From the NCBI GenBank assembly GCA_020058765.1, contig JAGVDM010000005.1:62001-126000 (forward strand): 64,000 nucleotides of DNA, read 5' to 3'. Made by a program: the position numbers and the translations under genes. Of this stretch, positions 1 to 64,000 are shown piece after piece. The notes below the pieces were generated by a model that was not told the DNA's origin, ran no database searches, and saw nothing but the letters and a program-made list of their open reading frames with translations. Every line of letters begins with the position of its first letter. Within the stretch, counting starts at the first letter, position 1. This DNA is from Candidatus Peribacterales bacterium (GTDB lineage Bacteria; Patescibacteriota; Gracilibacteria; Peribacterales; Peribacteraceae).

Positions 1-123
1 AGCAGCATCTACAGCATTCTGATCAGCCTGAGGCGCATTGCAGGAAACCAACAATAGAAAAAGTGCCACCATCCCCAGGAGATGCCCCACCAAGGAGAGC
101 CGATGCTCACAGAGCGAACGCAC
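1..123 (-). CDS. Lipoprotein, N-terminal fragment (runs off the window)
   Basis: Reading leftwards from a GTG codon at 123, an open frame runs in phase to base 1 (41 residues). The N-terminus has basic residues, then a hydrophobic stretch ending in a lipobox-like LLLVSC followed by NAPQAD. This is the layout of a signal-peptidase II lipoprotein anchored on the outer face of the membrane. The GTG start is supported by a TGCTACACT promoter element ending 8 nt upstream. The mature domain lies outside the window, so no function can be given. It lies downstream of ftsH on the same strand, but its own promoter suggests separate transcription. Confidence 0.6.
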   Translation of the reverse strand, partial: MRSLCEHRLSLVGHLLGMVALFLLLVSCNAPQADQNAVDAA

Positions 124-131
124 CGGGTGCT

Positions 132-140
132 AGTGTAGCA
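132..140 (-). promoter_or_regulatory. Extended -10 promoter for the lipoprotein gene
   Basis: TGCTACACT on the minus strand fits an extended -10 (TGN plus TANNNT). Its last base is 8 nt from the GTG start at 123, so the transcript would start at or beside the start codon. The identical 9-mer precedes ftsH. Confidence 0.5.
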
Positions 141-143
141 CTT

Positions 144-2036
144 CTATTCAACGGCTGTCTCCTCTGATTCCTTGGGGACAGATGCCTTCTTCTTGCCTTC
201 AAAGATCTCTGTGAACTCTTCTACGGTCATTGTTTCCTTCTTCAGGAGAATGACAGCCAGCTCGTCGAGCTTTGCGCGATGCTTCCGCAGCATTTCCAGG
301 GCACGTGTGTATTGTTCACTGATGGTATTTTCCACGAACGCATCGATCTGCTGTGCCTTCTCCTCCGAGTAGTTGCGGTTCATGCTCGGATCGGCGCCGA
401 GGAACACTGTCCCCTGCCGTTCGCCGTACGCCACCAGACCGAGGTCATGGCTCCCCATGCCGTAGCGCATTGCCATGTCGCGCGCGATCTGCGATGCCTT
501 CTCGATATCGTTGCTCGCGCCTGTTGTGATCTCGTTGTAGATCAATTCTTCCGCTGCCCGACCGCCAAGTAGGCCGCAGATTTCATCGAGGAACTTCGTT
601 TTGCTCGTGGTGAAGGTGTCTTCCTCTGGCAAGAACCATGTCACACCGAGTGCCGCACCTCTGGAGACAATGGAAATTTTGTGCAGCGGATCGGACTCGG
701 GGCACAGGTGACCAACAATGGCATGCCCGAGCTCATGGTAGGCAGTGATCTCCTTTTCCTTCTGTGTGAGTTTGCGGGACTTCTTGGCCATACCAATGGT
801 GACTTTTTCGACAGCCTCCACTAGATCCTTCTGCACGATGTTCTTGGCCTTTCTCTTGGCAGCATTGATCGCAGCCTCGTTCATAATGTTCTCTAGATCA
901 GCACCAGCAAGACCCACGGTCTGCTTGGCTATGTCGCGCAGATTGAGCCCCTTGGCAATCTTCTTATTGCGCGTGTGCACTTCCAGAATCTTCACGCGTG
1001 CTTCCAGATCGGGTTTGTCGATGAAGACGCTGCGATCGAAACGACCAGGGCGCATGAGTGCTCTATCGAGCACATCGGGGCGGTTGGTTGCCGCCATGAC
1101 AATCACGTTTGTGCCCTGCTCGAAGCCATCCATCTCGGTAAGGATCTGGTTGAGTGTCTGTTCACGCTCGTCGTGACCACCACCAAAACCAGCGCCGCCG
1201 CGTTGGCGACCTACAGCATCAATTTCATCGATGAAGATGATGCAGGGTGAATTGCGCTTCGCTTTGGCGAAGAGATCACGCACGCGGCTGGCACCCACGC
1301 CCACGAACATCTCGACGAATTCGGAACCGGCAATAGAGAAGAACGGCACGCCCGCTTCGCCAGCAACGGCGCGAGCGAGGAGTGTTTTCCCTGTGCCTGG
1401 AGCGCCTACAAGCAGCACGCCCTTCGGAATCTTGGCGCCAATGTTCATGTACTTCTTGGGGTTCTTGAGGAAGTCGACTACTTCTTCGAGCTCCTCCTTT
1501 GCTTCATCCATACCTGCTACATCTTTGAACCGCGTGCGTACCTGCCGCGCATCGGCAATGCGAGCGCGCGACTTCCCAAAGGAAAGCGCCGTGCTCTGGC
1601 TGCGAGCAATACCGCGGAAGAGCCAGAAGATGCCTCCAATGATGAGCAAGAAGAAGAGAAGGTCGGGCAGGATGGCGTAGAACATGTGTGTGCTCTCGCG
1701 GTTTTCGATGCTCACGACTGTGTCGTTGTCTGAATCGTTCCAACCTAAATCTGCAATGCTCTCCCCTGCCTTATATGCCTGTACAAGCGAACCTGTATCG
1801 CTGCGCAGCGTGGCATACACCGTGTTGTCTCGCACAATGATCTCCGCGTACTCCTCCGCATCATATCCGCGCGTGATCTCGCTCAACGACACCTCCTTTG
1901 CATCGCTGAACTTCCGATCATCCGCGCGCTGCGGTGCAGTAATGTTGAGTACTGCGAAAAATAGCAGCAGGCAGAGGAGAAACGCCGTGAAGAGCCATTG
2001 AGGACGACGAGGTGGCTGTCGAAGTGGGGTGGCCAT
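144..2036 (-). CDS. ftsH: ATP-dependent zinc metalloprotease FtsH
   Basis: This is a 630-residue membrane-anchored AAA+ protease that extracts and degrades membrane and cytoplasmic proteins as a hexamer. Visible parts in order: a transmembrane helix near residues 14-33, an extracytoplasmic segment of about 85 residues, a second helix near 121-143, an AAA+ module with Walker A GAPGTGKT, Walker B FIDEID and the second region of homology ([20 protein letters not shown]), then a protease domain with the zinc site HELGH. The C-terminus is Lys/Glu rich. Length and order match typical bacterial FtsH. The ATG at 2036 follows an extended -10 box by 10 nt and no Shine-Dalgarno sequence is present. It is divergent from the PMT-type gene at 2149. 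Confidence 0.97.
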
Positions 2037-2046
2037 TACGAGCGCG

Positions 2047-2055
2047 AGTGTAGCA
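2047..2055 (-). promoter_or_regulatory. Extended -10 promoter of ftsH
   Basis: TGCTACACT on the minus strand ends 10 nt before the ftsH ATG, predicting a leader of only a few nucleotides. The divergent gene at 2149 has a matching element on the other strand. Confidence 0.5.
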
Positions 2056-2133
2056 TCACTCGTGGAAAAATGAGAGGAAGTTTGCCTGTTTCATGCCAAA
2101 AAACATTCCTGTCGCACAACAGGTATTTGCTCC

Positions 2134-2141
2134 GCTACACT
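2134..2141 (+). promoter_or_regulatory. -10 promoter element for the PMT-type gene, predicting a leaderless mRNA
   Basis: GCTACACT ends 7 nt before the GTG at 2149, so transcription would start on the start codon itself. This supports GTG as the true start. Confidence 0.5.
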
Positions 2142-2148
2142 ACGCCCT

Positions 2149-3666
2149 GTGCGTCTCTCCGAGATTCTCCATCGCATACAACAGCCGGCGGCAGTCGGGC
2201 TCTTCCTTATTACACTGTTGTCGTTTTTTTCGTACGTGCACAATTACGCAGAGCCAGATGCGCTCTTTTGGGATGAGAACTACCACATCGCTAGTGCACA
2301 GAAGTACATCCACGGCGTGTTCTTTATGGAGCCGCACCCTCCGCTTGGTAAATTACTGATTGCTGCCGGGGAACTTCTTCTCTCACCCAACGAAGCAACG
2401 GATCAGTTCATTGGTACAGACTACGCAAAAGATCCACCAAAAGGATTCTCGTTTGCGGGGTATCGCTTATTTCCCGTGCTGCTTGGGTGGCTCTGCGCGC
2501 CAATCTTTTTTGGCATCATGTTTGTTGTTACACGTAGGAGTTTGCTCGCCACACTGCTGAGCTTTTTGTATGTGTTCGATAACGCGATCATCGTCCACAG
2601 CAGGTCGGCAATGCTGGAATCGGCCATTCACTTCTTCCTGCTGGCAATGTTGCTGTGCTTCCTACTGGTACTGCGGTCGGAACACTACTCCAAGCAGCAG
2701 CGCATTTTTGCCGTGGTGATGGGTATGGCGTTTGGCGCACTCGTGACCACAAAGCTCAATGGGCTTGTGATGCTTGTGCTCTTCCCAATGTTGCTCTGGC
2801 ACTTCCGCAATGCGTTGCATGCAGGCGCCGAAGTATTCGTACTTACCACTGCTGGATTCCTACTCGTGTTCGTACCGGTGTGGCACACGCACTTCGCTCT
2901 TGGCTCACGCGTGATTACCACACTGCCGGATGGCAATAATGAGCCGGGGTTCTACCAGGCATCTCCCGCGTACAAGGCTATCGTGCGAGAAGGGAAGAAC
3001 GGCTCACTCCTGAACTTCCCCGTAATGCTTGCCGACTCCATGAACTTCGTGGGGCACTATGAACGTGGTGTGCCTCCGTTGGATCTGTGCAAAAGCGGTG
3101 AAAACGGCAGCCCGTGGTTCCTGTGGCCATTCGGTGGACGCACGATCAGTTTCCGTTGGGCCACACCTAACGGATATGCCTACCAATACCTGTACCTTGT
3201 GCCGAACTTGGTGGGATGGATGGTTTCCCTTGCTGGCGTAATTCTGGCCGCCGGACTGCTGCTCGCATCGGCAATCCTCCCGCTGAAAGAAAAACTACAA
3301 CACGGGTTTTTGATGTTCACACTCCTGGGTCTGTATGGCGGCTACATGGTCGCCATTAGCCGCATTGATCGTGTGATGTACCTGTACCACTACTTCCCTG
3401 CCCTGCTGTTTGGCTACGTGCTCTTTGCTATCGCCATTATGGAAATACGTCGGCTTGGCCCCATTGCCGTTACGGCAAGTATCCGCACAGGCATTGTGTT
3501 TGCCTGTGCGATGGCGGTGTTCGCAAACTATGAGTACTTCCGCCCGCTCACCTACTACAAATTGATCACCGATGCGGAGTTCCAGCAACGCAACTGGCTG
3601 CAGATTTGGGATATGAAGTGTGTGAAGTGCGAGCGCGACAGTATGCTCGTGAAGAAGACGTGCTAG
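2149..3666 (+). CDS. PMT-type (GT39) dolichyl/polyprenyl-phosphate-mannose protein mannosyltransferase
   Basis: This 505-residue polytopic membrane protein has the hallmarks of the GT-C family GT39/PMT. The first extracytoplasmic loop contains the acidic WDENYH motif, followed by FMEPHPPLGKLL, which is typical of protein O-mannosyltransferases. Roughly ten hydrophobic segments follow. No MIR domain is present, as in bacterial PMTs. The expected reaction is transfer of a sugar from a polyprenyl-phosphate carrier to Ser/Thr of exported proteins on the outer face of the membrane; the sugar cannot be read from sequence. The GT2 at 3778-4467 (convergent) is of the dolichyl-phosphate-sugar synthase type and could make the lipid-linked donor; this pairing is inference. 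Confidence 0.85.
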   Translation: MRLSEILHRIQQPAAVGLFLITLLSFFSYVHNYAEPDALFWDENYHIASAQKYIHGVFFMEPHPPLGKLLIAAGELLLSPNEATDQFIGTDYAKDPPKGFSFAGYRLFPVLLGWLCAPIFFGIMFVVTRRSLLATLLSFLYVFDNAIIVHSRSAMLESAIHFFLLAMLLCFLLVLRSEHYSKQQRIFAVVMGMAFGALVTTKLNGLVMLVLFPMLLWHFRNALHAGAEVFVLTTAGFLLVFVPVWHTHFALGSRVITTLPDGNNEPGFYQASPAYKAIVREGKNGSLLNFPVMLADSMNFVGHYERGVPPLDLCKSGENGSPWFLWPFGGRTISFRWATPNGYAYQYLYLVPNLVGWMVSLAGVILAAGLLLASAILPLKEKLQHGFLMFTLLGLYGGYMVAISRIDRVMYLYHYFPALLFGYVLFAIAIMEIRRLGPIAVTASIRTGIVFACAMAVFANYEYFRPLTYYKLITDAEFQQRNWLQIWDMKCVKCERDSMLVKKTC

Positions 3667-3777
3667 GTCAGTCTAGCCATTTAAATCTATTCTAGGTGGG
3701 ACGCTCGCTCCACAGAGCCCCCCTCACAGTTCTTCATGCAAGAGGAACATGTGATAGATTCGTTGGAGATCAAAACG

Positions 3778-4467
3778 TCAGCGCGACAGCCGCAGCCGCA
3801 CCAAATCTCGGAACATCCGAAGAATCACCGAGAGCTTTGCGCCTGTTTGCTGACCGTACAAACGTGGATAGTGCTCCACGAATACCTGTTTCCATGCAAT
3901 CCCCTTACGCTTGGCGCGGTAGAACGTCTCTGCATTAAAGAGTGCGCCCGTCGCGAACTCCGGGCAAATGGTAGACCAAATGTCTCGCCGGAACATCTTC
4001 ATGGCGCAATTGATATCTCGCACCCAGATGCCAAGAATCAATACATTCAGCACGGCGAATCCTTTAGCGTTCAGCTTCCGCATGAACGGATCTGCACGTT
4101 TGCGACGGCGACCGGTAATGATGGCGTACTCGCCAACGAATGGCAGCAGTTTGCGGAAGTCATGTGCCTTAAATTGACCATCGCTATCCATAAAGGCAAT
4201 CCATTCCTTGGTGCCGGCATCCAAACCCGATTGGACTGCGCAGCCATAGCCACGATTCACCTCATGGGTCACCACCTTCAGTTGCGAAATTTCTGCAGCC
4301 AAGCGTGCGAGTACGGCACCTGTACCATCTCGTGATCCATCATTCACCGCAATGATTTCACCATCCACCTGATCCTCTACAAACCACCTAAGTACGTCGC
4401 GAATCGTCTGTTCAACGTTCGCTTCTTCGTTGTAGCACGGCAAGGCAATGGAGATGCTCACGCTCAT
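3778..4467 (-). CDS. Family 2 glycosyltransferase, polyprenyl-phosphate sugar synthase type
   Basis: The 229-residue cytoplasmic GT-A fold protein begins at ATG 4467 (SVSISIALPCYNEE), which places the first beta strand at the N-terminus as in GT2 enzymes. A longer frame back to 4569 has no family resemblance. Visible motifs: PCYNEE, VNDGSRDGT, NRGYGCAVQSG and the metal-binding MDSDGQ. There is no C-terminal membrane domain. The likely role is transfer of a sugar from a nucleotide donor to undecaprenyl or similar phosphate. It is divergent from the planctomycete-like gene at 4654. Confidence 0.8.
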   Translation of the reverse strand: MSVSISIALPCYNEEANVEQTIRDVLRWFVEDQVDGEIIAVNDGSRDGTGAVLARLAAEISQLKVVTHEVNRGYGCAVQSGLDAGTKEWIAFMDSDGQFKAHDFRKLLPFVGEYAIITGRRRKRADPFMRKLNAKGFAVLNVLILGIWVRDINCAMKMFRRDIWSTICPEFATGALFNAETFYRAKRKGIAWKQVFVEHYPRLYGQQTGAKLSVILRMFRDLVRLRLSR

Positions 4468-4596
4468 TGGGGTGAAGTATTGCCGGAGATCGAGAAAAAG
4501 TACACCAATGGCAATTGATGGAGGGTGTGAGGCAAATACGAGAACACTCTTTCCCCAAGTTCGCAGCAAGAATCATACACAGAATGGCTACTAGAC

Positions 4597-4626
4597 TTGA
4601 CAAAAGGAGAAATTGTATAGTATCAT
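4597..4626 (+). promoter_or_regulatory. Sigma70-type promoter of the planctomycete-like gene
   Basis: TTGACA at 4597-4602, an 18-nt spacer, then TATCAT at 4621-4626. The expected transcript start is near 4633, giving a leader of about 20 nt to ATG 4654 without any purine-rich ribosome binding site. Confidence 0.55.
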
Positions 4627-4653
4627 TTTCATCTATTGCGTTAAGCTATCGAA

Positions 4654-7422
4654 ATGAGCGTTTCTACCGTCAAAACCGGCGAAGCTCAGGGGGAATTCGA
4701 TCCCTACGCTGAATGGCTGTCCATTGGGATGGATAATCGGCCGATCACGCACTATGCGCTGATGGGCTTTTCTCAAGCAGAAGCTCTAAAAATGTTCGGC
4801 CGTGCGCTCACAGAAGCGGAGAAAAAGCGTGTGGAAGCCGCCGCAGATCGCAATATGAGCTTCGTGCGCAATTATCAGACTGGAAGCCAGAGTGCGCTTT
4901 CGCAGCGGATCCTGAATGAACTCGCCAGGGCAAAAGTGATACTTCTGGATGACAACCAGAAGCTCCGATACGACGCTAGTTTGGGCAGATCCATCAGCAT
5001 CGGCCCGCACCAAGGTGTGCGCCAGGCATTGTTTGAAACAACGGGAGCACAAAAGGTGGAGTTGGGTATAGAGCCACCAAAAACCAAAAGACCCCAACCT
5101 CGGCAAGTGGCTCCTGCCCCCAAAGCAACTGGCAATGGATCTCCGGTAACACCAAGCGCACCTGCTGTGCCACCTGCAGTCGTGCCGACCAAGGCACCAC
5201 CACCTGTATTGGAAGTGCTGGATCACGGTCCTGTTGTCGCTCCTGAACAAGGATGGAATTTTGCAGGAGCCAGCGATCAATCTTCGATTGATGCCTACAA
5301 ACGCAAAAAACAGGAGCCGAGCTGGTTGCAGAAAAATACAGCTGCAGTAGTAGCAACTGTTGGTGGTATTGCTGTGGTTGGTGCAACTGGCTTGTATGCC
5401 ATCTTTGGCGGTGGCGGCAAACCCGCAGAGTCAGAAGACAATCGTCCAGTTCTCAAAAAGACGGACGATGATCTTGTGAAGCATCCACCCATCAGGCCTC
5501 TGGGCGTTCCAACAGTGGAGCCGGAAAAGCCGGTGATCGGTACGCCGGTTGAAGGAGAGAAAGATCCTCCACAAGTTGCCATCAATGTGCCGGAGGTGAA
5601 GATTGACCCCGAGGCAGAAGCAAAGCGTCTTGCAGAGGAACAGAAAAAGAAAGAAGAGGAGGCGCAGAAGAAATTCGATGCAGATGTGGAACAGCAGTTC
5701 CGTAGCCTGCAGACACGATACGCCAATCTGCCATCTTCCAACTTAGAGCAGCTCGGTGAAACAGAACCTGATTCTGTAACGAAAACTGCGCTTACTCGTC
5801 TGGTAGCCGAGCGCCGTGCACAGGAGCAATCCACCGCTGTATTCAGGGGCAAAGTGGAAGAGATGTTCAAAACGCTTTCGGCACCAAACAGTGCCTACAA
5901 AGATTTTGAGCCTGCACAGATTGTTGCGGCAGCGAAGGGCGAAAAGGATCCTGTAACGCAAACAGCACTGTTCATTTTGGCTGCATCACGCGCAGGCCGC
6001 GCCGGCAATGCATCTGAACTACACAATGCTCTTAACAGCATCAATGTTGCCCAGTTCCCGAGAGCACAAGTGATTTCCGTAGAAGCAAGCCTCCTCGCTG
6101 GGAATGTGAATGCTCCATCAAAAGACATTACGCTGGAAGAAAGACTGGGCATGGCTGGTCTGGCCACCCATGACATCATGGATGAAGCAATTGTTCTGGA
6201 TGACTTCAAGACCGCAAACAAGCTCCTTGCAGCAGCTGAGGAATACATGAAAGGAATCAGCACGGGATCAATACGTAACCCCGACGATCGAATGCACTAC
6301 GGAGAAATGCAGAAAAATCTGCGAGCACGCATTGTAGCGAGAAAGCAACAGCTTGCGACATTCTCCACTTTGCATGCCACCCATCAGTCCGGTCTCAACC
6401 TTGCCCTAGAGCCAAAGGGGCCCCAGGAGCACGTGCAGACAGGCATCTACTTGATCATTGCTAAGCGAGATTGGAAACAGGCATTGCCACACTTCCAAGC
6501 CGGTAACGACGCATTGCTCGCAAAGGCGGCGCAGATGGAAGCGGGTAAAGTAACAGATGCCCAAGGGCAGTATGCCCTCGCAGTGGCATGGAAGACTGCA
6601 GGCGACGGCAAGGCAGCTGGCGAGGCTACACCATGGTACGAGCGCGCTGCGCACTGGCTTGTACTAGCAGAGAAGCAGAAGCCAAAGGGTAAGTTGGAGT
6701 TGGATGTAGCGTTACTAAGGAAAGAGTTGGAAAGGAGTGGGGTATCTTTGCCAACCGATGCGGTGCAGGTTGCAGAGGTTGCAGTTGAAAAAGAAATGTT
6801 CCCTGAGGGGAAATGGAGTGAAAACGTCCTTGCAAAGGTGGATTTTGAAAAATTGCGTGTGCTTCGAGGAACATGGCAAAAAGCTGAGAATGGAGGTGTG
6901 CAAAACACCACCCCTATTGATAAATGTAGGATAGGTATCCCACTGGAGATCAAGGGTGACTACGATTTGCGATACGTCTTTACTAGGACACGCGGCACAG
7001 ATGGGGTTTGCATCATAATTCCAATTATGGATAGCACTGGCAATATCAGAAATACAATGCTCTTGATCAGCGCAGGTGATGGAGCAGTGGGTGGACTAGA
7101 AGTAATTGACGGCAAGCGATCAGATGCAAATCCAAGTACCGTCAAACCCTCAATGATTCAAAACAATGCGCAATATGAATTGGTAGTAAGTGTTCGGTAC
7201 GGAGCTGTGAACCGTCAACCATTAGTTGCCATTCAATCAGCCATTAATGGTAAGCCTTACGTCGGATGGCAAGGGAATCCAGACTCACTTTCAATGACAC
7301 CGAAATGGGAATTACCAGCAGATGCGCAGGTTGGCTTAGGGTCTAATAATACAAACGTAACTTTTCATAGTTTAGAGGTGAAAAGAGGAGCTAAAACAAC
7401 AGTCGACTTGGATCAGAAATAG
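4654..7422 (+). CDS. Large single-pass membrane protein resembling planctomycete multidomain proteins
   Basis: This is a 922-residue protein. Residues about 13-112 (FDPYAEWLSI, HYALMGF, AAADRNMSFVRNYQTG, ALSQRILNELARAKVILL, LRYDASL) resemble a DnaJ-like N-terminal module I know from many Planctomycetes proteins. A Pro-rich linker and one transmembrane helix near 227-250 follow, then a Lys/Glu coiled coil near 310-345 and a helical region. Near 600-690 a segment (RDWKQALPHFQAGND, then YERAAHWLVLAEK) also resembles planctomycete repeats. The C-terminal 190 residues (DYDLRYVFTRTRG, GGLEVIDGKRSDANPSTV, GLGSNNTNVTFHSLEV) look like the beta-sandwich that closes those planctomycete proteins. Topology predicts the small N-domain inside and the bulk outside. 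Function is unknown. The last 500 bases turn AT-rich. The family resemblance is from memory and not from a search. Confidence 0.75.
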   Translation: MSVSTVKTGEAQGEFDPYAEWLSIGMDNRPITHYALMGFSQAEALKMFGRALTEAEKKRVEAAADRNMSFVRNYQTGSQSALSQRILNELARAKVILLDDNQKLRYDASLGRSISIGPHQGVRQALFETTGAQKVELGIEPPKTKRPQPRQVAPAPKATGNGSPVTPSAPAVPPAVVPTKAPPPVLEVLDHGPVVAPEQGWNFAGASDQSSIDAYKRKKQEPSWLQKNTAAVVATVGGIAVVGATGLYAIFGGGGKPAESEDNRPVLKKTDDDLVKHPPIRPLGVPTVEPEKPVIGTPVEGEKDPPQVAINVPEVKIDPEAEAKRLAEEQKKKEEEAQKKFDADVEQQFRSLQTRYANLPSSNLEQLGETEPDSVTKTALTRLVAERRAQEQSTAVFRGKVEEMFKTLSAPNSAYKDFEPAQIVAAAKGEKDPVTQTALFILAASRAGRAGNASELHNALNSINVAQFPRAQVISVEASLLAGNVNAPSKDITLEERLGMAGLATHDIMDEAIVLDDFKTANKLLAAAEEYMKGISTGSIRNPDDRMHYGEMQKNLRARIVARKQQLATFSTLHATHQSGLNLALEPKGPQEHVQTGIYLIIAKRDWKQALPHFQAGNDALLAKAAQMEAGKVTDAQGQYALAVAWKTAGDGKAAGEATPWYERAAHWLVLAEKQKPKGKLELDVALLRKELERSGVSLPTDAVQVAEVAVEKEMFPEGKWSENVLAKVDFEKLRVLRGTWQKAENGGVQNTTPIDKCRIGIPLEIKGDYDLRYVFTRTRGTDGVCIIIPIMDSTGNIRNTMLLISAGDGAVGGLEVIDGKRSDANPSTVKPSMIQNNAQYELVVSVRYGAVNRQPLVAIQSAINGKPYVGWQGNPDSLSMTPKWELPADAQVGLGSNNTNVTFHSLEVKRGAKTTVDLDQK

Positions 7423-7439
7423 AAAATTTGTTCGTCTGC

Positions 7440-8354
7440 TTATTTGTCGCGAATACGACGATCAAGGAGCAATTTTCCGAAAAAACCAAAAATCGTTAAC
7501 ACAATCAAATCAATGCCTCTGCGAATGATCGCAAGTGTGAACATATCTTCAGCTGCAATACCCATGTAAAAACCAACAAAAATATAATACGCCTCTAGAA
7601 GGCCTATGCCTCCGGGTGTGAAGCTAATAAATAACAAAATGGAACTGATTGCTGTTATTAGCAATGCACCCAAAATACCAACGTCAATATTGATGCTTTG
7701 AAATATCAACATTAAAAATACCGACTCTGAAATGAGATAGACAAGCTGATATGCAGCAACTCCAAACAGGATTCTTTGATTACCCAGTATAGACCGCCAA
7801 CTATGCAATAAATGATCAAATTTAGCAGGCAATTTAATCTTATTGCTAAGAATAATAACCACGAGAGTAATGGCAATAATTGAGGAAAAAAGTGCTAGAT
7901 ACCGCGAAAGATTTCCTCCCTCATTAGAAAATGAGAGGTAGATTATTACTAATAAAACGACGAACGAGCTGTTTAGTATTGTTACCAGACAAAGGCCGCC
8001 AACTGATGTGATGAAGCGATAGTATGTAAGTTGATATCCCATTTTAAGGAACCATGCTCTAAATACTATTCCCGCTCGTACTGGCGAAACCAAATTTAAC
8101 CAAGAACTTGTCGCAACCAACCAAAATGGCTCTTTCAAATAAACATGATGTGCCGTTAAGGAAATCTTAATTTGCTGACCATTCAGCCATATGCTCAGAA
8201 TGGCAAAGGGCACTGCAAAAAAAATCGGAACTACGTTTACGTTAATAAAAGCATCCTTGTTAACGACAATAAACCAAGTCGCTGTTATCAAAAAAAGGGC
8301 GACGACGACGATATTAACAATTGTAGATATTTTTAGTTTGGTAATTCGCGACAT
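7440..8354 (-). CDS. Flippase-like integral membrane protein (LPG synthase transmembrane/UPF0104 type)
   Basis: This 304-residue protein has about eight hydrophobic segments and the pattern of the lysylphosphatidylglycerol synthase transmembrane domain family, including the late motif SFTPGGIGLLEAYYIF (in the family usually PGGxGxxE) and SPVRAGIVFRAWFL. Such proteins are often found in glycan loci and proposed to move lipid-linked sugars, but the substrate is not readable here. I chose ATG 8354 over a TTG at 8402 because the region between holds a TATAAT promoter. The gene is distinctly AT-rich compared with ftsH or the ribosomal genes, with many AAA and ATT codons, which suggests transfer together with the next two genes. 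Confidence 0.75.
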   Translation of the reverse strand: MSRITKLKISTIVNIVVVALFLITATWFIVVNKDAFINVNVVPIFFAVPFAILSIWLNGQQIKISLTAHHVYLKEPFWLVATSSWLNLVSPVRAGIVFRAWFLKMGYQLTYYRFITSVGGLCLVTILNSSFVVLLVIIYLSFSNEGGNLSRYLALFSSIIAITLVVIILSNKIKLPAKFDHLLHSWRSILGNQRILFGVAAYQLVYLISESVFLMLIFQSINIDVGILGALLITAISSILLFISFTPGGIGLLEAYYIFVGFYMGIAAEDMFTLAIIRRGIDLIVLTIFGFFGKLLLDRRIRDK

Positions 8355-8403
8355 AGAATTGGAAACTGAGATTGAAGCTAGAAAACATGTTTGTTTACTC
8401 AAA

Positions 8404-8412
8404 CATTATAAG
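8404..8412. promoter_or_regulatory. Overlapping divergent -10 boxes
   Basis: CATTATAAG contains TATAAT on the minus strand (8410-8405), about 50 nt before the flippase-like ATG. On the plus strand CATTAT (8404-8409) ends 8 nt before the methyltransferase ATG at 8418. One small palindromic core could serve both directions. Confidence 0.4.
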
Positions 8413-8417
8413 AATCT

Positions 8418-9170
8418 ATGATTAAGAATCTAAGTATTATGCCTATCTACACTAAAGAACAATTAAGGGGCTTGTACAACCTTGACGAACATCATAGATG
8501 GATGGAAGTCATAGATGAAAATGACGTTTGTCACCCTTGTTACCCTCTTTATTTGCGACAAAAGGAAAGAATTTTAAATTTAGTCCCATACATTCAATTT
8601 GAAAATAATCCTTCTGTTGCTGAATTTGGATGTGGAAACGGAATTTTTGGCGAAGTAATCAGTAAAAATGTGCGGTCGTATGTTGGAATTGATTTTTCAA
8701 ATGATTTCATTGCCCTGGCAAAAAAACGCCACACACTTTTAGGTATAAAAAATAGCCAATTTTTCTGTGATGAAGTTGCTAGCTTTGCTCTCAGTAATAA
8801 AGAGAGTTTCGATATGGCATTTTCAATAGATTTTAGCGAGCACTTCTATGATTCTGACTTTGTTAAGATATTTACATCTATTAAAGACACGCTAAAACCC
8901 GGAGGTACTTTATACATTCACACTCCAAATGGTGACTTTATTTTGGAACTTATGAAAAAATTTCATCTTATTAAGCAAACCTTGGGACATGTTGGTATTA
9001 GAAATTTCCGACAACATGTAAACCTATTAAAAAGAACTGGCTTTAATAATATTCGCATAACTTATATACCTCACTATGTAAGGCTTTTTAGGCGTTTTCA
9101 CGCAATGAGCTATTTGCCATTTTTGGGACGATTTTTTGGCGCTCGAATATTAATTGTTTGTGAAAAGTAA
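8418..9170 (+). CDS. Class I SAM-dependent methyltransferase
   Basis: The 250-residue protein has the Rossmann methyltransferase signature: motif I VAEFGCGNGIFGEV (about residues 62-75), the acidic end of strand 2 in YVGIDFS, FDMAFSIDFSEH and LKPGGTLYIHTPNGDF. It fits the Methyltransf_11/25 group, which includes enzymes acting on sugars, lipids and small molecules. Its place between a flippase-like gene and a WecB-like epimerase suggests a glycan substrate, by inference. Low GC, like its neighbours. A second ATG at 8439 is possible. Confidence 0.8.
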   Translation: MIKNLSIMPIYTKEQLRGLYNLDEHHRWMEVIDENDVCHPCYPLYLRQKERILNLVPYIQFENNPSVAEFGCGNGIFGEVISKNVRSYVGIDFSNDFIALAKKRHTLLGIKNSQFFCDEVASFALSNKESFDMAFSIDFSEHFYDSDFVKIFTSIKDTLKPGGTLYIHTPNGDFILELMKKFHLIKQTLGHVGIRNFRQHVNLLKRTGFNNIRITYIPHYVRLFRRFHAMSYLPFLGRFFGARILIVCEK

Positions 9171-9208
9171 CCTGAGATGAGATTCCACTTTTGGTTTCCA
9201 AAAAGAAT

Positions 9209-10303
9209 ATGCTGCTATTTTTTCTAGGCACTAAGGCTCAGCTCATTAAAACGGCACCGCTAATAAAAGAATGTGAAAGGCAAAATGTACCGTATAAATT
9301 CATTTTTCTGAGTCAGCACTGGAATACAATTGATGAGCTGTTGAAGGATTTTGAAATCCCCCCTCCAGATATATACATCTTGAAAGGGCATGATGTGACG
9401 CGTGCATGGGTAATGCCGCTCTGGGGGCTAAAAGTGTTGTGGGGCATTTATCGCCAGCGAAAACGGATATTCTCCACTCCCCACGAAATAGTCGTGGTAC
9501 ATGGCGATACTATTTCTACGCTTATTGGAGCATTTGTAGGCAAGTGTGCACGGAGAAAAGTTGCGCATGTGGAAAGCGGATTGCGATCGTTCAATCTACT
9601 GCATCCTTTCCCCGAAGAAATCATACGAATTTGTACATTTTACTTATCCGACTATTACCTTTGCCCAGGCCAAATACCACTACAGAATCTCTCCCGATTT
9701 GGCGGTGAGAAAATAAATACCCATGTGAATACATTGTATGACTCGCTTACGATTGCATTGGAAAAGGCATCGAACTTACCGAAGATAGAGAACATCTATG
9801 CCATTTGTTCGCTACATAGGTTTGAGAATATCTATTCGAAACAAAAGCTGACTGAAGTAATTAATCTGGTGAAAATGGTCGCAAACACTATTCCGCTGTT
9901 TTTTGTCCTGCATCTGCCCACAGTCAATAAATTAAAGAAATTTGGGCTGCTCCATGAGCTAGAGAGCCATCCCAATATTTCCCTGCTGCCAAGGCAGGGC
10001 TTTGTGCGTTTTATTCAATTCATCAATAATGCTGAATTTGTCATTACAGATGGAGGCAGCAACCAGGAAGAATGCTTCTACTTAGGCAAGCCTTGTTTAT
10101 TACTGCGCCAGTGCACAGAAAGGGAAGAGGGGTTGTCTGGGAACGTACTTCTTTCTAAATTTGAACGAAAGAACGTGGAAGATTTCGTCCACAATTACCA
10201 CAAATTTCTTCGGCCACGATTCCAGGCAACAACATCTCCATCTCAGCTCGCTGTAAAATATCTAGCAGATGTGATTCGAAAAATTGAAAGTGCTCGTTCA
10301 TAA
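9209..10303 (+). CDS. UDP-N-acetylglucosamine 2-epimerase family protein (WecB-like)
   Basis: This 364-residue protein has the GT-B-like epimerase fold. It shows GTKAQLIKTAPLI at the N-terminus, VVHGDTISTLIGAFVGK, VAHVESGLRSF, HPFPEEIIR (cf. PFPEEINR of the family) and late ITDGGSNQEECFYLGKPCLLLR. WecB enzymes interconvert UDP-GlcNAc and UDP-ManNAc; a hydrolysing variant is also possible. ATG 9209 is preferred over a TTG at 9191 because it starts directly before the first beta strand. It follows the methyltransferase by 38 nt, probably co-transcribed. Codon use drifts back toward higher GC in the second half. Confidence 0.8.
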   Translation: MLLFFLGTKAQLIKTAPLIKECERQNVPYKFIFLSQHWNTIDELLKDFEIPPPDIYILKGHDVTRAWVMPLWGLKVLWGIYRQRKRIFSTPHEIVVVHGDTISTLIGAFVGKCARRKVAHVESGLRSFNLLHPFPEEIIRICTFYLSDYYLCPGQIPLQNLSRFGGEKINTHVNTLYDSLTIALEKASNLPKIENIYAICSLHRFENIYSKQKLTEVINLVKMVANTIPLFFVLHLPTVNKLKKFGLLHELESHPNISLLPRQGFVRFIQFINNAEFVITDGGSNQEECFYLGKPCLLLRQCTEREEGLSGNVLLSKFERKNVEDFVHNYHKFLRPRFQATTSPSQLAVKYLADVIRKIESARS

Positions 10304-10342
10304 GGAAACGCGTATGATGCGGGGCAATATTTGTATATCAGC

Positions 10343-11692
10343 ATGAAAATGTACCGAAAAACATTTTGGATATTGGCGGTCATTTGTTGCTATTTCTTGG
10401 CACAAGCCACTTTTTTTGCTGTTCACAATCCCCCAGGAATCGCTCCGGATGAAGGTTTTCATCGTAAGCAAATTTATGTCTTCGCGGAATATCCTCTGCT
10501 GTTTTTGCAACCGCAGAATGTAGGTACGTACAACGGCACGGTTGGTTCCCACTCGTTCTTGTATCATTTATTGCTCAGCATACCAATTCAGATCACACAA
10601 AAAGCCTCTATTGCTATCGATAATTGGTATCCGATTCTTAGGGGCATAAACGTCCTGCTGAGTTTTGCGACACTTCTTTGTTTCATACAGCTTGCAAAGT
10701 TACTGCTCAAGAAGGACATATACGTCATTTTTGCAGCGCTGCTGTATACCAACATCCTCATGTCGCCGTTCATTGGCGCATCCATCAGCTATGACAACCT
10801 GACGAACCTGCTCGGCGTCTCCATGATTTGGACGTTCTTTCTATTGAGGAATACGAGAAAAATACACTACTTCTTCCTAACCGTACTATTCGTCAGCTTG
10901 GGAATGATCACCAAAACCGCTCTGCTGCCGCTCTGCGCAATCATCGCCATCGCAACGGCACTCACGCTCGTGCACTGGCATGTTGGCAAGCATAAGCATG
11001 TTGTGCACTTGACTCACCTGTCTTGGGGTACGAAATTCCTCGCCGTGCTGGCGATAGTTTCGGCTGCGTACAGCAGTTCAATCATTATAAAGAACGTTGT
11101 CGCGTACGGTAGCATAGAACCGTCATGCGATCAGATCTACTCGCATAAACTGTGTATGATCGGCAACCCGGTGTATGCCAAGTACAGCGGAATACAAGCG
11201 GCGGCAAAGTCGAGAAAAGGCGTGCTGATGGAGCCGTTCCAGTACAGCTTCTACTGGTCGAACTATATGCTACGAACCATGACAGGCATCTTCGCGCACC
11301 GTGCGTACTTCCAGGATCGTCATCTCTACTCGTACATGCAAATCCTGGCATTCACTGGTGTAGTGGCGATCATCCGCAACTTCCGTAGGCGAAAGAAAGA
11401 GCATACCGACATTTGCATAGGCCTCTACATCTTCTGCGCCTATGCACTGGTGCTCATGTATTACGTAAACTACAGGAGTTATTTGCGCCTACGCTGGCAG
11501 CCGATGCTCGAATTCGCCGGCGTGCAGGGGCGATACATCTTCCCTGTCATCTCCGTATTCCTGATTGCTCTGAGCTACTACGCCCTACACCCGTTTGAAG
11601 GTAAGCGCATGCCTCAGATAGCCATCGTGGCAGGCGTGTCTGCGTTTATGTGTTACTTCGGGATTGTGAGTTATTTGCAGCATGCGTATTAA
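10343..11692 (+). CDS. Polytopic GT-C-like membrane protein (DUF2142-like)
   Basis: A 449-residue protein with an N-terminal signal-anchor helix, the motif NPPGIAPDEGFHRKQIY in the first outer loop and around ten further hydrophobic segments. The PDEGFH element resembles the acidic loop of DUF2142/GT-C transferases that use polyprenyl-linked donors. A sugar transferase role is inferred. It starts at ATG 10343 or 10349. Its 3' end overlaps the convergent GT2 gene by 47 nt (11646-11692). It sits at the boundary where the AT-rich block returns to normal composition. Confidence 0.65.
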   Translation: MKMYRKTFWILAVICCYFLAQATFFAVHNPPGIAPDEGFHRKQIYVFAEYPLLFLQPQNVGTYNGTVGSHSFLYHLLLSIPIQITQKASIAIDNWYPILRGINVLLSFATLLCFIQLAKLLLKKDIYVIFAALLYTNILMSPFIGASISYDNLTNLLGVSMIWTFFLLRNTRKIHYFFLTVLFVSLGMITKTALLPLCAIIAIATALTLVHWHVGKHKHVVHLTHLSWGTKFLAVLAIVSAAYSSSIIIKNVVAYGSIEPSCDQIYSHKLCMIGNPVYAKYSGIQAAAKSRKGVLMEPFQYSFYWSNYMLRTMTGIFAHRAYFQDRHLYSYMQILAFTGVVAIIRNFRRRKKEHTDICIGLYIFCAYALVLMYYVNYRSYLRLRWQPMLEFAGVQGRYIFPVISVFLIALSYYALHPFEGKRMPQIAIVAGVSAFMCYFGIVSYLQHAY

Positions 11693-12647
11693 AAATCTGC
11701 GCTCGTTGTAAGTAGAGTAGGTTTTCCAACAGCATCCTTTGGCGTGCGTTGGAGTCGGCCAGAAAACCGACAAAAACCGAGGCAATGCCAAGTGAGGCAA
11801 AAAATAGAGACATTACTCCTAGTGTTTTGTAGGGAGTGAAACTGTCGTAGAGCAGAAAGTTTGTTATCGGCACTATCGCAAGTCCTACCGAAACAATTGC
11901 ACAAAGAACACCGACGCCGCCAAAAAAAAGCGTTGGGCGATAATCACGGAGGAATCGCACAATGATCAACAAAGCCCTGGTGCCATACATGAATAGACTT
12001 CGTGTAAGAATAGACTTTCGCCCGGGAAAATACCGCACAGAAATCGGTATTTGCTCACAGAGCAAACCTTTTGCATGGAGCTCTAGCAAAGTCTCGTGCG
12101 TATACGTAAATCTCTCTACCGGATTGAGTCTGAGCAGCGTATTCCTGGAATAGGCTCTAAACCCACACGAAGCATCCGAAATTTGTCGGCGCACAAGCAA
12201 TGAGAGAACTGTATTCATTATTTGATTTCCCAGGAATCTTGGTACAGGCATACCTGTAGGTCTCTTACAATTTGCGAACCGATTTCCTAATGTAAAATCA
12301 CATCGTTTTTGCGCAATGGGCTCAACAAGTTGAGGAATCTCCATCGGATTGAATTGACCATCTGCATCAATACTTACAAGTATGTCTGCGCCCATATTCA
12401 GTGCCTGCTCCGTGGCCGAAGAAAAGGCAGTCCCCAATCCCCTGTTCACAGGGTGGGAATACACAACGGCATTATGTTCCAAAGCAATTTTCCTTGTGGC
12501 ATCTGTGCTTCCATCATCAATCACTAAAATAGTGACCTTCGCTGCATACTGAAAATCGCGAGGAATCTGATCAATCACATTTCCAATAACATCAGCCTCA
12601 TTCAGGGCTGGCATGTAGACGACAATGTGTAATGGGGTATGCGACAA
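11646..12647 (-). CDS. Family 2 glycosyltransferase with C-terminal membrane helices
   Basis: The 333-residue protein has a GT2 catalytic domain (MPALNEADVIGNVI, VIDDGSTDATRK, NRGLGTAFSSATEQA, VSIDADGQFNP, SDASCGFRAYSRN) followed by two transmembrane helices near residues 235-300 (FFGGVGVLCAIVSVGLAIV, VMSLFFASLGIASVFVGFL). This is the layout of polyprenyl-phosphate sugar synthases of the DPM1/GtrB type. The first codon is TTG at 12647. The next ATG (12614) would cut off the first beta strand, so TTG is preferred with moderate confidence. The 3' end overlaps the convergent gene. Confidence 0.8.
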   Translation of the reverse strand: MSHTPLHIVVYMPALNEADVIGNVIDQIPRDFQYAAKVTILVIDDGSTDATRKIALEHNAVVYSHPVNRGLGTAFSSATEQALNMGADILVSIDADGQFNPMEIPQLVEPIAQKRCDFTLGNRFANCKRPTGMPVPRFLGNQIMNTVLSLLVRRQISDASCGFRAYSRNTLLRLNPVERFTYTHETLLELHAKGLLCEQIPISVRYFPGRKSILTRSLFMYGTRALLIIVRFLRDYRPTLFFGGVGVLCAIVSVGLAIVPITNFLLYDSFTPYKTLGVMSLFFASLGIASVFVGFLADSNARQRMLLENLLYLQRAQIFNTHAANNSQSRSNT

Positions 12648-12707
12648 TGGCTAAAGTGAAAATGAAAATGACGGCGCTATATGCCAAATAAGCCAGAAAT
12701 ATTCATA

Positions 12708-14825
12708 CTACTCATGATTTCGGTAGAGTACCACATACTGTTGCGGGATCGCATATGCCGCACTCTGTGCACACCCCCACGGCTCTTCTGTAAATTCCTC
12801 TTCCAAATACGCTGTTACTTCATCGTGCAAATCAGCCAGTGCAAATGATTCCTGCACCACTAGTTGGGCCTCACTGAGTGCTCGCAGGAATTCTGCGCGG
12901 AAGTACGTTCGATCGGGAGAGAGTGAATATCCATACTGCATGAACAATGGGCCCATAGGGGAATGCTTTGTGTAGGCATACGGCTGCGGTCCATTCTTCC
13001 CAAGGAAGAAATACCGATCGATCCCACATGCATCGAGAATCTCATCTACTGCAGCTGCTGCTTTCTGTGCAGATACAGGCTCCTGCTGAAAGATTTGCAG
13101 TAAGTGGGAATAATTCATGGTCGCATGAGAACACATCGCCCACGTCAGGAGCAGAGTATTGAGAGTTAATACTGAGAATGCCACCCTGCTTCGATCATGA
13201 TAGATATCTTGAAAAAAGCGGAGGAAAATAGCCGCATACAGTGGTACTGCAAAAACAAAATGGTGGTTGAAGTAGACATTGGTCATTGCAACCGCGAATG
13301 TAGTGAACGTAATAGCAAAAAGCAGTGAACCGATCGGTGGCATCATGTCTTCCAACGATCGTGATTGCTTCCAGCGTATCCACAGCGAATAACCAGTCAT
13401 AAGGGCAATGCTCCATACGAATCCTGTGGAAAAATCCTTCACATCCAGCCATAGGCGATGCCAGTTCAGAGCACGAAATACTGGCGAACCGCTCTGGGGA
13501 ATATGATGACCAAACATTTCCCCGAGATACACTGCGAGATAAGGCCATAGGTATCCCAAAGCCATCATCGCGACTAATCCGAATAACGCGGCAAGAAGAA
13601 GCGGTTTAAAGAAACGCTGCAGAATATCTGGAAAATGTCCCACTGTAAGCACTAATGCACCTGCAAAGAGGGAAAGAATGAATGGCTCTTTAAAGCCAAT
13701 CGCTCCAAGAAGCGGGATACTGGCAATAAGCAATACCCTGTTGGCAATCGGCTTGTCGCACCGGGCTACAATAAGTAGGTAGAGCACGCCCAAAAATGCT
13801 CCGTACGACTCAATTTGCGCTTCGCCACTGCGCAGCATGGTATACAGCCCAATTCCAATACCAAAAAACACGGTGTTCACAAGCAGGAACACCATCCGCG
13901 CATCACGAAGACCTTTCAGTGTCAGTGTGTAATTCAGTACATACCAAATGAAGAGCACATAGGGGAAACCGACAAGAATGGCACCCTGCATTAGATGCAA
14001 AAGTTGTGGGCCATCGAATAGTGCGAGTGAAGATGCGGCGAGTAAAAACATGCCCGGTGGCTTATTTTCAAACAAATCTACATATGGCGTAAGACCATTG
14101 AGAATGCCCCGACCCAAAGCGAGATACAGACTCAGATCAGCTGTATACGGATTACTCAGCTCGTAAAAGACTCTGGCGAAGAGCGCGTCAAAACCCCGAA
14201 CCGCCCCCAACACGATACATACAAAAATTGCTGCCTTACCAAAGGCAATACATTGCTTCCACTCGCGTGCAGTAAGCCATCCGTGTTTCGTCGCTGTTCC
14301 AATTATTTTCCGTATCTGCTGGGTACCCAATGCACCACACACTATGCATACAAAACAGAAAAGGATGATGAGGGAAAGTGGGTCGTAGGGTGGCACACGC
14401 ACATCCAAGCCAGCTGGCCAACCAAGATTGCGCATATGCACTGCAATATGATTTTCGCCTGGCTGTAAATACGACAGGAGGCTCGCTGATCTTCCCATGC
14501 GAAAATTACAAAAAGGGAAAATGCTGTCTGTCACCGTACTGCCATTGATGATCAAACGATCAATGCAGTCATCTGGCATAAAATACAGAGATGTAGGGTG
14601 TACACGCGGAAGATGTACAACAAACTCCACAGCGAACTTTCCTGGGGGAGCACCTTCCACAATCAGTGGGAACGACGCGGCATTCCATTTCGCATCATCA
14701 GCAAACTGATATGCCACACTGGAAAATGTGGGCCGGGTAGAAACAAACACACACACCAGCAACGCAAAACCCATCGCGACAAGCAGAATCTTTTTCCACC
14801 ATTTTTTTGGACGCCGCATAAACAT
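12708..14825 (-). CDS. GT39/ArnT-like membrane glycosyltransferase with N-terminal DDC/ING domain (copy A)
   Basis: This 705-residue protein has a signal-anchor helix (residues 12-30), then an extracytoplasmic beta-rich domain of about 120 residues with FMPDDCIDRLIINGS, PFCNF and LQPGENHIAVHMRN. Next comes a multi-helix GT-C core whose first loop reads YTADLSLYLALGRG then DLFENKPPGMFLL, the acidic and KPPG motifs of GT39/ArnT-like enzymes. A C-terminal soluble tail of about 130 residues follows the last helix. The domain between the first two helices is shared with five other proteins in this locus. The likely activity is transfer of a sugar from a polyprenyl-phosphate donor outside the membrane. 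The ATG follows a TACACT box by 9 nt. Confidence 0.75.
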   Translation of the reverse strand: MFMRRPKKWWKKILLVAMGFALLVCVFVSTRPTFSSVAYQFADDAKWNAASFPLIVEGAPPGKFAVEFVVHLPRVHPTSLYFMPDDCIDRLIINGSTVTDSIFPFCNFRMGRSASLLSYLQPGENHIAVHMRNLGWPAGLDVRVPPYDPLSLIILFCFVCIVCGALGTQQIRKIIGTATKHGWLTAREWKQCIAFGKAAIFVCIVLGAVRGFDALFARVFYELSNPYTADLSLYLALGRGILNGLTPYVDLFENKPPGMFLLAASSLALFDGPQLLHLMQGAILVGFPYVLFIWYVLNYTLTLKGLRDARMVFLLVNTVFFGIGIGLYTMLRSGEAQIESYGAFLGVLYLLIVARCDKPIANRVLLIASIPLLGAIGFKEPFILSLFAGALVLTVGHFPDILQRFFKPLLLAALFGLVAMMALGYLWPYLAVYLGEMFGHHIPQSGSPVFRALNWHRLWLDVKDFSTGFVWSIALMTGYSLWIRWKQSRSLEDMMPPIGSLLFAITFTTFAVAMTNVYFNHHFVFAVPLYAAIFLRFFQDIYHDRSRVAFSVLTLNTLLLTWAMCSHATMNYSHLLQIFQQEPVSAQKAAAAVDEILDACGIDRYFFLGKNGPQPYAYTKHSPMGPLFMQYGYSLSPDRTYFRAEFLRALSEAQLVVQESFALADLHDEVTAYLEEEFTEEPWGCAQSAAYAIPQQYVVLYRNHE

Positions 14826-14834
14826 GCAGATTCT

Positions 14835-14840
14835 AGTGTA
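14835..14840 (-). promoter_or_regulatory. -10 box for the copy A gene
   Basis: TACACT on the minus strand ends 9 nt before ATG 14825, again predicting an almost leaderless transcript. Confidence 0.4.
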
Positions 14841-14912
14841 TTGGCGAATGAGCTCAATGTGAACTCCCAGTGCAGGACATCGTGGGCTGCTCTATGATGC
14901 TACAGATTTCAT

Positions 14913-16712
14913 ATGCGATTGCGCCGCTCCATCGCCTTCATCGGCATTGACCTCCTGCTTATTGCCATCGCATTCCTATTTTTTACTGCGAGTTGGCAAG
15001 TGACGCACTTACGTGTGGAACGCACTGTATTTACCACGAATGCGTACCGAACCCCCTTGGTTACAGATGCGCATCCTATTTGGCTGCCACCAGGTACAAC
15101 GCAGGCGGAACTGACGACGGATTTTACTCTCGGGTGGATCCATCCAGTATTATTGCAATTCCGACCAAATGACTGCTTAGAATCGATACGATTGAATGAT
15201 TACGACATCACGAGTACGAAAATCCCCTATTGCAATCATCTCCAAGACCAAACGATCCGTCTTGGGCAATATTTACGTACAGGAAACAATACTTTGTACG
15301 TACATCTCCGTAATCATGGAGGTGATGCCACCTTAGCATTCAGCGTGCCATGGTATGACCCAATACGAATTTCACTTCTCATCTGTGCATGTATCCCTCT
15401 GATAATCATTTTCTGGAAGCACACCAAAAATATGCGAGGAAAAGGGCAAAAAACAGAAGTGCTCCTCGGCGTCGCAATCGCTGGTGGCGTGCTCCTTCGT
15501 GTGTTCTACCTTGCCGTTACACCCTTCCTCATACGCGGCCATGATGTGTGGGGACACATTGAATACATTGAATACATGGCTGAATATTGGAGTATTCCAC
15601 TTGCTCGAGACGGGTGGCAATTTTATCACCCCCCACTCTATTACATGCTCACAGGGGCATGGTACGCCATTGGGGCATCCTTTGGCCGTGGCCGCCAGAT
15701 GTTGATTGGCGATGTGCAGATGATTTCGCTTGTACTGTCTGTGATCACATTCGTACTTGCAGCGGTATGGATCGGAAAATTACTCTTCCCAAAGAAAACC
15801 GAGCAAACCGAACGGACACTCTTCGCTGCGATTCTTGCTACGTTCCCGAGCTTCGTCTTTTTTGCAGGGCGAATAAATAACGACGTACTGCTGTTATTCT
15901 GGTCTGTGCTCGGCATTGGGTATTTGCTGGTCTGGTGGCGACACCAGGGCAAAAGGATGCTGCCTTGGTTCTTCTGCATCGTCATGATCGCACTCGGGAC
16001 ACTTACAAAAAGTAATGCACTTCTTCTTATTCCCGCACCATTCATTTGCCTTGTAATGCTCCAATCCATGAAATGGAGAAAGCGAATTGCCATTGGTTGT
16101 ATGGGCATATTGCTGTTTGTACTTCTTACTGGCTGGCATGCATTTCTGCGATTTGGTGTAGAAAAACATACCTCTGTAGTGGCGAACATTACCCACTTGA
16201 ACCAGAACTTACGTGTAGATAATTCTGTGCGAAGCTTCACAACATTCGCTCCATCGCGAATCGTACAAGAACCGTACAATGATCCGTTTGATGAACAATC
16301 AGGTCGCCGTTGGTTCTTCGAATACCTCTTCAAAAGCGCATTTTTTGGTGAATTTCACTTTGGATCAGGTTTTTATTTCCTATCTTCACTCATCCTCCTC
16401 AATGCCTTAGTACTGCTTCCCATTATAGGAATTGGCCTATGGCAAGCGTGTACATCGCGGCTCCGTACAGACCTCCCCATGCTTCTTGTCCTTCTCTTCA
16501 GCATTGGGGGTCATTTGCTCTATCGACAAACCGCGCCATTTAGCTCTTCGCAGGACTTCCGCTATTCAATTGTTTCCTTGCTCCCACTCGCATACTTTTT
16601 GATTACAGGCATACGATCAATGCCGCAGAGTTTTCAACGACCGGCGCTTGCAGTTGCCTACGGCGGAGTATGCTTCTGCGCGCTTTTCCTTGGCGGCATA
16701 GGACCCATATAA
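14913..16712 (+). CDS. GT-C membrane glycosyltransferase with N-terminal DDC/ING domain (copy B)
   Basis: A 599-residue protein with a signal anchor at residues 7-28 and an outer beta-rich domain carrying FRPNDCLESIRLNDYDI, PYCNH, LRTGNNTLYVHLRNHGG. A polytopic core follows, whose first loop has IRGHDVWGHIEYIEYM and, after about 25 residues, YHPPLYYML. Acidic residues plus HPPLYY are typical of GT39-like GT-C enzymes. It is divergent from copy A and lies 46 nt before the FAD oxidoreductase, which has its own promoter. The substrate is unknown. A TATGAT box 14 nt before the ATG is a possible promoter. Confidence 0.75.
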   Translation: MRLRRSIAFIGIDLLLIAIAFLFFTASWQVTHLRVERTVFTTNAYRTPLVTDAHPIWLPPGTTQAELTTDFTLGWIHPVLLQFRPNDCLESIRLNDYDITSTKIPYCNHLQDQTIRLGQYLRTGNNTLYVHLRNHGGDATLAFSVPWYDPIRISLLICACIPLIIIFWKHTKNMRGKGQKTEVLLGVAIAGGVLLRVFYLAVTPFLIRGHDVWGHIEYIEYMAEYWSIPLARDGWQFYHPPLYYMLTGAWYAIGASFGRGRQMLIGDVQMISLVLSVITFVLAAVWIGKLLFPKKTEQTERTLFAAILATFPSFVFFAGRINNDVLLLFWSVLGIGYLLVWWRHQGKRMLPWFFCIVMIALGTLTKSNALLLIPAPFICLVMLQSMKWRKRIAIGCMGILLFVLLTGWHAFLRFGVEKHTSVVANITHLNQNLRVDNSVRSFTTFAPSRIVQEPYNDPFDEQSGRRWFFEYLFKSAFFGEFHFGSGFYFLSSLILLNALVLLPIIGIGLWQACTSRLRTDLPMLLVLLFSIGGHLLYRQTAPFSSSQDFRYSIVSLLPLAYFLITGIRSMPQSFQRPALAVAYGGVCFCALFLGGIGPI

Positions 16713-16738
16713 ACAGATGAAGCCGCGTATCTGGACTG

Positions 16739-16747
16739 TGCTACAGT
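16739..16747 (+). promoter_or_regulatory. Extended -10 promoter of the FAD oxidoreductase gene
   Basis: TGCTACAGT ends 11 nt before ATG 16759. Confidence 0.45.
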
Positions 16748-16758
16748 AGCGCAAATCT

Positions 16759-18390
16759 ATGACGAAGCGCGCAATTATCGCTGGTGCTGGACCTGCCGGA
16801 CTCACGGCTGCGTATGAGCTCCTTGCCAGGACAGACATACGCCCATTGGTCTACGAGATGAGCGACATCGTTGGTGGTATCGCCCAGACGTACAACTACA
16901 AGGGCAATCGCATCGATCTAGGAGGACATCGATTTTTTAGTAAGAGCGAGCGCGTAATGCGCTGGTGGTTCAATATTCTTCCCCTACAAGGAGCGCCCGC
17001 TTCCGACGAGAGTGGGCAAGATCCAGATGCAGAATATGCGGCAGAAGTACTGATGAAATACCTCTGCCCGGAATGCTCCCCTACTGGCGAATGTGATGTA
17101 CGGCGCAAAGGACCTGACCCCGAACAGGAGGACGAGGTAATGCTGCGACGCAATCGCATTTCTCGCATTTTCTACAAGCGGCAGTTCTTTTCCTACCCCC
17201 TCAGTATCACGCTCACCGTTGCGTGGCGATTGGGTATCGTGAACACCGCCCTTATCGGAGTGAGCTACATTCGAGCAAAGCTCTTCCCACTCAAAGACGA
17301 AACCTATTTGGATGCGTTCTTCATTAATCGATTTGGGCGACGTTTGTACAAGACCTTCTTTAAGGATTACACCGAGAAAGTATGGGGTGTTCCTTGTGGG
17401 GAAATTCGCGCGGATTGGGGGTCACAACGCATTAAAGGATTATCCCTAAAACGTGCGGTTGTGCACGCTCTACGAGACCTGTTGAGTAGTGATTTTCGCA
17501 AACAGCAGCAAGAGCGCGAAACGAGCCTAATCACTCGATTTTTCTATCCGAAACTGGGGCCGGGTCAAATGTGGGAAACGGTCACAAATCAGGTGCAAGC
17601 ATGTGGTGGTGAAGTACACCTTCATCATCGTATTTCTGCTGTAACAGTGAAGGACAAACGCATTGTTTCAGTCACAGTAGAAAATGTGCAGTCTGGGGAA
17701 ACATCTGAACAAGAGTGTGAGTACTTCTTCTCCACTATGCCCATCAAGCACCTTATTGGGATGGTTCGACCACATCCGCCGGCACGTGTCAGCGAAGTAG
17801 CCGATGGCCTGCAATACCGAGATTTTCTTACGGTGGGACTTCTGCTGAAGAAGTTGCATGTAGAAGAGGCGAAAAAAGAACCAAGTGCGCGTATTCCTGA
17901 TACATGGATTTACATTCAAGAGGGCGACGTAGAAGTGGGGCGCGTGCAAGTATTCAATAACTGGAGCCCTTACATGGTGGCCGACCCCGAAAACACCGTG
18001 TGGATAGGGCTGGAATACTTCGTGAATGAAGGCGATGCATTGTGGGTACGCCCAGATGAAGAACTCATCGAATTGGGAATCCAAGAAATGATCTCGATTG
18101 GTTTTCTGCGCAGAGAAGATGTTCTTGATGGCTGTGTGCGACGCATGCCAAAGGCATACCCGGCGTATTTTGGGAGCTACGACCAAATGCACGTGGTCCA
18201 GGAATATGTGCAAGAAATAGAAAACCTCTTCTTGATCGGCCGGAATGGTATGCACAAATACAACAACCAAGATCACAGCATGCTCACCGCCATGGTTGCG
18301 GTGGATAACATCCTTGAGGGCCGAACCAATACCGATAACATCTGGTCTGTGAACACGGAGCGTGATTACCACGAGGAAAAGACTGCATAG
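16759..18390 (+). CDS. FAD-dependent NAD(P)-binding oxidoreductase (amine oxidase/UDP-galactopyranose mutase-like)
   Basis: The 543-residue protein opens with a dinucleotide-binding motif [14 protein letters not shown] and [22 protein letters not shown], followed by NILPLQG and [17 protein letters not shown]. It ends with the FAD-closing [22 protein letters not shown]. This pattern is common among flavoproteins in polysaccharide loci that are annotated as amine oxidase or UDP-galactopyranose mutase-like; their substrate is not settled. A Cys-containing insertion near residues 101-112 (CPEC, then a third Cys six residues later) stands out, and a role in metal binding is possible but unproven. 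It sits between a GT-C and a GT2-GtrA gene, so a sugar-nucleotide or polyprenyl intermediate is plausible. Confidence 0.75.
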
Positions 18391-18409
18391 CCCTCGCACC
18401 CGAAAAGTC

Positions 18410-18417
18410 GCTACACT
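18410..18417 (+). promoter_or_regulatory. -10 promoter element of the GT2-GtrA gene
   Basis: GCTACACT ends 8 nt before ATG 18426. Confidence 0.45.
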
Positions 18418-18425
18418 GCCTTCGG

Positions 18426-19523
18426 ATGTTCTCCCTTGTCCTCCCTACCTACAACGAGGCAGAAAACCTGCCCGAGCTCCTCCCCAAAATCAGGGAAGTA
18501 CTGAAGGATATCCCACACGAAATTATTGTGGTGGACGATGATTCCCCCGATCACACGTGGGAAGTGGCTCTTCACCTCACGCAAGAAATGCAGGACGCGC
18601 ATGTAATACGCCGAGTAGGCAGAAGAGGTCTTTCTTCTGCGATCATTGAAGGATTTCTTGCAGCAAAGGGAGATGTACTTGGCGTGATGGACGCAGACGG
18701 ACAGCATGATATTGACCTCCTCCCTCGCATCTACAGCGTCGTGCAGGGCAACACCGATCTCGCTATCGGCTCTCGGTACGTGGAAGGCGGGAGTATTGGC
18801 ACATGGGATGAGCGACGACACGCGCTCAGCAGACTTGCGACCAACCTTGCCCGTTGGCTCTGCAAAGTACGAGTAGAAGATCCTATGAGCGGATTCTTTG
18901 CTATTCGGCGATCAACATTTGAGGCAACGATGCCAACACTGAATCCAAAAGGCTTTAAATTGCTTCTGGATATTCTAGTACATGCCCCTCGAACAACGCG
19001 CGTGCAGGAGATACCGCTCCAGTTTGGCGTGCGCACGCATGGGGAAAGTAAACTCTCTCGCAGGGTACAGATCGAATTCATTGAATACCTCTACGACGTG
19101 ACCTTCGGGAAGTACATCCCCCTCGTATTCGTAAAATATTGCATTGTCGGCTTCGTGGGTGTGTTCGTACACATGGGCGCGTACACACTTGCTGCAGCAG
19201 CCTTGCGGCATGGGAATGACCTGACTATTGGTAATTTTTCACTCTCAGTGGGTATAGCTGTTGAGACAGCCGTGCTATTCAACTTCATGCTCAACAATCT
19301 TTGGACATTTGCACGCGATCGCCTGCGTGGATTTGCTGCAGTGCTGGGCTTTCTCAAATTCAATGTCGCATGCATTTTTGGCGCATTAGCGAATATGGCG
19401 GTGAGTACATTTCTCTTCTCTCGCGGCTTCCCCGAATTTATGAGTGTAATGGTTGGAGCATGTACTGGTGTGGTCTGGAATTACACTATGAGCCGACTTC
19501 TGACGTGGCGAGGCAAGATGTAG
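18426..19523 (+). CDS. GT2 polyprenyl-phosphate sugar synthase fused to a GtrA-like membrane domain
   Basis: This 365-residue protein joins two modules. Residues 1-230 form a dolichol-phosphate-mannose-synthase-like GT2 (LPTYNEAENLPELL, VVDDDSPDHTW, VMDADGQHDIDLL, DPMSGFFAIRRS). Residues about 235-365 form a four-helix GtrA-type domain (FVKYCIVGFVGVFVHMGAY, ETAVLFNFMLNNLWTFA). GtrA proteins are proposed to flip polyprenyl-phosphate sugars, so the fusion would make and translocate the donor used by the outward-facing GT-C enzymes nearby. Such fusions exist in other bacteria. The start is supported by the promoter element 8 nt upstream. Confidence 0.85.
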   Translation: MFSLVLPTYNEAENLPELLPKIREVLKDIPHEIIVVDDDSPDHTWEVALHLTQEMQDAHVIRRVGRRGLSSAIIEGFLAAKGDVLGVMDADGQHDIDLLPRIYSVVQGNTDLAIGSRYVEGGSIGTWDERRHALSRLATNLARWLCKVRVEDPMSGFFAIRRSTFEATMPTLNPKGFKLLLDILVHAPRTTRVQEIPLQFGVRTHGESKLSRRVQIEFIEYLYDVTFGKYIPLVFVKYCIVGFVGVFVHMGAYTLAAAALRHGNDLTIGNFSLSVGIAVETAVLFNFMLNNLWTFARDRLRGFAAVLGFLKFNVACIFGALANMAVSTFLFSRGFPEFMSVMVGACTGVVWNYTMSRLLTWRGKM

Positions 19524-19549
19524 AAAGGTTGCAATGCTGTGAAATGCGC

Positions 19550-19555
19550 TACACT
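19550..19555 (+). promoter_or_regulatory. -10 promoter element of the copy C gene
   Basis: TACACT, preceded by TGCGC, ends 10 nt before ATG 19566. It excludes the longer frame from 19539, whose start would lie upstream of the box. Confidence 0.45.
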
Positions 19556-19565
19556 AGCGCCCGCT

Positions 19566-21383
19566 ATGCCAAAGCGGAATACATCTTCGGAGAAACGAAT
19601 GCTCGTGATTGCCCTGCAACCGCGTGATCTATTGTTCTTCGGTATCTTCATTATTGCGAACCTCTTTCTCCTACGCATACTCGCGGAACCATCTATTGGC
19701 CCTGTTCGCTACCAGTATGCCGGCTTTGATTGGCAAACAGCGGAGCATCCTCTCTTTGTTCCATCGGAATCGAAAGAACTCACTGTGGAGCTGCCTCTAC
19801 AGCTCTCGTGGTTGCACCCAAATGTGTTCTACGTAAAACCGGATGACTGCATGCAGCAGCTCGTAATCAACGATGTCGTATTCAAAGGTGAAAGTGAGAA
19901 TTTCTGCGATTACTCCACTCTGGGGCAACCATTGGATATGAGTGCGTACCTCAAAGCAGGTGAAAACCTGCTGCGGTTTACGTTGGTTGATAATGGGGGC
20001 AAGGGCGGCTTACGCATTACCCCTTCGCGTACCGATGGCATCTTACTTACCCTCAACCTCCTGCTGATCCTCTCTTCTGCGGGCTTAGCGCTGTTGGCTT
20101 GTGCCCTCTTTGCGAAGAGCAAACTACAACGACAGCTCCTCTCAATTTTTGTTGGAGGCAGCGCACTGCGCTTGTTATACATGCTCTCAACGCATTACTT
20201 CGTTCGTGGGCACGATACCGACGACCACATCAAATACATTCGGTTTGTGGCGGAGAATTTTGCGATGCCACCAGCAAGCGAAGGCTTTGTGTTCCACCAC
20301 CCGCCGCTCTACTACTTCATAGGAGCACTGGTGATGCGTTTCGATTTCCTACTAGGACGATCGCATGATGAAGTTATTTTGCATGATCTACAGGTGTTGT
20401 CGCTCATTCTCTCAATTGCGACGCTGGGAATTGCTGTATGGATCGCGCAAAAGCTCTTCGCGCGGCAAGGGGCATATGCCGTGCTCTTCCTCTCGGTAGT
20501 TGCAACGCTCCCCAGCCTCATCTTCCTCGCTGCACGCATTACAAACGGCACACTAGATATTCTACTTGGCTTCCTCTGCTTTGGGCTGCTTGTGCAGTGG
20601 TGGCAATCCCGACGGCCAAGGGACTGGTATTTGCTCGTGATATGCATCGCATTCGCATCGCTTACGCGCATCAACAATCTTGCCTTCCTTCCTATTGCGT
20701 TCCTCCTCTTTCCTCTCATCAGCCGTATTTCTTGGCGGAAACGTGTGGGGCACTTTATGGCAGGATCGTTGCTCTTTGTATTGCTCACCATCTGGTTCCC
20801 TATCCATCGCTTTGTTACAGAAACAGATAAATCGAATATGTTCTCTCTTGGGAACAACGCGATGCATTCTGGCTTGCGACTGGAAACAACAATCGAAAAT
20901 GTCTTCACGTTCAACCCGATCGCTTTCCTACGGGTACCGTTCAATCACCCATGGGAAGATATGGCTCGTCGGCAATTCTTCCCGGAGTATTTCTTCCGCA
21001 GTGCCTTCTTTGGTGAATTCCAATTCCCAGACATATTCGTTGGCCTCGCGGAAGTACTGCTATTTGTAGCATCTTGCGCGTTGATATTCCTCGTCATCGG
21101 TTTCTGGAAAGCAGGCATTCTGCGTATTCGGGAGAGTTTGCCGATTACCTTGCTCTTTGTGCTGCTCTTTGGCGCACAGATGGCATACAGAGTTTTCGCT
21201 CCATACAGCGCAAATCAGGACTTCAGGCATTCTCTTCTACTCCTCCTGCCTATTTCGTACTTCATTTTGACAGGTATCCAGGAGTCGCCGAAATCCTTTG
21301 CTGCCTTCGGTCGATACCTCGTAGTCACCATGGCATCACTGTGTGCCGCATTCATTGTGCTTCTGCACTTCTACGAATCGTAG
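19566..21383 (+). CDS. GT-C membrane glycosyltransferase with N-terminal DDC/ING domain (copy C)
   Basis: The protein has 605 residues from ATG 19566 (MPKRNTSSEKR). A signal anchor lies at about 20-38, then the outer domain with VKPDDCMQQLVINDVVF, NFCDY, LKAGENLLRFTLVDNGGKGG. The polytopic core begins near residue 160 and has VRGHDTDDHIKYIRFV and HHPPLYYFIGAL in its first loop, clearly paralogous to copy B. Closely similar late motifs (FNPIAFLRVPFNHPWED, FFRSAFFGEFQF, SANQDFRHS) occur in copies B and D, so B, C and D form one subfamily. A sugar or phosphoglycosyl transfer on the outer membrane face is inferred. Confidence 0.75.
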   Translation: MPKRNTSSEKRMLVIALQPRDLLFFGIFIIANLFLLRILAEPSIGPVRYQYAGFDWQTAEHPLFVPSESKELTVELPLQLSWLHPNVFYVKPDDCMQQLVINDVVFKGESENFCDYSTLGQPLDMSAYLKAGENLLRFTLVDNGGKGGLRITPSRTDGILLTLNLLLILSSAGLALLACALFAKSKLQRQLLSIFVGGSALRLLYMLSTHYFVRGHDTDDHIKYIRFVAENFAMPPASEGFVFHHPPLYYFIGALVMRFDFLLGRSHDEVILHDLQVLSLILSIATLGIAVWIAQKLFARQGAYAVLFLSVVATLPSLIFLAARITNGTLDILLGFLCFGLLVQWWQSRRPRDWYLLVICIAFASLTRINNLAFLPIAFLLFPLISRISWRKRVGHFMAGSLLFVLLTIWFPIHRFVTETDKSNMFSLGNNAMHSGLRLETTIENVFTFNPIAFLRVPFNHPWEDMARRQFFPEYFFRSAFFGEFQFPDIFVGLAEVLLFVASCALIFLVIGFWKAGILRIRESLPITLLFVLLFGAQMAYRVFAPYSANQDFRHSLLLLLPISYFILTGIQESPKSFAAFGRYLVVTMASLCAAFIVLLHFYES

Positions 21384-21535
21384 TGCATTGCTCGGAGGAA
21401 TACCTCACACGCGTACTCCCTTCTCCTACGGTGCTTATAAGCAGCGCAGGAGCATCTTGGTTGCCCCTGGCTGGGTAGAGTGCCAAACGCATACATAGTG
21501 CCTTCTAGGAGGGCGTGAGTGACTATACGCCCCAT

Positions 21536-21564
21536 ACAAAAACTAGCCCCTCACGAAGAGGGGC
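21536..21564 (-). terminator. Intrinsic terminator downstream of copy D
   Basis: On the minus strand GCCCCTC, a 5-nt loop, GAGGGGC, then TAGTTTTTG. The 7-bp GC stem plus T tract fits a Rho-independent terminator about 60 nt after the stop of the gene ending at 21626. Confidence 0.7.
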
Positions 21565-21581
21565 AATACATAATACAAAGA

Positions 21582-21595
21582 ACCCCCGCAGGGGT
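21582..21595 (-). terminator. Weaker hairpin upstream of the main terminator
   Basis: ACCCC and GGGGT arms with a 4-nt loop lie between the copy D stop and the stronger hairpin. On the minus strand it is followed by TCTTTG. The rest of the 21384-21625 gap shows no gene. Confidence 0.4.
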
Positions 21596-21625
21596 ATTGA
21601 AGATGCAAAACATAGAGGAGCTCTT

Positions 21626-23554
21626 CTACGTACCGAAGAACGCAACGATCGAGAAGATAAACGCGATCGTACAGAACAGGAACGATGAGAGGATATGCCA
21701 ACTCACCTTTTGCATTGATTTGGGCAACAACTGAATACCAGAGAGTACGTAGTAACTCGCAGGAATGATTACCGGCGCAATAAAGCGGAAGTCTTGATTG
21801 CATCCATATGGCGCCACTGTTCTGTATGCAATGCCTGCAAGCAAGAACATGGAAGCCATAGCCCAAATTGGCGTCTGCCCGCGCCAATCTGCCCGTAATT
21901 TCCGGTACAAGCCGTATACGCCAATCGCAACCATCGGAATGCCAAGAAGCAATACAAGACCCGCAAGAGCTGTCTCTTTGTGGCCAAAGTCCCACTCACC
22001 AAAGAAGGCACTGCGATAGAGATACTCCCAGTAGAAACTCCTGCGGAATTCATCCGACCAGGGATTATTGAATGGGTGCTGGAATATACCGATTGGATTG
22101 AAAATCAGGAGCTGTGAAATACTTGGATCGAACCGTAACCCGATATGAAGAGCGTTCAGGTTGCCAACGATTGATGTCTCTCCGTAGAGCAAAACCCGCA
22201 GTAATAGATACCATGCAATCAAGAGGATCGACAGAATTCCTCCACCAATCGTCATAAGGATTTTCCTCGGCCATGTAATACCTTTTTTGAAGAATACAGT
22301 GATGAGTGCAACGGGTACCAAGATCATTCCATTTGTTTTGGTAAGCAACGCTGCTGCAATCAATACCCACAAAGCGATCCATGTTGCCTTACTGTGACTC
22401 CCCCACCACTGCAGCAATAGTGCAAAGAACAACGTGCAGATGAAAAACAGCAAAACATCGTTTGAAATTCGAGAAGACATGAACACAACCCCCGGAACGG
22501 TACCGATGAGAAGAATGAACAATGGTTGGAACATACGTTCCTTGGCGCCTGAAAATAGTTTTGTGGCAATCCACGCACACACAGAAAGCGAGAGTGTCAT
22601 GAGGAGCCACGACAGTGTTTCCGTATCATTAATGAGAGCGGCTTGGCTACGCTCCAAACCTGCGCCTATAAGCCACCACAGAGATGCGAGCGCGTAGTAC
22701 AGTGGCGGTTGGTAGAACTGCCAACCCTCTGCGCTGTACCCCTCGGCAGGAGGAATGACCCACATTTTATGCAGGAATTCGATGTAATTGACGTGCCCAT
22801 CCGCATCGTATGAGAAATGGGAGTACGTAAACCGACCGCTGTATATGAGTGCAATACCTGCACAGAACGCAACGGCACCAATGAGCAATGGGAAGAAGTG
22901 CTTCTTGCGCTTGATCCACAGGAACCAACCCACTGCACCAAAGAGGGTGGAGAAGACTATGAGTTTAAAGATGGAATACAACGGGTCTCCACCAGAAATG
23001 CCGAAGCGGAAAATGACAAACCCACCATCGTCACGAATGCGTGCTTTTATATGATTTGATCCTCCTGTGAGGTAACCGCTGAGATTGACGGACTTCCCCT
23101 CGAGGTTACAAAAACTGAATGTGTTCCCCTTACTATCCATGACGACTTTTCCGTTAATCTCCAACGATTGCAGACAGTCATCTGCAACAATTCTGAATTG
23201 CCATGGATGTACGGCGAGTACATGTGCATTGAATTCCACTTCAACGATATTCCCAGCGCTAAACGCGTACAGCGGTAGATCTGTTTCTTCCCACTCGCCC
23301 TCTTTGACTGGATACAGAGGAGTGACAAAATTGAGACGATCGGCATTGGGATATGCTGGCTCCCATTCCTTGGTACCTTGATACATTTCCTGGCGCTCAA
23401 CATCACCAATGAACTTTCCGATTGTTCGATACTTCACATCAGAAAACTGCATTGAAAAAATCTGTGACGTCACGAGATACAGCAGCGCCAGGCCTCCTGC
23501 TGCCAGCGCAACCGTCGCCACTGATTTCTGCCGATGCTTCTGGAGAAAACTCAT
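21626..23554 (-). CDS. GT-C membrane glycosyltransferase with N-terminal DDC/ING domain (copy D)
   Basis: A 642-residue protein with a signal anchor at 12-32 and a longer outer region of about 185 residues, including RIVADDCLQSLEINGKVV, FSFCN, LTGGSNHIKARIRDDGG. The GT-C core follows with YDADGHVNYIEFLHKMW and FYQPPLYYALASLWW. Late motifs FNPIGIFQHPFNNPWSDEF and YLYRSAFFGEWDFG match copies B and C. The extra segment before the DDC motif (about residues 35-85) is unique to this copy. ATG 23554 lies 15 nt after an extended -10 TGATATGAT. Two hairpins follow its stop. Confidence 0.75.
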   Translation of the reverse strand: MSFLQKHRQKSVATVALAAGGLALLYLVTSQIFSMQFSDVKYRTIGKFIGDVERQEMYQGTKEWEPAYPNADRLNFVTPLYPVKEGEWEETDLPLYAFSAGNIVEVEFNAHVLAVHPWQFRIVADDCLQSLEINGKVVMDSKGNTFSFCNLEGKSVNLSGYLTGGSNHIKARIRDDGGFVIFRFGISGGDPLYSIFKLIVFSTLFGAVGWFLWIKRKKHFFPLLIGAVAFCAGIALIYSGRFTYSHFSYDADGHVNYIEFLHKMWVIPPAEGYSAEGWQFYQPPLYYALASLWWLIGAGLERSQAALINDTETLSWLLMTLSLSVCAWIATKLFSGAKERMFQPLFILLIGTVPGVVFMSSRISNDVLLFFICTLFFALLLQWWGSHSKATWIALWVLIAAALLTKTNGMILVPVALITVFFKKGITWPRKILMTIGGGILSILLIAWYLLLRVLLYGETSIVGNLNALHIGLRFDPSISQLLIFNPIGIFQHPFNNPWSDEFRRSFYWEYLYRSAFFGEWDFGHKETALAGLVLLLGIPMVAIGVYGLYRKLRADWRGQTPIWAMASMFLLAGIAYRTVAPYGCNQDFRFIAPVIIPASYYVLSGIQLLPKSMQKVSWHILSSFLFCTIAFIFSIVAFFGT

Positions 23555-23569
23555 ATTTGGTTGGCGCCC

Positions 23570-23578
23570 ATCATATCA
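23570..23578 (-). promoter_or_regulatory. Extended -10 promoter of copy D
   Basis: TGATATGAT on the minus strand, 15 nt before ATG 23554, gives a leader of about 8 nt. Confidence 0.4.
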
Positions 23579-23625
23579 ACGATGTCTCGACAGGAAAGAA
23601 TGATTGAGTGGACGGGAGGGATTTG

Positions 23626-25263
23626 TCATCCCTGAAATGATTTCGTGAATATCAGGACACAAGCGGTATCGTTTGGCGGCATCTCTTCGCGCCATACAAG
23701 CTCCCACTTAGTAGGGCCACTGGAATACACGCGAGCAAGGAGATTCCTGTATTCCCCCAATCTATTGATGCCAATAAACGCGTGTGGTTGCCCCACTGTA
23801 GGACTCGACATCCAGTAAGGAGGACCGTCGTGACCTGCAAACATAGGGTCGTGTCCATCATTAATGATCTTGAGGAATGGACCCGCGGTGGATTCTAGCC
23901 ACTGAAGGGAAATCCTTGTTCCCGCTGGAACATGCTCATAGAGCGCACGAATCGCGTTATCTGTACAAATGCCCCAATAGTCTCCCATGAAGTACGATGA
24001 ATCTGTCGCAACCACCAATGGGTTCTTGTACACGTATGAGAAATACTGCCAGTGCGCATACGAAAAACCCGAAACAAAAATAATAATGCTTGCAACAATC
24101 ACTCTGTAGTGCGCTGCAAAATGCCGGAATCCCATCGCTGCCAATATTGCGACAGGAGGATATAGGAACAATAAATGGCGCTCTTCGTCGTACAGATTCG
24201 GCTGCAGAATAACCACCGTTGACCACGTAAAGATCACAAAGGCGAGAAGCCACTGGGTGAAACCAATGGAAAGAATGTACTTCTTCAGTGGAATGGTAAT
24301 CAGCAGTTGCTCGTGCCTCCTACGGATAGCTTCTACAAGACCAACCACCAGAAAGAAAAAGGCTATTGGATTCATGATCACTGGCAGCCACGCAAAGACG
24401 TACCAGCGAGGCAAAGCATCTCTCGGTACATCAAAGTCCATTCCGAACGCACGCACACTCCCGAACCAAGGATACGCGGAGAATATGCCAAAGGATCGTA
24501 CCCATTCTGCGGGATGTGTATCCCGCAGGGCAGGATACAGCGCTCCGATCAGCACAGCTGCGGTTAGCCCCGGTATAAGCGGAATGAGAAAGCACTTGGC
24601 CAAACGACACTGCGCGCCGCCAACCGTGACAAAGATGTATAAAAACGCAGTCACAATTGCTACATGCAGCGGGGGGACAGGACGAATAAGGAACGGCAGT
24701 ATTGCCACCGCACCCAAACCGATGAGCTGCACTGTTGATGCATCGCGACGTTCGTATATCTCTCGAAGAGCAACCCATGTGTAGAGAGTTGCTACCAAAA
24801 ACGCGCATGCGAATGGGAAATCCTTCTGATTCACAATTGCATGACCACCAAAACGAATCATTCCAATGAGCAATGCGATAGCGACCACCGCGGTGCTTGG
24901 ATCCAGTTTTGCCCTCAGCAATATTCTGTATACAGCAAAAAGAGTGAGCGGGAACAATGTGAATGTCAGTGCTCTTAGCACCCAAAATTCATTCTGCAAT
25001 GATGCGAAAATAGTTCTGTTTGCAGCAACAACAATTACATCAAATAACGGGCCGTACCATTCCGCGTTTGCGAGGTGCTTAATACTCGCCTGCGGACCAA
25101 GACCATACCGATACAACAACCAGGCTCCATGCCCAAGGTTGTGATTATCATCAATATTGATTGCCTGCCCAGCGGTAGCAAGAAACCCTATTGCAGTAGA
25201 AACCACTACTGCCAAAATCCACAGAAGTGGAGCGCGAAACCGATGTGGAATTGCTGCAAACAT
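23626..25263 (-). CDS. Polytopic GT-C-like glycosyltransferase without the DDC/ING domain
   Basis: This 545-residue protein starts at ATG 25263, one base after the TAA of the upstream GT2, so the two are co-transcribed. A long alternative frame to 25368 overlaps the GT2 and is rejected. The first outer loop has the acidic motif INIDDNHNLGHGAW. Later come GHAIVNQKDFPFA and NLYDEERHLLFLYPP, which recur almost exactly in the protein at 27345. About eleven hydrophobic segments. GT-C fold membership is inferred from topology and the acidic loop. It probably uses the lipid-linked sugar made by its GT2 partner. Confidence 0.65.
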   Translation of the reverse strand: MFAAIPHRFRAPLLWILAVVVSTAIGFLATAGQAINIDDNHNLGHGAWLLYRYGLGPQASIKHLANAEWYGPLFDVIVVAANRTIFASLQNEFWVLRALTFTLFPLTLFAVYRILLRAKLDPSTAVVAIALLIGMIRFGGHAIVNQKDFPFACAFLVATLYTWVALREIYERRDASTVQLIGLGAVAILPFLIRPVPPLHVAIVTAFLYIFVTVGGAQCRLAKCFLIPLIPGLTAAVLIGALYPALRDTHPAEWVRSFGIFSAYPWFGSVRAFGMDFDVPRDALPRWYVFAWLPVIMNPIAFFFLVVGLVEAIRRRHEQLLITIPLKKYILSIGFTQWLLAFVIFTWSTVVILQPNLYDEERHLLFLYPPVAILAAMGFRHFAAHYRVIVASIIIFVSGFSYAHWQYFSYVYKNPLVVATDSSYFMGDYWGICTDNAIRALYEHVPAGTRISLQWLESTAGPFLKIINDGHDPMFAGHDGPPYWMSSPTVGQPHAFIGINRLGEYRNLLARVYSSGPTKWELVWREEMPPNDTACVLIFTKSFQG

Positions 25264-25264
25264 A

Positions 25265-26221
25265 TTAACTTTGCTGCTTTGTTTGCTCGGCTTCATAGAT
25301 CGCTTGAATAATATACGGCGGGCGTCGGAGCACCTCGCTCTGGGCTTTGGCCAGCGTAACGGCAACAACCCACAATTGCAAAATTGCGATCATGGTGAGA
25401 ACGAGTTGTATATTGCTTCTTACAATCTCTACAGAAGGAAAGGCGACACCCACAACGAGCGCTACAAGAGCGGCCCAGACCAATGCATTCGAAAGCCAGA
25501 GTGGTCCGTTGGAGAAAAGGAAAAACGCATTGAACGCCAGATTTGTGAGCTTGCGCAATGTCTGCTTCGTGTGACCGCTGTATCGTTTTTCTTTGTTGTA
25601 CACAACGTATCCTGCATCGAACCCAATATATGCACGCAGCCCCGGGATAAATCTATTCGTTTCGTGCAGACGATTAAATTCTCCAACAAAGCGGCGGGAC
25701 ATGAGTGAAAAACTCCCCGAGCCCTCAGGAATATTCAGGTTGGTGATTTTGGAGAATACCGCATGAAAACAACGAAAAGCGAGGCGGCGAAAGGCGCTGT
25801 CCTCGCGTCGTGTTTTTACGGTATACACCACATGCTTCCCCGCTTCGTACTGCAGTAACAACTCTTGGATGAGCTCTGGGGGATCTTGCAGATCTGCATC
25901 GAGAATAATGTACACATCTGCGTCCGATTGCTCGATGCCTGCCGTGAGTGCGTTAGCATGACCAAAATTCCGCGAGAGCTGCACAATCTTCATTGGCAAC
26001 TTGGACGTAGCCTGCAGTGCAAAAAGTTTTTCGAGCGTACGATCAGTGCTTCCGTCATTCACCAGCGTGAATGAGAAGCTGTACGGTAATCCTTCCACTG
26101 CTTTTTGGCAGCGTCGCACAAACTCTTCAATTCCGCCTTCCTCGTTATAGACTGGCGCTATCAGCGCCACTCGGCGCGATACACCGAGTGATGCTGGCGC
26201 ATCACTTTTGTTTCTTTCCAT
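25265..26221 (-). CDS. Family 2 glycosyltransferase, polyprenyl-phosphate sugar synthase (GtrB/DPM-like)
   Basis: The 318-residue protein has the GT2 domain (IAPVYNEEGGIEEFV, LVNDGSTDRT, SRNFGHANALTAGIEQ, LDADLQDPPELI, EGSGSFSLMSRR) and two C-terminal transmembrane helices near residues 230-300. These are the features of GtrB-like undecaprenyl-phosphate glucosyl- or mannosyltransferases. ATG 26221 overlaps the end of the upstream small gene by 20 nt. The downstream GT-C starts one base after its stop. The trio looks like one operon: outer-domain protein, donor synthase, transferase. Confidence 0.85.
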   Translation of the reverse strand: MERNKSDAPASLGVSRRVALIAPVYNEEGGIEEFVRRCQKAVEGLPYSFSFTLVNDGSTDRTLEKLFALQATSKLPMKIVQLSRNFGHANALTAGIEQSDADVYIILDADLQDPPELIQELLLQYEAGKHVVYTVKTRREDSAFRRLAFRCFHAVFSKITNLNIPEGSGSFSLMSRRFVGEFNRLHETNRFIPGLRAYIGFDAGYVVYNKEKRYSGHTKQTLRKLTNLAFNAFFLFSNGPLWLSNALVWAALVALVVGVAFPSVEIVRSNIQLVLTMIAILQLWVVAVTLAKAQSEVLRRPPYIIQAIYEAEQTKQQS

Positions 26222-26711
26222 TGCGGAAATAGTAGATGCTGTATGCATACAATCCGGCAATACACACTCCGTTGAGCAGGATATACAGCAGATACGACGT
26301 ACCCGGCTGCATAGAAAATTCCGTTACTCCGCCAAAGTCTTCTATGCGAACTACTACCTGATTATCCCCAACAGTTAGATACGAGCCGAGGTCTACCTGT
26401 CTCCTCACAAGTTCACAGTCATACTGCATATCGACTGTTTCCCCGTTGACCTGAAAATCACGTAAACAATCGTCTGCGTACACAATGAAATCCCCAGGGA
26501 CAAGGGGTGGCATACGAAGATCGAAAGTGAGCGTGGCCCAACTTCCCTGACTACCAATTGTAAAAGGTACCTCCACTGGTTGTGCGGGCTTTCCGTCAAA
26601 CTCCAATGTGGCATTCTGCACGGAGTAGTGCTGTGCAGAAAGGTACAACACTGCGATCGCAATCACGACGAATATTGTCACGACCCAAAACAGAGCATCT
26701 CTACGCTTCAT
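26202..26711 (-). CDS. Stand-alone DDC/ING-domain membrane protein (copy E)
   Basis: A 169-residue protein from ATG 26711 with a transmembrane helix at about 7-26, an outer domain of about 110 residues and a second helix near 138-160, ending in a basic tail. The domain contains VYADDCLRDFQVNGETV, a second Cys in QYDCE, LTVGDNQVVVRIEDFGG. Its layout equals the first quarter of the GT-C proteins A to D (helix, domain, helix) without the catalytic core. It leads an operon with a GT2 and a GT-C that lacks this domain, so it may be the detached subunit. No known function. Confidence 0.7.
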   Translation of the reverse strand: MKRRDALFWVVTIFVVIAIAVLYLSAQHYSVQNATLEFDGKPAQPVEVPFTIGSQGSWATLTFDLRMPPLVPGDFIVYADDCLRDFQVNGETVDMQYDCELVRRQVDLGSYLTVGDNQVVVRIEDFGGVTEFSMQPGTSYLLYILLNGVCIAGLYAYSIYYFRNGKKQK

Positions 26712-26718
26712 GGGGCAG

Positions 26719-26724
26719 ACTATA
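26719..26724 (-). promoter_or_regulatory. -10 box of the copy E operon
   Basis: TATAGT on the minus strand ends 7 nt before ATG 26711, another leaderless arrangement. It supports ATG 26711 over the upstream frame to 26744. Confidence 0.45.
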
Positions 26725-26804
26725 CGCAAGTTCAGACTGCGCATGCAACCTGGAATGGCCGCAGCAACAATTCGCTATTGTTGGCGACAGATAAAACCTG
26801 AATA

Positions 26805-27341
26805 ATGCACGCGATGATACGAAGAACAATTGTTCTGTTCTGGATTGAAACGCTCGTGTTGGCCGGGGCTGTGTGCGTCGTTGTGTTTCTCTCCGACATT
26901 TTGAGCGTCCGCTACCGCAATACACTCGTGCAATGGCAGCATGAAGCGACGCAAAGTCCCTATGAAATAGGGAAGGAATTCCGAGGGGGGCCTACGGGGT
27001 CAGTATCGGTATTCGTAGTAACGACTGAAATGTTCATGCCTCCGATTGCAAGCAGGACATTCATACTCCGTGCAGATGACAAACTGATGTCGCTCATTGC
27101 GAACGGAAGTCCCGTTGTATCACCCAGTCTGCCAGCGGCCGCGAGCCACTCAAACGTATCGATTGATCTTTCTTCTTATCTTCACATTGGGTGGAATACC
27201 CTACAGATCACCAGTGAAGATTATGGCGGCTCGGCCAAATTAAGCATGTGGCAGGATCAGCAGAAGCCGCTTGGCGTACTACTGATACAGGGCTTTGTTA
27301 CCCTGCTTGGCATTGTGTATGTCGTACGGCGCTTCTCGTAG
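26805..27341 (+). CDS. Stand-alone DDC/ING-like membrane protein lacking the cysteines (copy F)
   Basis: The 178-residue protein has the same plan as copy E: helix at about 10-30, outer domain, helix near 155-173. It contains LRADDKLMSLIANGSPVV, LHIGWNTLQITSEDYGG. The Cys after the Asp-Asp pair is Lys here, and the second Cys seen in A to E is also missing, so both partners of a probable disulfide are lost together. It ends 3 nt from the convergent GT-C gene at 27345. The start may be ATG 26805 or 26814; weak AT-rich -10 candidates fit either. Function unknown. Confidence 0.65.
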   Translation: MHAMIRRTIVLFWIETLVLAGAVCVVVFLSDILSVRYRNTLVQWQHEATQSPYEIGKEFRGGPTGSVSVFVVTTEMFMPPIASRTFILRADDKLMSLIANGSPVVSPSLPAAASHSNVSIDLSSYLHIGWNTLQITSEDYGGSAKLSMWQDQQKPLGVLLIQGFVTLLGIVYVVRRFS

Positions 27342-27344
27342 TTT

Positions 27345-29054
27345 TTACGTCTTGCGATAATCCACGAGGACGCATACGTCTTCTCCAGTTGGCAACGTGT
27401 ATGCCCAGAGCTTCTTTGCAATCCCCTGCTCTACGTCCTCCAAAATATTTTGCGTATACCGAGAACGGCCCGGTGCAATTCTGGTAACAACTAACCAGCC
27501 ATTCTCTCGGTATCCACTACGCTCCGATAGGATATGTAGAGCGTAGTTTGGAGCGAAGCTTTTCGCATTTTTATTGCGGAATCTATCGCGTTGTAGCAAG
27601 GCCAAATGTAGATATCCCGATCCATCGAACATCACATCCCGCGGCCCTTTGTCCATGTCGATATGGTACATAGCGTGAGGCAAGCACAAGCCGAAGTAGT
27701 CCCCCATACCATCCGAAAGTGACATATCTTCTTTCAAGAGAGATGCGAGGGGGCTGTAGTAAATGTACGCATACCTTCCCCATCCGATATACGTGTATGC
27801 GGAAGCTGCAATAAGTACAACGGCAATCGAAATTTTGTAGCGATCTCGTAGGCTATCGAGCTGCAGTACAGCCCAAAGGAATATGGGCGGGAAGAGAAAG
27901 AGAAGATGCCTCTCTTCGTCATACAAATTCGGCCATACGAGGTAAATCGCGGCAAATCCCAAGAGCGATACAAAGAGAAGCCAACGGCTCAAGGAAAGTG
28001 ATGCAACACCCAACCATGTCCGCAGAACAAATGCATGACCCACTGCTTTGTGCTTCCACAAGGCGAACCCAATTCCTACAACGGATGTAATGAGCAGGAG
28101 TGGGTGCGCAATAATGACAAGCCACACGACAGGGTACCACCAAGGAAGATTCGGGTGCCGATACGTTTGGCCGAGTACACGAGTCTCGATGTTCTCGTAG
28201 AACTGAATGAATTTGCCCGCGGATTCCAATGGACTTGTGAGGCCCAACCTCCACATAGGAGGACTGCTGATATAGAGCATGCATATCGCACCTACAGACA
28301 GAAGAACTGCAAATGCAATGGAGTATGTGAGGCGTTTATCGAGCGGTCCCTTCGTAAAGAAACCGTATGCAAATACAGCGCCAATGGTGAGAGGAAAGAA
28401 AATGAGCAGAGGTGACCGCAGCAAAAACGGCAACACGCTGGCTGCCCCAATGAAAAGGAACCACACCAACGGTACCTTGCCCTTTTCCATGGATTGATGA
28501 CACCTGCGGAATGCGTCCCAAATGAAGACCGCAACGATAACGTAGGTAATTGATGCGGGAAAATCTTTGACGTTAAACAGCGCATGCCCCCCAACACGAA
28601 TAATGGAAAAGACTCCTGCGCTACCCAAGAGTGCTGTAGCCCAACTCACGCCACTTCTCCGCAAGAGCACGAATAAAATATAGAGACCGAACGGGAAGAG
28701 TGAATAGGTAAATGCGTGTCGCACCCAATACGGATCAGCGAGAAATGCGAAGTATTTGAATGCGAGAAGACTGAGAAGCGTGTCCCAGAGAGGTGCATAG
28801 TTGATTTGAGCATTCGCAGGTAACCCTTGGAGAATTTTGAATAATTCGCGACTTCTATTGAATGCAAAATGGTCATCGCCAAAATAAATTCCTTCGAAGG
28901 TGAAATGGAATCCTGCGTATACCGACAGAGCGAGTACTCCAATGGTCAACAGGAACCAGAACGCATACTGAAGACAGATGCGTACCCATGATTTTTCGAG
29001 GAAATGTTTGAAGGAGTGGTACATCCAGGCGGAAGAAGCGCTGGATCCGAGCAT
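27345..29054 (-). CDS. Polytopic GT-C-like glycosyltransferase, paralogue of the gene at 23626
   Basis: About 569 residues from ATG 29054; ATG 29024 is an alternative, and the longer frame to 29255 runs over another gene. The first outer loop has GIYFGDDHFAFNRSREL. GGHALFNVKDFPASITY and WPNLYDEERHLLFLFPP match the 23626 protein closely, so the two form a paralogous pair. Around eleven hydrophobic segments and a C-terminal soluble part of about 100 residues. Probably a lipid-linked-sugar-dependent transferase on the outer face. An extended -10 TGCTACAGT lies about 30 nt upstream. Confidence 0.65.
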   Translation of the reverse strand: MLGSSASSAWMYHSFKHFLEKSWVRICLQYAFWFLLTIGVLALSVYAGFHFTFEGIYFGDDHFAFNRSRELFKILQGLPANAQINYAPLWDTLLSLLAFKYFAFLADPYWVRHAFTYSLFPFGLYILFVLLRRSGVSWATALLGSAGVFSIIRVGGHALFNVKDFPASITYVIVAVFIWDAFRRCHQSMEKGKVPLVWFLFIGAASVLPFLLRSPLLIFFPLTIGAVFAYGFFTKGPLDKRLTYSIAFAVLLSVGAICMLYISSPPMWRLGLTSPLESAGKFIQFYENIETRVLGQTYRHPNLPWWYPVVWLVIIAHPLLLITSVVGIGFALWKHKAVGHAFVLRTWLGVASLSLSRWLLFVSLLGFAAIYLVWPNLYDEERHLLFLFPPIFLWAVLQLDSLRDRYKISIAVVLIAASAYTYIGWGRYAYIYYSPLASLLKEDMSLSDGMGDYFGLCLPHAMYHIDMDKGPRDVMFDGSGYLHLALLQRDRFRNKNAKSFAPNYALHILSERSGYRENGWLVVTRIAPGRSRYTQNILEDVEQGIAKKLWAYTLPTGEDVCVLVDYRKT

Positions 29055-29084
29055 ACCGCAATGAAATGATTGGACGCTACATGA

Positions 29085-29093
29085 ACTGTAGCA
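29085..29093 (-). promoter_or_regulatory. Extended -10 promoter of the 27345 gene
   Basis: TGCTACAGT on the minus strand, 30 nt before ATG 29054, giving a leader near 24 nt. No purine-rich ribosome site lies between. Confidence 0.4.
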
Positions 29094-29106
29094 GATGCAC
29101 TTTGCA

Positions 29107-29553
29107 CTATGGCACATACCCTGCGCGCTGCGCTTCTGCCGCCGTGCGGAAGTACACTCGATTCTTGGGCACAATTCGCTCCCCCGCCGCAGAGAAAACA
29201 GGATAGTACTTTTTCCCGTTTCTGGATGCGACATACTGCATGCCTGCAGGAACAATGACCCTCACTTCGTTGCGAAGGAAATCATCCGCAAGTACATGAA
29301 ACACGCCACCCGAGCCGGCGAATACCTGCGTATCCGCAAGAAAGAACCTCACTTCACCGATCAGTTCGCCTCCCAAGTATCCATTGCGAATGCCATCGAT
29401 CTGCACGGTGGGAACTGGCATTCGATCGTCGACAACTATATCGATGGATCTAGACGGAGAAATACGGACATCGACAATACGACCAACAAGATACCCTTGT
29501 ATAAAAAGTAGGAGCGCTGTGCCAAGCATCTGATACGAAATCTTTCGCTGCAT
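29107..29553 (-). CDS. Small membrane-anchored protein with a degenerate Ada-like C-terminal module
   Basis: The 148-residue protein starts at ATG 29553 (MQRKISYQML); an upstream ATG at 29580 is possible. One N-terminal helix, a beta-rich middle, then MQYVASRNGKKYYPVF and IVPKNRVYFRTAAEAQRAGY. The last part resembles the C-terminal piece of small CPR proteins related to the Ada metal-binding domain (YVASKxGKxYY, then NRVWFxTxxEAxxAGY). The Cys residues that bind zinc in Ada are absent here. Role unknown. The ATG follows a TACGCT box by 6 nt. Confidence 0.6.
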   Translation of the reverse strand: MQRKISYQMLGTALLLFIQGYLVGRIVDVRISPSRSIDIVVDDRMPVPTVQIDGIRNGYLGGELIGEVRFFLADTQVFAGSGGVFHVLADDFLRNEVRVIVPAGMQYVASRNGKKYYPVFSAAGERIVPKNRVYFRTAAEAQRAGYVP

Positions 29554-29674
29554 ACGTAGAGCGTACGACGCTGTACGCATCTGTTGTGTGTTGTATGGAT
29601 CTGCAAAGCCTACGCCTGAGCGAAACGTAGTCTTGGAGCCAAGAACAGCGTTCCGCTGGCTTCGGGAACGAATC

Positions 29675-29683
29675 TGCTACAAT
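29675..29683 (+). promoter_or_regulatory. Extended -10 promoter of purC, predicting a leaderless mRNA
   Basis: TGCTACAAT ends 6 nt before ATG 29690, the tightest spacing in the window. It argues against a start at 29588. Confidence 0.55.
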
Positions 29684-29689
29684 CCGGCT

Positions 29690-30667
29690 ATGATTGACCT
29701 CAACGCTCTCAAGCCGTTTTTGGATACCACTCTCCAGGAGACCAACTTCTCGAACCTGGGGGAGAAATATGCCGGAAAAGTACGCGACGTATACATGCAG
29801 CCGGAACACGGCCGTCGCATTTTAATTGCCACTGATCGCCAGTCGGCATTCGATATCTTGTGGACAGCTATCCCCCTCAAAGGCCAGGTGCTCACACAGA
29901 TTAGTTCTTGGTGGTTTGAGCGTATCGGCGACATTATGCCCACGCAGGTACTGGCCACACCTGACCCGAATGTCGTAGTGGTGAAAGATTTGCGCATGGT
30001 GCCTGTGGAGATTGTTGTGCGGGGCTATCTCACTGGCTCCAGTAAGACCTCCGCATGGGTAAACTACAATAACGGCGTACGGGATTTCTGTGGTGTGCGG
30101 CTGCCGGACAATATGGTGAAGAATCAAAAATTCGACGCACCGATCATTACGCCGACAACCAAGAGCGACGATGATGAGCTCATCGACCCTGCGGGTATCG
30201 TTGCCCGAGGCCTCGCGACACAAGAACTGTGGAATGAGATCGCCGAGAAGGCAATGCAGCTGTTTGAGCGCGGGCAGCAGCTCGCAGCAGAGCGCGGGCT
30301 CATACTAGTAGACACCAAATACGAAATGGGCATTGATGCAGAAGGAAAGCTGACCATTGCAGACGAAGTGCACACACCCGATTCGTCGCGCTATTGGATT
30401 GCCGATTCATACGAAGCGCGATTTGCCGCGGGTCAGGAGCCAGAGAGCCTCGATAAGGAATTCTTCCGTTTGTGGCTCCGTGATCAAGGTTTTGAATACG
30501 ACGGAAAAAAGCCGGAAATCACGAACGACGTTCGCCTCATGCTCGCCGGGAAGTACATTGATCTGTATGAACGCGTAACCGGCGACACGTTCTCCGTTCC
30601 GAATGACGCCGACGTTCCCGGTCGTATCGCACGCAATCTTGCATCCTTTTCCATCGCATCTTCATGA
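29690..30667 (+). CDS. purC: Phosphoribosylaminoimidazole-succinocarboxamide synthase (SAICAR synthetase)
   Basis: The 325-residue cytosolic enzyme joins CAIR and aspartate using ATP in purine synthesis. Family motifs: YAGKVRDVY near the N-terminus, ATDRQSAFD, VEIVVRGYLTGSSK (cf. VRGYxxGS), LILVDTKYEMG and DEVHTPDSSRYW. The length is in the range of the longer PurC type. No other pur gene is in the window, so the pathway here is either scattered or partial. Its stop overlaps the start of the next gene as ATGA, so the two are co-translated. Confidence 0.93.
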   Translation: MIDLNALKPFLDTTLQETNFSNLGEKYAGKVRDVYMQPEHGRRILIATDRQSAFDILWTAIPLKGQVLTQISSWWFERIGDIMPTQVLATPDPNVVVVKDLRMVPVEIVVRGYLTGSSKTSAWVNYNNGVRDFCGVRLPDNMVKNQKFDAPIITPTTKSDDDELIDPAGIVARGLATQELWNEIAEKAMQLFERGQQLAAERGLILVDTKYEMGIDAEGKLTIADEVHTPDSSRYWIADSYEARFAAGQEPESLDKEFFRLWLRDQGFEYDGKKPEITNDVRLMLAGKYIDLYERVTGDTFSVPNDADVPGRIARNLASFSIASS

Positions 30668-32193
30668 CATTCTTTCGATCGGACTCTGCCCGCGGCGCCT
30701 CGCTCCTGCTTGCTGTTGTATTCCTTACAGGAGGCTGTCTTCTTGTAATGGAAGTACTCGCAACGCGCATGCTGTCGCCATACTTCGGCAACACGATGTA
30801 CACGTTTTCGAGCGTGATCGGCGTAGTGCTCGCTAGCTTGAGCGTGGGCTACGCGATTGGTGGTCGCTTTGCAGATCGCAATCCCGACGTAGCGATCTTC
30901 TACCGGATCATCCTGCTTGGCGGCGCGTGCATAGTGATGCTGGCCGGCATCAATCGCGCATTGTTGCCCGTCTTCGCCTATATGCTCCCCGCTCGATCGG
31001 GACCACTTGTACTTTCGCTCATTCTGTTTTCCGTGCCCAGCTTTCTGCTTGGCATGCTCTCGCCGTACGTGATTGCACTCCGCCAAAAGATTGCACAGCA
31101 AGGTGTGGGTACCAATGCTGGTTCCGTATTCTTCTGGTCGACACTCGGCAGCATTACCGGGAGTCTGCTTGCAGGTTTTGTTCTGGTACCGCACTTTGGC
31201 ATTACTATTACGCTGGTAGGTACCGCTATCGTGCTCTTGGTGATCGGCGTCGTAGGCCCATTTCTGCATGGCAGTGGAGCAAAGACCATGCGCATGGCCA
31301 TACCGCTGATCATTGGTGCGGGTGCCATTGGCGCTGGCTTGATTGCCAATCCGGTGGAGGTGCAGGGGCTCGTATATGAAACAGAAGGTGTGTATCAGAA
31401 CATTCGTGTGGTAGACACACTGCGCTATGACCGACCGATTCGCATCCTCTATCAGGATCGCAATGCGTCATCGGGTATGTTTCCGGATGATGAGGAACTC
31501 GCATTCGAATACTCCAAATTTTTTCGCTTAGCCCCGCAAGTGAGCGGGGACCCAAAAGAGGTACTCGTACTCGGCGCCGGGGCTTTTACCTTGCCCAAGG
31601 TAATGCTCCAGGAATGGAAGAACGCCACTGTGGATGTTGTAGAAATCGAACCAGGCTTGGAGCGAATTGCACAGGAGTACTTCGGCCTTGAACCCAGCCC
31701 GCGAATGCACACGTACATCGTGGATGGCAGACGGTTCCTCCACGATACGGAGAAGCAGTATGACGTGATTTTCGGTGATGCATATTCGTCGCACCATGCA
31801 ATGCCTCCGCACCTCACAACGAAGGAATTCTTTTCGCTCGTGTCTGAGCGTCTTACGGATGACGGTGTCTTTGTGGTGAACTTCATCGGAAGCCTAGAAG
31901 ACCGCAGCCCTTCGCTCCTCCTCTCTGGCCTACGCACGCTTTCTGACGTATTTCCACATACACGCATCTTCGCAGCACATGACCCCACCTATCTCGGTAC
32001 GCAGAACGTGGTATTCATTTCTACAAAATCGGCGGAAGGCATAGCCCGCCTGTGTGATGGATCAGTGTGGGACGCCAGTACTCGCAAGCTCTGCGAGAAT
32101 GAAATCCCTCTCTCGCAATTCGATCTCACTGAGCACGCAGCCTTTACGGACGATTTTGCTCCGCTGGAGTATCTGGCGACGTTTGATCAATAA
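30664..32193 (+). CDS. Membrane-domain and spermidine-synthase-like fusion protein
   Basis: This 509-residue protein has about seven transmembrane helices in residues 1-215 and a soluble C-terminal spermidine-synthase-like fold. The soluble part carries VLVLGAGAFTLPKVML (SAM-binding loop), VDVVEIEPGLERIA, MHTYIVDGRRFL and YDVIFGDAYSSH. Such fusions are widespread and usually annotated as fused MFS/spermidine synthase; polyamine synthesis has not been shown for most. ATGA coupling with purC is seen. The 3' end overlaps the convergent DUF192 gene by 50 nt. Confidence 0.8.
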   Translation: MTFFRSDSARGASLLLAVVFLTGGCLLVMEVLATRMLSPYFGNTMYTFSSVIGVVLASLSVGYAIGGRFADRNPDVAIFYRIILLGGACIVMLAGINRALLPVFAYMLPARSGPLVLSLILFSVPSFLLGMLSPYVIALRQKIAQQGVGTNAGSVFFWSTLGSITGSLLAGFVLVPHFGITITLVGTAIVLLVIGVVGPFLHGSGAKTMRMAIPLIIGAGAIGAGLIANPVEVQGLVYETEGVYQNIRVVDTLRYDRPIRILYQDRNASSGMFPDDEELAFEYSKFFRLAPQVSGDPKEVLVLGAGAFTLPKVMLQEWKNATVDVVEIEPGLERIAQEYFGLEPSPRMHTYIVDGRRFLHDTEKQYDVIFGDAYSSHHAMPPHLTTKEFFSLVSERLTDDGVFVVNFIGSLEDRSPSLLLSGLRTLSDVFPHTRIFAAHDPTYLGTQNVVFISTKSAEGIARLCDGSVWDASTRKLCENEIPLSQFDLTEHAAFTDDFAPLEYLATFDQ

Positions 32194-32626
32194 CGGGTGG
32201 CACCAGTGTCCACCCTGCGCCAATGCCGAGGCGTTCAGTAGCGCCTGCGTTGAGTTCTAGCGCGTAGAGTGCTGGAATACCAGAAGAGTATGCAGGACAC
32301 GGATCAGATACGCAGGGCTCCATTTGGCGTACAGAAACCAGTACTCCATTCGCATCGAAGTACAGAATATCCAGCGGGATGAGCGTGTTCTTCATCCAGA
32401 ACGACTGCACTGCCTCTTCTGGGAGAAGGAACAGCATGCCGGCATTCTTGGAAAGACTCTTGCGGTGCATGAGTCCTTGCTCACGTTGCTCTGGCGTATC
32501 TGCAATTTCCACTTGCAAGCTCAGCTCTTCGCCCTCCGGCGAGCGAAGCAGAATTTCCTGTTGCGGGAATTGGCTACCACATGCCGCGAAGAGCAGGGAT
32601 ACAGCAAGAATGATTGAGCGTTTCAT
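32144..32626 (-). CDS. DUF192 family lipoprotein
   Basis: The 160-residue protein starts at ATG 32626 with a lipoprotein signal (MKRSIILAVSLLFAAC). The mature part has the DUF192 motifs: EQREQGLMHRKSL, MLFLLPEEAVQSFWMKNTLIPLDILYFD, ALELNAGATERLGI. DUF192 is a small beta-barrel-like extracytoplasmic domain of unknown function. The start overlaps the rpe stop as ATGA, so it is the last gene of an rpiB-rpe-DUF192 operon. Its 3' end overlaps the convergent spermidine-synthase-like gene. Confidence 0.88.
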   Translation of the reverse strand: MKRSIILAVSLLFAACGSQFPQQEILLRSPEGEELSLQVEIADTPEQREQGLMHRKSLSKNAGMLFLLPEEAVQSFWMKNTLIPLDILYFDANGVLVSVRQMEPCVSDPCPAYSSGIPALYALELNAGATERLGIGAGWTLVPPVIDQTSPDTPAEQNRP

Positions 32627-33264
32627 AGGCCACGTAGGGAACGAATTGCCGCAGCACGATCGGCTGCGCTGAAAATAGAACTGCCCGATACAAGATTGTT
32701 CGCACCCGCCTCTCTGCACACAGCAGCAGTTTTTGCATCAATGCCACCATCCACCTGAATCATCATGTGGGGGTGTTGTGAGCGAATCGATGCAATTTTC
32801 GGCAATACGCTTTCGATGAATTTCTGCCCACCCTTCCCGGGGTGCACCGTCATACAGAGCACAAGATCAACGTCCATTGTCTGTATAGCGTCGTGATGCG
32901 TCTCCGGATTGATCGCGATCCCCGCCGTACACTTGTGCTGACGAATGATAGAGACCAGGCGCTCCTGATCGGATCGCTGCGGTACAGCCTCCGCATGGAA
33001 GGTGATGTGCTGCGCACCAGCATCAATGAATTCCTGTATACGCGCCTCCGGATTGCTCACCATGAGATGCACATCAATGAGGAGCGATGTCTTGATACAG
33101 CGCAGGACAGGTGCTCCAAAGCTGAGGTTCGGCACAAAGTGACCGTCCATAACATCCACCTGGAGCCAATCTGCGTGTTGCTCAACACTGTCTACTTCCT
33201 GCTGCAGTCGACCGAAGTCGGCCGAGAGGATCGAGGGCGCAATGATGATGGATGATGTACTCAT
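32623..33264 (-). CDS. rpe: Ribulose-phosphate 3-epimerase
   Basis: The 213-residue TIM-barrel enzyme interconverts ribulose-5-P and xylulose-5-P in the pentose phosphate pathway. Motifs: IAPSILSADFGRL, LQVDVMDGHFVPNLSFGAPV, DVHLMVSNPE, MTVHPGKGGQKFIESVLPKI, QVDGGIDAKTA and NNLVSGSSIF. The metal-binding His and Asp residues of those motifs are intact. It starts 2 nt after the rpiB stop and is coupled to the DUF192 gene by ATGA. Confidence 0.96.
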   Translation of the reverse strand: MSTSSIIIAPSILSADFGRLQQEVDSVEQHADWLQVDVMDGHFVPNLSFGAPVLRCIKTSLLIDVHLMVSNPEARIQEFIDAGAQHITFHAEAVPQRSDQERLVSIIRQHKCTAGIAINPETHHDAIQTMDVDLVLCMTVHPGKGGQKFIESVLPKIASIRSQHPHMMIQVDGGIDAKTAAVCREAGANNLVSGSSIFSAADRAAAIRSLRGL

Positions 33265-33266
33265 TC

Positions 33267-33713
33267 TTAATTACTTAACACTTCCAAATCATCGATGCGG
33301 CGCTGGTGGCGGCCGCCTTCAAATGGGGTGGCGAGAAAAATATCCACAAAGCGCTTCGCATCTTCTTCTGCGGTTAGACGCCCTCCGAGGCTGAGAATAT
33401 TGGCGTTGTTGTGCTCACGAGCAAGTCGGGCGGTTTCATCGCTGTACACGAGTGCCGCACGAATGCCGTGCACTTTGTTGGCAGCGATTGCCTCGCCATT
33501 ACCACTCCCACCAAAAATGATGCCGGGGCATCCATGCTCCAGCACTGCACCGCAGCCTTTGCGAATGATTGCAGGATAATCAACGGACTCTTCGGAAAAC
33601 GTGCCAACATCGATCACATCAATGCCCTGCGCAACAAGATACTGCTTAATGGCTTCCTTGAGTGGGAAACCCGCATGATCGGCTGCCAATACGACGCGCG
33701 CTGACCGTTCCAT
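33267..33713 (-). CDS. rpiB: Ribose-5-phosphate isomerase B
   Basis: The 148-residue RpiB/LacAB-fold enzyme interconverts ribose-5-P and ribulose-5-P. It shows LAADHAGFPLKEAI, VDYPAII, IIFGGSGNGEAIAANKVHGIRAAL and HNNANILSLGGR. The Cys of the E. coli CGTG motif is replaced: GGSGNGE matches the actinobacterial type, where a Glu acts as base. ATG 33713 sits right before the first strand. The frame back to 33842 is unlikely because it crosses the divergent promoter region. First gene of the operon with rpe and DUF192. Confidence 0.95.
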   Translation of the reverse strand: MERSARVVLAADHAGFPLKEAIKQYLVAQGIDVIDVGTFSEESVDYPAIIRKGCGAVLEHGCPGIIFGGSGNGEAIAANKVHGIRAALVYSDETARLAREHNNANILSLGGRLTAEEDAKRFVDIFLATPFEGGRHQRRIDDLEVLSN

Positions 33714-33825
33714 GGAAGAGATGGTGACGCAGGAATGCGAAATCGGCAACTCCTTCTGTAGCTGCAGGATTGTGGCAGTGCAGCCATCTACGCTAGAATT
33801 GGCGACGTTCCCTTCCTCAATTCGT

Positions 33826-34212
33826 ATGTTTTCGCACCTCACAGACTTCGGATACCAGCGTACGGCGCTGCAGGCGTTCGGCTTTTATATCGCATATTTC
33901 ATACTCTTCCTGCTTCTTGCAGGCGTGGTCGGCGCATTAGTGGCACTCTCCTCGGCTGAACAGCCGAATATTGTTGAGCTCTCCACACGAATGGGCATTC
34001 TAACAGCCGTTGTTGCCTGCACACTCGTTGCATTCGCCATCTTGGTAAAAAAGAACCGCCTCAGCCACTTCCCATCGCTGATCATTGCTATTGCATCGGG
34101 CATTTGCGCGCTCTTCGGCGGCGCACTTTTGGGATTGCTCCCTGTTGCCTATCTCACCACGCAACCTGTAGGAACAAAGACTCCCTCCCCCGCACCACGT
34201 CCTACTCTGTGA
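33826..34212 (+). CDS. Small membrane protein of unknown function
   Basis: The 128-residue protein has three hydrophobic segments (about residues 15-38, 55-73 and 80-105) and a Pro-rich tail. ATG 33826 is preferred; a TAGAAT box at 33794-33799 lies 26 nt upstream and the leader is rich in C and T (TTCCCTTCCTC). I recognise no family. It lies between the divergent rpiB and the downstream tpiA, which has its own promoter. Confidence 0.6.
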   Translation: MFSHLTDFGYQRTALQAFGFYIAYFILFLLLAGVVGALVALSSAEQPNIVELSTRMGILTAVVACTLVAFAILVKKNRLSHFPSLIIAIASGICALFGGALLGLLPVAYLTTQPVGTKTPSPAPRPTL

Positions 34213-34214
34213 TG

Positions 34215-34223
34215 TGCTAGAGT
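34215..34223 (+). promoter_or_regulatory. Extended -10 promoter of tpiA, predicting a leaderless mRNA
   Basis: TGCTAGAGT ends 6 nt before the GTG start at 34230. Confidence 0.45.
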
Positions 34224-34229
34224 GCTGCC

Positions 34230-34952
34230 GTGACACGACGCACACTCATTGCAGCGAACTGGAAAATGCACCCTGCACCAACGGGTGCCCTGGAGGGTGG
34301 TGATGCATACATAAGCCGAGGAGGCATAGATGTTTGGGTGTTCCCCTCATATTTGGATATTGCTGGAGCCGTTGCAGCAAAACTCATCACCGGCGGCCAG
34401 TGCGGTCACTGGGAAACTCATGGTGCTCGCACGGGCGATGTAAGCATGGCAATGCTCGCCGCTGCAGGGTGTCGCAGCGTGCTCTGTGGGCATTCCGAAC
34501 GACGACAGCAACATGCGGAAAGTAATGAGCAGGTCATCAAGCAGGTTATTGCTGCATTGGAAGCCGGTCTGCACCCTATTCTCTGCATCGGCGAAACGCT
34601 GCAGGAGCGCGATGCGGCTCAGCAGGAGTCTGTCGTCCGCGCCCAGCTAAAGGGCTGCCCAATGGAGCCACAACTTACGATCGCCTACGAACCGGTATGG
34701 GCCATTGGCACTGGCAAGACAGCTACTCCACAGCAAGCACAAGAAATGCACGCATTCATTCGATCACTGCTCCCTGCAGATATTCGTGAGGACATGCGCA
34801 TTCTGTACGGCGGGTCTCTGAAGCCGGAGAATGCGGCTGCACTGCTCGCAGAACCTGATATTGATGGTGGCCTGGTCGGTGGTGCCTCACTCGATCCAGA
34901 TGCATTCGGACAGATCGTGCAGGCTGGCGCGTCAGCAAAGAAGCATTCGTAA
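34230..34952 (+). CDS. tpiA: Triosephosphate isomerase
   Basis: The 240-residue TIM barrel interconverts dihydroxyacetone phosphate and glyceraldehyde-3-P. Motifs: AANWKMHPAP (Asn and Lys of the active site), VLCGHSERR (catalytic His), AYEPVWAIGTGK (catalytic Glu and the mobile loop) and ILYGGSLKPENA (phosphate site). It is about ten residues shorter than common TpiA, with a trimmed region after the first helix. The GTG start is supported by the promoter spacing. The slipin gene follows after a 20-nt pyrimidine-only spacer. Confidence 0.96.
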   Translation: MTRRTLIAANWKMHPAPTGALEGGDAYISRGGIDVWVFPSYLDIAGAVAAKLITGGQCGHWETHGARTGDVSMAMLAAAGCRSVLCGHSERRQQHAESNEQVIKQVIAALEAGLHPILCIGETLQERDAAQQESVVRAQLKGCPMEPQLTIAYEPVWAIGTGKTATPQQAQEMHAFIRSLLPADIREDMRILYGGSLKPENAAALLAEPDIDGGLVGGASLDPDAFGQIVQAGASAKKHS

Positions 34953-34972
34953 TTCTCCTCCCTCCCCTCTCT

Positions 34973-35731
34973 ATGGAAATACTCTTTAGCCTCTCATTCC
35001 TCATCTGGCCGTTCATTGTACTGCTCATGTTCCTGATCCGTCAGGTAAACCAGTACGAGCGCGGCATCGTGCTCACTATGGGGAAATTCAGCAAAATCTG
35101 GGAGCCGGGGTGGCACATTATTATCCCAGTATTCCAGCGGCTCATGAAGGTGGATATCCGCGTAAAGGCGGTCGATGTACCCGATCAAGAGGCAATCACG
35201 AAGGATAATATTCCTATTCGCATCAACGCGGTGATCTACTTCCGTGTGATGGATGCTCGTAAGGCGGTTTTGGATGTGGAGGATTTTTTCTACGCCGTAT
35301 CGCAACTCGCACAAACCACCATGCGCAATGCTGTGGGAGAAGTGACGCTCGACCAGCTGCTCGCAAACAAGAAACAGGTGAGCGAGGGCATCAAGAAGAC
35401 TGTGGATCATGCATCTGACCCTTGGGGCATTGATGTGCAGAGCGTAGAGCTCAAGGACATTGTGCTTCCAGATAGCCTCAAGCGCACGATCGCCAAAGTG
35501 GCCGAAGCCGAGCGCGAGAAGCAAGCGGTGATCATTAACTCGCAGGGAGAGGTGGCAGCCGCTTCCAATATGGCAGAAGCAGCAAAGCTCCTATCTGCAC
35601 AGCCGGGTGCCCTGCATCTGCGCACGCTCCAGAGCATCAACGACTTGAGCTCCGATCAATCCAACACCACCGTATGGATGGTGCCAGTCGAAGTACTCAA
35701 GGCGCTGGATGTACTTGGAAAGAAGATGTGA
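34973..35731 (+). CDS. Slipin/stomatin-like SPFH-domain membrane protein
   Basis: The 252-residue protein has one N-terminal hydrophobic segment (residues 4-23) and an SPFH domain: QYERGIVLTMGKFSKIWEPGWHIIIPVFQ, VRVKAVDVPDQEAI-like strand, INAVIYFRV and LDQLLANKKQVSE, then a helical EAEREKQAVIINSQGE region. Slipins form membrane microdomain scaffolds and often pair with an NfeD protease, which is not seen here. All 20 nt between the tpiA stop and this ATG are C or T, with no Shine-Dalgarno sequence. Confidence 0.9.
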   Translation: MEILFSLSFLIWPFIVLLMFLIRQVNQYERGIVLTMGKFSKIWEPGWHIIIPVFQRLMKVDIRVKAVDVPDQEAITKDNIPIRINAVIYFRVMDARKAVLDVEDFFYAVSQLAQTTMRNAVGEVTLDQLLANKKQVSEGIKKTVDHASDPWGIDVQSVELKDIVLPDSLKRTIAKVAEAEREKQAVIINSQGEVAAASNMAEAAKLLSAQPGALHLRTLQSINDLSSDQSNTTVWMVPVEVLKALDVLGKKM

Positions 35732-36460
35732 TCACCGACCGATCACTCGCATGCGCAGAAAGACCCAGACCCAGCGGAACCAGTCCTTCCAGCAGATCTT
35801 CTTCCCTTCTGCGACTGTGCGCGGATGATAACTGACCGGATATTCGAAAATCTTCACTTTTCGAAGGGCGAGATATGCTGTGAGTTCTGGATCGAATCGA
35901 AAATCGTTTTCGCGCAGGGGAATGCCTGCCAAAATCACTGTTTTCACCATCTTGTAACACGTGGGCTGATCGGTAAGACGTGTCCCGTAGAGCACATTGC
36001 ATAGATATGTGAGCAACGTACCGCCAAGGAAAAAAGACAAATGCACGTATTGTTTTTGCTTCTTCAAACGACGTGAGCCAAAAACCGCATCTGCGTCGTT
36101 CTTGCGTGCAAATTCCAGAAGCATCGGGATCTCCTCTGGGCTGTATTCCAAGTCTGCATCCTGCACGATTGTGTAGAAGCCCTTGGCATGCTTATAGCCC
36201 ATGCGAACCGCAGACCCTTTGCCGCCATTCAACTTCGTAAGCACCGTATCCTGTGATCTGGCCTTCTGACGCAGAATCTCCAAGGAGCGATCTTTGGATC
36301 CGTCATCCACAAAAATGCACTCAGCACTGTCGCCGCATGCTGCAAATACCCGATCCATGATTGCAGTGATCGTACGTTCCTCGTTGTAGACGGGAACAAC
36401 AACGGTGAGTAGTGGCGTACTCGCCGAAACATTGCCGGTGGATGAAGTCGACCGACTCAT
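35732..36460 (-). CDS. Family 2 glycosyltransferase (polyprenyl-phosphate sugar synthase type)
   Basis: The 242-residue cytoplasmic GT2 has VVVPVYNEERTI, IFVDDGSKDRSLEIL, NGGKGSAVRMGYKHA, QDADLEYSPEEI, LTDQPTCYKM. There is no membrane tail. This is the dolichyl-phosphate mannose/glucose synthase branch by pattern. The ATG follows a TATGAT box by 9 nt. The stop abuts the convergent slipin gene. Confidence 0.82.
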   Translation of the reverse strand: MSRSTSSTGNVSASTPLLTVVVPVYNEERTITAIMDRVFAACGDSAECIFVDDGSKDRSLEILRQKARSQDTVLTKLNGGKGSAVRMGYKHAKGFYTIVQDADLEYSPEEIPMLLEFARKNDADAVFGSRRLKKQKQYVHLSFFLGGTLLTYLCNVLYGTRLTDQPTCYKMVKTVILAGIPLRENDFRFDPELTAYLALRKVKIFEYPVSYHPRTVAEGKKICWKDWFRWVWVFLRMRVIGR

Positions 36461-36469
36461 GCCCGTTTG

Positions 36470-36475
36470 ATCATA
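36470..36475 (-). promoter_or_regulatory. -10 box of the GT2 gene at 35732
   Basis: TATGAT on the minus strand, 9 nt before ATG 36460. Confidence 0.4.
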
Positions 36476-36506
36476 CGGGGTTCAAAGAAAAAACAAAACG
36501 GTGGGA

Positions 36507-37424
36507 TTACAAACTCTTGTACGGTGGCACCCCCTGTCCACGCGATCGTGCATGTACTAGCAATTCACCGATGAAACCAACGGATGCGATCTGCACACCA
36601 ACAATCATCAACAATGCCGATACAAGCAAGAGAGGGCGTTGTCCTACTCCTATCCCCTGCACCCAGAGCACACTTAAGTACACGGCACCCGCAATACCGC
36701 ACCCGAAAATTACTGCGCCGATCGCACCAAAGAAATGGAGCGGCCGGTCACCGAATCGTGCAAGAAAGAACACCGTCCATACATCAAACAAGCTCCGCAG
36801 ACGGTGGAGGACACTAAATTTGCTTTTCCCATGCGCTCTGGCGCGATGTTCTACAGGAACCTCTACAACGCTGAAGCCCTGCATGCTCAGCAAGTGCGGA
36901 ATAAAACGGAACAGGCTGCCCTGGAAAGAAATATATTCCAGCACATCGCGGCGATACGCCTTAAAACCGGAGTTCATATCATGGAACCTCTGGCCTAAAA
37001 GCAGATTGGTAATTGCATTGATCCCACGCGAAGGTAACAACTTATTCGCATGATCTCGTCTGCTCTTTCTCCAGCCAATTGCTACATCCGCACCCTGTTC
37101 AATCGCTGCAAGCAACTTCGGGATTTCTGCAGGCGAATCCTGCAGGTCTCCATCCATTGTGATGATGATGGAGCCTTTTGCCTGGGCAAACCCGAGCTGC
37201 ATTGCACCGCTTTTATGCGTGTTCCGTCGCAACCGCAATCCCTGTACACGTGGATCTTTTCGCACAAGAGCCGCAATCTCCTGCGGCGTGGTATCCGTGC
37301 TGCAATCATCTACGAACAGAATTTGCACATCTGCCAGAGGAATTGCCTGCACCACTTCTTCATAGAGCAGAGAAATATTCTTCGCCTCATTGAAGACTGG
37401 AATAACAAGAGAGAGGTGCGACAT
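36507..37424 (-). CDS. Family 2 glycosyltransferase with C-terminal membrane helices (GtrB-like)
   Basis: The 305-residue protein has the GT2 domain (VIPVFNEAKNISLL, FVDDCSTDTT, NTHKSGAMQLGFAQA, TMDGDLQDSPAEI, DMNSGFKAYRRD) and two helices near 228-290. It matches undecaprenyl-phosphate sugar transferases of the GtrB/ArnC class. The sugar is not readable. TATAAA lies 6 nt before the ATG, so the mRNA is probably leaderless. Confidence 0.85.
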   Translation of the reverse strand: MSHLSLVIPVFNEAKNISLLYEEVVQAIPLADVQILFVDDCSTDTTPQEIAALVRKDPRVQGLRLRRNTHKSGAMQLGFAQAKGSIIITMDGDLQDSPAEIPKLLAAIEQGADVAIGWRKSRRDHANKLLPSRGINAITNLLLGQRFHDMNSGFKAYRRDVLEYISFQGSLFRFIPHLLSMQGFSVVEVPVEHRARAHGKSKFSVLHRLRSLFDVWTVFFLARFGDRPLHFFGAIGAVIFGCGIAGAVYLSVLWVQGIGVGQRPLLLVSALLMIVGVQIASVGFIGELLVHARSRGQGVPPYKSL

Positions 37425-37430
37425 GAACGC

Positions 37431-37436
37431 TTTATA
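37431..37436 (-). promoter_or_regulatory. -10 box of the GT2 gene at 36507
   Basis: TATAAA on the minus strand ends 6 nt before ATG 37424. Confidence 0.4.
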
Positions 37437-37544
37437 GTGTGTCAGTCTCGTTCATGCGAAACAAGCGCATGAAACTGTTCTTGCCAGCATTTCCTTGGTT
37501 GCGACCAGGATATTTGTAGTAGAGGATGGTCATAGCGCCAGTCT

Positions 37545-38351
37545 ATGACCGTGCACACGCCCCTCATTTCCGTCATTCTCCCAAGTTACAACTACGCACG
37601 GTACCTACGTGCGGCGCTGGATTCCATTGTTTCGCAAACCTATACACACTGGGAGCTCATTGCTGTTGATGACGGCTCCAAAGATGCATCACTCAGCATT
37701 TTGCAGGAATACGCGGCGCAATATCCCGAGAACATGCGCGTTCTCACACATCCCCATCACGAAAATCGTGGTTTAAAGGAATCGTATAAATTGGCGTTTG
37801 AGCATGCGAATGGCGATATTGTGACCTTTCTGGAAGCAGATGATCTTTGGTACCCCGATAGCATCCGCCTGCGTGTTGATGTACTGGCTCATCATCCGGA
37901 TGTTGCGGTTGTGTATTCGGGGATAGAGATATTCGGCTATTGGGATTGGCACCATCCATTTCGATCACTCTTCCGGTATGCAGGTGTGCAGTGGTATCTA
38001 CTACGAATCGCACTCTCTGTACCTAAACATGTGCCCTTTTCTGCAAATGCACTGCGGCTGAATCGGATTCCTATCCCAACATTTTCCTGTGCAATGGTTC
38101 GGAAATCCGCACTACAGCAGCTGGATTTTGCTATGCCCAAAGATACTGGCGCATGGTTTGATAAATGGCTTTGGGCACAGGTGAGTATGAAAGGAAAATT
38201 CTATTATTTGGCAATTCCGCTCACACGTTGGCGCCGCCACCTTGGTAGCTATGAGGCGACATTCTTGCATTCTTGGTTCAAGAAAAAGCGTCATGCGAAA
38301 GCATTCCATGCCTACGTACTGCAAAGACAACGCGAAGGCTTCCGGCACTAA
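37545..38351 (+). CDS. Family 2 glycosyltransferase (glycan-chain type)
   Basis: The 268-residue protein has SVILPSYNYARYLRAALDS, VDDGSKDASLSIL, FLEADDLWYPDSI and a W-rich C-terminal part (DKWLWAQVSM, TRWRRHLGSYEA). The AD-D-W pattern is typical of transferases that extend surface polysaccharide or glycoprotein glycans rather than of polyprenyl-phosphate sugar synthases. No membrane helix is obvious. I could not identify a clear -10 box within 12 nt of the ATG. Its stop overlaps the dprA stop by 4 nt. Confidence 0.8.
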   Translation: MTVHTPLISVILPSYNYARYLRAALDSIVSQTYTHWELIAVDDGSKDASLSILQEYAAQYPENMRVLTHPHHENRGLKESYKLAFEHANGDIVTFLEADDLWYPDSIRLRVDVLAHHPDVAVVYSGIEIFGYWDWHHPFRSLFRYAGVQWYLLRIALSVPKHVPFSANALRLNRIPIPTFSCAMVRKSALQQLDFAMPKDTGAWFDKWLWAQVSMKGKFYYLAIPLTRWRRHLGSYEATFLHSWFKKKRHAKAFHAYVLQRQREGFRH

Positions 38352-39427
38352 TGCCGCACCCACATTCCACCACCAACATTCCGCGCGGCACCGTGGATTT
38401 CGAGGAGCGTAAGCGTTGCGTTGAGCGCTGCGGCTTCGATTTTTGCCTTATCGACTAAGTCACTCACAGATTGCGGCATGGTGGTCAGTGCGCTGTAAAC
38501 GGATTGTTCTGCATCGTTCTGAGGCGCATACGTACTGCGCGGTTCGCTGCTGGTACGAATGCCGTATTCCTGCAGCACTGCTGCCGCATTCACTGCGAGT
38601 TTGGCGTGACCGGATGCCAAGAGTGCATGGCAACCGGCATACTGCGTATCGAAGATCTGCCCCGGAACAGCGAAAACATCGCGATTGTATTCCAGAGCAA
38701 GCTCGGCTGTGATCAGAGCACCACTCCCCTCCCCGGCTTCCAGCACGATCGTGCCGAGTGATAGACCGGCAATAATCCGATTCCTTGCTGGAAACGTGTA
38801 GGTATCCGGCCGCATATCCAGTGGGAACTCGCTCAACAGCACACCACCGTGTTCCACGATCTGCTTTGCAAGAGTGGCATTCGCCTTTGGGTACACAGCC
38901 GATAAGCCATGCGCGAGTACTGCAACGGTTTTGCCGCCCGCAGTGATAGTTTCCCGCGCAACGTGGGCGTCGATTCCGGTTGCCAGACCGCTTACTGTCA
39001 CCATGCCCGCAGCAACGAGATCGGGGACGAAATGCTCAGTGACACGCTTGCCGTAGGCGGACATCTCTCGTGTACCGACAAGTGCAATACAGGGCTCCTG
39101 CAGCACCGCTACATCTCCTTTTGCATACAGGAAGATCGGCGGATCCCCGATCTGGTGCAATGCTGCAGGGTAGCTAGCATCATCTAGGGTGTGCAGCTGC
39201 AATCCGCGTCGATGCAATTCGGCATCGTACGCGTGTGGATCAAATTCTTCATGGCGCAGTAATGCCGCTCGTACCGTTTCCTCTCGGCAACCGAGCGCCG
39301 TGAGGAGCTGCTCCCCAAGGTGCGGCAACGCCGCTTCGGGCGTGCCGTAGACATTGCATAGCGCATCGTACCGGCGCTTGTTGAGCACATTGAGCCAAGA
39401 CCAAGTGAGTGCGGCGATACGATCCAT
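38348..39427 (-). CDS. dprA: DNA processing protein DprA
   Basis: The 359-residue protein has an N-terminal helical part, then the Rossmann-like DprA domain: YPAALHQIGDPPIFLYAKGD, ALVGTREMSAYGKRVTE, VSGLATGIDAHVARETI, TVAVLAHGLSAVYPKAN, LLSEFPLDM, FPARNRIIAGLSLGTIVLEAGEGSGALITAELALE-like core and a C-terminal winged-helix segment. DprA loads RecA on incoming single-stranded DNA during natural transformation. ATG 39427 is preferred to the frame back to 39544 because TGCTACCAT lies 9 nt upstream. No other competence gene is in the window. Confidence 0.95.
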   Translation of the reverse strand: MDRIAALTWSWLNVLNKRRYDALCNVYGTPEAALPHLGEQLLTALGCREETVRAALLRHEEFDPHAYDAELHRRGLQLHTLDDASYPAALHQIGDPPIFLYAKGDVAVLQEPCIALVGTREMSAYGKRVTEHFVPDLVAAGMVTVSGLATGIDAHVARETITAGGKTVAVLAHGLSAVYPKANATLAKQIVEHGGVLLSEFPLDMRPDTYTFPARNRIIAGLSLGTIVLEAGEGSGALITAELALEYNRDVFAVPGQIFDTQYAGCHALLASGHAKLAVNAAAVLQEYGIRTSSEPRSTYAPQNDAEQSVYSALTTMPQSVSDLVDKAKIEAAALNATLTLLEIHGAARNVGGGMWVRH

Positions 39428-39436
39428 GAGAGAAGC

Positions 39437-39445
39437 ATGGTAGCA
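39437..39445 (-). promoter_or_regulatory. Extended -10 promoter of dprA
   Basis: TGCTACCAT on the minus strand ends 9 nt before ATG 39427. Confidence 0.45.
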
Positions 39446-39594
39446 CGACCGTCCGCGGCAGTGATCAGCGCCCGGGAACCGGCTTTGCTGACCGCACAAG
39501 AAGTGTGGTTCTGGCCTGTCTAGAGCAGATTCTCGATGTTCCACGCAGAGGGAGAACTCTCACGAATTTCTTTCCGAGGGGCGGTATTTCTGCG

Positions 39595-39600
39595 TATACT
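39595..39600 (+). promoter_or_regulatory. -10 box of tRNA-Thr
   Basis: TATACT, 22 nt before the tRNA 5' end, with no convincing -35 TTGACA. The remaining 39428-39594 stretch shows no gene. Confidence 0.35.
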
Positions 39601-39622
39601 CCGCCCGCGTTCTTTGAGGCTT

Positions 39623-39697
39623 GCCGCCCTAGCTCAGTGGTAGAGCAACGGTATCGTAAACCGTAGGTCACGAGTTCAAATCTCGTGGGCGGCTCCA
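39623..39697 (+). tRNA. tRNA-Thr (anticodon CGT)
   Basis: A full cloverleaf can be drawn: acceptor GCCGCCC/GGGCGGC, D stem GCTC/GAGC, anticodon stem ACGGT/ACCGT with the loop ATCGTAA (anticodon CGT, reads ACG), T stem ACGAG/CTCGT with the loop TTCAAAT. Discriminator T and an encoded CCA follow (39695-39697). Confidence 0.93.
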
Positions 39698-39752
39698 TCA
39701 AAATCCTTTTTCGGCTGGAAACAACGGGCATCGGGTGTAGCATCGTCGACGC

Positions 39753-40448
39753 ATGACCAACGGAACACGTTTCAATGGCGACCAAAAAGAAGGTGTATGG
39801 CTTCTGCATGGCGCAGAGGGTCGCTTGCGAGACTTCCTGGTGCCATTGGTACCACCGTGGCTAGAAACCTACCACCTTACGCTGAGCACCGTACTTTGGA
39901 GTGGGTTGATTATTGTATTCGGATGGCTCTCTGCACATCACGGCATGGATTGGCTCTGGGGCACATCGGTATGCATTGTGCTGCAGTACATTACCGATCT
40001 GCTCGACGGTTCCATTGGCCGCAGCAGGAATACCGGCCTCATTAAGTGGGGCTTCTATATGGATCACTTTTTGGATTACTTTTTCCTCTGCGCCATCCTG
40101 ATCGGGTACGGCTTTTTGCTCCCCGATGACCAGAAGTACATCCTGTTTTTCGTGCAGGCACTGCTCGGCGGCTACATGGTGCAGTCGTTCCTGTCGTTCG
40201 CTGCCACAAACACCTTCAAAATTGCGCACATGCGCATTGGACCTACAGAAATTCGTATCCTCTTTATCCTGATCAATACGCTCCTGATTATCTTCGGAAA
40301 AACCTACCTTGCAGCCGCGCTCCCCTATGCGCTGGGTTTTTCTACACTGGGTCTCTGCCTTGTCGTATACGACATTCAAAAGATTATCTGGGAACTCGAT
40401 ATGGAGAATAAGCGCCGTGCGGAAGCACCTCCAGCAAAACAGGCCTAA
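39753..40448 (+). CDS. CDP-alcohol phosphatidyltransferase family membrane protein
   Basis: The 231-residue protein carries the family signature DLLDGSIGRSRN, then G and two Asp in FYMDHFLD, matching DxxDGxxAR-x8-GxxxDxxxD except that the Ala before Arg is Gly. About six hydrophobic segments. These enzymes swap CMP on a CDP-alcohol for another alcohol to make phospholipids or related lipids; the substrate is not readable. A TAGCAT box lies 9 nt before the ATG. A decayed copy of its 3' part follows at once. Confidence 0.85.
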   Translation: MTNGTRFNGDQKEGVWLLHGAEGRLRDFLVPLVPPWLETYHLTLSTVLWSGLIIVFGWLSAHHGMDWLWGTSVCIVLQYITDLLDGSIGRSRNTGLIKWGFYMDHFLDYFFLCAILIGYGFLLPDDQKYILFFVQALLGGYMVQSFLSFAATNTFKIAHMRIGPTEIRILFILINTLLIIFGKTYLAAALPYALGFSTLGLCLVVYDIQKIIWELDMENKRRAEAPPAKQA

Positions 40449-40451
40449 CGT

Positions 40452-40547
40452 CTGCCGTACATCTTGGTGTTGCAGTCATTCCTGTCATTCGCTGCAACCT
40501 ACACCCTCACAATCGGGCACATTCCTACGATTAGCGCCTTCCTCTGA
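40452..40547 (+). pseudogene. Remnant of a second CDP-alcohol phosphatidyltransferase gene
   Basis: Directly after the intact gene, 40470-40522 aligns with its bases near 40181-40233 at about 80 percent by eye. It translates as LQSFLSFAATYTLTIGHI against VQSFLSFAATNTFKIAHM. Most differences in the conserved part are synonymous, so the fragment derives from a paralogue that was under selection before it was cut down. It has no start and runs to a TGA at 40545-40547, overlapping the end of the next gene on the other strand. Confidence 0.6.
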
Positions 40548-42093
40548 TGTTGACCTGCGCCTTCGACTGCTCGTCGATATCGCTTTCGCTTCGAGGATCA
40601 GATCCAGAAATATCCAGCTTCTGTTCCGTTGCAGCAATATTGCTTACATTGGCAGATTGCGCCGCACGAATGCGTGGCGGAGGGGGTGGAGGAGGTGCTT
40701 TTAGTCGCGTTTGCAGATCTTGCAATTCCTTGGGGTCACACGAATCCGCAACGGCTTCTCGCAGGGCAGTGAGCAGCTTTGGTTGATCTTCCACAGGAAC
40801 ACGTTTGGCAATTTCATGAGCTGCCTCAAGAGGATTTTTGGTTTGGATCTCTCGGGCAATCTTCGGGAAGGCCTTTGCCAATCTCCTGTGTATCAACTCG
40901 CCAGCAACGCATGTGGCCACATCGTAATCTGTTCTATCCAGTGCACCTTGACCCTTACGAATTTTCTCCGCACCGGCAGGTACAGCATCTGGCTCATAAC
41001 TGGTTGGACCGTGGTATCCAGCGGATATGTAGTACGCCGTTTGTGTGGTAATTGTGGAAATTTCTCCGTTGCTTGGATTGCCGCGATACATCTGTTTGGT
41101 GCCATCTGCACTCGTATCATGGACAGCTTCATGAAAAATATGACCAGAGAGCTCGGTGACGATCTCTGCATCAGAAGCGCCTTGTGAGCGTAATACCTCT
41201 ACGTGCCTCCGTACGGTACTCACGAACATCGTTCCCCAGTTATTCATCATCGTATCGCTGCCGCTTCCCCACTCCACCTTGAATGCCGTCTGCACCATAT
41301 CTGCAGGAGCGTTCAGGGCAATGGCAATTCTTTGCTGCTGCAAGAGCGCATTCACAATAATATGCGCGTCTTGTTCGGACATGGATTCTGCCTGACCCAT
41401 CAATTCCACAGTGCCTACCGGCGTTTCAAACACCACGACGTTGCCGGGAATCAATCCCCATTTCCACTCTTTGTTCTTCGGTGTAATCACACGCTTACTC
41501 CGCTGAATTGTGTCGCTGCTGAGCGGTGCACCGGTTTCATGGAATGCCTGCACTTCTGCTTCTACTTTTGGCGGAAGCGGCGCAGGAGGCGGCTTTACGG
41601 GAAGGAGTGTAGGGTCTACTTGTTTCCACTCTTTCCCGTCTTGCACGTAGTATTTACCGTCTCCTGCCACAAAGAGCTGATGTCCTCCTCTGCTAATACC
41701 GCCAACAGCACGATCGAAGACGACACGATCGCCTGTGCGCCACTCAGCCACAGCACTGGATCGATCCAGTGTCGCAAGGAACCCATCAATCGATGCGTTC
41801 ATCTTCCCCACCTCGCCAACGACGAGTGCGGGCTGCAGGGCAGTGAGCTTGCTTAAGATATTTTGCTCAATCTGGGAACAGAGTGCTTCGATTTTCTGAC
41901 GACGAACGGGTGCCATTTTCGTATCGCTATCCATACGTGTACGCACCGCTTTGATGCGCTCAAGAAGGATATTGACGCGCTTAATATACGTCTCTGATGC
42001 GCGCTGAGCCTCAGGCGTGCGATCAGCACCACGCTGTAAGCGTTGCTGCTCTGCAGCGATGCGCTGCTGCGTTTCTGGACCTGTTGGACTCAT
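40531..42093 (-). CDS. Hypothetical protein with HExxH motif, possible metallopeptidase
   Basis: The 520-residue protein has no signal peptide or membrane helix. The N-terminal 110 residues are helical and charged. A Trp/Tyr/Gly-containing segment at about 115-160 (GDRVVFDRAVGG, DGKYYVQDGKEWKQV) is followed by a Pro-rich linker. At 321-325 is HEAVH within GHIFHEAVHDTSADG, with a Glu about 21 residues later (NGEISTITTQ), as in zinc metallopeptidases of the gluzincin type. The C-terminus has a run of Pro and is disordered. I recognise no family; peptidase activity is inferred from the motif only. It is coupled by ATGA to the upstream 108-residue gene. Confidence 0.6.
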   Translation of the reverse strand: MSPTGPETQQRIAAEQQRLQRGADRTPEAQRASETYIKRVNILLERIKAVRTRMDSDTKMAPVRRQKIEALCSQIEQNILSKLTALQPALVVGEVGKMNASIDGFLATLDRSSAVAEWRTGDRVVFDRAVGGISRGGHQLFVAGDGKYYVQDGKEWKQVDPTLLPVKPPPAPLPPKVEAEVQAFHETGAPLSSDTIQRSKRVITPKNKEWKWGLIPGNVVVFETPVGTVELMGQAESMSEQDAHIIVNALLQQQRIAIALNAPADMVQTAFKVEWGSGSDTMMNNWGTMFVSTVRRHVEVLRSQGASDAEIVTELSGHIFHEAVHDTSADGTKQMYRGNPSNGEISTITTQTAYYISAGYHGPTSYEPDAVPAGAEKIRKGQGALDRTDYDVATCVAGELIHRRLAKAFPKIAREIQTKNPLEAAHEIAKRVPVEDQPKLLTALREAVADSCDPKELQDLQTRLKAPPPPPPPRIRAAQSANVSNIAATEQKLDISGSDPRSESDIDEQSKAQVNIRGRR

Positions 42094-42416
42094 GCGTCAT
42101 CCAGAAGAGAATCAAGCTCATCGTCTTCTTGTTTCACTGCGCTCTCTTCACCTACGCGTAAGGCACCAATGCCACGTTGTACATCTTCCCCAAATGCCGT
42201 GAGGCCTTCTGCGTTGCCCCTATCCTCTGCGCCAGAGATCACACGACGCACAAGGACATTGCGCGCGGCAATGTCTGTATCGAGCAAAGACTGTAACTGC
42301 TTGCGCTGCTGCTCATTCAATGTCGGTAATGCCGTGAGGAGCTGCTCCTTGCGATCGTCGGATAGGAGAGAAGCCCTCCGGATCTGCAACTCCAATGGAT
42401 CTGGAATGGTATACAT
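42090..42416 (-). CDS. Small helical protein coupled to the HExxH protein
   Basis: The 108-residue protein is predicted to be mainly helical (LLSDDRKEQLLTALPTL, NEQQRKQLQSLLDTD) with an acidic C-terminus. No known domain. Its TGA overlaps the next ATG, so both are translated together, and the two products may interact. The ATG is 8 nt after an extended -10 TGGTACAAT. Confidence 0.6.
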   Translation of the reverse strand: MYTIPDPLELQIRRASLLSDDRKEQLLTALPTLNEQQRKQLQSLLDTDIAARNVLVRRVISGAEDRGNAEGLTAFGEDVQRGIGALRVGEESAVKQEDDELDSLLDDA

Positions 42417-42424
42417 TTCTCAAT

Positions 42425-42433
42425 ATTGTACCA
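42425..42433 (-). promoter_or_regulatory. Extended -10 promoter of the HExxH pair
   Basis: TGGTACAAT on the minus strand ends 8 nt before ATG 42416. Confidence 0.5.
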
Positions 42434-42486
42434 TTTTTCCATGATCTTGTCAGGAGGATAGCCCTGTAGAGCCCTGGTGTGGTGCA

Positions 42487-42515
42487 TTGCGGCAAAACCA
42501 AAAAACTGCTACACT
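42487..42515 (+). promoter_or_regulatory. Promoter with -35 and extended -10 for the 42554 gene
   Basis: TTGCGG at 42487-42492, a 17-nt spacer and TACACT at 42510-42515 preceded by TGC. The leader of about 31 nt is rich in C and A (repeated CACACA), with no Shine-Dalgarno sequence. Confidence 0.5.
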
Positions 42516-42553
42516 ATCTGGATTTCTCGAACACACACATTCCACACACACCC

Positions 42554-42913
42554 ATGACGCTCGATGCCTGCATCGCTCACGCGATCCATACCGACCTCGA
42601 CATTCTCGAGGCACTACCAGAGGTTCATGACCTTGGTGTAGAGGACTTGGAACCCTACGTGGAACGCTACGTCACGGAGGTGCACCAGAACATCTACCAG
42701 GCCATCTTGCAGCATGGGGAGCCCTATCTACGCTCCAAGGACGCTGCAGGGCTGTGTGCGACGCTCCTAAAGGCTGGTGTGCAGTTGCCACCGCATATGT
42801 TGCTTCGCATGTGCCAAACGATCCTGCAGCTCTCTGAGCTGGAGGCACGCTTCATTCTGGATACAGAAAACGGCACCAGCCTGTACTACATGAAGGTGGA
42901 AGTAACAGCCTAG
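42554..42913 (+). CDS. Hypothetical protein
   Basis: The 119-residue soluble protein starts at ATG 42554 (MTLDACIAHAIH). It is acidic and probably all helical in the first 95 residues, ending in a short beta segment (TSLYYMKVEV). No family recognised. It has its own promoter and overlaps the convergent zinc-finger gene by 4 nt. Confidence 0.55.
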   Translation: MTLDACIAHAIHTDLDILEALPEVHDLGVEDLEPYVERYVTEVHQNIYQAILQHGEPYLRSKDAAGLCATLLKAGVQLPPHMLLRMCQTILQLSELEARFILDTENGTSLYYMKVEVTA

Positions 42914-43248
42914 TCCTGTTCCTCCGTCTCGAACCGTAGTTCCTGCGGAAGTACGCCGAACACTTCTGTTCTTTCGTGCTCCCTCTGGCATTCTATACAA
43001 CGCTCTGTATTGGGCAGCGCCTGTAAGCGGGCAACAGCAATGCCCCTGGTGCAGTCCGCGCAGAACCCGTACGTACCCTCTTGGATCCGCTGGATGGCCA
43101 AAATAACCGATTGCAACTCGCGTTCTTCGAACGATCGCTCGTTATCGTCATCCTTCGCGGGTTCACGCAGTAACTTCTGCAAAGCAGCCTGACGGCGCTG
43201 TAGCATAGCGAGATTTCGTGGCACGAGGGTGTCGATCTGTTTCCCCAT
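42910..43248 (-). CDS. DksA/TraR-type C4 zinc finger protein
   Basis: The 112-residue protein has an N-terminal coiled coil (about 10-60) and a C-terminal finger with CADC and CIEC spaced as in DksA/TraR (GTYGFCADC, NTERCIECQ). DksA-like proteins bind the RNA polymerase secondary channel. The acidic tip residues of DksA cannot be assigned with confidence. ATG 43248 is 8 nt after TACAAT. It follows rpsI on the same strand but has its own promoter. Confidence 0.85.
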   Translation of the reverse strand: MGKQIDTLVPRNLAMLQRRQAALQKLLREPAKDDDNERSFEERELQSVILAIQRIQEGTYGFCADCTRGIAVARLQALPNTERCIECQREHERTEVFGVLPQELRFETEEQD

Positions 43249-43256
43249 ATGCGCAT

Positions 43257-43262
43257 ATTGTA
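43257..43262 (-). promoter_or_regulatory. -10 box of the DksA/TraR-like gene
   Basis: TACAAT on the minus strand ends 8 nt before ATG 43248. Confidence 0.45.
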
Positions 43263-43293
43263 AAACAATCTGTACATTCCACAAGCATTCCCC

Positions 43294-43309
43294 AGTCTTC
43301 TAGAAGACT
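43294..43309. repeat. Perfect 16-nt palindrome at the end of rpsI
   Basis: AGTCTTCT followed by AGAAGACT, overlapping the rpsI stop codon. It could fold as a 5-bp stem with a 6-nt loop. No T tract follows on the minus strand, so a terminator role is weak. Confidence 0.4.
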
Positions 43310-43703
43310 AACGCTTGGAGAACTGTGGTGCGCGGCGTGCGCGGCGCAGACCTGGCTTTTTACGCTCCTTGATGCGTGCATCGCGGCGCAAATACCCCTC
43401 GCGCTTGAGCGTAGGGCGTAGATCAGGATCGTGGAGGAGTAGTGCGCGGCTAATACCAAGACGCACCGCTTCGGACTGTGCGGACTTTCCGCCGCCGAGT
43501 ACGCTCACTTCTACATCGAAGGTGGTCTTCTTGTCGACGAGCACGAGTGGAGCCAAGGCGTTTTCAATCTCTACACCAGCAAAGTATTCCTTGAGCTTGA
43601 GACCGTTCACCGTCACATTCCCCTGGCCATCCTCAATCAAGCGCACGCGAGCGATAGCGGTCTTGCGCTTGCCAACAGTAGAGAAGAACGAACGAGTGCT
43701 CAT
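43308..43703 (-). CDS. rpsI: Ribosomal protein S9
   Basis: 131 residues. VGKRKTAIARVRL at the N-terminus, GGGKSAQSEAVRLGISRALL in the middle and the basic end DARIKERKKPGLRRARRAPQFSKR, whose terminal KR reaches the P-site tRNA. It follows rplM by 6 nt, the usual pair. Confidence 0.97.
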   Translation of the reverse strand: MSTRSFFSTVGKRKTAIARVRLIEDGQGNVTVNGLKLKEYFAGVEIENALAPLVLVDKKTTFDVEVSVLGGGKSAQSEAVRLGISRALLLHDPDLRPTLKREGYLRRDARIKERKKPGLRRARRAPQFSKR

Positions 43704-43709
43704 GATGGA

Positions 43710-44132
43710 TTACAGAGGGAGAGGAACAGGCTTCTGGGCGGCATGCTTGTGCTCTGCATCTGCAAAAACGTGCAGCCTGTTGAGCATACGGCCGCGCAAA
43801 CGATTCTTGGGGAGCATACCCTGCACTGCGCGTTCAATAATGCGATCTGGGTGCTGGATAAGCATATCGCTCATGCGCATGGACTTAATGTGGCCAAGGT
43901 AGCCGGAATGAGTGACGTACTCCTTCTGCAGCAGCTTGCGCTGCTCCACAGCCATCTTGCCGGCATTGATGATGACGATCTCATCTCCACACAGCTGATG
44001 CGGGGAGAACGATGACTTGTGCTTCCCGCGGAGCATATGCGCAACCTTGGATGCAATATGACCAAGCGTCTGGCCATCGGCATCAATGACGTACCACGTT
44101 GGAGCCGATACGGGAACAATAGTTGTTTTCAT
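43710..44132 (-). CDS. rplM: Ribosomal protein L13
   Basis: 140 residues. Motifs WYVIDADGQTLGHIASKVA, GDEIVIINAGK, RIIERAVQGMLPKNRLR. Its ATG overlaps the rplQ TGA, so it is translationally coupled. Confidence 0.97.
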   Translation of the reverse strand: MKTTIVPVSAPTWYVIDADGQTLGHIASKVAHMLRGKHKSSFSPHQLCGDEIVIINAGKMAVEQRKLLQKEYVTHSGYLGHIKSMRMSDMLIQHPDRIIERAVQGMLPKNRLRGRMLNRLHVFADAEHKHAAQKPVPLPL

Positions 44133-44590
44133 TTGTCAGTCTTGGAAGTAGCGGCTTTCTTCGTTGCTGTCTTAGCAACCTTCTTGGGTGCAGCTGCCTT
44201 CTCTGCCTGCTCCGTAGGAGCGGCACCAACCACTGCATCAATGAGCGTAAGATCCACGAGCATTGCACCATCGCCCTGGCGAATGCCAGCGGGCACCATG
44301 CGCGTAAGTCCGGAGCTGCGATTTGCGTAGCGCTTTGTAAGCACTTCGATGATCTTGCGACTTGCGTTGCGATCGGTCACCACGCGGCCAATGTGACGGA
44401 TAGCCACCTGCTGCGTGCTGCGCTTGGCAACAGCAATCAGACGATCAATGATCGGCTGCACGGCACGAGCGCGGGAACGCGTTGTGCGAACGGATTCGTA
44501 GAGCAGAAGGGATGTCACCAGGTTACGCTTGAGCATCCTGGCGTGAGCCGGTTTCTGCTTGAGCCGTTGGCGAGCGTCTCTGTGGCGCAT
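44129..44590 (-). CDS. rplQ: Ribosomal protein L17 with Lys/Ala-rich tail
   Basis: 153 residues: a standard L17 core (MRHRDARQRLKQKPAHARML, LYESVRTTRSRARAVQP) and a tail of about 30 residues rich in Ala, Lys and Thr. A TACACT box 10 nt before the ATG suggests that rplQ-rplM-rpsI can be transcribed separately from rpoA. Confidence 0.96.
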   Translation of the reverse strand: MRHRDARQRLKQKPAHARMLKRNLVTSLLLYESVRTTRSRARAVQPIIDRLIAVAKRSTQQVAIRHIGRVVTDRNASRKIIEVLTKRYANRSSGLTRMVPAGIRQGDGAMLVDLTLIDAVVGAAPTEQAEKAAAPKKVAKTATKKAATSKTDK

Positions 44591-44600
44591 TGGGAATGGC

Positions 44601-44606
44601 AGTGTA
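44601..44606 (-). promoter_or_regulatory. Internal promoter before rplQ
   Basis: TACACT on the minus strand, 10 nt before ATG 44590, with a possible TTGCTC -35 at an 18-nt spacing. Confidence 0.4.
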
Positions 44607-44661
44607 GGGAATTCGCAGGGTGTAGAGCAAAAAGAAACCCGGCGAAATCTGGAGCGAAACT

Positions 44662-45675
44662 CTACCCGAGCATCATCGTGTCATCGTCGTTTTCATCGGC
44701 CAACTTGAGCCCACGATCGGCAAGCGTCTGCTTGACCTCATCGAGAGCCTTGGCGCCGAATCCGCGGAAGTTGCTGAGTGCGGATTCCGTGCAGCGTGTG
44801 AGCTGCTCAATGGAACCAACGCCCGCATTGATGAGCGCGTTGAGCGTACGAGGCGAGAAGTTCAGGATTTCGATTGGCGTGTAGCTCTCCTTTACCGGAG
44901 CGCTATCGCTGTCCCCCACTGGACCTGCGGCACCTGCGCGGGAGAAGTCTGCAATGAAGTCGCCCTCTACCACCTTGTCGGCGCTACCAAAGTACTCGAA
45001 GTAGCTCTTGAGGAGCTGTGCAGCGAACTGCACTGCCTCTTCGGCCTTCAGGGAGCCGTTGGTCTGTACATCCAGGATAAGCTTCTCCAGGTTGGTCTGC
45101 TGACCCACACGGGCAGCCTCCACTTCGAAGCGCACCTTTTCGACCGGGCTGAACACCGCATCGATATGAATGAGGCCTGGCTCGTTGTGCTTGCGATTGC
45201 GATCGCCGGCTGGCACGTAGCCCACGCCTTTCTCGATCGTGATCTCCATTTCGATTTCGCCGCCCTTCTCGAGAGTAACGATCTCCACTTCTGGATCGAG
45301 GATTTCGATATCCGACGATACCTTGAGATCCTTGGCTGTAAGGGTCTTTGGTCCCTTGCCAGAGAGAGTAATCGTCTCGGTATCCTTGTTGAACTTGCGG
45401 AGCTTGAGCTGCTTTAAGTTGAGGCAAATATCCACAACGGAGTCGCGGACACCCTTAATGGTGGCGTACTCATGCTGCACACCCTTAATGCGCACCGATG
45501 CCACTGCGGCACCCGGCAAGCTGGAAAGGAGTACGCGTCGCAATGAGTTGCCCAGGGTCATACCAAAGCCCGGAGGCAGCGGCCCAATGGCAAAGATCAC
45601 ATGTGTATCATCACCATCTTTGACCGGAGTGGCGCTGAAGATGGGTAGACCGATTTCTTCCTGCAGGATATGCAT
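44662..45675 (-). CDS. rpoA: RNA polymerase alpha subunit
   Basis: 337 residues with both domains: the N-terminal dimerisation domain (FAIGPLPPGFGMTLGNSLRR, RVLLSSLPGAAV) and the C-terminal domain (residues about 255-325: LNFSPRTLNALINAGVGSI, NFRGFGAKALDEV) that binds upstream DNA and activators. The presence of an intact C-terminal domain means UP elements could be used. It lies between rpsD and rplQ as in the alpha operon of most bacteria. Confidence 0.98.
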   Translation of the reverse strand: MHILQEEIGLPIFSATPVKDGDDTHVIFAIGPLPPGFGMTLGNSLRRVLLSSLPGAAVASVRIKGVQHEYATIKGVRDSVVDICLNLKQLKLRKFNKDTETITLSGKGPKTLTAKDLKVSSDIEILDPEVEIVTLEKGGEIEMEITIEKGVGYVPAGDRNRKHNEPGLIHIDAVFSPVEKVRFEVEAARVGQQTNLEKLILDVQTNGSLKAEEAVQFAAQLLKSYFEYFGSADKVVEGDFIADFSRAGAAGPVGDSDSAPVKESYTPIEILNFSPRTLNALINAGVGSIEQLTRCTESALSNFRGFGAKALDEVKQTLADRGLKLADENDDDTMMLG

Positions 45676-45729
45676 GAGAAGGTGGAGAAGGGAACGGGAA
45701 AGCTCGCGGAGCGTGTCTCCGCAGGAAAA

Positions 45730-46347
45730 TTAGTTTCGCGAGTAGAACTCGATGACCTGTCGGATGTCCACTACCTGTTCTGTGGTACCCGATTCCGGCA
45801 AGCCGACGACTTCGACCTGCAATGCGCCGCTATTTACCTTGAGCCAATTTGGCGGCATGTACTTTTCGTGTGCTGCCAAAATTTCGGCGAAAATAGTGGA
45901 AGATTTGGACTTGGGACGCACGGAGATCTTCTGCCCCTCGCGAACGAGGAACGATGGAGTCGTGACGCGAACGTCATCGACAAAGAAGAGACCGTGATTG
46001 GCGAATTGACGAGCCTGCATGCGCGTGCGAGCAAAGCCTGCACGGTACAGCACGTTATCGAGACGGCGTTCCAAGAGCTGTTGCATAACCTCACCTGTCT
46101 GCCCCTTGGTCTTGGATGCGCGATCATATACGCGACGGAACTGCCGCTCGGACAATCCGTAAATATCGCGCATCTTCTGCTTCTCCACGAGCTGCTGTGC
46201 GAACTCCGACTTGCGACCAACACGTGCGCGTGGGCTCTTCCCTGGGAGGTTCGGCTTGCGCTGCAGAATCTTGTCGTACTTGTCGGCGCCGTAGATGTTG
46301 ACGCCCTGTCTGCGGACGCGCTTTGCCTTGGGTCCTGTGTACTTCAT
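45730..46347 (-). CDS. rpsD: Ribosomal protein S4
   Basis: 205 residues from ATG 46347 (MKYTGPKAKRVRRQG). S4 N-domain and S4 RNA-binding domain (ERRLDNVLYRAGFARTRMQARQFANHGLFFV-like region). The zinc-binding Cys cluster of some S4 proteins is absent. The frame upstream to 46452 is rejected because it lies in rpsK. The 43-nt spacer after rpsK is strongly pyrimidine-rich in the mRNA sense. Confidence 0.97.
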   Translation of the reverse strand: MKYTGPKAKRVRRQGVNIYGADKYDKILQRKPNLPGKSPRARVGRKSEFAQQLVEKQKMRDIYGLSERQFRRVYDRASKTKGQTGEVMQQLLERRLDNVLYRAGFARTRMQARQFANHGLFFVDDVRVTTPSFLVREGQKISVRPKSKSSTIFAEILAAHEKYMPPNWLKVNSGALQVEVVGLPESGTTEQVVDIRQVIEFYSRN

Positions 46348-46390
46348 GCGGGAAAAACGAGAGAAAGAGAGGCAGAAAGAAAGGGTCGCA

Positions 46391-46831
46391 CTACACGCGG
46401 CGACGGCGGCGCGGACGCACACCACCGTGTGGGATAGGTGTGACGTCTGCAATGGATTCTAGATTGAGACCTGCACCTTGCAGACCACGGATCGACTGCT
46501 CGCGTCCCGGCCCGAGGCCTTTCACGCGAACGTGTACAGATTCGATGCCGTATGGACCAACGAGCTTCTCGCATGCCTGTTCTGCGGCAACCTTGGCAGC
46601 ATACGGCGTGGATTTGCGCGTGCCCTTGAACCCTGCAACACCACAGCTCACACCGCCCAGCTTGTTTCCTTCTGGATCGGTGAACGTAACGATGGTGTTG
46701 TTCTCCCCTGCGTGAATGTGTACATACGCAACAGTAACCTTGCGTCGAATCTTCTTTTTGACAGCCTTCGGCGCTGCTGCGGTTTCTGCAGTAGCGTCGA
46801 GGATATCCTTTGCTGGCGTAGTATCGGCCAT
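46391..46831 (-). CDS. rpsK: Ribosomal protein S11 with N-terminal extension
   Basis: 146 residues. The S11 core starts near residue 30 (VTVAYVHIHAGENNTIVTFTD) and ends PHGGVRPRRRRRV. About 25 extra Ala/Thr/Lys residues precede the core. The spacer before the ATG is CT-rich (CTCCTCCTGCCTCTCC). Confidence 0.97.
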   Translation of the reverse strand: MADTTPAKDILDATAETAAAPKAVKKKIRRKVTVAYVHIHAGENNTIVTFTDPEGNKLGGVSCGVAGFKGTRKSTPYAAKVAAEQACEKLVGPYGIESVHVRVKGLGPGREQSIRGLQGAGLNLESIADVTPIPHGGVRPRRRRRV

Positions 46832-46857
46832 GGAGAGGCAGGAGGAGGAAACGGGGT

Positions 46858-47238
46858 TTAGGTCTTGGTGAGAGTAACGCGACCGGATGTCGTCGTCTTC
46901 TTCTTCCCGCGCTTGGTGCGAGCATTGCGACGGGATGTCTGCCCGCGTACAGGCAGCTTACGGCGGTGACGGTATCCGCGCCAAGTACCGATGTCTTGGA
47001 GACGCTTGACGTCCATGGATACCTTACGCGTGAGTTCACCTTCAATGTTCTCCTGCTCCACTCGTACGCGCAGACGTGCAGCCTGTTCCTCAGAGAGGTC
47101 ATCGGCATGTGCAGTGAGATCGATACGCACCTCGGTGAGAATCTTTATAGCAAGCGGACGACCGACACCCTTGATAGCGGTGAGGCCAATCACGATTTGC
47201 TTGTTTCCGGGGATGGTGACACCTGCGATACGGAGCAT
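46858..47238 (-). CDS. rpsM: Ribosomal protein S13
   Basis: 126 residues. MLRIAGVTIPGNKQIVIGLT, IKGVGRPLAIKIL, GTWRGYRHRRKLPVRGQTS. The C-terminal basic tail is typical. The leader is CT-rich. Confidence 0.97.
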   Translation of the reverse strand: MLRIAGVTIPGNKQIVIGLTAIKGVGRPLAIKILTEVRIDLTAHADDLSEEQAARLRVRVEQENIEGELTRKVSMDVKRLQDIGTWRGYRHRRKLPVRGQTSRRNARTKRGKKKTTTSGRVTLTKT

Positions 47239-47265
47239 GACGAGAAAAAAAGAGGGAGTGAGAAA

Positions 47266-47394
47266 TCAACCTTGGCGCTGCTTGTGCTTGGGCGTCTTGC
47301 AGACGATACGGCGCACGCGCTTGCCCAGCCCATTACGGCGGATTATGAGACGACAGTCTTTGCAGATGGGTTTTACAGAGGCGCGGACTTTCAT
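47266..47394 (-). CDS. rpmJ: Ribosomal protein L36 (42 residues, with insertion)
   Basis: [14 protein letters not shown] at the start and TPKHKQRQG at the end identify L36. It is 42 residues long instead of 37-38 because of extra residues (NGLGK) between the strands. The zinc ligands Cys11, Cys14, Cys32 and His37 are kept. The ATG overlaps the infA stop (ATGA). Too short for most ORF lists. Confidence 0.93.
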
Positions 47395-47708
47395 GATTGA
47401 GAGGGTGCTGGAGGTGAGGGGGTGGTGCTATCGTTGCCTTCGGTTCCGGCAGTATCACCATTCAACGATATCTGCTGGTCGGAACGGAAGCGGTAGGTGA
47501 TGCGTCCCTTCTGAAGATCGTACGGGGTCATCTCTACCTTTACCCGATCGCCCGGCAAAATCCGGACGCGGTGGACTCTCATGCGTCCTGCCAGATGGCA
47601 GAGGATCATGTGATCCTTGGCTTGTGGACTCAGGATTTTGACTTGGAACATGGCGTTTGGAAAGGTCTCTTCCACGACGCCGATGAGCTCAATTACATCC
47701 TTAGACAC
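47391..47708 (-). CDS. infA: Translation initiation factor IF-1 with C-terminal extension
   Basis: 105 residues against the usual 72. The OB-fold core shows [54 protein letters not shown]. The last 30 residues are polar and probably disordered. A short AAGG directly touches the ATG and is too close to act as a normal Shine-Dalgarno sequence. The 133-nt gap before map has no gene. Confidence 0.95.
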
Positions 47709-47841
47709 AAGCGAAATACGCAGGAGAAAAGCCGGTGCATCCTACTGACGGGTCTCGCCACCATCAAGAGAAAAGTCCAGAAAATTCTCCTGACATCGTC
47801 AAAATATCTTGCCATTTCCACGTTTTGGGGCGTTCCGAAAA

Positions 47842-48591
47842 TTACGTGAGTACAGCGCACCCGTCGGTTTCTACAAGCAGAGTGTGTTCAAAATGAGCAG
47901 AAAGACTGCCGTCTGCAGTGGAGAGAGTCCATCCGTCATCATGCTGCAGAATATGACCATTCCCCAGGCAGAGAATTGGCTCAATGGCGATCACTGCGCC
48001 TGCTGGCAACGTTGGACCTGTGCCGCGCGTACCCGCATTGGGGATATCGGGGAAATCATGAATATTCCGCCCCACACCGTGACCAGTAAGCGAAATAACA
48101 GGGGTGCACTTATGCTCTTCGGCATAGGCCTGAATCGTGGAAGAAATATCCCCTACTTTCACTCCTGCACGCACAACACTGAGCACATGTTCGAGCGCAC
48201 CTTGTGTAACATCAAGTAAGTGTCGCGCCTGCGAAGAGATACGGCCGACGGGTACGGTGATGCACGCATCGGTAATCAGCCCGCGGTAGCGCACACCGCA
48301 GTCGATGGAAAGAATGTCTCCCTCTGCCAATACGCGTGGCCCAGGAATGCCGTGCACACACTCTGCATTCACCGAAGTACACAGCGTACCAGGGAACCCT
48401 TGGTATCCCTTGAACGCAGGTTCAGCATCGTCGTGTGACCGGATGAATTCTTCAGCGATACGATCAAGCTCGAGTGTGCTGATACCAGGGCGCACCATGC
48501 TCGCGGTGTGGGCGATGCACGCACGGAGAATGGCTCCACTTTGGCGTAGAGACGCAATTTCGTCCTCGGTGTAGACAGGACAAGAAGGCAT
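47842..48591 (-). CDS. map: Methionine aminopeptidase type I
   Basis: 249 residues, removing the N-terminal Met of new proteins. Metal ligands sit in LSIDCGVRYRGLITDAC (two Asp), GHGVGRNIHDFP (His), AIEPILCLGNG (Glu) and HFEHTLLV (Glu). NAECVHGIPG holds the substrate His. No N-terminal zinc domain. Between adk and infA, as is common. Confidence 0.97.
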   Translation of the reverse strand: MPSCPVYTEDEIASLRQSGAILRACIAHTASMVRPGISTLELDRIAEEFIRSHDDAEPAFKGYQGFPGTLCTSVNAECVHGIPGPRVLAEGDILSIDCGVRYRGLITDACITVPVGRISSQARHLLDVTQGALEHVLSVVRAGVKVGDISSTIQAYAEEHKCTPVISLTGHGVGRNIHDFPDIPNAGTRGTGPTLPAGAVIAIEPILCLGNGHILQHDDGWTLSTADGSLSAHFEHTLLVETDGCAVLT

Positions 48592-48596
48592 GAATG

Positions 48597-49160
48597 CTAG
48601 GTGTTCTTCAGGAGATCTACGATTAATGCAGTCACCTGATCCATGTCGCCCATACCATCGACCTGTACCAGTTGGCCTGCTGCTATGTAGGCCTGTACAA
48701 CTGGCATAGTCTTTTCGCGGTAGAGCTGCATACGCCGCAGCACCTTCTCTTCGTCTTTGTCATCCACTCTCCCCTGCTCCGTTGCGCGGCCGCGAATGCG
48801 CTCGATTGCCTCCTCTTCTGGAAGGAGAATGTTGATGCAACGAAATTCACGGTGCTCTTCGTCCATTAAGCGATCGAACGCCTGCTTCTGTTCATCATCT
48901 CGAGGAATACCGTCGAAGAGGATTTTCTCTTTGGCGTGCTGGCGCACCGCCTCACGCACCACTTCCATAATGATCTGGTGCGGTACCAAATGCCCTTCGT
49001 CGATGTACGACTTCACAGTGTTGCCGAGTTCGGAACCCGATGCGGCGATCTTCCGCAGCTCCGCACCCATGTCGAATACGTAGTAGCGGAACTTCTCCGC
49101 AATACGCTTGGCCTGTGTGCCTTTGCCCGAACCTTGAATGCCTAGAAACACTAAATCCAT
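48597..49160 (-). CDS. adk: Adenylate kinase (short form)
   Basis: 187 residues. P-loop IQGSGKGTQ at 8-16, AMP-site region YYVFDMGAELRK, DGIPRDDEQ. The lid is short (RGRATEQGRVDDKDEEKVLRR) and lacks the four Cys of zinc-lid forms. TATGCT lies 9 nt before the ATG, so adk-map may start their own transcript. Confidence 0.93.
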   Translation of the reverse strand: MDLVFLGIQGSGKGTQAKRIAEKFRYYVFDMGAELRKIAASGSELGNTVKSYIDEGHLVPHQIIMEVVREAVRQHAKEKILFDGIPRDDEQKQAFDRLMDEEHREFRCINILLPEEEAIERIRGRATEQGRVDDKDEEKVLRRMQLYREKTMPVVQAYIAAGQLVQVDGMGDMDQVTALIVDLLKNT

Positions 49161-49169
49161 AGTGTCTGC

Positions 49170-49175
49170 AGCATA
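49170..49175 (-). promoter_or_regulatory. Possible internal -10 box before adk
   Basis: TATGCT on the minus strand ends 9 nt before ATG 49160, inside the 75-nt gap after secY. Confidence 0.35.
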
Positions 49176-49235
49176 CCGAAGAAAGGAGTCAGAATCTAGG
49201 AAGTCCAGTCTGGAATTGCCTTTCCGTGTGGTGTA

Positions 49236-50519
49236 CTACACCAATTTCTCGTAATCGTGCGCGAGGAGCTGCGCATTGACCTGGCGGATCAGCTCCATGA
49301 CTACACCCACCACAATGATGATACCCGAACCGGAAATAATGAGATCCTGGGAGGTGAGATCGGTGAACATGGTGAAGAGCAACGGGACGATGGCAACGAT
49401 GCCGAGGAAGATACCGCCCCAGAGGTTCAACCGGTTGCTGATCTTCGCAAGTACCTCGGCAGTCTGCTTCCCTGGGCGAATACCAGGGATGAAGCCGCCA
49501 CGCTTCTGAATGCTCTCTGCGACGTCATCTGGCTTAAAGGTGACCGACACGTAGAAGTACGTGAAGAGCATCACCAGCAAGAAATAGGCGATGATGTACA
49601 TCCATGTTGGCGTTTGCGGATTGAGTTCGCGGTTGATGAACGCAGCCACCGGCTGCAAGTGCACAGATGTCTGCAAGAACTGCGCAATGATGCTTGGAAG
49701 CGTAATGAGGGAGATTGCAAAGATGATCGGGATCATGCCTGCCTGATTGAGGCGAATAGGAATATTGCCCTGCACGCCACGACCTGCGCCTTGGTTGGCG
49801 TAAGTAATAGGAATCTGGCGGTGCGCATCAGTGAAGAGCACCACAGCCACGAGCATGGCAAGAGACACAATGCAGAAGATGTAGAACGCCATGATCTTGC
49901 CGTCGCCTGCGTAGAACATGGAGCTCATGACCGACGGAACGCCGGACACGATTCCTGCGAAGATGATGAGGGAGATACCGTTGCCGATCCCTTTCTCCGT
50001 AATCTGTTCACCGAGCCACATGAGGAAGAGCGATCCTGCGGTAACGTACATCATAGGTGCCAACACTCCGGGGAACGTGAGATCGACGAAGTTCCCAAGG
50101 CCGCTCTGGCTCAGCAGGATGAGGAAACCGTAGCTCTGTACGAATGCGAGAGGAAATGCAAGCCAACGCGTGTATTTGTTGATGGTTTGCTGACCCTGTG
50201 GCCCTTCTTTGCTGATGGCTTCCAGCCGAGGAAAGATGACCGTGCAGAGCTGCAAAATAATGGACGCGTTGATATAGGGCGACAATCCGAGCAGCACTAC
50301 AGAGAAGTTATCGAGTGCGCCTCCAGTGAGCACCGCGAAGATACCCAGCGCACCAATGCTACCTGCGCCACGGTCGAAGAGTGCCTTGAGCTCGTATACG
50401 TCAGAGCCAGGCACTGGAATGTGCGCGATGATGCGATAAATACCGAGCAGCAGAAGTGTTACTAGGATCCTCTTGCGGAGGTCTTCGGAACGCCAGAGCT
50501 GACGGAGGTAGGTGAACAT
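49236..50519 (-). CDS. secY: Protein translocase subunit SecY
   Basis: 427 residues with ten transmembrane helices. RILVTLLLLGIYRIIAHIPVPG starts helix 1, the plug region follows (FDRGAGSIGALGIFAVLTGG), then INASIILQL and RNAP-free basic loops near the C-terminus (RQVNAQLLAHDYEKLV). It forms the Sec channel with SecE. Located 7 nt after rplO as in the spc operon. Confidence 0.98.
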   Translation of the reverse strand: MFTYLRQLWRSEDLRKRILVTLLLLGIYRIIAHIPVPGSDVYELKALFDRGAGSIGALGIFAVLTGGALDNFSVVLLGLSPYINASIILQLCTVIFPRLEAISKEGPQGQQTINKYTRWLAFPLAFVQSYGFLILLSQSGLGNFVDLTFPGVLAPMMYVTAGSLFLMWLGEQITEKGIGNGISLIIFAGIVSGVPSVMSSMFYAGDGKIMAFYIFCIVSLAMLVAVVLFTDAHRQIPITYANQGAGRGVQGNIPIRLNQAGMIPIIFAISLITLPSIIAQFLQTSVHLQPVAAFINRELNPQTPTWMYIIAYFLLVMLFTYFYVSVTFKPDDVAESIQKRGGFIPGIRPGKQTAEVLAKISNRLNLWGGIFLGIVAIVPLLFTMFTDLTSQDLIISGSGIIIVVGVVMELIRQVNAQLLAHDYEKLV

Positions 50520-50526
50520 GACTGAA

Positions 50527-50964
50527 TTATTTGCTGATCGTCACGCTGCCGCCTGCCTTCTCTACCGCGGCAAGCGCACCCGGTGAGGCGGCATGCACGG
50601 TGAGTGCGAGCTTCTTGCTCACAGTTCCGCGAGCGAGGATCTTCACTGGTCGAGTTGTGCGGACGATGCGAGCTGCTCGGAGAGCGGCGATATCGTACGT
50701 ACCAGACTCCAGACGCTCGAGAGCTGAAAGGGTGATGATTTCGAATTCGATGCGGCGAGGGCTGCGGAAACCGCCGAGTTTTGGCTGGCGGCGGAACAGC
50801 GGCGTTTGGCCTCCTTCGAAACCGAAGCGACGGCCTTTGCCTGTGCGGGACTGCTGGCCCTTCATACCGCGACCGGCAGTCATACCGCCGCCCGCGCTCG
50901 AACCACGCGCAACGCGCTTGCGGTTCTTGGTGGAGCCATGTGCTGGAGAGAGTCTGTGAAGCAT
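50527..50964 (-). CDS. rplO: Ribosomal protein L15
   Basis: 145 residues. The Gly/Arg-rich N-terminus (RVARGSSAGGGMTAGRGMKG, GKGRRFGFEGGQTPLFRR) is typical. Here it opens the second half of the split cluster, with its own promoter region (50965-51125). rpmD, which usually precedes it, is missing. Confidence 0.96.
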   Translation of the reverse strand: MLHRLSPAHGSTKNRKRVARGSSAGGGMTAGRGMKGQQSRTGKGRRFGFEGGQTPLFRRQPKLGGFRSPRRIEFEIITLSALERLESGTYDIAALRAARIVRTTRPVKILARGTVSKKLALTVHAASPGALAAVEKAGGSVTISK

Positions 50965-51008
50965 GCGTAGAGTGGTCCGTCCTACGAACGAAGAGCGGAC
51001 TGCGGGGT

Positions 51009-51038
51009 ATCCTAGAGGGTGGAATGCATTGGCAGCAA
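51009..51038 (-). promoter_or_regulatory. Probable promoter of the rplO-secY half-operon
   Basis: On the minus strand TTGCTG (51038-51033), an 18-nt spacer, TAGGAT (51014-51009), about 45 nt before the rplO ATG. Needed because the upstream neighbour is divergent. Confidence 0.45.
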
Positions 51039-51046
51039 GGAATTCG

Positions 51047-51067
51047 CGGGAGTTTTTCTGGCTCCCG
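51047..51067. other. Hairpin between divergent rplO and SLH-CAP promoters
   Basis: CGGGAG, a 9-nt loop of TTTTTCTGG, CTCCCG. It lies upstream of both start sites, so a role as a DNA site is as likely as an RNA one. Confidence 0.3.
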
Positions 51068-51096
51068 ACAGCGGTATTCCCTTAGAACGGAAAATG

Positions 51097-51105
51097 TGAT
51101 AAAAT
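51097..51105 (+). promoter_or_regulatory. Extended -10 promoter of the SLH-CAP gene
   Basis: TGATAAAAT, 20 nt before ATG 51126. The short leader ends in TCTCTCTTC. Confidence 0.5.
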
Positions 51106-51125
51106 AAACAGATTTATCTCTCTTC

Positions 51126-52289
51126 ATGTCTCGTCGATTTCGACCGCTGGCTTGCCTGCTCATTGCCCTCGTAAGTGCCGCAATGTTGCCCCCAGGAGAG
51201 GCGAAAATGGAGGTAGTAGGTGAGCGCCCCGGCATGATTTACGTGACGCGCGCAGAAACAGCCATGCTGTTGCTTTCCAGCATTGGTGTGAACGTGCCCA
51301 AGCGATCCACAGGCGGCCAATACCCCGATTTGATTGATGGCGAATGGTACACAGCACATATGCTGGAAGCATTCGACCGAAAGATTCTGGATCCGCCGGA
51401 ATTCGGCCTGGCGCAGCCGCATAGGCAAGTAACTCGTGCGGAGTTTTTAAAAATGCTCGCACGCACCTTCCGGCTGCCAACCAATCTGCAAAGCAGTTAT
51501 TCCGATGTGCAGCGCAGTGATTGGTTTTGGTCCTATGCAGGGATTGCCGCGCGGTATGGACTGTTCACCACTCCGGATCCTACCCGGTTGTACCCCAACG
51601 TGCTCGTGCATCACTTCGAAGTGTCACAAGGCATTGAGCGCGTCTTAGCCTCTCACCCCGAACTACGACCGACGCCGTCGGCGGTACTTGAGCGACCCGT
51701 GCAGGCAGATGCACCATTTGTGGTGGGCACTGCTTCGCATGGAGCAGCGCCTGATGTGGGTACCTCACGACAGCCTCAGGAATACATCACCGTACGCATG
51801 GTAAAGGATGCACTCATGCAAGTGCTCCGCAGTAATGTACTCGTTGCCACGCAAACGAAAGTGGATCTCTTACAACAGATCAACACAGAGCGCGCTCGCT
51901 ACGGCATACCGGCGCTCGCACTCAATCCTGTACTTACCACCGCTGCACAGGGGCATGCAGAGGATATGTGGAAACGACATTACTTTGATCACATCACACC
52001 CGAAGGGAGAACATACGTCGATCGCATTCGCCGTTTAGGGTATCTCACACCTCGCAACGACGAATGTGGCTGTGGTCTCTCCTGTGAGTGTTTACCCGCA
52101 TTCGCTCTGGGAGAAAACATTGCCCAGGGACAGTTTACTGTAGAGCAAGTGATGCGCGACTGGATGAATTCCCCAGCACACAGGCAGAACATCCTGAGTA
52201 CAGAATTCCGCGACATTGGCTTTGGACTGTTTGGCACCGTCTGGGTGCAAACATTCGGTCGCATCGATTTTGTGCCCCAGTACCGGTAG
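51126..52289 (+). CDS. Secreted surface protein with SLH-like and CAP (SCP/PR1) domains
   Basis: 387 residues. Signal peptide at 1-26, then two SLH-like repeats (VTRAETAMLLLSSIGV with FPDL-like YPDLIDGEWY; VTRAEFLKMLARTF with YSDVQRSDWFW), a linker, and a CAP domain from about residue 240 (LLQQINTERARYGIPAL, GHAEDMW, GENIAQGQFT, SPAHRQNILSTEFRDIGFG). CAP residues His, Glu and His are kept. A Cys-rich insert (CGCGLSCEC) sits before GENIA. SLH repeats usually hold proteins to the cell wall glycan. It is on the opposite strand in the middle of the ribosomal cluster, which is unusual. Confidence 0.88.
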   Translation: MSRRFRPLACLLIALVSAAMLPPGEAKMEVVGERPGMIYVTRAETAMLLLSSIGVNVPKRSTGGQYPDLIDGEWYTAHMLEAFDRKILDPPEFGLAQPHRQVTRAEFLKMLARTFRLPTNLQSSYSDVQRSDWFWSYAGIAARYGLFTTPDPTRLYPNVLVHHFEVSQGIERVLASHPELRPTPSAVLERPVQADAPFVVGTASHGAAPDVGTSRQPQEYITVRMVKDALMQVLRSNVLVATQTKVDLLQQINTERARYGIPALALNPVLTTAAQGHAEDMWKRHYFDHITPEGRTYVDRIRRLGYLTPRNDECGCGLSCECLPAFALGENIAQGQFTVEQVMRDWMNSPAHRQNILSTEFRDIGFGLFGTVWVQTFGRIDFVPQYR

Positions 52290-52292
52290 CGG

Positions 52293-52805
52293 TCATTGGA
52301 GTGTTGCAAGCGTAGTGCCGAACTCCACTGCGGCACCGGGTCCGTTTCCTGTAACAATCTTGCCATCTACGGTCACCGTATCCCCGGTGTACTCCGCACC
52401 GTACTGCTCAAGAAGCTGGGATTGCTGCCCGTCTTCGTTCCACACGGTTGCCTTGCGGCCGTTGAGCACACGGGCTTTGGCAAGAATGGTGGGGGCAATA
52501 CAGATTGCACCAAGTGGCATATCTGCGCGGGCGGCATCATTGGCAACACGCAAAGCATCTGTATCGCTTGCGAGTGCCGACGCCCCAGGCCCACCAATAA
52601 AGGCAATACAGTCATAGTCCTTTACGCGCACGTCTCGCAGTGCAACTGTTGATTGTTCGCTGCCGCCGAACTTCCCGATGCACTCCCCTGCTTCGGTACT
52701 TGAGAGCACAATTGAAAACCCGCCACTCAGCAGCCCTTGGCGAGTGCCGTCGAGCTCGTGATCCTGGTACCCCCGCTGAGCAATAATAAGAAGCGCCTGC
52801 CGCAT
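52293..52805 (-). CDS. DJ-1/PfpI family protein
   Basis: 170 residues. ALLIIAQRGYQDHELDG (the Glu after helix 1), YDCIAFIGGPGASALASD, GAICIAPTILAKARVLNGR with the nucleophile-elbow Cys, KATVWNEDG and GKIVTGNGPGAAVEFG. The family contains glyoxalases, deglycase-like proteins and proteases, so activity cannot be fixed. An extended -10 TGCTATACT lies 7 nt before the ATG. It is inserted between rpsE and rplO. Confidence 0.9.
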   Translation of the reverse strand: MRQALLIIAQRGYQDHELDGTRQGLLSGGFSIVLSSTEAGECIGKFGGSEQSTVALRDVRVKDYDCIAFIGGPGASALASDTDALRVANDAARADMPLGAICIAPTILAKARVLNGRKATVWNEDGQQSQLLEQYGAEYTGDTVTVDGKIVTGNGPGAAVEFGTTLATLQ

Positions 52806-52812
52806 ACGGGGA

Positions 52813-52821
52813 AGTATAGCA
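52813..52821 (-). promoter_or_regulatory. Extended -10 promoter of the PfpI-like gene
   Basis: TGCTATACT on the minus strand ends 7 nt before ATG 52805, between it and the rpsE stop. Confidence 0.5.
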
Positions 52822-52832
52822 GAGAAGACGTA

Positions 52833-53462
52833 TTACTTTGCTGCGTCCTCCTTCTTCTCTTTTGGCTTCTTGGACTTCTCCTGCTGGAGAGATCCTTCCT
52901 TCACGTCACTGCGAGACACCTCCTTTACCTGCAAGCCTTCGGCAGATTCTGCTTCCACCTCAAGATCGGCCGCACGGACTGGGCGCAGCATGCCAAGAGC
53001 GCGCATCACACCTTGAGCGTTTACGAGCTTATTGGTTGTGCCGTAGCGCTTGGAGAGAACGTTCTTCACACCCGCGTGATCCAACACGACGCGCAGTGCA
53101 CCACCGGCGATGATTCCCGTTCCTTCTGATGCAGGCAGCAGGCGCAGGCGGCTTGCCTTGAACTTCACTTCTACAGCGTGTGGGATAGTACCGCGCACGA
53201 TTGGCACCTGGATCATGTTGCGCTTGGCAACGGCCGTTGCTTTCTGCACGGCTACACGTACTTCGTTTGCCTTCCCTGTGCCCATACCCACCTTGCCCTT
53301 CTTGTTGCCCACAATCACCACAGCGCGGAAGCGCATACGGCGACCACCAGCCACCACACGCGTCACACGATCGAGAGAGAGTGTTGTCTCCTCGAACTCG
53401 CTGGGCTCACGCCGCTCAGAGCGGGTGTTCTTGCGGCGATCAGGATTGGAAGTCTTGGACAT
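52833..53462 (-). CDS. rpsE: Ribosomal protein S5 with charged tail
   Basis: 209 residues. VTRVVAGGRRMRFRAVVIVG, VGMGTGKANEVRVAVQKA, GTGIIAGGALRVVLDHAGV. The C-terminal 40 residues are Lys/Glu rich and beyond the normal core. The 23-nt spacer to rplR ends in 19 pyrimidines before the ATG. Confidence 0.97.
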   Translation of the reverse strand: MSKTSNPDRRKNTRSERREPSEFEETTLSLDRVTRVVAGGRRMRFRAVVIVGNKKGKVGMGTGKANEVRVAVQKATAVAKRNMIQVPIVRGTIPHAVEVKFKASRLRLLPASEGTGIIAGGALRVVLDHAGVKNVLSKRYGTTNKLVNAQGVMRALGMLRPVRAADLEVEAESAEGLQVKEVSRSDVKEGSLQQEKSKKPKEKKEDAAK

Positions 53463-53485
53463 GAAGAGAGAAAGAGAGAGGACGA

Positions 53486-53830
53486 TTAGAAGACGAGGCC
53501 TCCTTCGCGGGCTGCATCGGCAAGTGCCTGGATGCGACCCTGATACTGGTAGGCATTGCGATCGAACACCACTGTGGTGACCTTTGCATCCTTGGCCTTC
53601 TTGGCAATGAGTGCACCAAGAGCCTTGGCACCATCCAGGTTGGGCTTCTTTTTGAGTTCCTTGGTGCTGGCAGCAGCCAGCGTACGCTTCGCTGCATCAT
53701 CTACAACCTGTACCGTGATCTGCGTGAGCGAGCGGAACACCGTGAGGCGTGGGCGCTCGGCAGTACCGCTAACCTTGGCGCGGATGCGTCGCTTGCGGGA
53801 GAGCCGATTCTGAAGCTTGTTCTTAAGCAT
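53486..53830 (-). CDS. rplR: Ribosomal protein L18
   Basis: 114 residues, ends ALADAAREGGLVF; RIRAKVSGTAERPRLTVFRS binds 5S rRNA. Confidence 0.97.
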   Translation of the reverse strand: MLKNKLQNRLSRKRRIRAKVSGTAERPRLTVFRSLTQITVQVVDDAAKRTLAAASTKELKKKPNLDGAKALGALIAKKAKDAKVTTVVFDRNAYQYQGRIQALADAAREGGLVF

Positions 53831-53847
53831 GGAAGCGAGAATGAGGA

Positions 53848-54405
53848 TTATGCGGAGCCCTTCGCGGCAGCGGCTTTACCAGCCTTGCGACGGACAGCTT
53901 CACCAACGTAGCGCACGCCCTTGCCCTTGTAGGGCTCCGGTGGGCGCATGCTGCGGATCACTGCAGCAGTCTGACCAACGAGCTGCTTATCCACACCGCG
54001 GATGATCAGGATGTTCTGGTTCTTCTCCTCCTGGGTGATCTCGATACCCGCAGGAACGGGGTAGTTCACTGGGTGAGAGAATCCGAGGCTGAGTGCGAGT
54101 GTTTTGCCCTTTGCCTGCGCCTTGTATCCCACGCCGATGATCTCTAGGCGCTTCTCGAAGCCTTGGCTCACACCCTGGATCATGTTGCTAATGAGCTGGC
54201 GCGTAAGACCGTGCACAGCGCTTGCATTGTCCTGATTGTCATCGCGCTCCACGATCACTTCACTGCCCTCTACCTTTACGGTCACGCATGGGAGGAACGT
54301 AAAGTTCATCTCGCCCTTGGAGCCCTGCACCTTCACGGTGGAGCCCTTCACCTCTACGGTGACGCCGGATGGGATAGCCACTGGTTTCTTACCAATTCGC
54401 GACAT
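53848..54405 (-). CDS. rplF: Ribosomal protein L6
   Basis: 185 residues. MSRIGKKPVAIPSGVTVEV, GVGYKAQAKGKTLALSLGFSHPV, RPPEPYKGKGVRYVGE and a short Ala/Lys tail. Confidence 0.97.
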   Translation of the reverse strand: MSRIGKKPVAIPSGVTVEVKGSTVKVQGSKGEMNFTFLPCVTVKVEGSEVIVERDDNQDNASAVHGLTRQLISNMIQGVSQGFEKRLEIIGVGYKAQAKGKTLALSLGFSHPVNYPVPAGIEITQEEKNQNILIIRGVDKQLVGQTAAVIRSMRPPEPYKGKGVRYVGEAVRRKAGKAAAAKGSA

Positions 54406-54410
54406 GATGA

Positions 54411-54800
54411 TTAGGCAATAGTACAGAGAACTTCTCCGCCGATCTTGCGCTTGCGCGCCTCGACGTCGGTCATGAGACCCTGGCTCGTAGTGAGGATGGC
54501 AATGCCATATCCCTGGAGCACAGGCCTGAGCTCGGCATGGCCGGTATACACGCGGCGACCGGGCTTGCTCATGCGCTTCACTGTGAGCTGTGGGCGATCA
54601 TCAGCAAATTGCACGACGACCTCGCGGGTCACACCTTCACCTTCGGTACGTACATCTGCGATCCACCCCTCAGCTTTGAGGAGGGAGAGCAGTTGCTCCT
54701 TCACGCGTGACCATGGTGCACGGCATTCCGTTTTGCGGACGCTCTGTGCATTGCGCATGCGAGTGAGGAGATCGCCGATGGGATCGGTAACGTGTGTCAT
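54411..54800 (-). CDS. rpsH: Ribosomal protein S8
   Basis: 129 residues. MTHVTDPIGDLLTRMRNAQ, RMSKPGRRVYTG, YGIAILTTSQGLMTDVEAR, GGEVLCTIA. Confidence 0.97.
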   Translation of the reverse strand: MTHVTDPIGDLLTRMRNAQSVRKTECRAPWSRVKEQLLSLLKAEGWIADVRTEGEGVTREVVVQFADDRPQLTVKRMSKPGRRVYTGHAELRPVLQGYGIAILTTSQGLMTDVEARKRKIGGEVLCTIA

Positions 54801-54808
54801 GGAGGGGT

Positions 54809-55033
54809 TTACCAGGAAGATTTCTTAATACCCGGGAGCAGACCTTCGTTGGCATGTTCACGGAAGCAAATGCGACAGATACCGAAGAACCTCATGAATC
54901 CATGGCGACGGCTGCACAGCGAGCATCGGTTGTAGATGCGCGTCGGGAACTTGGGCTTGCGACCGTCTGCCTTCGCACGCAGGAATGCGGCGAGTTGATT
55001 GCGTTGCTTGTTGATGAGAGCGGTTCGCGTCAT
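54809..55033 (-). CDS. rpsN: Ribosomal protein S14, zinc-binding form
   Basis: 74 residues with Cys37, Cys40, Cys53 and Cys56 (CSLC, CRIC), the zinc form usually called type Z. It is about 13 residues longer than the usual 61 at the N-terminus. Ends [10 protein letters not shown]. Confidence 0.95.
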
Positions 55034-55041
55034 AAAAGAGG

Positions 55042-55653
55042 TTACTTGGAGTCAGGAGTATCGGCAGAAGCGCCAGCGGATGCAATGGAACCATCGTCTT
55101 TCTTGCCGCTCTTGCGGAACGGCATACCCATTGCCTCGAACAGAGCACGGCCTTCTTCATCGTTCTTCGCAGTGGTTTCAATCAGGATCTGCATGCCGAA
55201 GATCTGCTTGGCATCGCTTGGTGGTACCTCTGGGAAAATCGAGTGATCACGCAGACCGAGCGAGTAGTTGCCGTGACCATCGAGCTTCGATGGCACACCA
55301 CGGAAGTCGCGCACGCGTGGGAGTGAGTAGCTGAGCAATCGGTCGAGGAACTCCTCGGCCTTGCGACCACGGAGTGTGACCATAGCACCCACAACGAGGT
55401 TCTGGCGGACTTTGAAGTTGGAGATCGCCTTGCGAGCGCGAGTGAACACTGGCTTCTGGCCTGTGATGCGTGCAAGACAGTCTGCAATGTAATCCAGGAT
55501 CTCTTTGCCTTCCATCTTGGAACGGTTGATACCCACGTTCACCACAACGCGGCGAACGCGTGGTACTGCGTTGACGTTCTTGATCCCCAGGCGCTGCTGA
55601 AGCGTCTTGGTGATGGGACCTCTGAGCCGATCGTGGAGAGAGTCGTATGCCAT
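55042..55653 (-). CDS. rplE: Ribosomal protein L5
   Basis: 203 residues. [59 protein letters not shown]. About 20 extra polar residues at the C-terminus. Confidence 0.97.
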
Positions 55654-55658
55654 GGGGA

Positions 55659-56222
55659 TTAGTTGCCGCGGCCGGAAGATCTATGCATCGGCGGCGTGGA
55701 TTTAGGAATAGCGGTTTCACCTTTCCCTTCTGCCTGTTCGGCACCTTCGATCGCCTCTTCACCGAAGTTTGCAACGCGCTTCCAGAATGGCTTGCGGCCA
55801 GGAACGCCTGCGTCTGCCTTGGGTGCTGCTACTACCTTCTCTTCAGTTACATCTGGCTTCTTGGCGCCCTTCGCAGCCGTTGTCTTTGTAGGCTTCGCTG
55901 CTGCGGCCTTCGTCTTGGTGATCACCTCGCCGCTCTTGCGAGCAACGCGCTGCTTTACACCTTTGTCGTTCACCTTGGCACCAATGCGAGTGCGCTTCTT
56001 GGTCTTAGGATCAACAATCATGACGTTACTCACATGCAGGCTGCCTTCGAACTCAATACGCTGACCTGGGCGCTGCGGCGTGGCCTTCACGTGCTTTACG
56101 CGCATGTTGATACCACCGACAACAACGCGGTTCTTGCCGGGCAGGGTGCGCAAGACCGTACCGGTCTTCCCCTTGTCCTTGCCGCTGATGATCACGACAG
56201 AGTCGCCAGCGCGGATTTTCAT
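55659..56222 (-). CDS. rplX: Ribosomal protein L24 with long tail
   Basis: 187 residues, against about 105 in most bacteria. KOW region [39 protein letters not shown]. The last 80 residues are Lys/Ala/Thr rich then mixed charge. The ATG overlaps the rplN stop (ATGA). Confidence 0.95.
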
Positions 56223-56587
56223 AGTACGTCGGGAGCAAGGGAAACGATCTTCTGGTATCCGCGGGAGCGGATCTCACGTGCAACAGGACCGAAGACGCGC
56301 GTACCCTTCGGCACGCCATCCTTGGAAATGATTACACAGGCGTTGTCATCAAAGCGGATGCCGCTGCCGTCTTTGCGGCGGGTGTGCGAACGGGTGCGGA
56401 CGATTACTGCACGCTCCACTGCCTTCTTCTTCACCGTGCCGCGTGGTGCTGCGTCTTTCACAGCCACAACGATCACATCGCCAATGCCTGCGTACCTGCG
56501 GCGGGAACCGCCGAGGATCTTGATGCACATCACGGTCTTTGCACCCGTGTTATCTGCAACGCCGAGCATGGTCTGTACCTGAATCAT
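56219..56587 (-). CDS. rplN: Ribosomal protein L14
   Basis: 122 residues. [38 protein letters not shown] at the end. Overlaps rpsQ by 4 nt. Confidence 0.98.
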
Positions 56588-56940
56588 TTGGCGGAATCGG
56601 AAGTGTCTTCTTTCTTCTCTTCGGATGCCTTCTCATCGGGAGCGTGCTTTTCGCGATGCACGGTCTTCTCTAGTGCTGCTTCTTCTGCAATCTCGCTCAC
56701 CTGTGGAGCCTTCTGCACAATCTCCTGCACCTTGAAGTACTTGTTCTTGGAGAGCGGCTTGCACTCGGCAATCGTAATGAGATCGCCCTCATGTACGGTG
56801 TGACCGTTGAGGTCAGCAAGGAACTTGCGGCTCTTGCGGAAGCGCTTCTTGTAGATCGGGTGGAACACCGATTCATGGACGGTCACCGTAACGGTGCCGG
56901 TCATCTTGGCCGATGTAACGATTCCGGTTTTGGTCCTCAT
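56584..56940 (-). CDS. rpsQ: Ribosomal protein S17 with charged tail
   Basis: 118 residues. [23 protein letters not shown]-like [20 protein letters not shown]. The last 35 residues are acidic and Lys rich beyond the S17 core. Overlaps rpmC by 4 nt. Confidence 0.96.
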
Positions 56941-57245
56941 GATGCCTTTTTGGTGGAAACGGAACGCTTCTTGGCTGGGGCTTTCGTAGGCTTGGCCTCA
57001 GCGGGAGCGGCAACTGTACTGTTGGCTTTCGTAGACTGCAACGATTCTCCTGCCTTCTCACCGAGCACCGTGAGCATGCGTGCCATCTGGCGCTTCTCTG
57101 CACGGTAGGTGCCGGAGTTCTTCTCTTTTCCCAGCTGCAAACCCATGCGCTGCTTGGCGAGTTCGCCCTGCAGATTGCGCATGTCTCGGCGCAGATCAGC
57201 GACCGGCATGTTGCGCAGCTCTTTGGTGGAGAGAAGCTTCACCAT
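56937..57245 (-). CDS. rpmC: Ribosomal protein L29 with Lys/Ala tail
   Basis: 102 residues from ATG 57245, one base after the rplP stop. LSTKELRNMPVADLRRDMRN, LRxQ-like QRMGLQLGKEKNSG. The tail from about residue 70 is Ala/Pro/Lys rich. Confidence 0.95.
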   Translation of the reverse strand: MVKLLSTKELRNMPVADLRRDMRNLQGELAKQRMGLQLGKEKNSGTYRAEKRQMARMLTVLGEKAGESLQSTKANSTVAAPAEAKPTKAPAKKRSVSTKKAS

Positions 57246-57246
57246 A

Positions 57247-57666
57247 TTAGTGCGTAATGCGGGTAACAATCTTGGTCTTCATAGGCAGCTTGTAGGCAGC
57301 GAGCTGGAGTGCAGCGCGTGCGTCAATCTCGGAGAGGCCGTCCATCTCAAAGAGCATGGCGCCTTTGCGTACGATGAATGCGAAGTATTCTGGGTTACCT
57401 TTTCCCGATCCCATCGGCACCTCTGCAGCTTTGCGAGTAACAGGTGTGTCGGGGAACACGCGCACCCAAATCTTGCCACCGCGCGCAACAGCGCGAGTCA
57501 TGGCACGTCGTGCCGCTTCGATCTGGCGTGCTGTGAGCTCGCCATTGGTCTGCGCCTTGAGCCCGATAGAGCCAAACGCGAGCGTGGTGCCCCGCTGAGC
57601 GGTGCCACCAAACGCACCGCGTCTGCGGTGCTGTCGCCGATATTTGACCTTCTTGGGTTCGAGCAT
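57247..57666 (-). CDS. rplP: Ribosomal protein L16
   Basis: 139 residues. [55 protein letters not shown]. Confidence 0.98.
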
Positions 57667-57678
57667 TGGAGCGAAGAA

Positions 57679-58350
57679 TTACGACTGAGGATCGAGAATG
57701 GAACCAGACTTGGCCTGGCTGACTTTCTTAAACACCATTCCTTTGTAGACCCACACCTGCACACCGATCGTGCCGTAGCCGGTGAGCGCGTGACGACGTG
57801 CAAACTGCACATCTGCACGGAGAGTCTGCAGAGGAATGTTGCCTTCTTTGAAGAGTTCGCTGCGTGCGATCTCCGCACCGTTCAAGCGGCCGGAAACGCG
57901 GATCTTCACTCCGCGTGCACCACCCTGGAGTGCCTTCTCTATCGCCATCTTCACTGCGCGGCGGTAGGGCATGCGGCGTTGAATCTGTCCTTGAATGTTC
58001 TCTGCGATCACATGCGGATTCGCATCGGGATTGCGCACTTCCTGAATATTCACTTCGAAGTGGCCGCCGAACATGCGCTCAAGATCCTTGCGCAGTTCCT
58101 CGATAGCAGCACCCTGCTTACCGATAATCACACCGGGCTTGCTGGTGTGGATCATGACTGTGGTGCGCTTGTCGCGAACCATCTCGACGCGGCATACGCC
58201 AGCATCGGGCAATTTTTTCTGCAGGTACTGGCGAATCTTGAGATCCTCCAACAGCACATCACGGTACTTGCGGCCGCGAGCGAACCAGGTGCTCGGCCAC
58301 ACTTGCGTGATCCCGAGTCGGAAGCCGTTGGCGTTGACCTTCTGTCCCAT
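57679..58350 (-). CDS. rpsC: Ribosomal protein S3
   Basis: 223 residues. MGQKVNANGFRLGITQVWPS, KH domain with GKQGAAIEELRKDL, GRLNGAEIARSE. The spacer before it is CT-rich (CCCCTCCACCCTCAC). Confidence 0.98.
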   Translation of the reverse strand: MGQKVNANGFRLGITQVWPSTWFARGRKYRDVLLEDLKIRQYLQKKLPDAGVCRVEMVRDKRTTVMIHTSKPGVIIGKQGAAIEELRKDLERMFGGHFEVNIQEVRNPDANPHVIAENIQGQIQRRMPYRRAVKMAIEKALQGGARGVKIRVSGRLNGAEIARSELFKEGNIPLQTLRADVQFARRHALTGYGTIGVQVWVYKGMVFKKVSQAKSGSILDPQS

Positions 58351-58365
58351 GTGAGGGTGGAGGGG

Positions 58366-58890
58366 TTAAGACGAAGCGGAGTCGGAAGCGGCCGTATCCT
58401 CCTTCTTTTGTACGGAGGACGCGCCCTTCTCGCTCTTCTTGCCGGGCGATTGTGCAGACTTCTTCACTGCTTGTGAAGGAGTTTTCGTAGATTTCTTCGC
58501 AGCAGTCTTTGCAGAAGACGTCTTCGCTTCTGCCTTCACTGTCTTCTTCTCTGGCTCAGCGCCACCAGCGATACCGAGTGTTACATCGATATGGCTCAGG
58601 AATTTGCGGATAGGGCGAACGCGGCCGCGTGCCATTGGCACACCGCGGTGATAGGCCTGTGCCTTGTTCACCACGATCGTCTTTATCACGAGGCTCTCTG
58701 GCTTCTGCTTATCATTGAACGTTGCGTTGGCAACAGCGCTCTCTAGCAAATCCTGCAGGATGCGCGCACCCTTTTTTGGCGTGCGCTTGAGTGACTCAAT
58801 CGCCTCCAATGCCGACATACCACGAACCATACTGGCGACGAGGTTCGCCTTTTTTGGTGCGATGCGGACGGAACGGAGTGAGGCTTTCAT
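58366..58890 (-). CDS. rplV: Ribosomal protein L22 with long Lys/Ser tail
   Basis: 174 residues, core about 110. RIAPKKANLVASMVRGM, AYHRGVPMARGRVRPIRKFL. The tail of about 60 residues is Lys/Ser/Ala rich. Confidence 0.96.
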   Translation of the reverse strand: MKASLRSVRIAPKKANLVASMVRGMSALEAIESLKRTPKKGARILQDLLESAVANATFNDKQKPESLVIKTIVVNKAQAYHRGVPMARGRVRPIRKFLSHIDVTLGIAGGAEPEKKTVKAEAKTSSAKTAAKKSTKTPSQAVKKSAQSPGKKSEKGASSVQKKEDTAASDSASS

Positions 58891-58917
58891 GGGAATCAGA
58901 GGGAATACGTGAGTGGA

Positions 58918-59235
58918 TTATTTCTTCGCGGATTGCGCTGCTGGAGCTGGTGCTGTGGTGGGTGCTGCGGCTGCAGCCTTTCCACCGTGCCCCTTGAACT
59001 TCGTCGTCCAGGAGAATTCACCGAGCTTGTGACCAACCATCTGCTCTGTGACGTAGACAGGGATGAACTCCTTGCCGTTGTGCACTGCGAATGTGAAGCC
59101 GACGAACTCTGGTGGAATGTCGCATGACCGAGCCCAGGTCTTGATGATCTTCTTCTCCCCGGCTTCGACCATCTTCATCACCTTCTTGAGGAGACGAGCA
59201 TCGATGTACGGGCCTTTTTTGAGCGAACGAGACAT
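58918..59235 (-). CDS. rpsS: Ribosomal protein S19
   Basis: 105 residues. [39 protein letters not shown], then an Ala/Pro-rich end of about 20 residues. Confidence 0.97.
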
Positions 59236-59253
59236 GGGCGTGGAGGAGGAAGA

Positions 59254-60099
59254 CTAACGCTTGCGGCGCTTCTTGATACGAGGGCGAATAATGAGTGTGC
59301 TGGATTTGCGTGGTCGGCGCGTCTTCACACCGAGCGCAGGCTTGCCCCATGGAGTCTTTGGGCGCTTGAGACCAATTGGTGAGTGACCTTCTCCTCCTCC
59401 GTGCGGGTGGTCTACGGCGTTCATAGATTTGCCCAGCACCTGCGGACGGCGACCCATCCAACGGATGCGGCCAGCCTTTCCAATCTTCACGAGGCTGTGC
59501 TCTTCGTTGCCCACCGTACCGATGGATGCGTAACATTCCTTGCGAACTTTGCGCACCTCGCCGCTCGGCATTTGCACGAGAGCGTGGTCGCCATCGATGC
59601 CCATGAGCGAAGCAGACGTACCGGCAGAGCGAACGGAGATACCGCCGCGACCGATGGTCATTTCCAAGTTGTACACCTTGTATCCCACTGGGATGTGCTG
59701 CAACTGCATGCGGTTGCCTACCTTCACCTTCACGCGCTCGTTACACACAACAGTGTCGCCAACCTTGAGACCTTGCGGCGCCAAGATGTAGCGCTTTTCA
59801 CCATCTACGTAGTGCACGAGTGCAATACGTGCTGTGCGACCTGGATCGTACTCGAGTGCTGCAACTGTACCGTTCACACCGAGCTTATCGGTCTGACGGA
59901 AATCCACATCACGCAGACGACGCTTGTGGCCACCGCCGCGATGGCGAATGGACACGCGACCGCTGCTGGCGCGGCCTGCCTTCTGCTTTTTGCCACGGAC
60001 GAGGCGCTTCTCCGGTGCCTTCTTACTCAGGTCAGAGAAGTCAGCGACCGTCATGGTGCGCCGTCCCGGGCTCGTTGGTTTCATCTTCTTCACTGGCAT
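59254..60099 (-). CDS. rplB: Ribosomal protein L2
   Basis: 281 residues. SSGRVSIRHRGGGHKR, NAVDHPHGGGEGHSPIG with the His near the peptidyl transferase centre, TPWGKPALGVKTRRP. Confidence 0.98.
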   Translation of the reverse strand: MPVKKMKPTSPGRRTMTVADFSDLSKKAPEKRLVRGKKQKAGRASSGRVSIRHRGGGHKRRLRDVDFRQTDKLGVNGTVAALEYDPGRTARIALVHYVDGEKRYILAPQGLKVGDTVVCNERVKVKVGNRMQLQHIPVGYKVYNLEMTIGRGGISVRSAGTSASLMGIDGDHALVQMPSGEVRKVRKECYASIGTVGNEEHSLVKIGKAGRIRWMGRRPQVLGKSMNAVDHPHGGGEGHSPIGLKRPKTPWGKPALGVKTRRPRKSSTLIIRPRIKKRRKR

Positions 60100-60101
60100 G
60101 G

Positions 60102-60401
60102 CTAAGCGGTTTTGAGGGTAGCGAGGTCGAGAGTCTTGCTCTTCTCAGCGAGCGTAACGATTGCGCGCTTGCTGCGGTGGCGCTTCTCCATTTGCTTGGC
60201 GGCACCGAATGAGCGGGTCTTGGGGCGAATGAGGTGTACACGCACGCTTGTAACTTCTACGTCGTAGTACTTCTTGAGTGCGTTGCGCACATCGATCTTC
60301 GTAGCACCCTGGTCAATAAGCAACGTGTAGGTGCGTGCAACCTTCTGGCGCTCTGCCTTCTCGGTTACGATCTGGCCTTTGATAACGCGGGAGAGATCCA
60401 T
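60102..60401 (-). CDS. rplW: Ribosomal protein L23
   Basis: 99 residues. VIKGQIVTEKAERQK, YTLLIDQGATKIDVRNALKK, RPKTRSFGAAKQMEKRHR. Abuts rplD (stop and start share one base). Confidence 0.96.
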   Translation of the reverse strand: MDLSRVIKGQIVTEKAERQKVARTYTLLIDQGATKIDVRNALKKYYDVEVTSVRVHLIRPKTRSFGAAKQMEKRHRSKRAIVTLAEKSKTLDLATLKTA

Positions 60402-61165
60402 TATTCAGATTTGGCGGAAGATTTCTTTGCGGCCTTCTTGGCTGCTGGCTTCTTGGTTGCTGGCTTCTTTGGGGCGTCGCCCTCTGCCTTCGCCTTCGCA
60501 GGCTTTGCTGGCTTGGTTTTTACTACGCGAGGCTGCTTGGCGCCGAACACTTCCTCTGCCTTCGCGATTGCATCGGCAAGGAAAATAATGTGACGCGATA
60601 CGAGCACATCTTCTGGGTTGAGGTACGCTGCCTGGATCACCTTTACACCCGGGATGTTGCGCATAGAGAGCAACAGTGGGCGATTGGATTCTGCTGCAAC
60701 CACCAAGATGCGGCGGCCGATATCCACAGGGAGCTTCTTCATAAGATCGTGCGCCACTTTGGTCTTCATGTCGGAGCCAAAGCCCTCCAAACCAATGATC
60801 GCCTTGTTGCGCGCCTGGAAGGAGAGGCACGCGCGCAGTGCAGCGTGGCGCATCTTCCGAGGCATGTCTTTGGTGTAGTTGCGATCCTTCTTGGAACCGA
60901 ATGCCTTACCGCCTCCCTTCATAAGAGGAGAGCGCACCGGACCGCGGCGTGCGCGACCGGTCCCCTTCTGCTGGAACAACTTCTTGGTAGAACCGATCAC
61001 TTCACCACGGCTCTTGGTGTGTGCAGTTGCAGCGCGGCGATTGGCCTGCTGCATCACCACAGCCTGGTGCATGAGTCCGCGGTTCACCACGGCCTCAAAC
61101 AGGCTTGCCGGGAGCTCGAGTGAGCCCTTCTTGGCGCCGGTGGAGGAATACAGATCGATTTGCAT
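60401..61165 (-). CDS. rplD: Ribosomal protein L4 with Lys/Ala tail
   Basis: 254 residues. HTKSRGEVIGSTKKLFQQKG, GTGRARRGPVRSPLMKGGG, then the globular part. The last 40 residues are Lys/Ala/Pro repeats. In E. coli L4 also represses its own operon through the leader. Confidence 0.97.
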   Translation of the reverse strand: MQIDLYSSTGAKKGSLELPASLFEAVVNRGLMHQAVVMQQANRRAATAHTKSRGEVIGSTKKLFQQKGTGRARRGPVRSPLMKGGGKAFGSKKDRNYTKDMPRKMRHAALRACLSFQARNKAIIGLEGFGSDMKTKVAHDLMKKLPVDIGRRILVVAAESNRPLLLSMRNIPGVKVIQAAYLNPEDVLVSRHIIFLADAIAKAEEVFGAKQPRVVKTKPAKPAKAKAEGDAPKKPATKKPAAKKAAKKSSAKSE

Positions 61166-61170
61166 GGGAT

Positions 61171-61959
61171 TTAGGCAGCGGGAGTATCGGACTTCTCTGC
61201 TTCTGGAGCAGCTTCCGTGCTTTCAGGTGCGGTCTCTGGCTGTGCCTCCACCTTCTCCTCGGCAACTGGTACCTCTTCGGTCTTCTCTTCGAGTTTTGGC
61301 TCATCCTTTGTTTCCTGTGCTACAGGAGCGGCCATGATGCTGCTCAATTCAAATCCCTCTGGCCACTTCTCTATAGAGAGGTACACGGTGGAACCGTTTG
61401 GACCAGGAACTGGACCCTTTACGGCCACCACACCAGCAGTGACATCGCAGCTGAGCACTGCGCAGTTGTGGACAGTCACTTTGTCTCCACCCATGCGACC
61501 AGCCATGCGCTTTCCTTTGTGAATGCGGCCTGGATCGGTACGCATACCCACGGAACCTGGCTCACGCTTGAAGTGCGAACCGTGGCTGCCAGGACCTCCT
61601 GCGAAGTTGTGGCGCTTCATTACACCCTGGAAACCCTTACCCTTGGACACACCCGTTACCGTAACGACTGTCTCCACAGGCAAGGCGGCTGCCGTGAGTG
61701 ATGCGCCGACCGTAAGGCCGTCGAGCGACTCTGGCTGCCACTCTTTTTCTGTACGATAGCGGATCTGATCTTTGCCGTTGCGGCTCTTCCACTCACGCTT
61801 GCGGGTGCCGAGCACTACCGCATCGTAGCCATCCTTCTGCTTGGTTTTCACACGCACGATCATGTTCGGCTCTACCTTGAGGTAGGTGACCGGAACTGCG
61901 TCTCCTGTAGGAAGGAACACGCGAGACATGCCGACTTTTGTGGCGATAACACCGTGCAT
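61171..61959 (-). CDS. rplC: Ribosomal protein L3 with acidic tail
   Basis: 262 residues from ATG 61959 (MHGVIATKVGMSRVFLPTGD). Core motifs GFQGVMKRHNFAGGPGSHGS and GRMGGDKVTVHN. The last 45 residues are Glu/Pro/Ala rich. It is the first gene; rpsJ, usually before it, is not here. The longer frame to 62022 lies in the leader hairpins and is rejected. Confidence 0.97.
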   Translation of the reverse strand: MHGVIATKVGMSRVFLPTGDAVPVTYLKVEPNMIVRVKTKQKDGYDAVVLGTRKREWKSRNGKDQIRYRTEKEWQPESLDGLTVGASLTAAALPVETVVTVTGVSKGKGFQGVMKRHNFAGGPGSHGSHFKREPGSVGMRTDPGRIHKGKRMAGRMGGDKVTVHNCAVLSCDVTAGVVAVKGPVPGPNGSTVYLSIEKWPEGFELSSIMAAPVAQETKDEPKLEEKTEEVPVAEEKVEAQPETAPESTEAAPEAEKSDTPAA

Positions 61960-61988
61960 ATATCTTGGAGGTTCATCTGGCGGGCTTA

Positions 61989-62044
61989 GTCCCGCAAGGC
62001 GGGACGGCGCGCTGGAACGCAAGCCACTCTGTAAAATTCAGAGT
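61989..62044 (-). promoter_or_regulatory. Two hairpins in the leader of the L3 operon
   Basis: In the RNA sense, ACTCTG/CAGAGT (6 bp, 7-nt loop, 62044-62026) is followed by GTCCCGC/GCGGGAC (7 bp, 3-nt loop, 62005-61989). Neither has a T tract, so an RNA regulatory leader, perhaps bound by a ribosomal protein, fits better than termination. Confidence 0.5.
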
Positions 62045-62056
62045 GAAAGCTGGGTA

Positions 62057-62085
62057 AATTTAGGGATAGGGAAAGAGGGAGTCAA
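62057..62085 (-). promoter_or_regulatory. Main promoter of the ribosomal-protein cluster
   Basis: On the minus strand TTGACT (62085-62080), a 17-nt spacer and TAAATT (62062-62057). The expected start near 62050 gives a leader of about 90 nt holding both hairpins. This is the best -35/-10 pair in the window. Confidence 0.65.
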
Positions 62086-62109
62086 TAAATATGAAAAGAA
62101 AATCCGGGC

Positions 62110-62181
62110 TGGAGCTGACGGGCCTCGAACCCGTTTCTCTCCATTTGGAGGGAGCGTTCTAATCAGTTCTACTACAGCCCC
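62110..62181 (-). tRNA. Probable tRNA-Trp (CCA), structurally odd
   Basis: Acceptor GGGGCTG/CAGCTCC and T arm ACGGG-TTCGAGG-CCCGT pair well. The anticodon arm CTCC/GGAG encloses CTCCAAAT, which would place CCA after T33 but makes an 8-nt loop. The D stem GTAG/GAAC has two mismatches. Discriminator is A and no CCA is encoded, whereas bacterial tRNA-Trp normally has G73. It could be a decayed or structurally unusual tRNA. Confidence 0.6.
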
Positions 62182-62194
62182 GTGATGTGAATTC

Positions 62195-62223
62195 AGTGAA
62201 GCACTGCATTTCCGACGTCTCAA
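62195..62223 (-). promoter_or_regulatory. Possible promoter of the tRNA-Trp-like gene
   Basis: On the minus strand TTGAGA (62223-62218), a 17-nt spacer, TTCACT (62200-62195), 13 nt before the tRNA. Confidence 0.4.
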
Positions 62224-62287
62224 CTATCTGCACTTGCCATTACTTATGAGTATACGCCCACACCTTATCCATCGTAGTTTGTAGTGC

Positions 62288-62330
62288 AGAAGGGTCACAC
62301 TTCTAGAAAAAGGAGAAGGATCACACTTCC
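62288..62330. repeat. Pair of 17-nt direct repeats with inverted arms
   Basis: AGAAGGGTCACACTTCT (62288-62304) and AGAAGGATCACACTTCC (62314-62330) differ at 2 of 17 bases and are 26 bp apart. Each has AGAAG and CTTC arms, as an operator half-site pair might. A 12-nt palindrome ACTTCGCGAAGT follows at 62372-62383. Confidence 0.5.
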
Positions 62331-62391
62331 CTCTCCTCCTGTAGGCCAAGGCGAAAACTCTTCGCTCTCCTACTTCGCGAAGTGATCGCCC

Positions 62392-62419
62392 TTGCAACTC
62401 TGTGCTACTACGGTAAAAC
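62392..62419 (+). promoter_or_regulatory. Promoter of the 62427 gene
   Basis: TTGCAA, a 16-nt spacer, TAAAAC, then 7 nt to ATG 62427. Leaderless arrangement. Confidence 0.4.
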
Positions 62420-62426
62420 AGTACCG

Positions 62427-62711
62427 ATGGAACACCACTCACTCAGCGGCACACACCACGACCTGGACTTCGCCCTGCATGTGCTCCATAGCCACACCTG
62501 CGGCGGCCCGCGATTCGGCCCCGGCGCGGTAGATGCAAGCCTGTATCTGTGTGCATGCAGAGTGGGAGCAATGAACGAGCGCCAACACGGGAAATACCTC
62601 ATGATACTGGGCTTTATGGAAAACAAGAAACAGCCTGCAACTCCCATGATAGATGTACCAGATACACCACCCCTCACGGAGGAGGAACTTGTGCTCGAGG
62701 AAGTGGCGTAG
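62427..62711 (+). CDS. Hypothetical small protein, His- and Cys-containing
   Basis: 94 residues from ATG 62427. The N-terminal half has many His and three Cys (HHSLSGTHHDLDFALHV, HSHTCGG, YLCAC), which might bind metal. The C-terminus is acidic with Pro. No family recognised. Promoter, repeats and palindrome upstream suggest a regulated gene. It ends 45 nt before the next gene on the same strand. Confidence 0.5.
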   Translation: MEHHSLSGTHHDLDFALHVLHSHTCGGPRFGPGAVDASLYLCACRVGAMNERQHGKYLMILGFMENKKQPATPMIDVPDTPPLTEEELVLEEVA

Positions 62712-62715
62712 AGCA

Positions 62716-62743
62716 TTGACAAATGTGGGAAATAGTGTAAATT
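62716..62743 (+). promoter_or_regulatory. Promoter of the 62757 gene
   Basis: TTGACA at 62716-62721, a 16-nt spacer, TAAATT at 62738-62743, with ATG 13 nt after the -10. Confidence 0.6.
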
Positions 62744-62756
62744 TCGTGCGCTCAAA

Positions 62757-63998
62757 ATGGAGTGCACACCCCGCTACACCTACGGACGGTATTTCCTGGA
62801 AAACCGGGATGATGACGCATTGCTGCAGGATCTGGAGCAACGGCTCTTTCGGCCAAACATGGAAACGCCGAACGATGTTATCCGTGCATCGGAGCGTCAC
62901 CGGATGCAGAAGCTCATGCAGCGCTACGGTGTGGAGTTCGATCCAGAGCTGTTTGGCTACGACTGGGACAAGCTCTCGTACATTGTCGCCAAGCTCCGCG
63001 GCATGGTGTACAACCACGTGCCGGTCGTCATGCCCGATCTGTACGCCGGGCAGGATATGGATGAATTCGTAGAACACACTGCACTCCCTAAAGGATGCAA
63101 ACTCCCCGAAGATCTCGATGTGTTCGTAACATCGATGACGAGTATGCGCATGGTGAAGGAACGACCGAGTTGGGTAACCCGCTACGGGCTCTTTAACCAA
63201 CGGCGCATGGGGCAAACCGTACAGCAACCGCATGAGCAACAGGCAACGCGCACCGGGTTTTGGATGATCCCACACGAGGTGCTTGAGCGGATGTTCGATG
63301 CCGATGCAGACGCATCATCTCAGGCATTCAGAATCTTCTGCTCCACGCAGTTTGCCGAGGGGCATGATGGATTCTTTCATATGCCAATTCACGGTATTTA
63401 CCGCGAGAATCCCCACTACTCAAACCTGCGTGCTTGGTCGGATCTGCTCTACGACGTGCCGGAGGAAATCAAGTACCCCAATGGTTCTACGATCCCGAAT
63501 TACGAAATGGCCGCGGTGCGCTCCCACCGCAACATGTACCGCCGCGCACTCACGCAGAACCCCAAGCTCGATGATATTCTCATCCACCGGTTCGAGCAGT
63601 ACACCGCACTAGTGGAACAGACCGTCGCCAAAATGCAGAAGACGGACGACGCAGCTGCATGCGCCAAATACATGATGACGTTGGCAAAAACACCGCTCTT
63701 CCACGTCATCGATCCGGATACTGAGGATCCACGCATTCGGGCGATTGCCGAGCGGCACCCGTGCATCACCAAAAACAACAAGATGATGCGGGCACTCCAC
63801 GCAACTGACCACGTGCATACCACGCAGGGGCAGATCCCCGTGCAAGAAGTGATCGACCAATGGCGCGACGCCGTCACGGCGTACGCAGAGAAGATTGGGC
63901 TGGTACAACCAAGCCCGGATCTGGCTTCTGCTGTGGAACAAATCGCAGTACAAGGAGAGAAGGCAGATGCTTCTCAATATCAAAAAATTGGTGTATAA
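62757..63998 (+). CDS. Hypothetical protein, complete
   Basis: 413 residues, soluble, no signal peptide, ending TAA at 63996-63998. Rich in Met, His, Arg and Tyr. Recurrent pieces such as FWMIPHEVLERMF, GHDGFFHMPIHGIYREN and MAAVRSHRNMYRRAL suggest a mostly helical fold. I recognise no domain or catalytic motif. A strong -35/-10 pair precedes it. A 278-residue open frame on the other strand is its shadow. Confidence 0.65.
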   Translation: MECTPRYTYGRYFLENRDDDALLQDLEQRLFRPNMETPNDVIRASERHRMQKLMQRYGVEFDPELFGYDWDKLSYIVAKLRGMVYNHVPVVMPDLYAGQDMDEFVEHTALPKGCKLPEDLDVFVTSMTSMRMVKERPSWVTRYGLFNQRRMGQTVQQPHEQQATRTGFWMIPHEVLERMFDADADASSQAFRIFCSTQFAEGHDGFFHMPIHGIYRENPHYSNLRAWSDLLYDVPEEIKYPNGSTIPNYEMAAVRSHRNMYRRALTQNPKLDDILIHRFEQYTALVEQTVAKMQKTDDAAACAKYMMTLAKTPLFHVIDPDTEDPRIRAIAERHPCITKNNKMMRALHATDHVHTTQGQIPVQEVIDQWRDAVTAYAEKIGLVQPSPDLASAVEQIAVQGEKADASQYQKIGV

Positions 63999-64000
63999 TA

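Follow-up and report, generated by a model that had tools for sequence, protein, structure and literature searches.

How did a protein whose segments resemble those of large Planctomycetota proteins come to be encoded in a reduced Patescibacteria genome? The question is raised by a gene for 922 amino acids in a 64,000-nucleotide stretch of contig JAGVDM010000005.1 (hereafter, the window). A first-pass annotation of the bare sequence had described three planctomycete-like segments, in planctomycete order and with a single membrane helix, in a small-genome lineage, and had taken this to mean either transfer or a much wider spread than assumed. The lineage was described correctly: the genome is 1.17 Mb in size, 99% complete, and belongs to the same family as Ca. 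Peribacteraceae STF1_71, which NCBI taxonomy places in Ca. Peribacteria. We found no earlier report of the protein in Peribacteria in the open-access literature searched. The evidence presented below makes it likely that the Peribacteraceae obtained a Planctomycetota-type modular membrane protein laterally and have kept it.

Modular architecture and planctomycete relatives

The gene (4654..7422, + strand) is an ATG-initiated open reading frame (ORF), and the limits of its modules were set with HMMs. These were built iteratively from seeds taken from the protein's own segments, and the E-values given for them come from profiles that contain the window sequence. The protein consists of an N module, a linker, a membrane helix, a Pro/Glu-rich stalk, a helical M module, and a β-sandwich C module, in that order. 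The N module (residues 15–111; 4696..4986, +; E 6e-27) is, as judged by its profile, a planctomycete-type relative of the J domain without HPD. It is followed by a Pro/Ala-rich linker, delimited by composition and predicted to be cytoplasmic (residues 116–231; 4999..5346, +), and by the membrane helix (residues 232–250; 5347..5403, +), which is marked by its flanking charges and by a hydropathy peak of 1.93, the only one above threshold in the protein. KRKK lies shortly N-terminal to the helix and an acidic, Pro-rich stretch C-terminal to it. Because the positive charges are N-terminal, the positive-inside rule predicts an N-in/C-out topology. Beyond the helix are the stalk, rich in Pro, Glu, and Lys and again defined by composition (residues 251–345; 5404..5688, +), the M module (residues 561–685; 6334..6708, +; E 3e-29), identified by HMM and alignment over a 'GDWxxGLPxLAxGxDxxLxxLA ... 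RAxxWY' region, and the C module (residues 724–907; 6823..7374, +; E 6e-52), identified by HMM and fold matches. The three segments and the single helix of the first-pass annotation coincide with these independently found modules and with the helix after the N module.

Used alone as a query, the protein matched no Pfam family and no PDB sequence, and the Pfam and NCBIfam models searched do not cover the planctomycete modular family. A first contig scan across genomes with the window protein as query returned no relative, and a plasmid search for relatives found none.

Each of the three segments has significant matches in Planctomycetota, as the first reading had supposed from motifs. The N module is 43% identical to a single planctomycete sequence, L015, compared directly and without a profile (E 6e-20), and the C module is 36% identical to one from G428 (E 9e-26). 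The M and C modules together align colinearly with a third single sequence, L041, over 394 residues at 27% identity (E 1e-15). L041 (Pirellulaceae bacterium Arabian9_MAG_5, ORF 4980–7898) has the module order of the window protein, with N at residues 8–93, one membrane helix after it at 173–191, M at 626–752, and C at 779–950. Its N module is 35% identical to that of the target, but it carries an extra region of more than 300 residues between the helix and M. Other planctomycete proteins are arranged N-C-C-M or N-M, and the planctomycete N module also precedes C-terminal parts as varied as WD40, NPCBM, F5/8 type C, and prenyltransferase-like regions. Identities between the window protein and planctomycete proteins range from 23% to 44%, and no sampled planctomycete protein is close to it along its full length.

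To survey the N module more broadly, we scanned 84,980 named species genomes with planctomycete-like motifs, a design that divergent relatives in other phyla may escape, and confirmed 119 loci. The best 80 of these 119 carry planctomycete names except for five: two in STF1_71, two in a 'Nealsonbacteria' bin, and one in a 'bacterium' bin of 8.1 Mb. The two 'Nealsonbacteria' loci (L013 and L045; JABMRB01, bin.20) were rejected as members of that group, as the 9.1-Mb assembly has 10 N-module matches and is probably a mislabelled planctomycete. Equally good matches spread over many phyla were not seen. Six planctomycete or planctomycete-like genomes contain from 2 to 16 N-module matches each, and this high copy number, with the many N-module fusions, makes the Planctomycetota look like the home of the family. 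In an even sample of 199 Planctomycetota genomes, the N profile passes E 1e-10 in 29, and a search with the bare window protein finds some match in 24; by sequence search, the N module therefore belongs to part of the phylum rather than to the whole.

Genomic setting and distribution in Peribacteraceae

The contig is genuinely peribacterial, because ftsH (144..2036, − strand), 2.6 kb from the target, is 68–80% identical to ftsH in 20-odd genomes of the same family, compared with 47–59% for the class's other families. The next gene, a conserved neighbor of ftsH, encodes a PMT-type protein O-mannosyltransferase (2149..3666, +; Pfam PF02366/PF16192 and synteny), and a family 2 glycosyltransferase gene (GT2; 3778..4569, −; Pfam PF00535 and synteny) lies immediately upstream of the target. 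In STF1_71, ftsH and the PMT gene (59% identical) are followed by one homolog of the target, copy b, which adjoins the PMT gene; about 10 kb further on, a GT2 gene 73% identical to that of the window stands beside another homolog, copy c. Mixed bins do exist, the planctomycete-like 9.1-Mb 'Nealsonbacteria bin.20' being one, and a planctomycete fragment could in principle have entered a peribacterial bin through assembly or binning. However, the contig that carries the target is at least 126 kb long and has a family-type ftsH close to the gene, homologs occupy the corresponding ftsH-PMT locus of STF1_71, independent assemblies from at least seven genera (g1, g14, g17, g25, g28, g33, and g63) contain members, one of these assemblies being a single contig, and the identity to planctomycete proteins is just 23–44%. 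We regard an artefact of this kind as extremely improbable.

The target gene has a GC content of 0.508 and a GC3 of 0.477, which give no sign of recent arrival. Downstream, three genes of surface-glycan type (7440..10303; Pfam and composition) encode an LPG_synthase_TM protein (−), a methyltransferase (+), and a UDP-GlcNAc 2-epimerase-like protein (+). Their GC content is 0.34–0.42, compared with 0.52 for the window, and this low value suggests a separately acquired surface-glycan cassette.

We searched 353 genomes of the class. The bare protein found relatives in the window's own genome, STF1_71 (G221), G032, G215, and G218, and in none outside the family. The N profile added G201, G198, G216, and G027, all at E 7e-9 or better and all from the same family; weaker matches (below E about 1e-6), where inspected, were ordinary DnaJ proteins with HPD. 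N-profile matches in G199, G200, and G026 were rejected as members, being DnaJ with long upstream frames. The C profile recognized only the window's genome, G032, whose member is a fragment at a contig end, and STF1_71. The M profile, run on chosen genomes, added G016, where the start of the ORF is a barely recognizable J-like stretch. Neither the N nor the C profile found a member in any other family of the class; among the 353 genomes, true members are confined to this one family. Across 380 Patescibacteria, the N profile gave one further match, weak and doubtful, in G686 (L162), a Patescibacterium outside the class; the J-like protein it encodes is 226 aa long, lacks HPD, and has a membrane helix at its C-terminal end.

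The peribacterial members fall into two groups, type A (the window and STF1_71) at the ftsH-PMT-GT2 locus and type B mostly beside ligA. The gene order in the window is ftsH, PMT, GT2, target. G013, G007, and G016 keep ftsH-PMT-GT2 but have other genes directly after it, and G012 keeps PMT-GT2; the target is absent at this place in all four. Synteny therefore places the type A position in common between the window and STF1_71 and shows it to be empty in these four relatives. Type B genes adjoin ligA in G215, G218, G201, G027, and G016, and in G216 other neighbors from the ligA-side set are present. One type B member lies in a single-contig 1.25-Mb genome. Type B proteins (G215, G218, G201, G216, G027, and G016) resemble the target in having a J-like N end, a helix, a Pro-rich stalk, and an M module. 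They differ in that the J-like end is very diverged, the setting is mostly the ligA side rather than ftsH-PMT, and the C-terminal part, although similar in size, is not recognized by the C profile.

The STF1_71 copies have the same modules as the target, but their N modules are far closer to planctomycete ones (70–76% identity). The C module is recognized in copy a only, and this copy is 23% identical to the target over the full length. Copies a and b have 682 bp at the N end in common (82% identity), whereas copies b and c have in common the 1,094 bp that follow the N end (87%). By this pattern the three paralogs (L120, L121) are mosaics, between which the N module has been exchanged. The N tree alone is thus a poor guide to the history of the whole gene.

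Trees and the probable direction of transfer

The N tree, built on 86 columns with DnaJ as the outgroup, intersperses the peribacterial rows with planctomycete ones; constraining the peribacterial rows to a single clade carries a penalty of 24.6 log units (AU P = 0.036). The M tree places the window protein and STF1_71 copy a as sisters (99/99), and the C tree resolved nothing for the window. A combined N+M tree (30 rows, 217 columns) was rooted at the midpoint, with no outgroup. It joins the window protein to STF1_71 copies a and b (91/78) in a group that sits among planctomycete rows, and it unites type B with G198 in a separate group (96/94). Placing every peribacterial row in one clade is rejected (AU P = 0.016). 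The nesting within Planctomycetota that the first-pass annotation looked for is suggested for type A, with moderate supports, long branches, and an uncertain root; under midpoint rooting, type B lies outside the planctomycete rows. Taken by itself, the position of type B would be compatible with an older source common to both groups, or with the family having arisen in Peribacteraceae.

That position and the G686 protein would fit an old inheritance or a far broader distribution, in which the family predates the split between Planctomycetota and Patescibacteria and was lost nearly everywhere. This history is unlikely, given that the other families of the class are empty by N and C profile and the 380 Patescibacteria yield one doubtful match, that type A is placed among the planctomycete rows and the AU test rejects one clade for the peribacterial rows, and that the N modules of STF1_71 are so close to planctomycete ones. 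The transfer proposed at first reading is well supported by sequence comparison, with planctomycete matches for all modules, type A among planctomycete rows, and members in only one family of the class. The same does not hold for the donor or for the number and dates of transfers: the modules are short and diverged, and the trees combine long branches with moderate support, including at several key branches.

The direction from Planctomycetota to Peribacteraceae is supported but not settled. It is based on how broadly the family occurs, on its copy number, and on trees of moderate support, and no sampled planctomycete protein is near the window protein over its full length, which leaves some room for a reverse transfer or for a third, unsampled lineage that supplied both groups. 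Against this stands the planctomycete N module itself, fused to many C-terminal parts and matched up to 16 times per genome, and we consider either of these courses a minor possibility. For a transfer out of Planctomycetota, at least two entries, or one entry followed by recombination, would account for types A and B; this is favored rather than proved, given an N+M tree without an outgroup, its long branches, and the recombination of N modules. Both the source of type B and the transfer direction are read from distribution and copy number.

Predicted structure and possible role

The N module was modeled with a pLDDT of 90.7 as a helical arrangement. Its profile matches the J domains of DnaJ from the peribacterial class (hhalign probability 96%, E 2.7e-9), and its best sequence matches in the PDB are nearly all J domains; the top Foldseek matches of the model are also J domains, although weak (E 0.6). 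The DnaJ J domain (PF00226) and the N module are alike in fold and profile, but HPD is missing in 106 of 107 modules, including that of the window, and Pfam does not recognize the target's module. HPD is required for J proteins to stimulate DnaK. The homology and fold would suit a membrane-bound co-chaperone with a real J domain working with DnaK, a role that the loss of HPD and the lack of a Pfam DnaJ match make very unlikely. From its profile, the N module is better described as an HPD-less relative of the J domain.

The C module, folded alone, was modeled with a pLDDT of 85.6 as a concanavalin-A/lectin-like β sandwich. The best match of the model is the CBM66 domain 4azz (Z 14.7, rmsd 2.9 over 152 residues, 12% identity), and it also resembles ERGIC-53 and legume lectins. 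The predicted fold is like that of these domains. Searched against the PDB, the C profile found no significant lectin or CBM, with a best glycosidase match at E 0.05. The M profile had no match in the PDB.

From the J-like N module, the lectin-like fold of the C module, and the neighboring glycan genes, we infer a surface protein whose lectin-like head is held by a cytoplasmic pseudo-J domain, although having the lectin fold in common does not by itself establish a function. The protein would be anchored in the membrane in N-in/C-out orientation. Its pseudo-J domain would lie in the cytoplasm and probably dock to a partner, and, since HPD is lost, would not be expected to stimulate DnaK. The stalk and the helical M module would hold the C module outside the cell, where it could bind glycans of either the cell's own coat or a partner cell. 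The own-coat option is raised by the PMT and glycosyltransferase genes in the target's neighborhood.

Peribacteraceae are probably host-dependent, and we found no report of a host for Peribacteria in the literature searched. A complete Peribacteria genome was recovered from an incubation whose most abundant group was the Planctomycetes (PMC9040852); this co-enrichment only suggests an association, and the paper itself states that it is no demonstration of a physical one. The target may hint at which bacteria Peribacteraceae cells live with. Tentatively, Planctomycetota could be the partners on or with which Peribacteraceae live, and parts of the partner's cell-surface toolkit could have passed to the Peribacteraceae, including the lectin-headed protein and large proteins with the planctomycete export motif, a scenario to which we give limited credence. 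If it is true, the transferred genes would document, in the genome, a host relationship that is otherwise unproven. A surface-type architecture common to just these two groups makes the suggested association testable. The locus also offers a view of a modular planctomycete family rearranged inside a reduced genome.

Sharing with planctomycetes may go beyond the target protein, because several Peribacteraceae carry the PF07595 motif at the starts of large ORFs. We ran PF07595 on 14 chosen and 14 control genomes and counted start-of-ORF matches alone, because 5 of the 14 controls also give matches below the cut-off. G198 and G218 gave matches above the cut-off, and several other genomes fell just short of it; the window's own genome gave E 0.05, which is not significant. 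The ORFs that have the motif near their start are about 690 aa or longer, an example of the motif being RRLGVETLEDRRLMSVA in G198; it lies close to the ORF start and corresponds to the planctomycete export consensus RRLxxExLExRxLLA (PMC8567305). It was seen near the starts of large ORFs (L195–L203) in G198, G218, G027, G216, G201, and G012, once in a 14,636-aa frame of the single-contig genome G027. In STF1_71, an ORF of about 1242–1260 aa between copies b and c (L121:2776–6501) has RRLSMEPLEDRCMLSA near its start; it also matches LamG and M15 peptidase and, below the threshold, PF07595.

Follow-up and report, generated by a model that had tools for sequence, protein, structure and literature searches.

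In a 64,000-nucleotide stretch of a Candidatus Peribacterales genome (the window), we identify a family of outside-facing, EmbB-like front modules for which our searches of Pfam and NCBIfam found no covering entry, and which is present in six copies in a single locus. From structural models, the domain is predicted to be a membrane-anchored beta-sandwich of the carbohydrate-binding type, i.e., a transmembrane (TM) helix, eight strands and a second TM helix. The best explanation we can offer, and one we hold tentatively, is that this is a portable accessory module resembling that of EmbB, which may grip the acceptor and is prefixed to several GT-C glycosyltransferases in a surface glycosylation locus associated with PMT.

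Six copies of one module

All six TM-domain-TM segments were found in the locus. Copy A (14325..14825, minus strand) is the N-terminal module of a type-2 GT-C-like protein (gene 12708-14825), and copies B (14913..15440, plus strand; gene 14913-16712), C (19566..20096, plus strand; gene 19539/19566-21383) and D (22913..23554, minus strand; gene 21626-23554) are modules of type-1 GT-C proteins, with the cores of the B and C proteins matching PMT_2 at E values of 1.3e-6 and 3.8e-7, respectively. There are two possible starts for copy C, at 19539 (GTG) or 19566 (ATG), and copy D has a longer insert ahead of the sandwich. Copies E and F are free modules: copy E (26202..26744, minus strand) has 169 aa counted from an ATG at 26711, which is most likely its start within the frame opening at 26744, and copy F (26805..27341, plus strand) has 178 aa.

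The sequence-only reading of this locus had proposed that these six proteins share one domain, and our comparisons bear this out. Pairwise blastp matched all 15 of 15 pairs, with E values of 5e-22 to 2e-4 against a six-sequence database, and leave-one-out profiles scored the held-out copy at 57-101 bits, compared to 16.6 bits for the best of 6,000 segment-wise shuffles. Scores this far above the shuffles dispose of chance likeness, and on these sequence comparisons the six segments are homologous. A search of the whole genome at E <= 1 recovered the six copies and no more. We also rejected the idea that the six arose recently by local duplication of one gene, since the tree leaves the window copies ungrouped; 4% of bootstrap trees place copies E and F as sisters, though most deep forks are weak.

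The motif described earlier, a [DN]DC followed after a short spacing by IN[GD], holds broadly for its first part and its spacing; the strict IN[GD] does not, since the aligned copies read [DN]D[C/K], five residues, then [ILVA]N[GD]. The alignment agreed with the other elements described, i.e., a later YL-x-x-G-x-N, a second Cys (17-22 residues past the first in the aligned copies), a Gly-Gly end in five of the six copies (Gly-Trp in copy A), and the loss of both Cys together in copy F. Conservation of the Cys pair was confirmed across 79 members of the family, where 69 contain both, 10 contain neither and 0 contain a single one, and the 8-strand sandwich is probably held by a disulfide. The commonest residues in these 79 members are N117 (76/79), N89 (74/79), G115 (72/79) and P49 (70/79); no Trp is conserved among them, and two positions are conserved as aromatic, with position 75 being F or Y in 65/79 and position 36 being Y in 48/79.

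The domain is present in 46 of the 74 genomes of the host's order, and a single search beyond Patescibacteria also located it in a small number of records from other phyla. Two further matches within the class (G108 and G179; E 2.6e-4 and 7e-4) were taken as chance, with the frames of G108 inspected, and one possible free copy (L053) was left out, its gene being cut off by the end of the contig. In line with the earlier reading, which knew of no described family, the Pfam and NCBIfam searches gave no family covering the domain: 0 of the 31 members scanned reached the Pfam gathering cut-off, with one matching PF02837 at E 0.067. Weak matches in these databases, e.g., to tRNA_anti-like and blaCDD, led nowhere. 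Searching the full-length profile against the sequences of solved structures gave no match. In the literature, the nearest accounts of a domain of this kind were papers on Emb/Aft and on three-component systems, the remainder being unrelated, and no paper on glycosylation in Peribacteria or Peregrinibacteria was found by title or abstract start.

Predicted fold and known counterparts

The AlphaFold2 model of copy E (mean pLDDT 91.3) is a beta-sandwich, and the models of copies E and C both place such a sandwich between two TM helices, as had been proposed. Searched alone, copy E gave a best structural match with a Z of 11.2 and an rmsd of 2.6 over 106 residues, and the 50 matches listed are all glycoside hydrolases (Z 10.0-11.2, rmsd 2.6-3.1, 104-112 residues), the majority being beta-glucuronidases, beta-galactosidases and beta-mannosidases aligned through their N-terminal domain. 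Glycosidases also lead the Foldseek search with copy E (best E 2.1e-3, none <= 1e-3), with a cellulose synthase chain, 5ej1_B, at rank 25; we take this chain B to be BcsB. An entirely new fold was rejected, as the predicted fold of copy E matches glycosidase sugar-binding domains; the sequence-only reading knew of no described family, and the fold itself turns out to be a known one. In addition, the domain profile finds the GH2 N-domain in a genome of the same phylum (G684) at E 8e-7, in a protein that matches Pfam Glyco_hydro_2_N at E 1.3e-30; being a GH2 protein, it was not counted as a member.

Glyco_hydro_2_N (PF02837) and related galactose-binding-like domains share the predicted fold (Z 10-11), and an L-x-x-G-x-N stretch is also present in the G684 protein. 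In contrast, the module studied here is flanked by TM helices, is attached to glycosyltransferases instead of glycosidases, and contains the Cys pair made up of the DDC motif and the second Cys. Its glycosidase-like fold suggests that the module may bind sugar.

The arabinosyltransferases EmbA, EmbB and EmbC likewise contain a TM-beta-sandwich-TM module, with an N-terminal CBM between TM1 and TM2, ahead of a complete GT-C core, and copy C shows the arrangement published for mycobacterial EmbB. In the EmbB paper, the N-CBM is described as anchored by TM helices 1 and 2, its structural relatives are described as binding at most one monosaccharide, the acceptor is proposed to enter by the C-CBM only, and the N-CBM is compared with 2WJS (PMC7341804); for EmbC, the reported acceptor binding concerns the C-terminal domain (PMC3044687). 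The Emb proteins differ from the present family in that no sequence match was seen, either through Pfam at E <= 1 or to Emb chains in the PDB at E <= 10, and in having a C-terminal CBM where copy C ends with its core. Foldseek alignments of Emb to the whole copy C model extend over 668-777 columns but fit loosely (rmsd about 20), and the absence of Emb among the 50 matches listed for copy E proves nothing. We take 2WJS to be a laminin-type domain, not one of the GH2 type.

The GT136/Gtr three-component systems likewise combine a GT2-type charging enzyme or its counterpart, a flippase and a GT-C transferase, and judged by its genes only the locus contains all three, i.e., a GT2 synthase, a GtrA-like flippase and GT-C enzymes. 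GT136 also carries a CBM, which is reported to bind the O-antigen backbone and appears to lie towards the C-terminus (PMC11127046), whereas the module here is N-terminal, is found with several different cores, and is near a PMT gene.

Enzyme partners and gene neighborhood

In the model of copy C (605 residues), the TM-beta-sandwich-TM module is located ahead of a GT-C core that spans residues 184-605, i.e., to the last residue, with no C-terminal CBM. GT-C structures align from residue 184 on in most of the rows listed, starting at residue 25 of ArnT, 13 of PglB and 255 of EmbB, with a Z of 24.7 to ALG12 and of 21-23 to PMT, ArnT and OST chains. An acidic residue in the first outer loop, D217 of copy C, is invariant in 28 aligned sequences. 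Together with the grouping of the cores, this match supports the proposed association with GT-C enzymes: the cores of 71 fused proteins fall into four groups (62, 6, 2 and 1), which blastp at 1e-4 does not link. The copy A protein matches no Pfam family at E <= 1, and blastp links its core only to L147 (G007). Arrangements vary, with an enzyme-like module preceding the domain in L007, L009, L058 and L136 (Pfam GT87 in the two such proteins tested, L007 at E 2.5e-12 and L136 at E 2e-6), and with L055 carrying the domain twice in tandem. Some type-1 enzymes lack the domain (32 loci), and catalysis therefore does not need it.

Genes for sugar transfer surround the six copies. A GT2 protein (11646..12647, minus strand; PF00535 E 1.2e-22) adjoins copy A, and an FAD amine-oxidase-like gene of the PRK07208 group (16759..18390, plus strand; NF005546, 789 bits) directly follows copy B, with such a gene also adjoining domain-GT-C genes elsewhere. 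Directly ahead of copy C is a GT2 fused to a GtrA-type membrane domain (18426..19523, plus strand; PF00535 E 1e-31, PF04138 E 8.9e-16). A further GT2 protein (25265..26260, minus strand; PF00535 E 1.2e-24), which is probably a polyprenyl-phosphate sugar synthase with a putative substrate, is encoded by a gene that has a TTG start as listed and overlaps the end of copy E on the same strand. Two type-4 proteins, GT-C-like as read from sequence, are encoded at 23626..25368 (minus strand, downstream of copy E and this GT2; no Pfam match) and at 27345..29255 (minus strand, beside copy F; no significant Pfam match). They are 30% identical, and the whole-genome search agrees with the earlier observation that both lack the domain. 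Upstream in the same region is PMT, a protein O-mannosyltransferase (2149..3666, plus strand; PF02366 E 1.4e-30, PF16192 E 8e-16).

The domain and PMT occur together in 42 genomes, in 25 of these on one contig, where all 25 pairs are <=12 kb apart and 23 are <=5 kb apart; 4 of the 46 domain genomes have no PMT match, and 22 genomes contain PMT without the domain. PMT is near the type-1 enzyme in 9 of 25 loci with the domain, compared to 3 of 32 loci without it. The type-1 enzyme thus has as strong a claim to the PMT neighborhood as the domain has.

Proposed role and its alternatives

If the module is a portable accessory of these enzymes, the GT2 proteins would probably load sugars onto polyprenyl phosphate, the resulting lipid-linked sugar would be flipped outward, PMT would initiate O-glycans on exported proteins, and the GT-C enzymes that bear the domain would lengthen these glycans; this pathway, and the acceptor it implies, are putative. 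The module would keep the growing acceptor near the catalytic site, where the Asp of the first outer loop (D217 of copy C) is located, and copies E and F would be this module in free form, serving as accessory subunits in trans. Acceptor recognition is a plausible role; against it, the EmbB paper gives the acceptor path to the C-CBM, the position of our module corresponds to that of the N-CBM, and the family has no conserved Trp.

The same paper favors a somewhat less probable alternative, in which the module is a protein-protein docking or oligomerization domain (with PMT, GT2 or another GT-C) and not a sugar binder. By our reading the most conserved positions, N117, N89, G115 and P49, look structural, free copies exist as expected of a subunit, and the fold matches include a partner subunit, namely chain B of cellulose synthase. 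However, the fold matches listed are glycosidase domains, many of them known as sugar-binding domains, and the high sequence divergence (mean column identity of 25%) suits varied ligands. We regard as doubtful a broader proposal, that of a portable acceptor-recognition cassette shuffled among GT-C enzymes (in front, behind or in tandem), with free subunits acting in trans on several enzymes, by which one locus would place different lipid-linked sugars on the same PMT-started surface glycan.

The sequence-only reading had also suggested that copies E and F are split-off partners serving the neighboring domain-less type-4 GT-C genes, which now appears unlikely. Copy E, the GT2 gene and 23626 run in one direction, with E and the listed GT2 frame overlapping, and copy F ends 3 bases from 27345; F is, however, convergent with 27345 and divergent from E. 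Nor is the arrangement conserved: eight type-4 relatives are present in other genomes of the order, five strong (E <= 1e-80, in 3 genomes) and three weak (about 1e-11), and 0 of the 5 strong loci has a domain gene within the 2.3-6.7 kb fetched on each side, while 0 of the 32 domain-less type-1 loci has a free copy in its fetched stretch. The two certain free copies in other genomes (G056 and G064), i.e., L054, which is complete, and L056, which lacks the second TM helix and is possibly a truncated gene, are next to other genes and not beside a type-4 enzyme.

That E and F are functionless remains of fused genes from which the enzyme part was lost is improbable. The loss of both Cys in F, the long branches of both copies in the tree, the departures of E from the consensus at positions 28, 36, 103, 131 and 140, and the fact that nearly all relatives are fused would fit such a decay; on the other side, neither frame is interrupted and each encodes two hydrophobic helices (modeled for E, read from sequence for F), both Cys are retained in E along with D80, D81, N89, N117 and Gly-Gly, and a complete free copy is present elsewhere. 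No remnants of a GT-C core were detected in 25201-27345 at E 0.01, and a stump with enzyme remnants beside it was accordingly rejected. PADLOC gave no hit for E or F, and a role as a defense protein was set aside. Least probable is a role of the module in handling the lipid-linked donor, or in shielding the active site, in place of engaging the acceptor: two TM helices do anchor it beside the catalytic core, but type-1 cores also occur without it, and GT-C enzymes such as ArnT and EmbB bind polyprenyl phosphate within the TM core.

As an accessory module of glycosyltransferases, the family adds EmbB-like front modules associated with several GT-C groups and with free proteins, and the presence of such modules on several GT-C groups makes acceptor choice by extracytoplasmic GT-C enzymes testable; should the module be inert or merely structural, this interest falls. 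Peribacteria are known mostly from metagenomes, and their surface chemistry has been little studied. The family suggests that these bacteria have a surface glycosylation system associated with PMT.

Six copies of one domain and its predicted fold

We located all six segments described in the sequence-only reading, four as modules of GT-C proteins (copies A to D; genes 12708, 14913, 19566 and 21626) and two as free modules (copy E, 26202, whose start is probably at 26711, and copy F, 26805), and confirmed that they share one domain, with an alignment spanning TM helix 1, a domain of ~110 residues and TM helix 2. All pairs among the six copies are detected by blastp, and leave-one-out profiles recover the omitted copy at 57-101 bits, where the top score from 6,000 segment-wise shuffles was 16.6 bits. 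A six-frame search of the window's own genome (1.17 Mb, 10 contigs) returned exactly these six at E <= 1. The motif proposed earlier is indeed shared across the copies, with its exact form corrected here to [DN]D[C/K], five residues and [ILVA]N[GD].

No Pfam model reached its cut-off on any of the 31 members scanned, and NCBIfam gave no meaningful match over the domain region of the six proteins, the one match to copy E (E = 0.037) lying over a TM helix. The model of copy E, made from 31 sequences (mean pLDDT 91.3, pTM 0.81), consists of a helix, eight strands and a helix. The top Foldseek matches to this model are glycosidases, which we take to be mostly of family GH2, with a best E of 2.1e-3 and none at or below 1e-3; a second structure aligner scored up to Z 11.2 (106 residues at rmsd 2.6), and every one of its 50 listed entries is a glycoside hydrolase, in most cases a beta-glucuronidase or beta-galactosidase whose N-terminal domain is the part matched. 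The domain profile gave sub-threshold chains only in the PDB, topped by a GH2 enzyme (E = 0.32), and in our genome search it picked out a GH2 N-domain at E = 8e-7. The fold matches of copy E and the detection of a GH2 N-domain by the profile indicate that the modeled domain and the sugar-binding domain of GH2 are divergent relatives or, at the least, share a fold.

For the cysteine count, the 147 matches in all fetched loci were reduced to 82 unique domains, and then to 79 by removing two edge fragments and one copy of locus L059 read in the wrong genetic code. Both cysteines are present in 69 of the 79, a single one in none, and neither in 10, four of which (L140-L143) weigh less because of an alignment gap at the site of the second Cys (naive Fisher p = 7e-13, uncorrected for relatedness). 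This both-or-neither pattern supports a predicted disulfide between the two conserved cysteines. In 4 of the 10 Cys-less domains, all from other phyla (L081, L084, L086 and L089), a His stands at the site of the first Cys (PDDH) and the second Cys is absent; a different contact may form there instead of the disulfide.

Architectures and distribution

A core of at least 150 residues lies behind 72 of the 79 domains (71 proteins), and these cores form four groups of 62, 6, 2 and 1, unlinked by blastp at 1e-4 over 120 residues; since groups 1 and 3 both give a weak PMT_2 match, they may be remote relatives inside the GT-C superfamily. An enzyme-like module stands ahead of the domain in four proteins (L007, L009, L058 and L136); this module is GT87 by Pfam in the two tested (L007, L136) and appears GT87-like from sequence in L009 and L058. 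In L007 and L009 (about 1,000 aa), a further GT-C core behind the domain gives two transferase modules per chain. One protein (L055:3540-5981) contains a tandem pair of modules, then a core.

In the rows listed, the full-length model of copy C (605 aa; pLDDT 88.8, pTM 0.89) is matched by GT-C structures over a stretch that begins at residue 183-189 and runs to, or close to, the C-terminus; AftA is the exception, with a match from 155. The Z scores of the model are 24.7 for ALG12, 21.6-23.1 for PMT, up to 22.8 for OST, 21.9 for ArnT and 15.4 for EmbB, and the alignments begin near the start of the ArnT, PglB and OST chains (residues about 10-70) and at residue 255 of EmbB. Given these start points, residues 1-183 of the model are best read as a module preceding a complete GT-C core. 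GT-C enzymes have their catalytic acid in the first outer loop, and Asp D217, invariant across 28 sequences, sits in the first outer loop of this core. The positive charges ahead of TM helix 1, together with the GT-C alignment, are our basis for inferring the membrane side of the module.

Of the 74 genomes sampled from the window's family, which make up the entire sample of its order, 46 have the domain (71 matches); so do 3 of 279 genomes from the rest of the class, with one match (G101) solid and two marginal. G101 carries a fused 616-aa gene (L059) followed by a FAD-oxidase gene of the window's kind. This fused gene is open only with TGA read as a residue, here glycine (11 recoded codons). 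An even sample of 379 phylum genomes gave 12 of the window's family, its own genome included, and one other match, which we rejected as a GH2 protein. Our scan with the type-1 enzyme (the GT-C group of copies B, C and D) found the domain at 25 of 57 loci: 17 labeled Peribacteria, Peribacteraceae, Peribacterales or Peregrinibacteria, two labeled "bacterium" and six from other phyla (Chthoniobacterales, Verrucomicrobia, Omnitrophica, Dactylopiibacterium, Fibrobacter and Alphaproteobacteria). The domain is fused to a type-1 core in all six of the latter, and it has likely spread horizontally. The module is real, widespread and without a name in the domain databases searched; its fold is known and its layout of a known type, and its combinations are unusual.

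Free copies and their neighbors

Besides E and F, free copies occur in G056 (L054, 167 aa) and G064 (L056, 178 aa, without TM helix 2); a candidate in L053 was set aside because the contig end cuts the gene. In our tree the window copies form no single group, A pairs with the other type-2 protein, a sister relation of E and F is unsupported and the deep forks are weak; a single origin of the free copies is possible.

E and F had been proposed to partner the domain-less type-4 GT-C-like proteins 23626 and 27345, which are related to each other and have five strong relatives (in three other genomes) and three weak ones in the order. Such pairing was seen at none of the five strong type-4 loci, where the domain was not found within 2.3-6.7 kb each side even at E = 0.1, and at none of the 32 domain-less type-1 loci, where up to 10 kb was fetched on each flank and no free copy turned up; the pairing is therefore no rule. 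Free copies in other genomes are not beside type-4 enzymes. Within the window, a partnership of E with 23626 is possible, as E overlaps the GT2 frame upstream of 23626.

A 922-aa protein (4654-7422), apparently one TM helix and a beta-rich C-terminal part as read from sequence, had no match in Pfam, NCBIfam or the PDB; a homologous C-terminus (L054:4947-5534) adjoins the free domain gene in G056. At 62110-62181 (minus strand), a tRNA is called by Rfam (37.6 bits) and not by ARAGORN.

Glycosylation context and function

The window also encodes a PMT (2149), GT2 proteins (11646; 18426, with a GtrA domain; 25265) and a FAD oxidase of the PRK07208 group (16759-18390). PMT and the domain co-occur in 42 genomes, on the same contig in 25 (at most 12 kb apart in every case, and at most 5 kb apart in 23) and on separate contigs in 17, where distance is not assessable; a PMT match is lacking in four domain genomes, and the domain in 22 genomes with PMT. 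This proximity argues for a surface O-glycosylation locus. PMT is found at 9 of 25 type-1 loci with the domain versus 3 of 32 without, and the FAD gene at 5 of 25 versus 6 of 32. The PMT/FAD neighborhood tracks both the domain and the enzyme. The domain therefore looks like an optional accessory. FAD oxidases of the PRK07208 type lie near type-1 genes in several phyla, with the domain or not (L059, L065, L081, L084, L089, L091, L087, L090, L092, L094, L096 and L112), so that enzyme and oxidase may act in one pathway.

In EmbB, a mycobacterial arabinosyltransferase, an N-terminal carbohydrate-binding module (N-CBM) is described as anchored by the first two TM helices (PMC7341804). According to the same paper, relatives of this N-CBM bind one monosaccharide at most, and the EmbB acceptor probably comes in via the C-CBM, which copy C, unlike EmbB, does not have. 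With this reservation, and with docking as the main rival function, the leading reading is that the module would grip the acceptor, by analogy with EmbC and GT136, which are reported to bind their acceptors through a C-terminal domain (PMC3044687) and through the enzyme's own CBM (PMC11127046).
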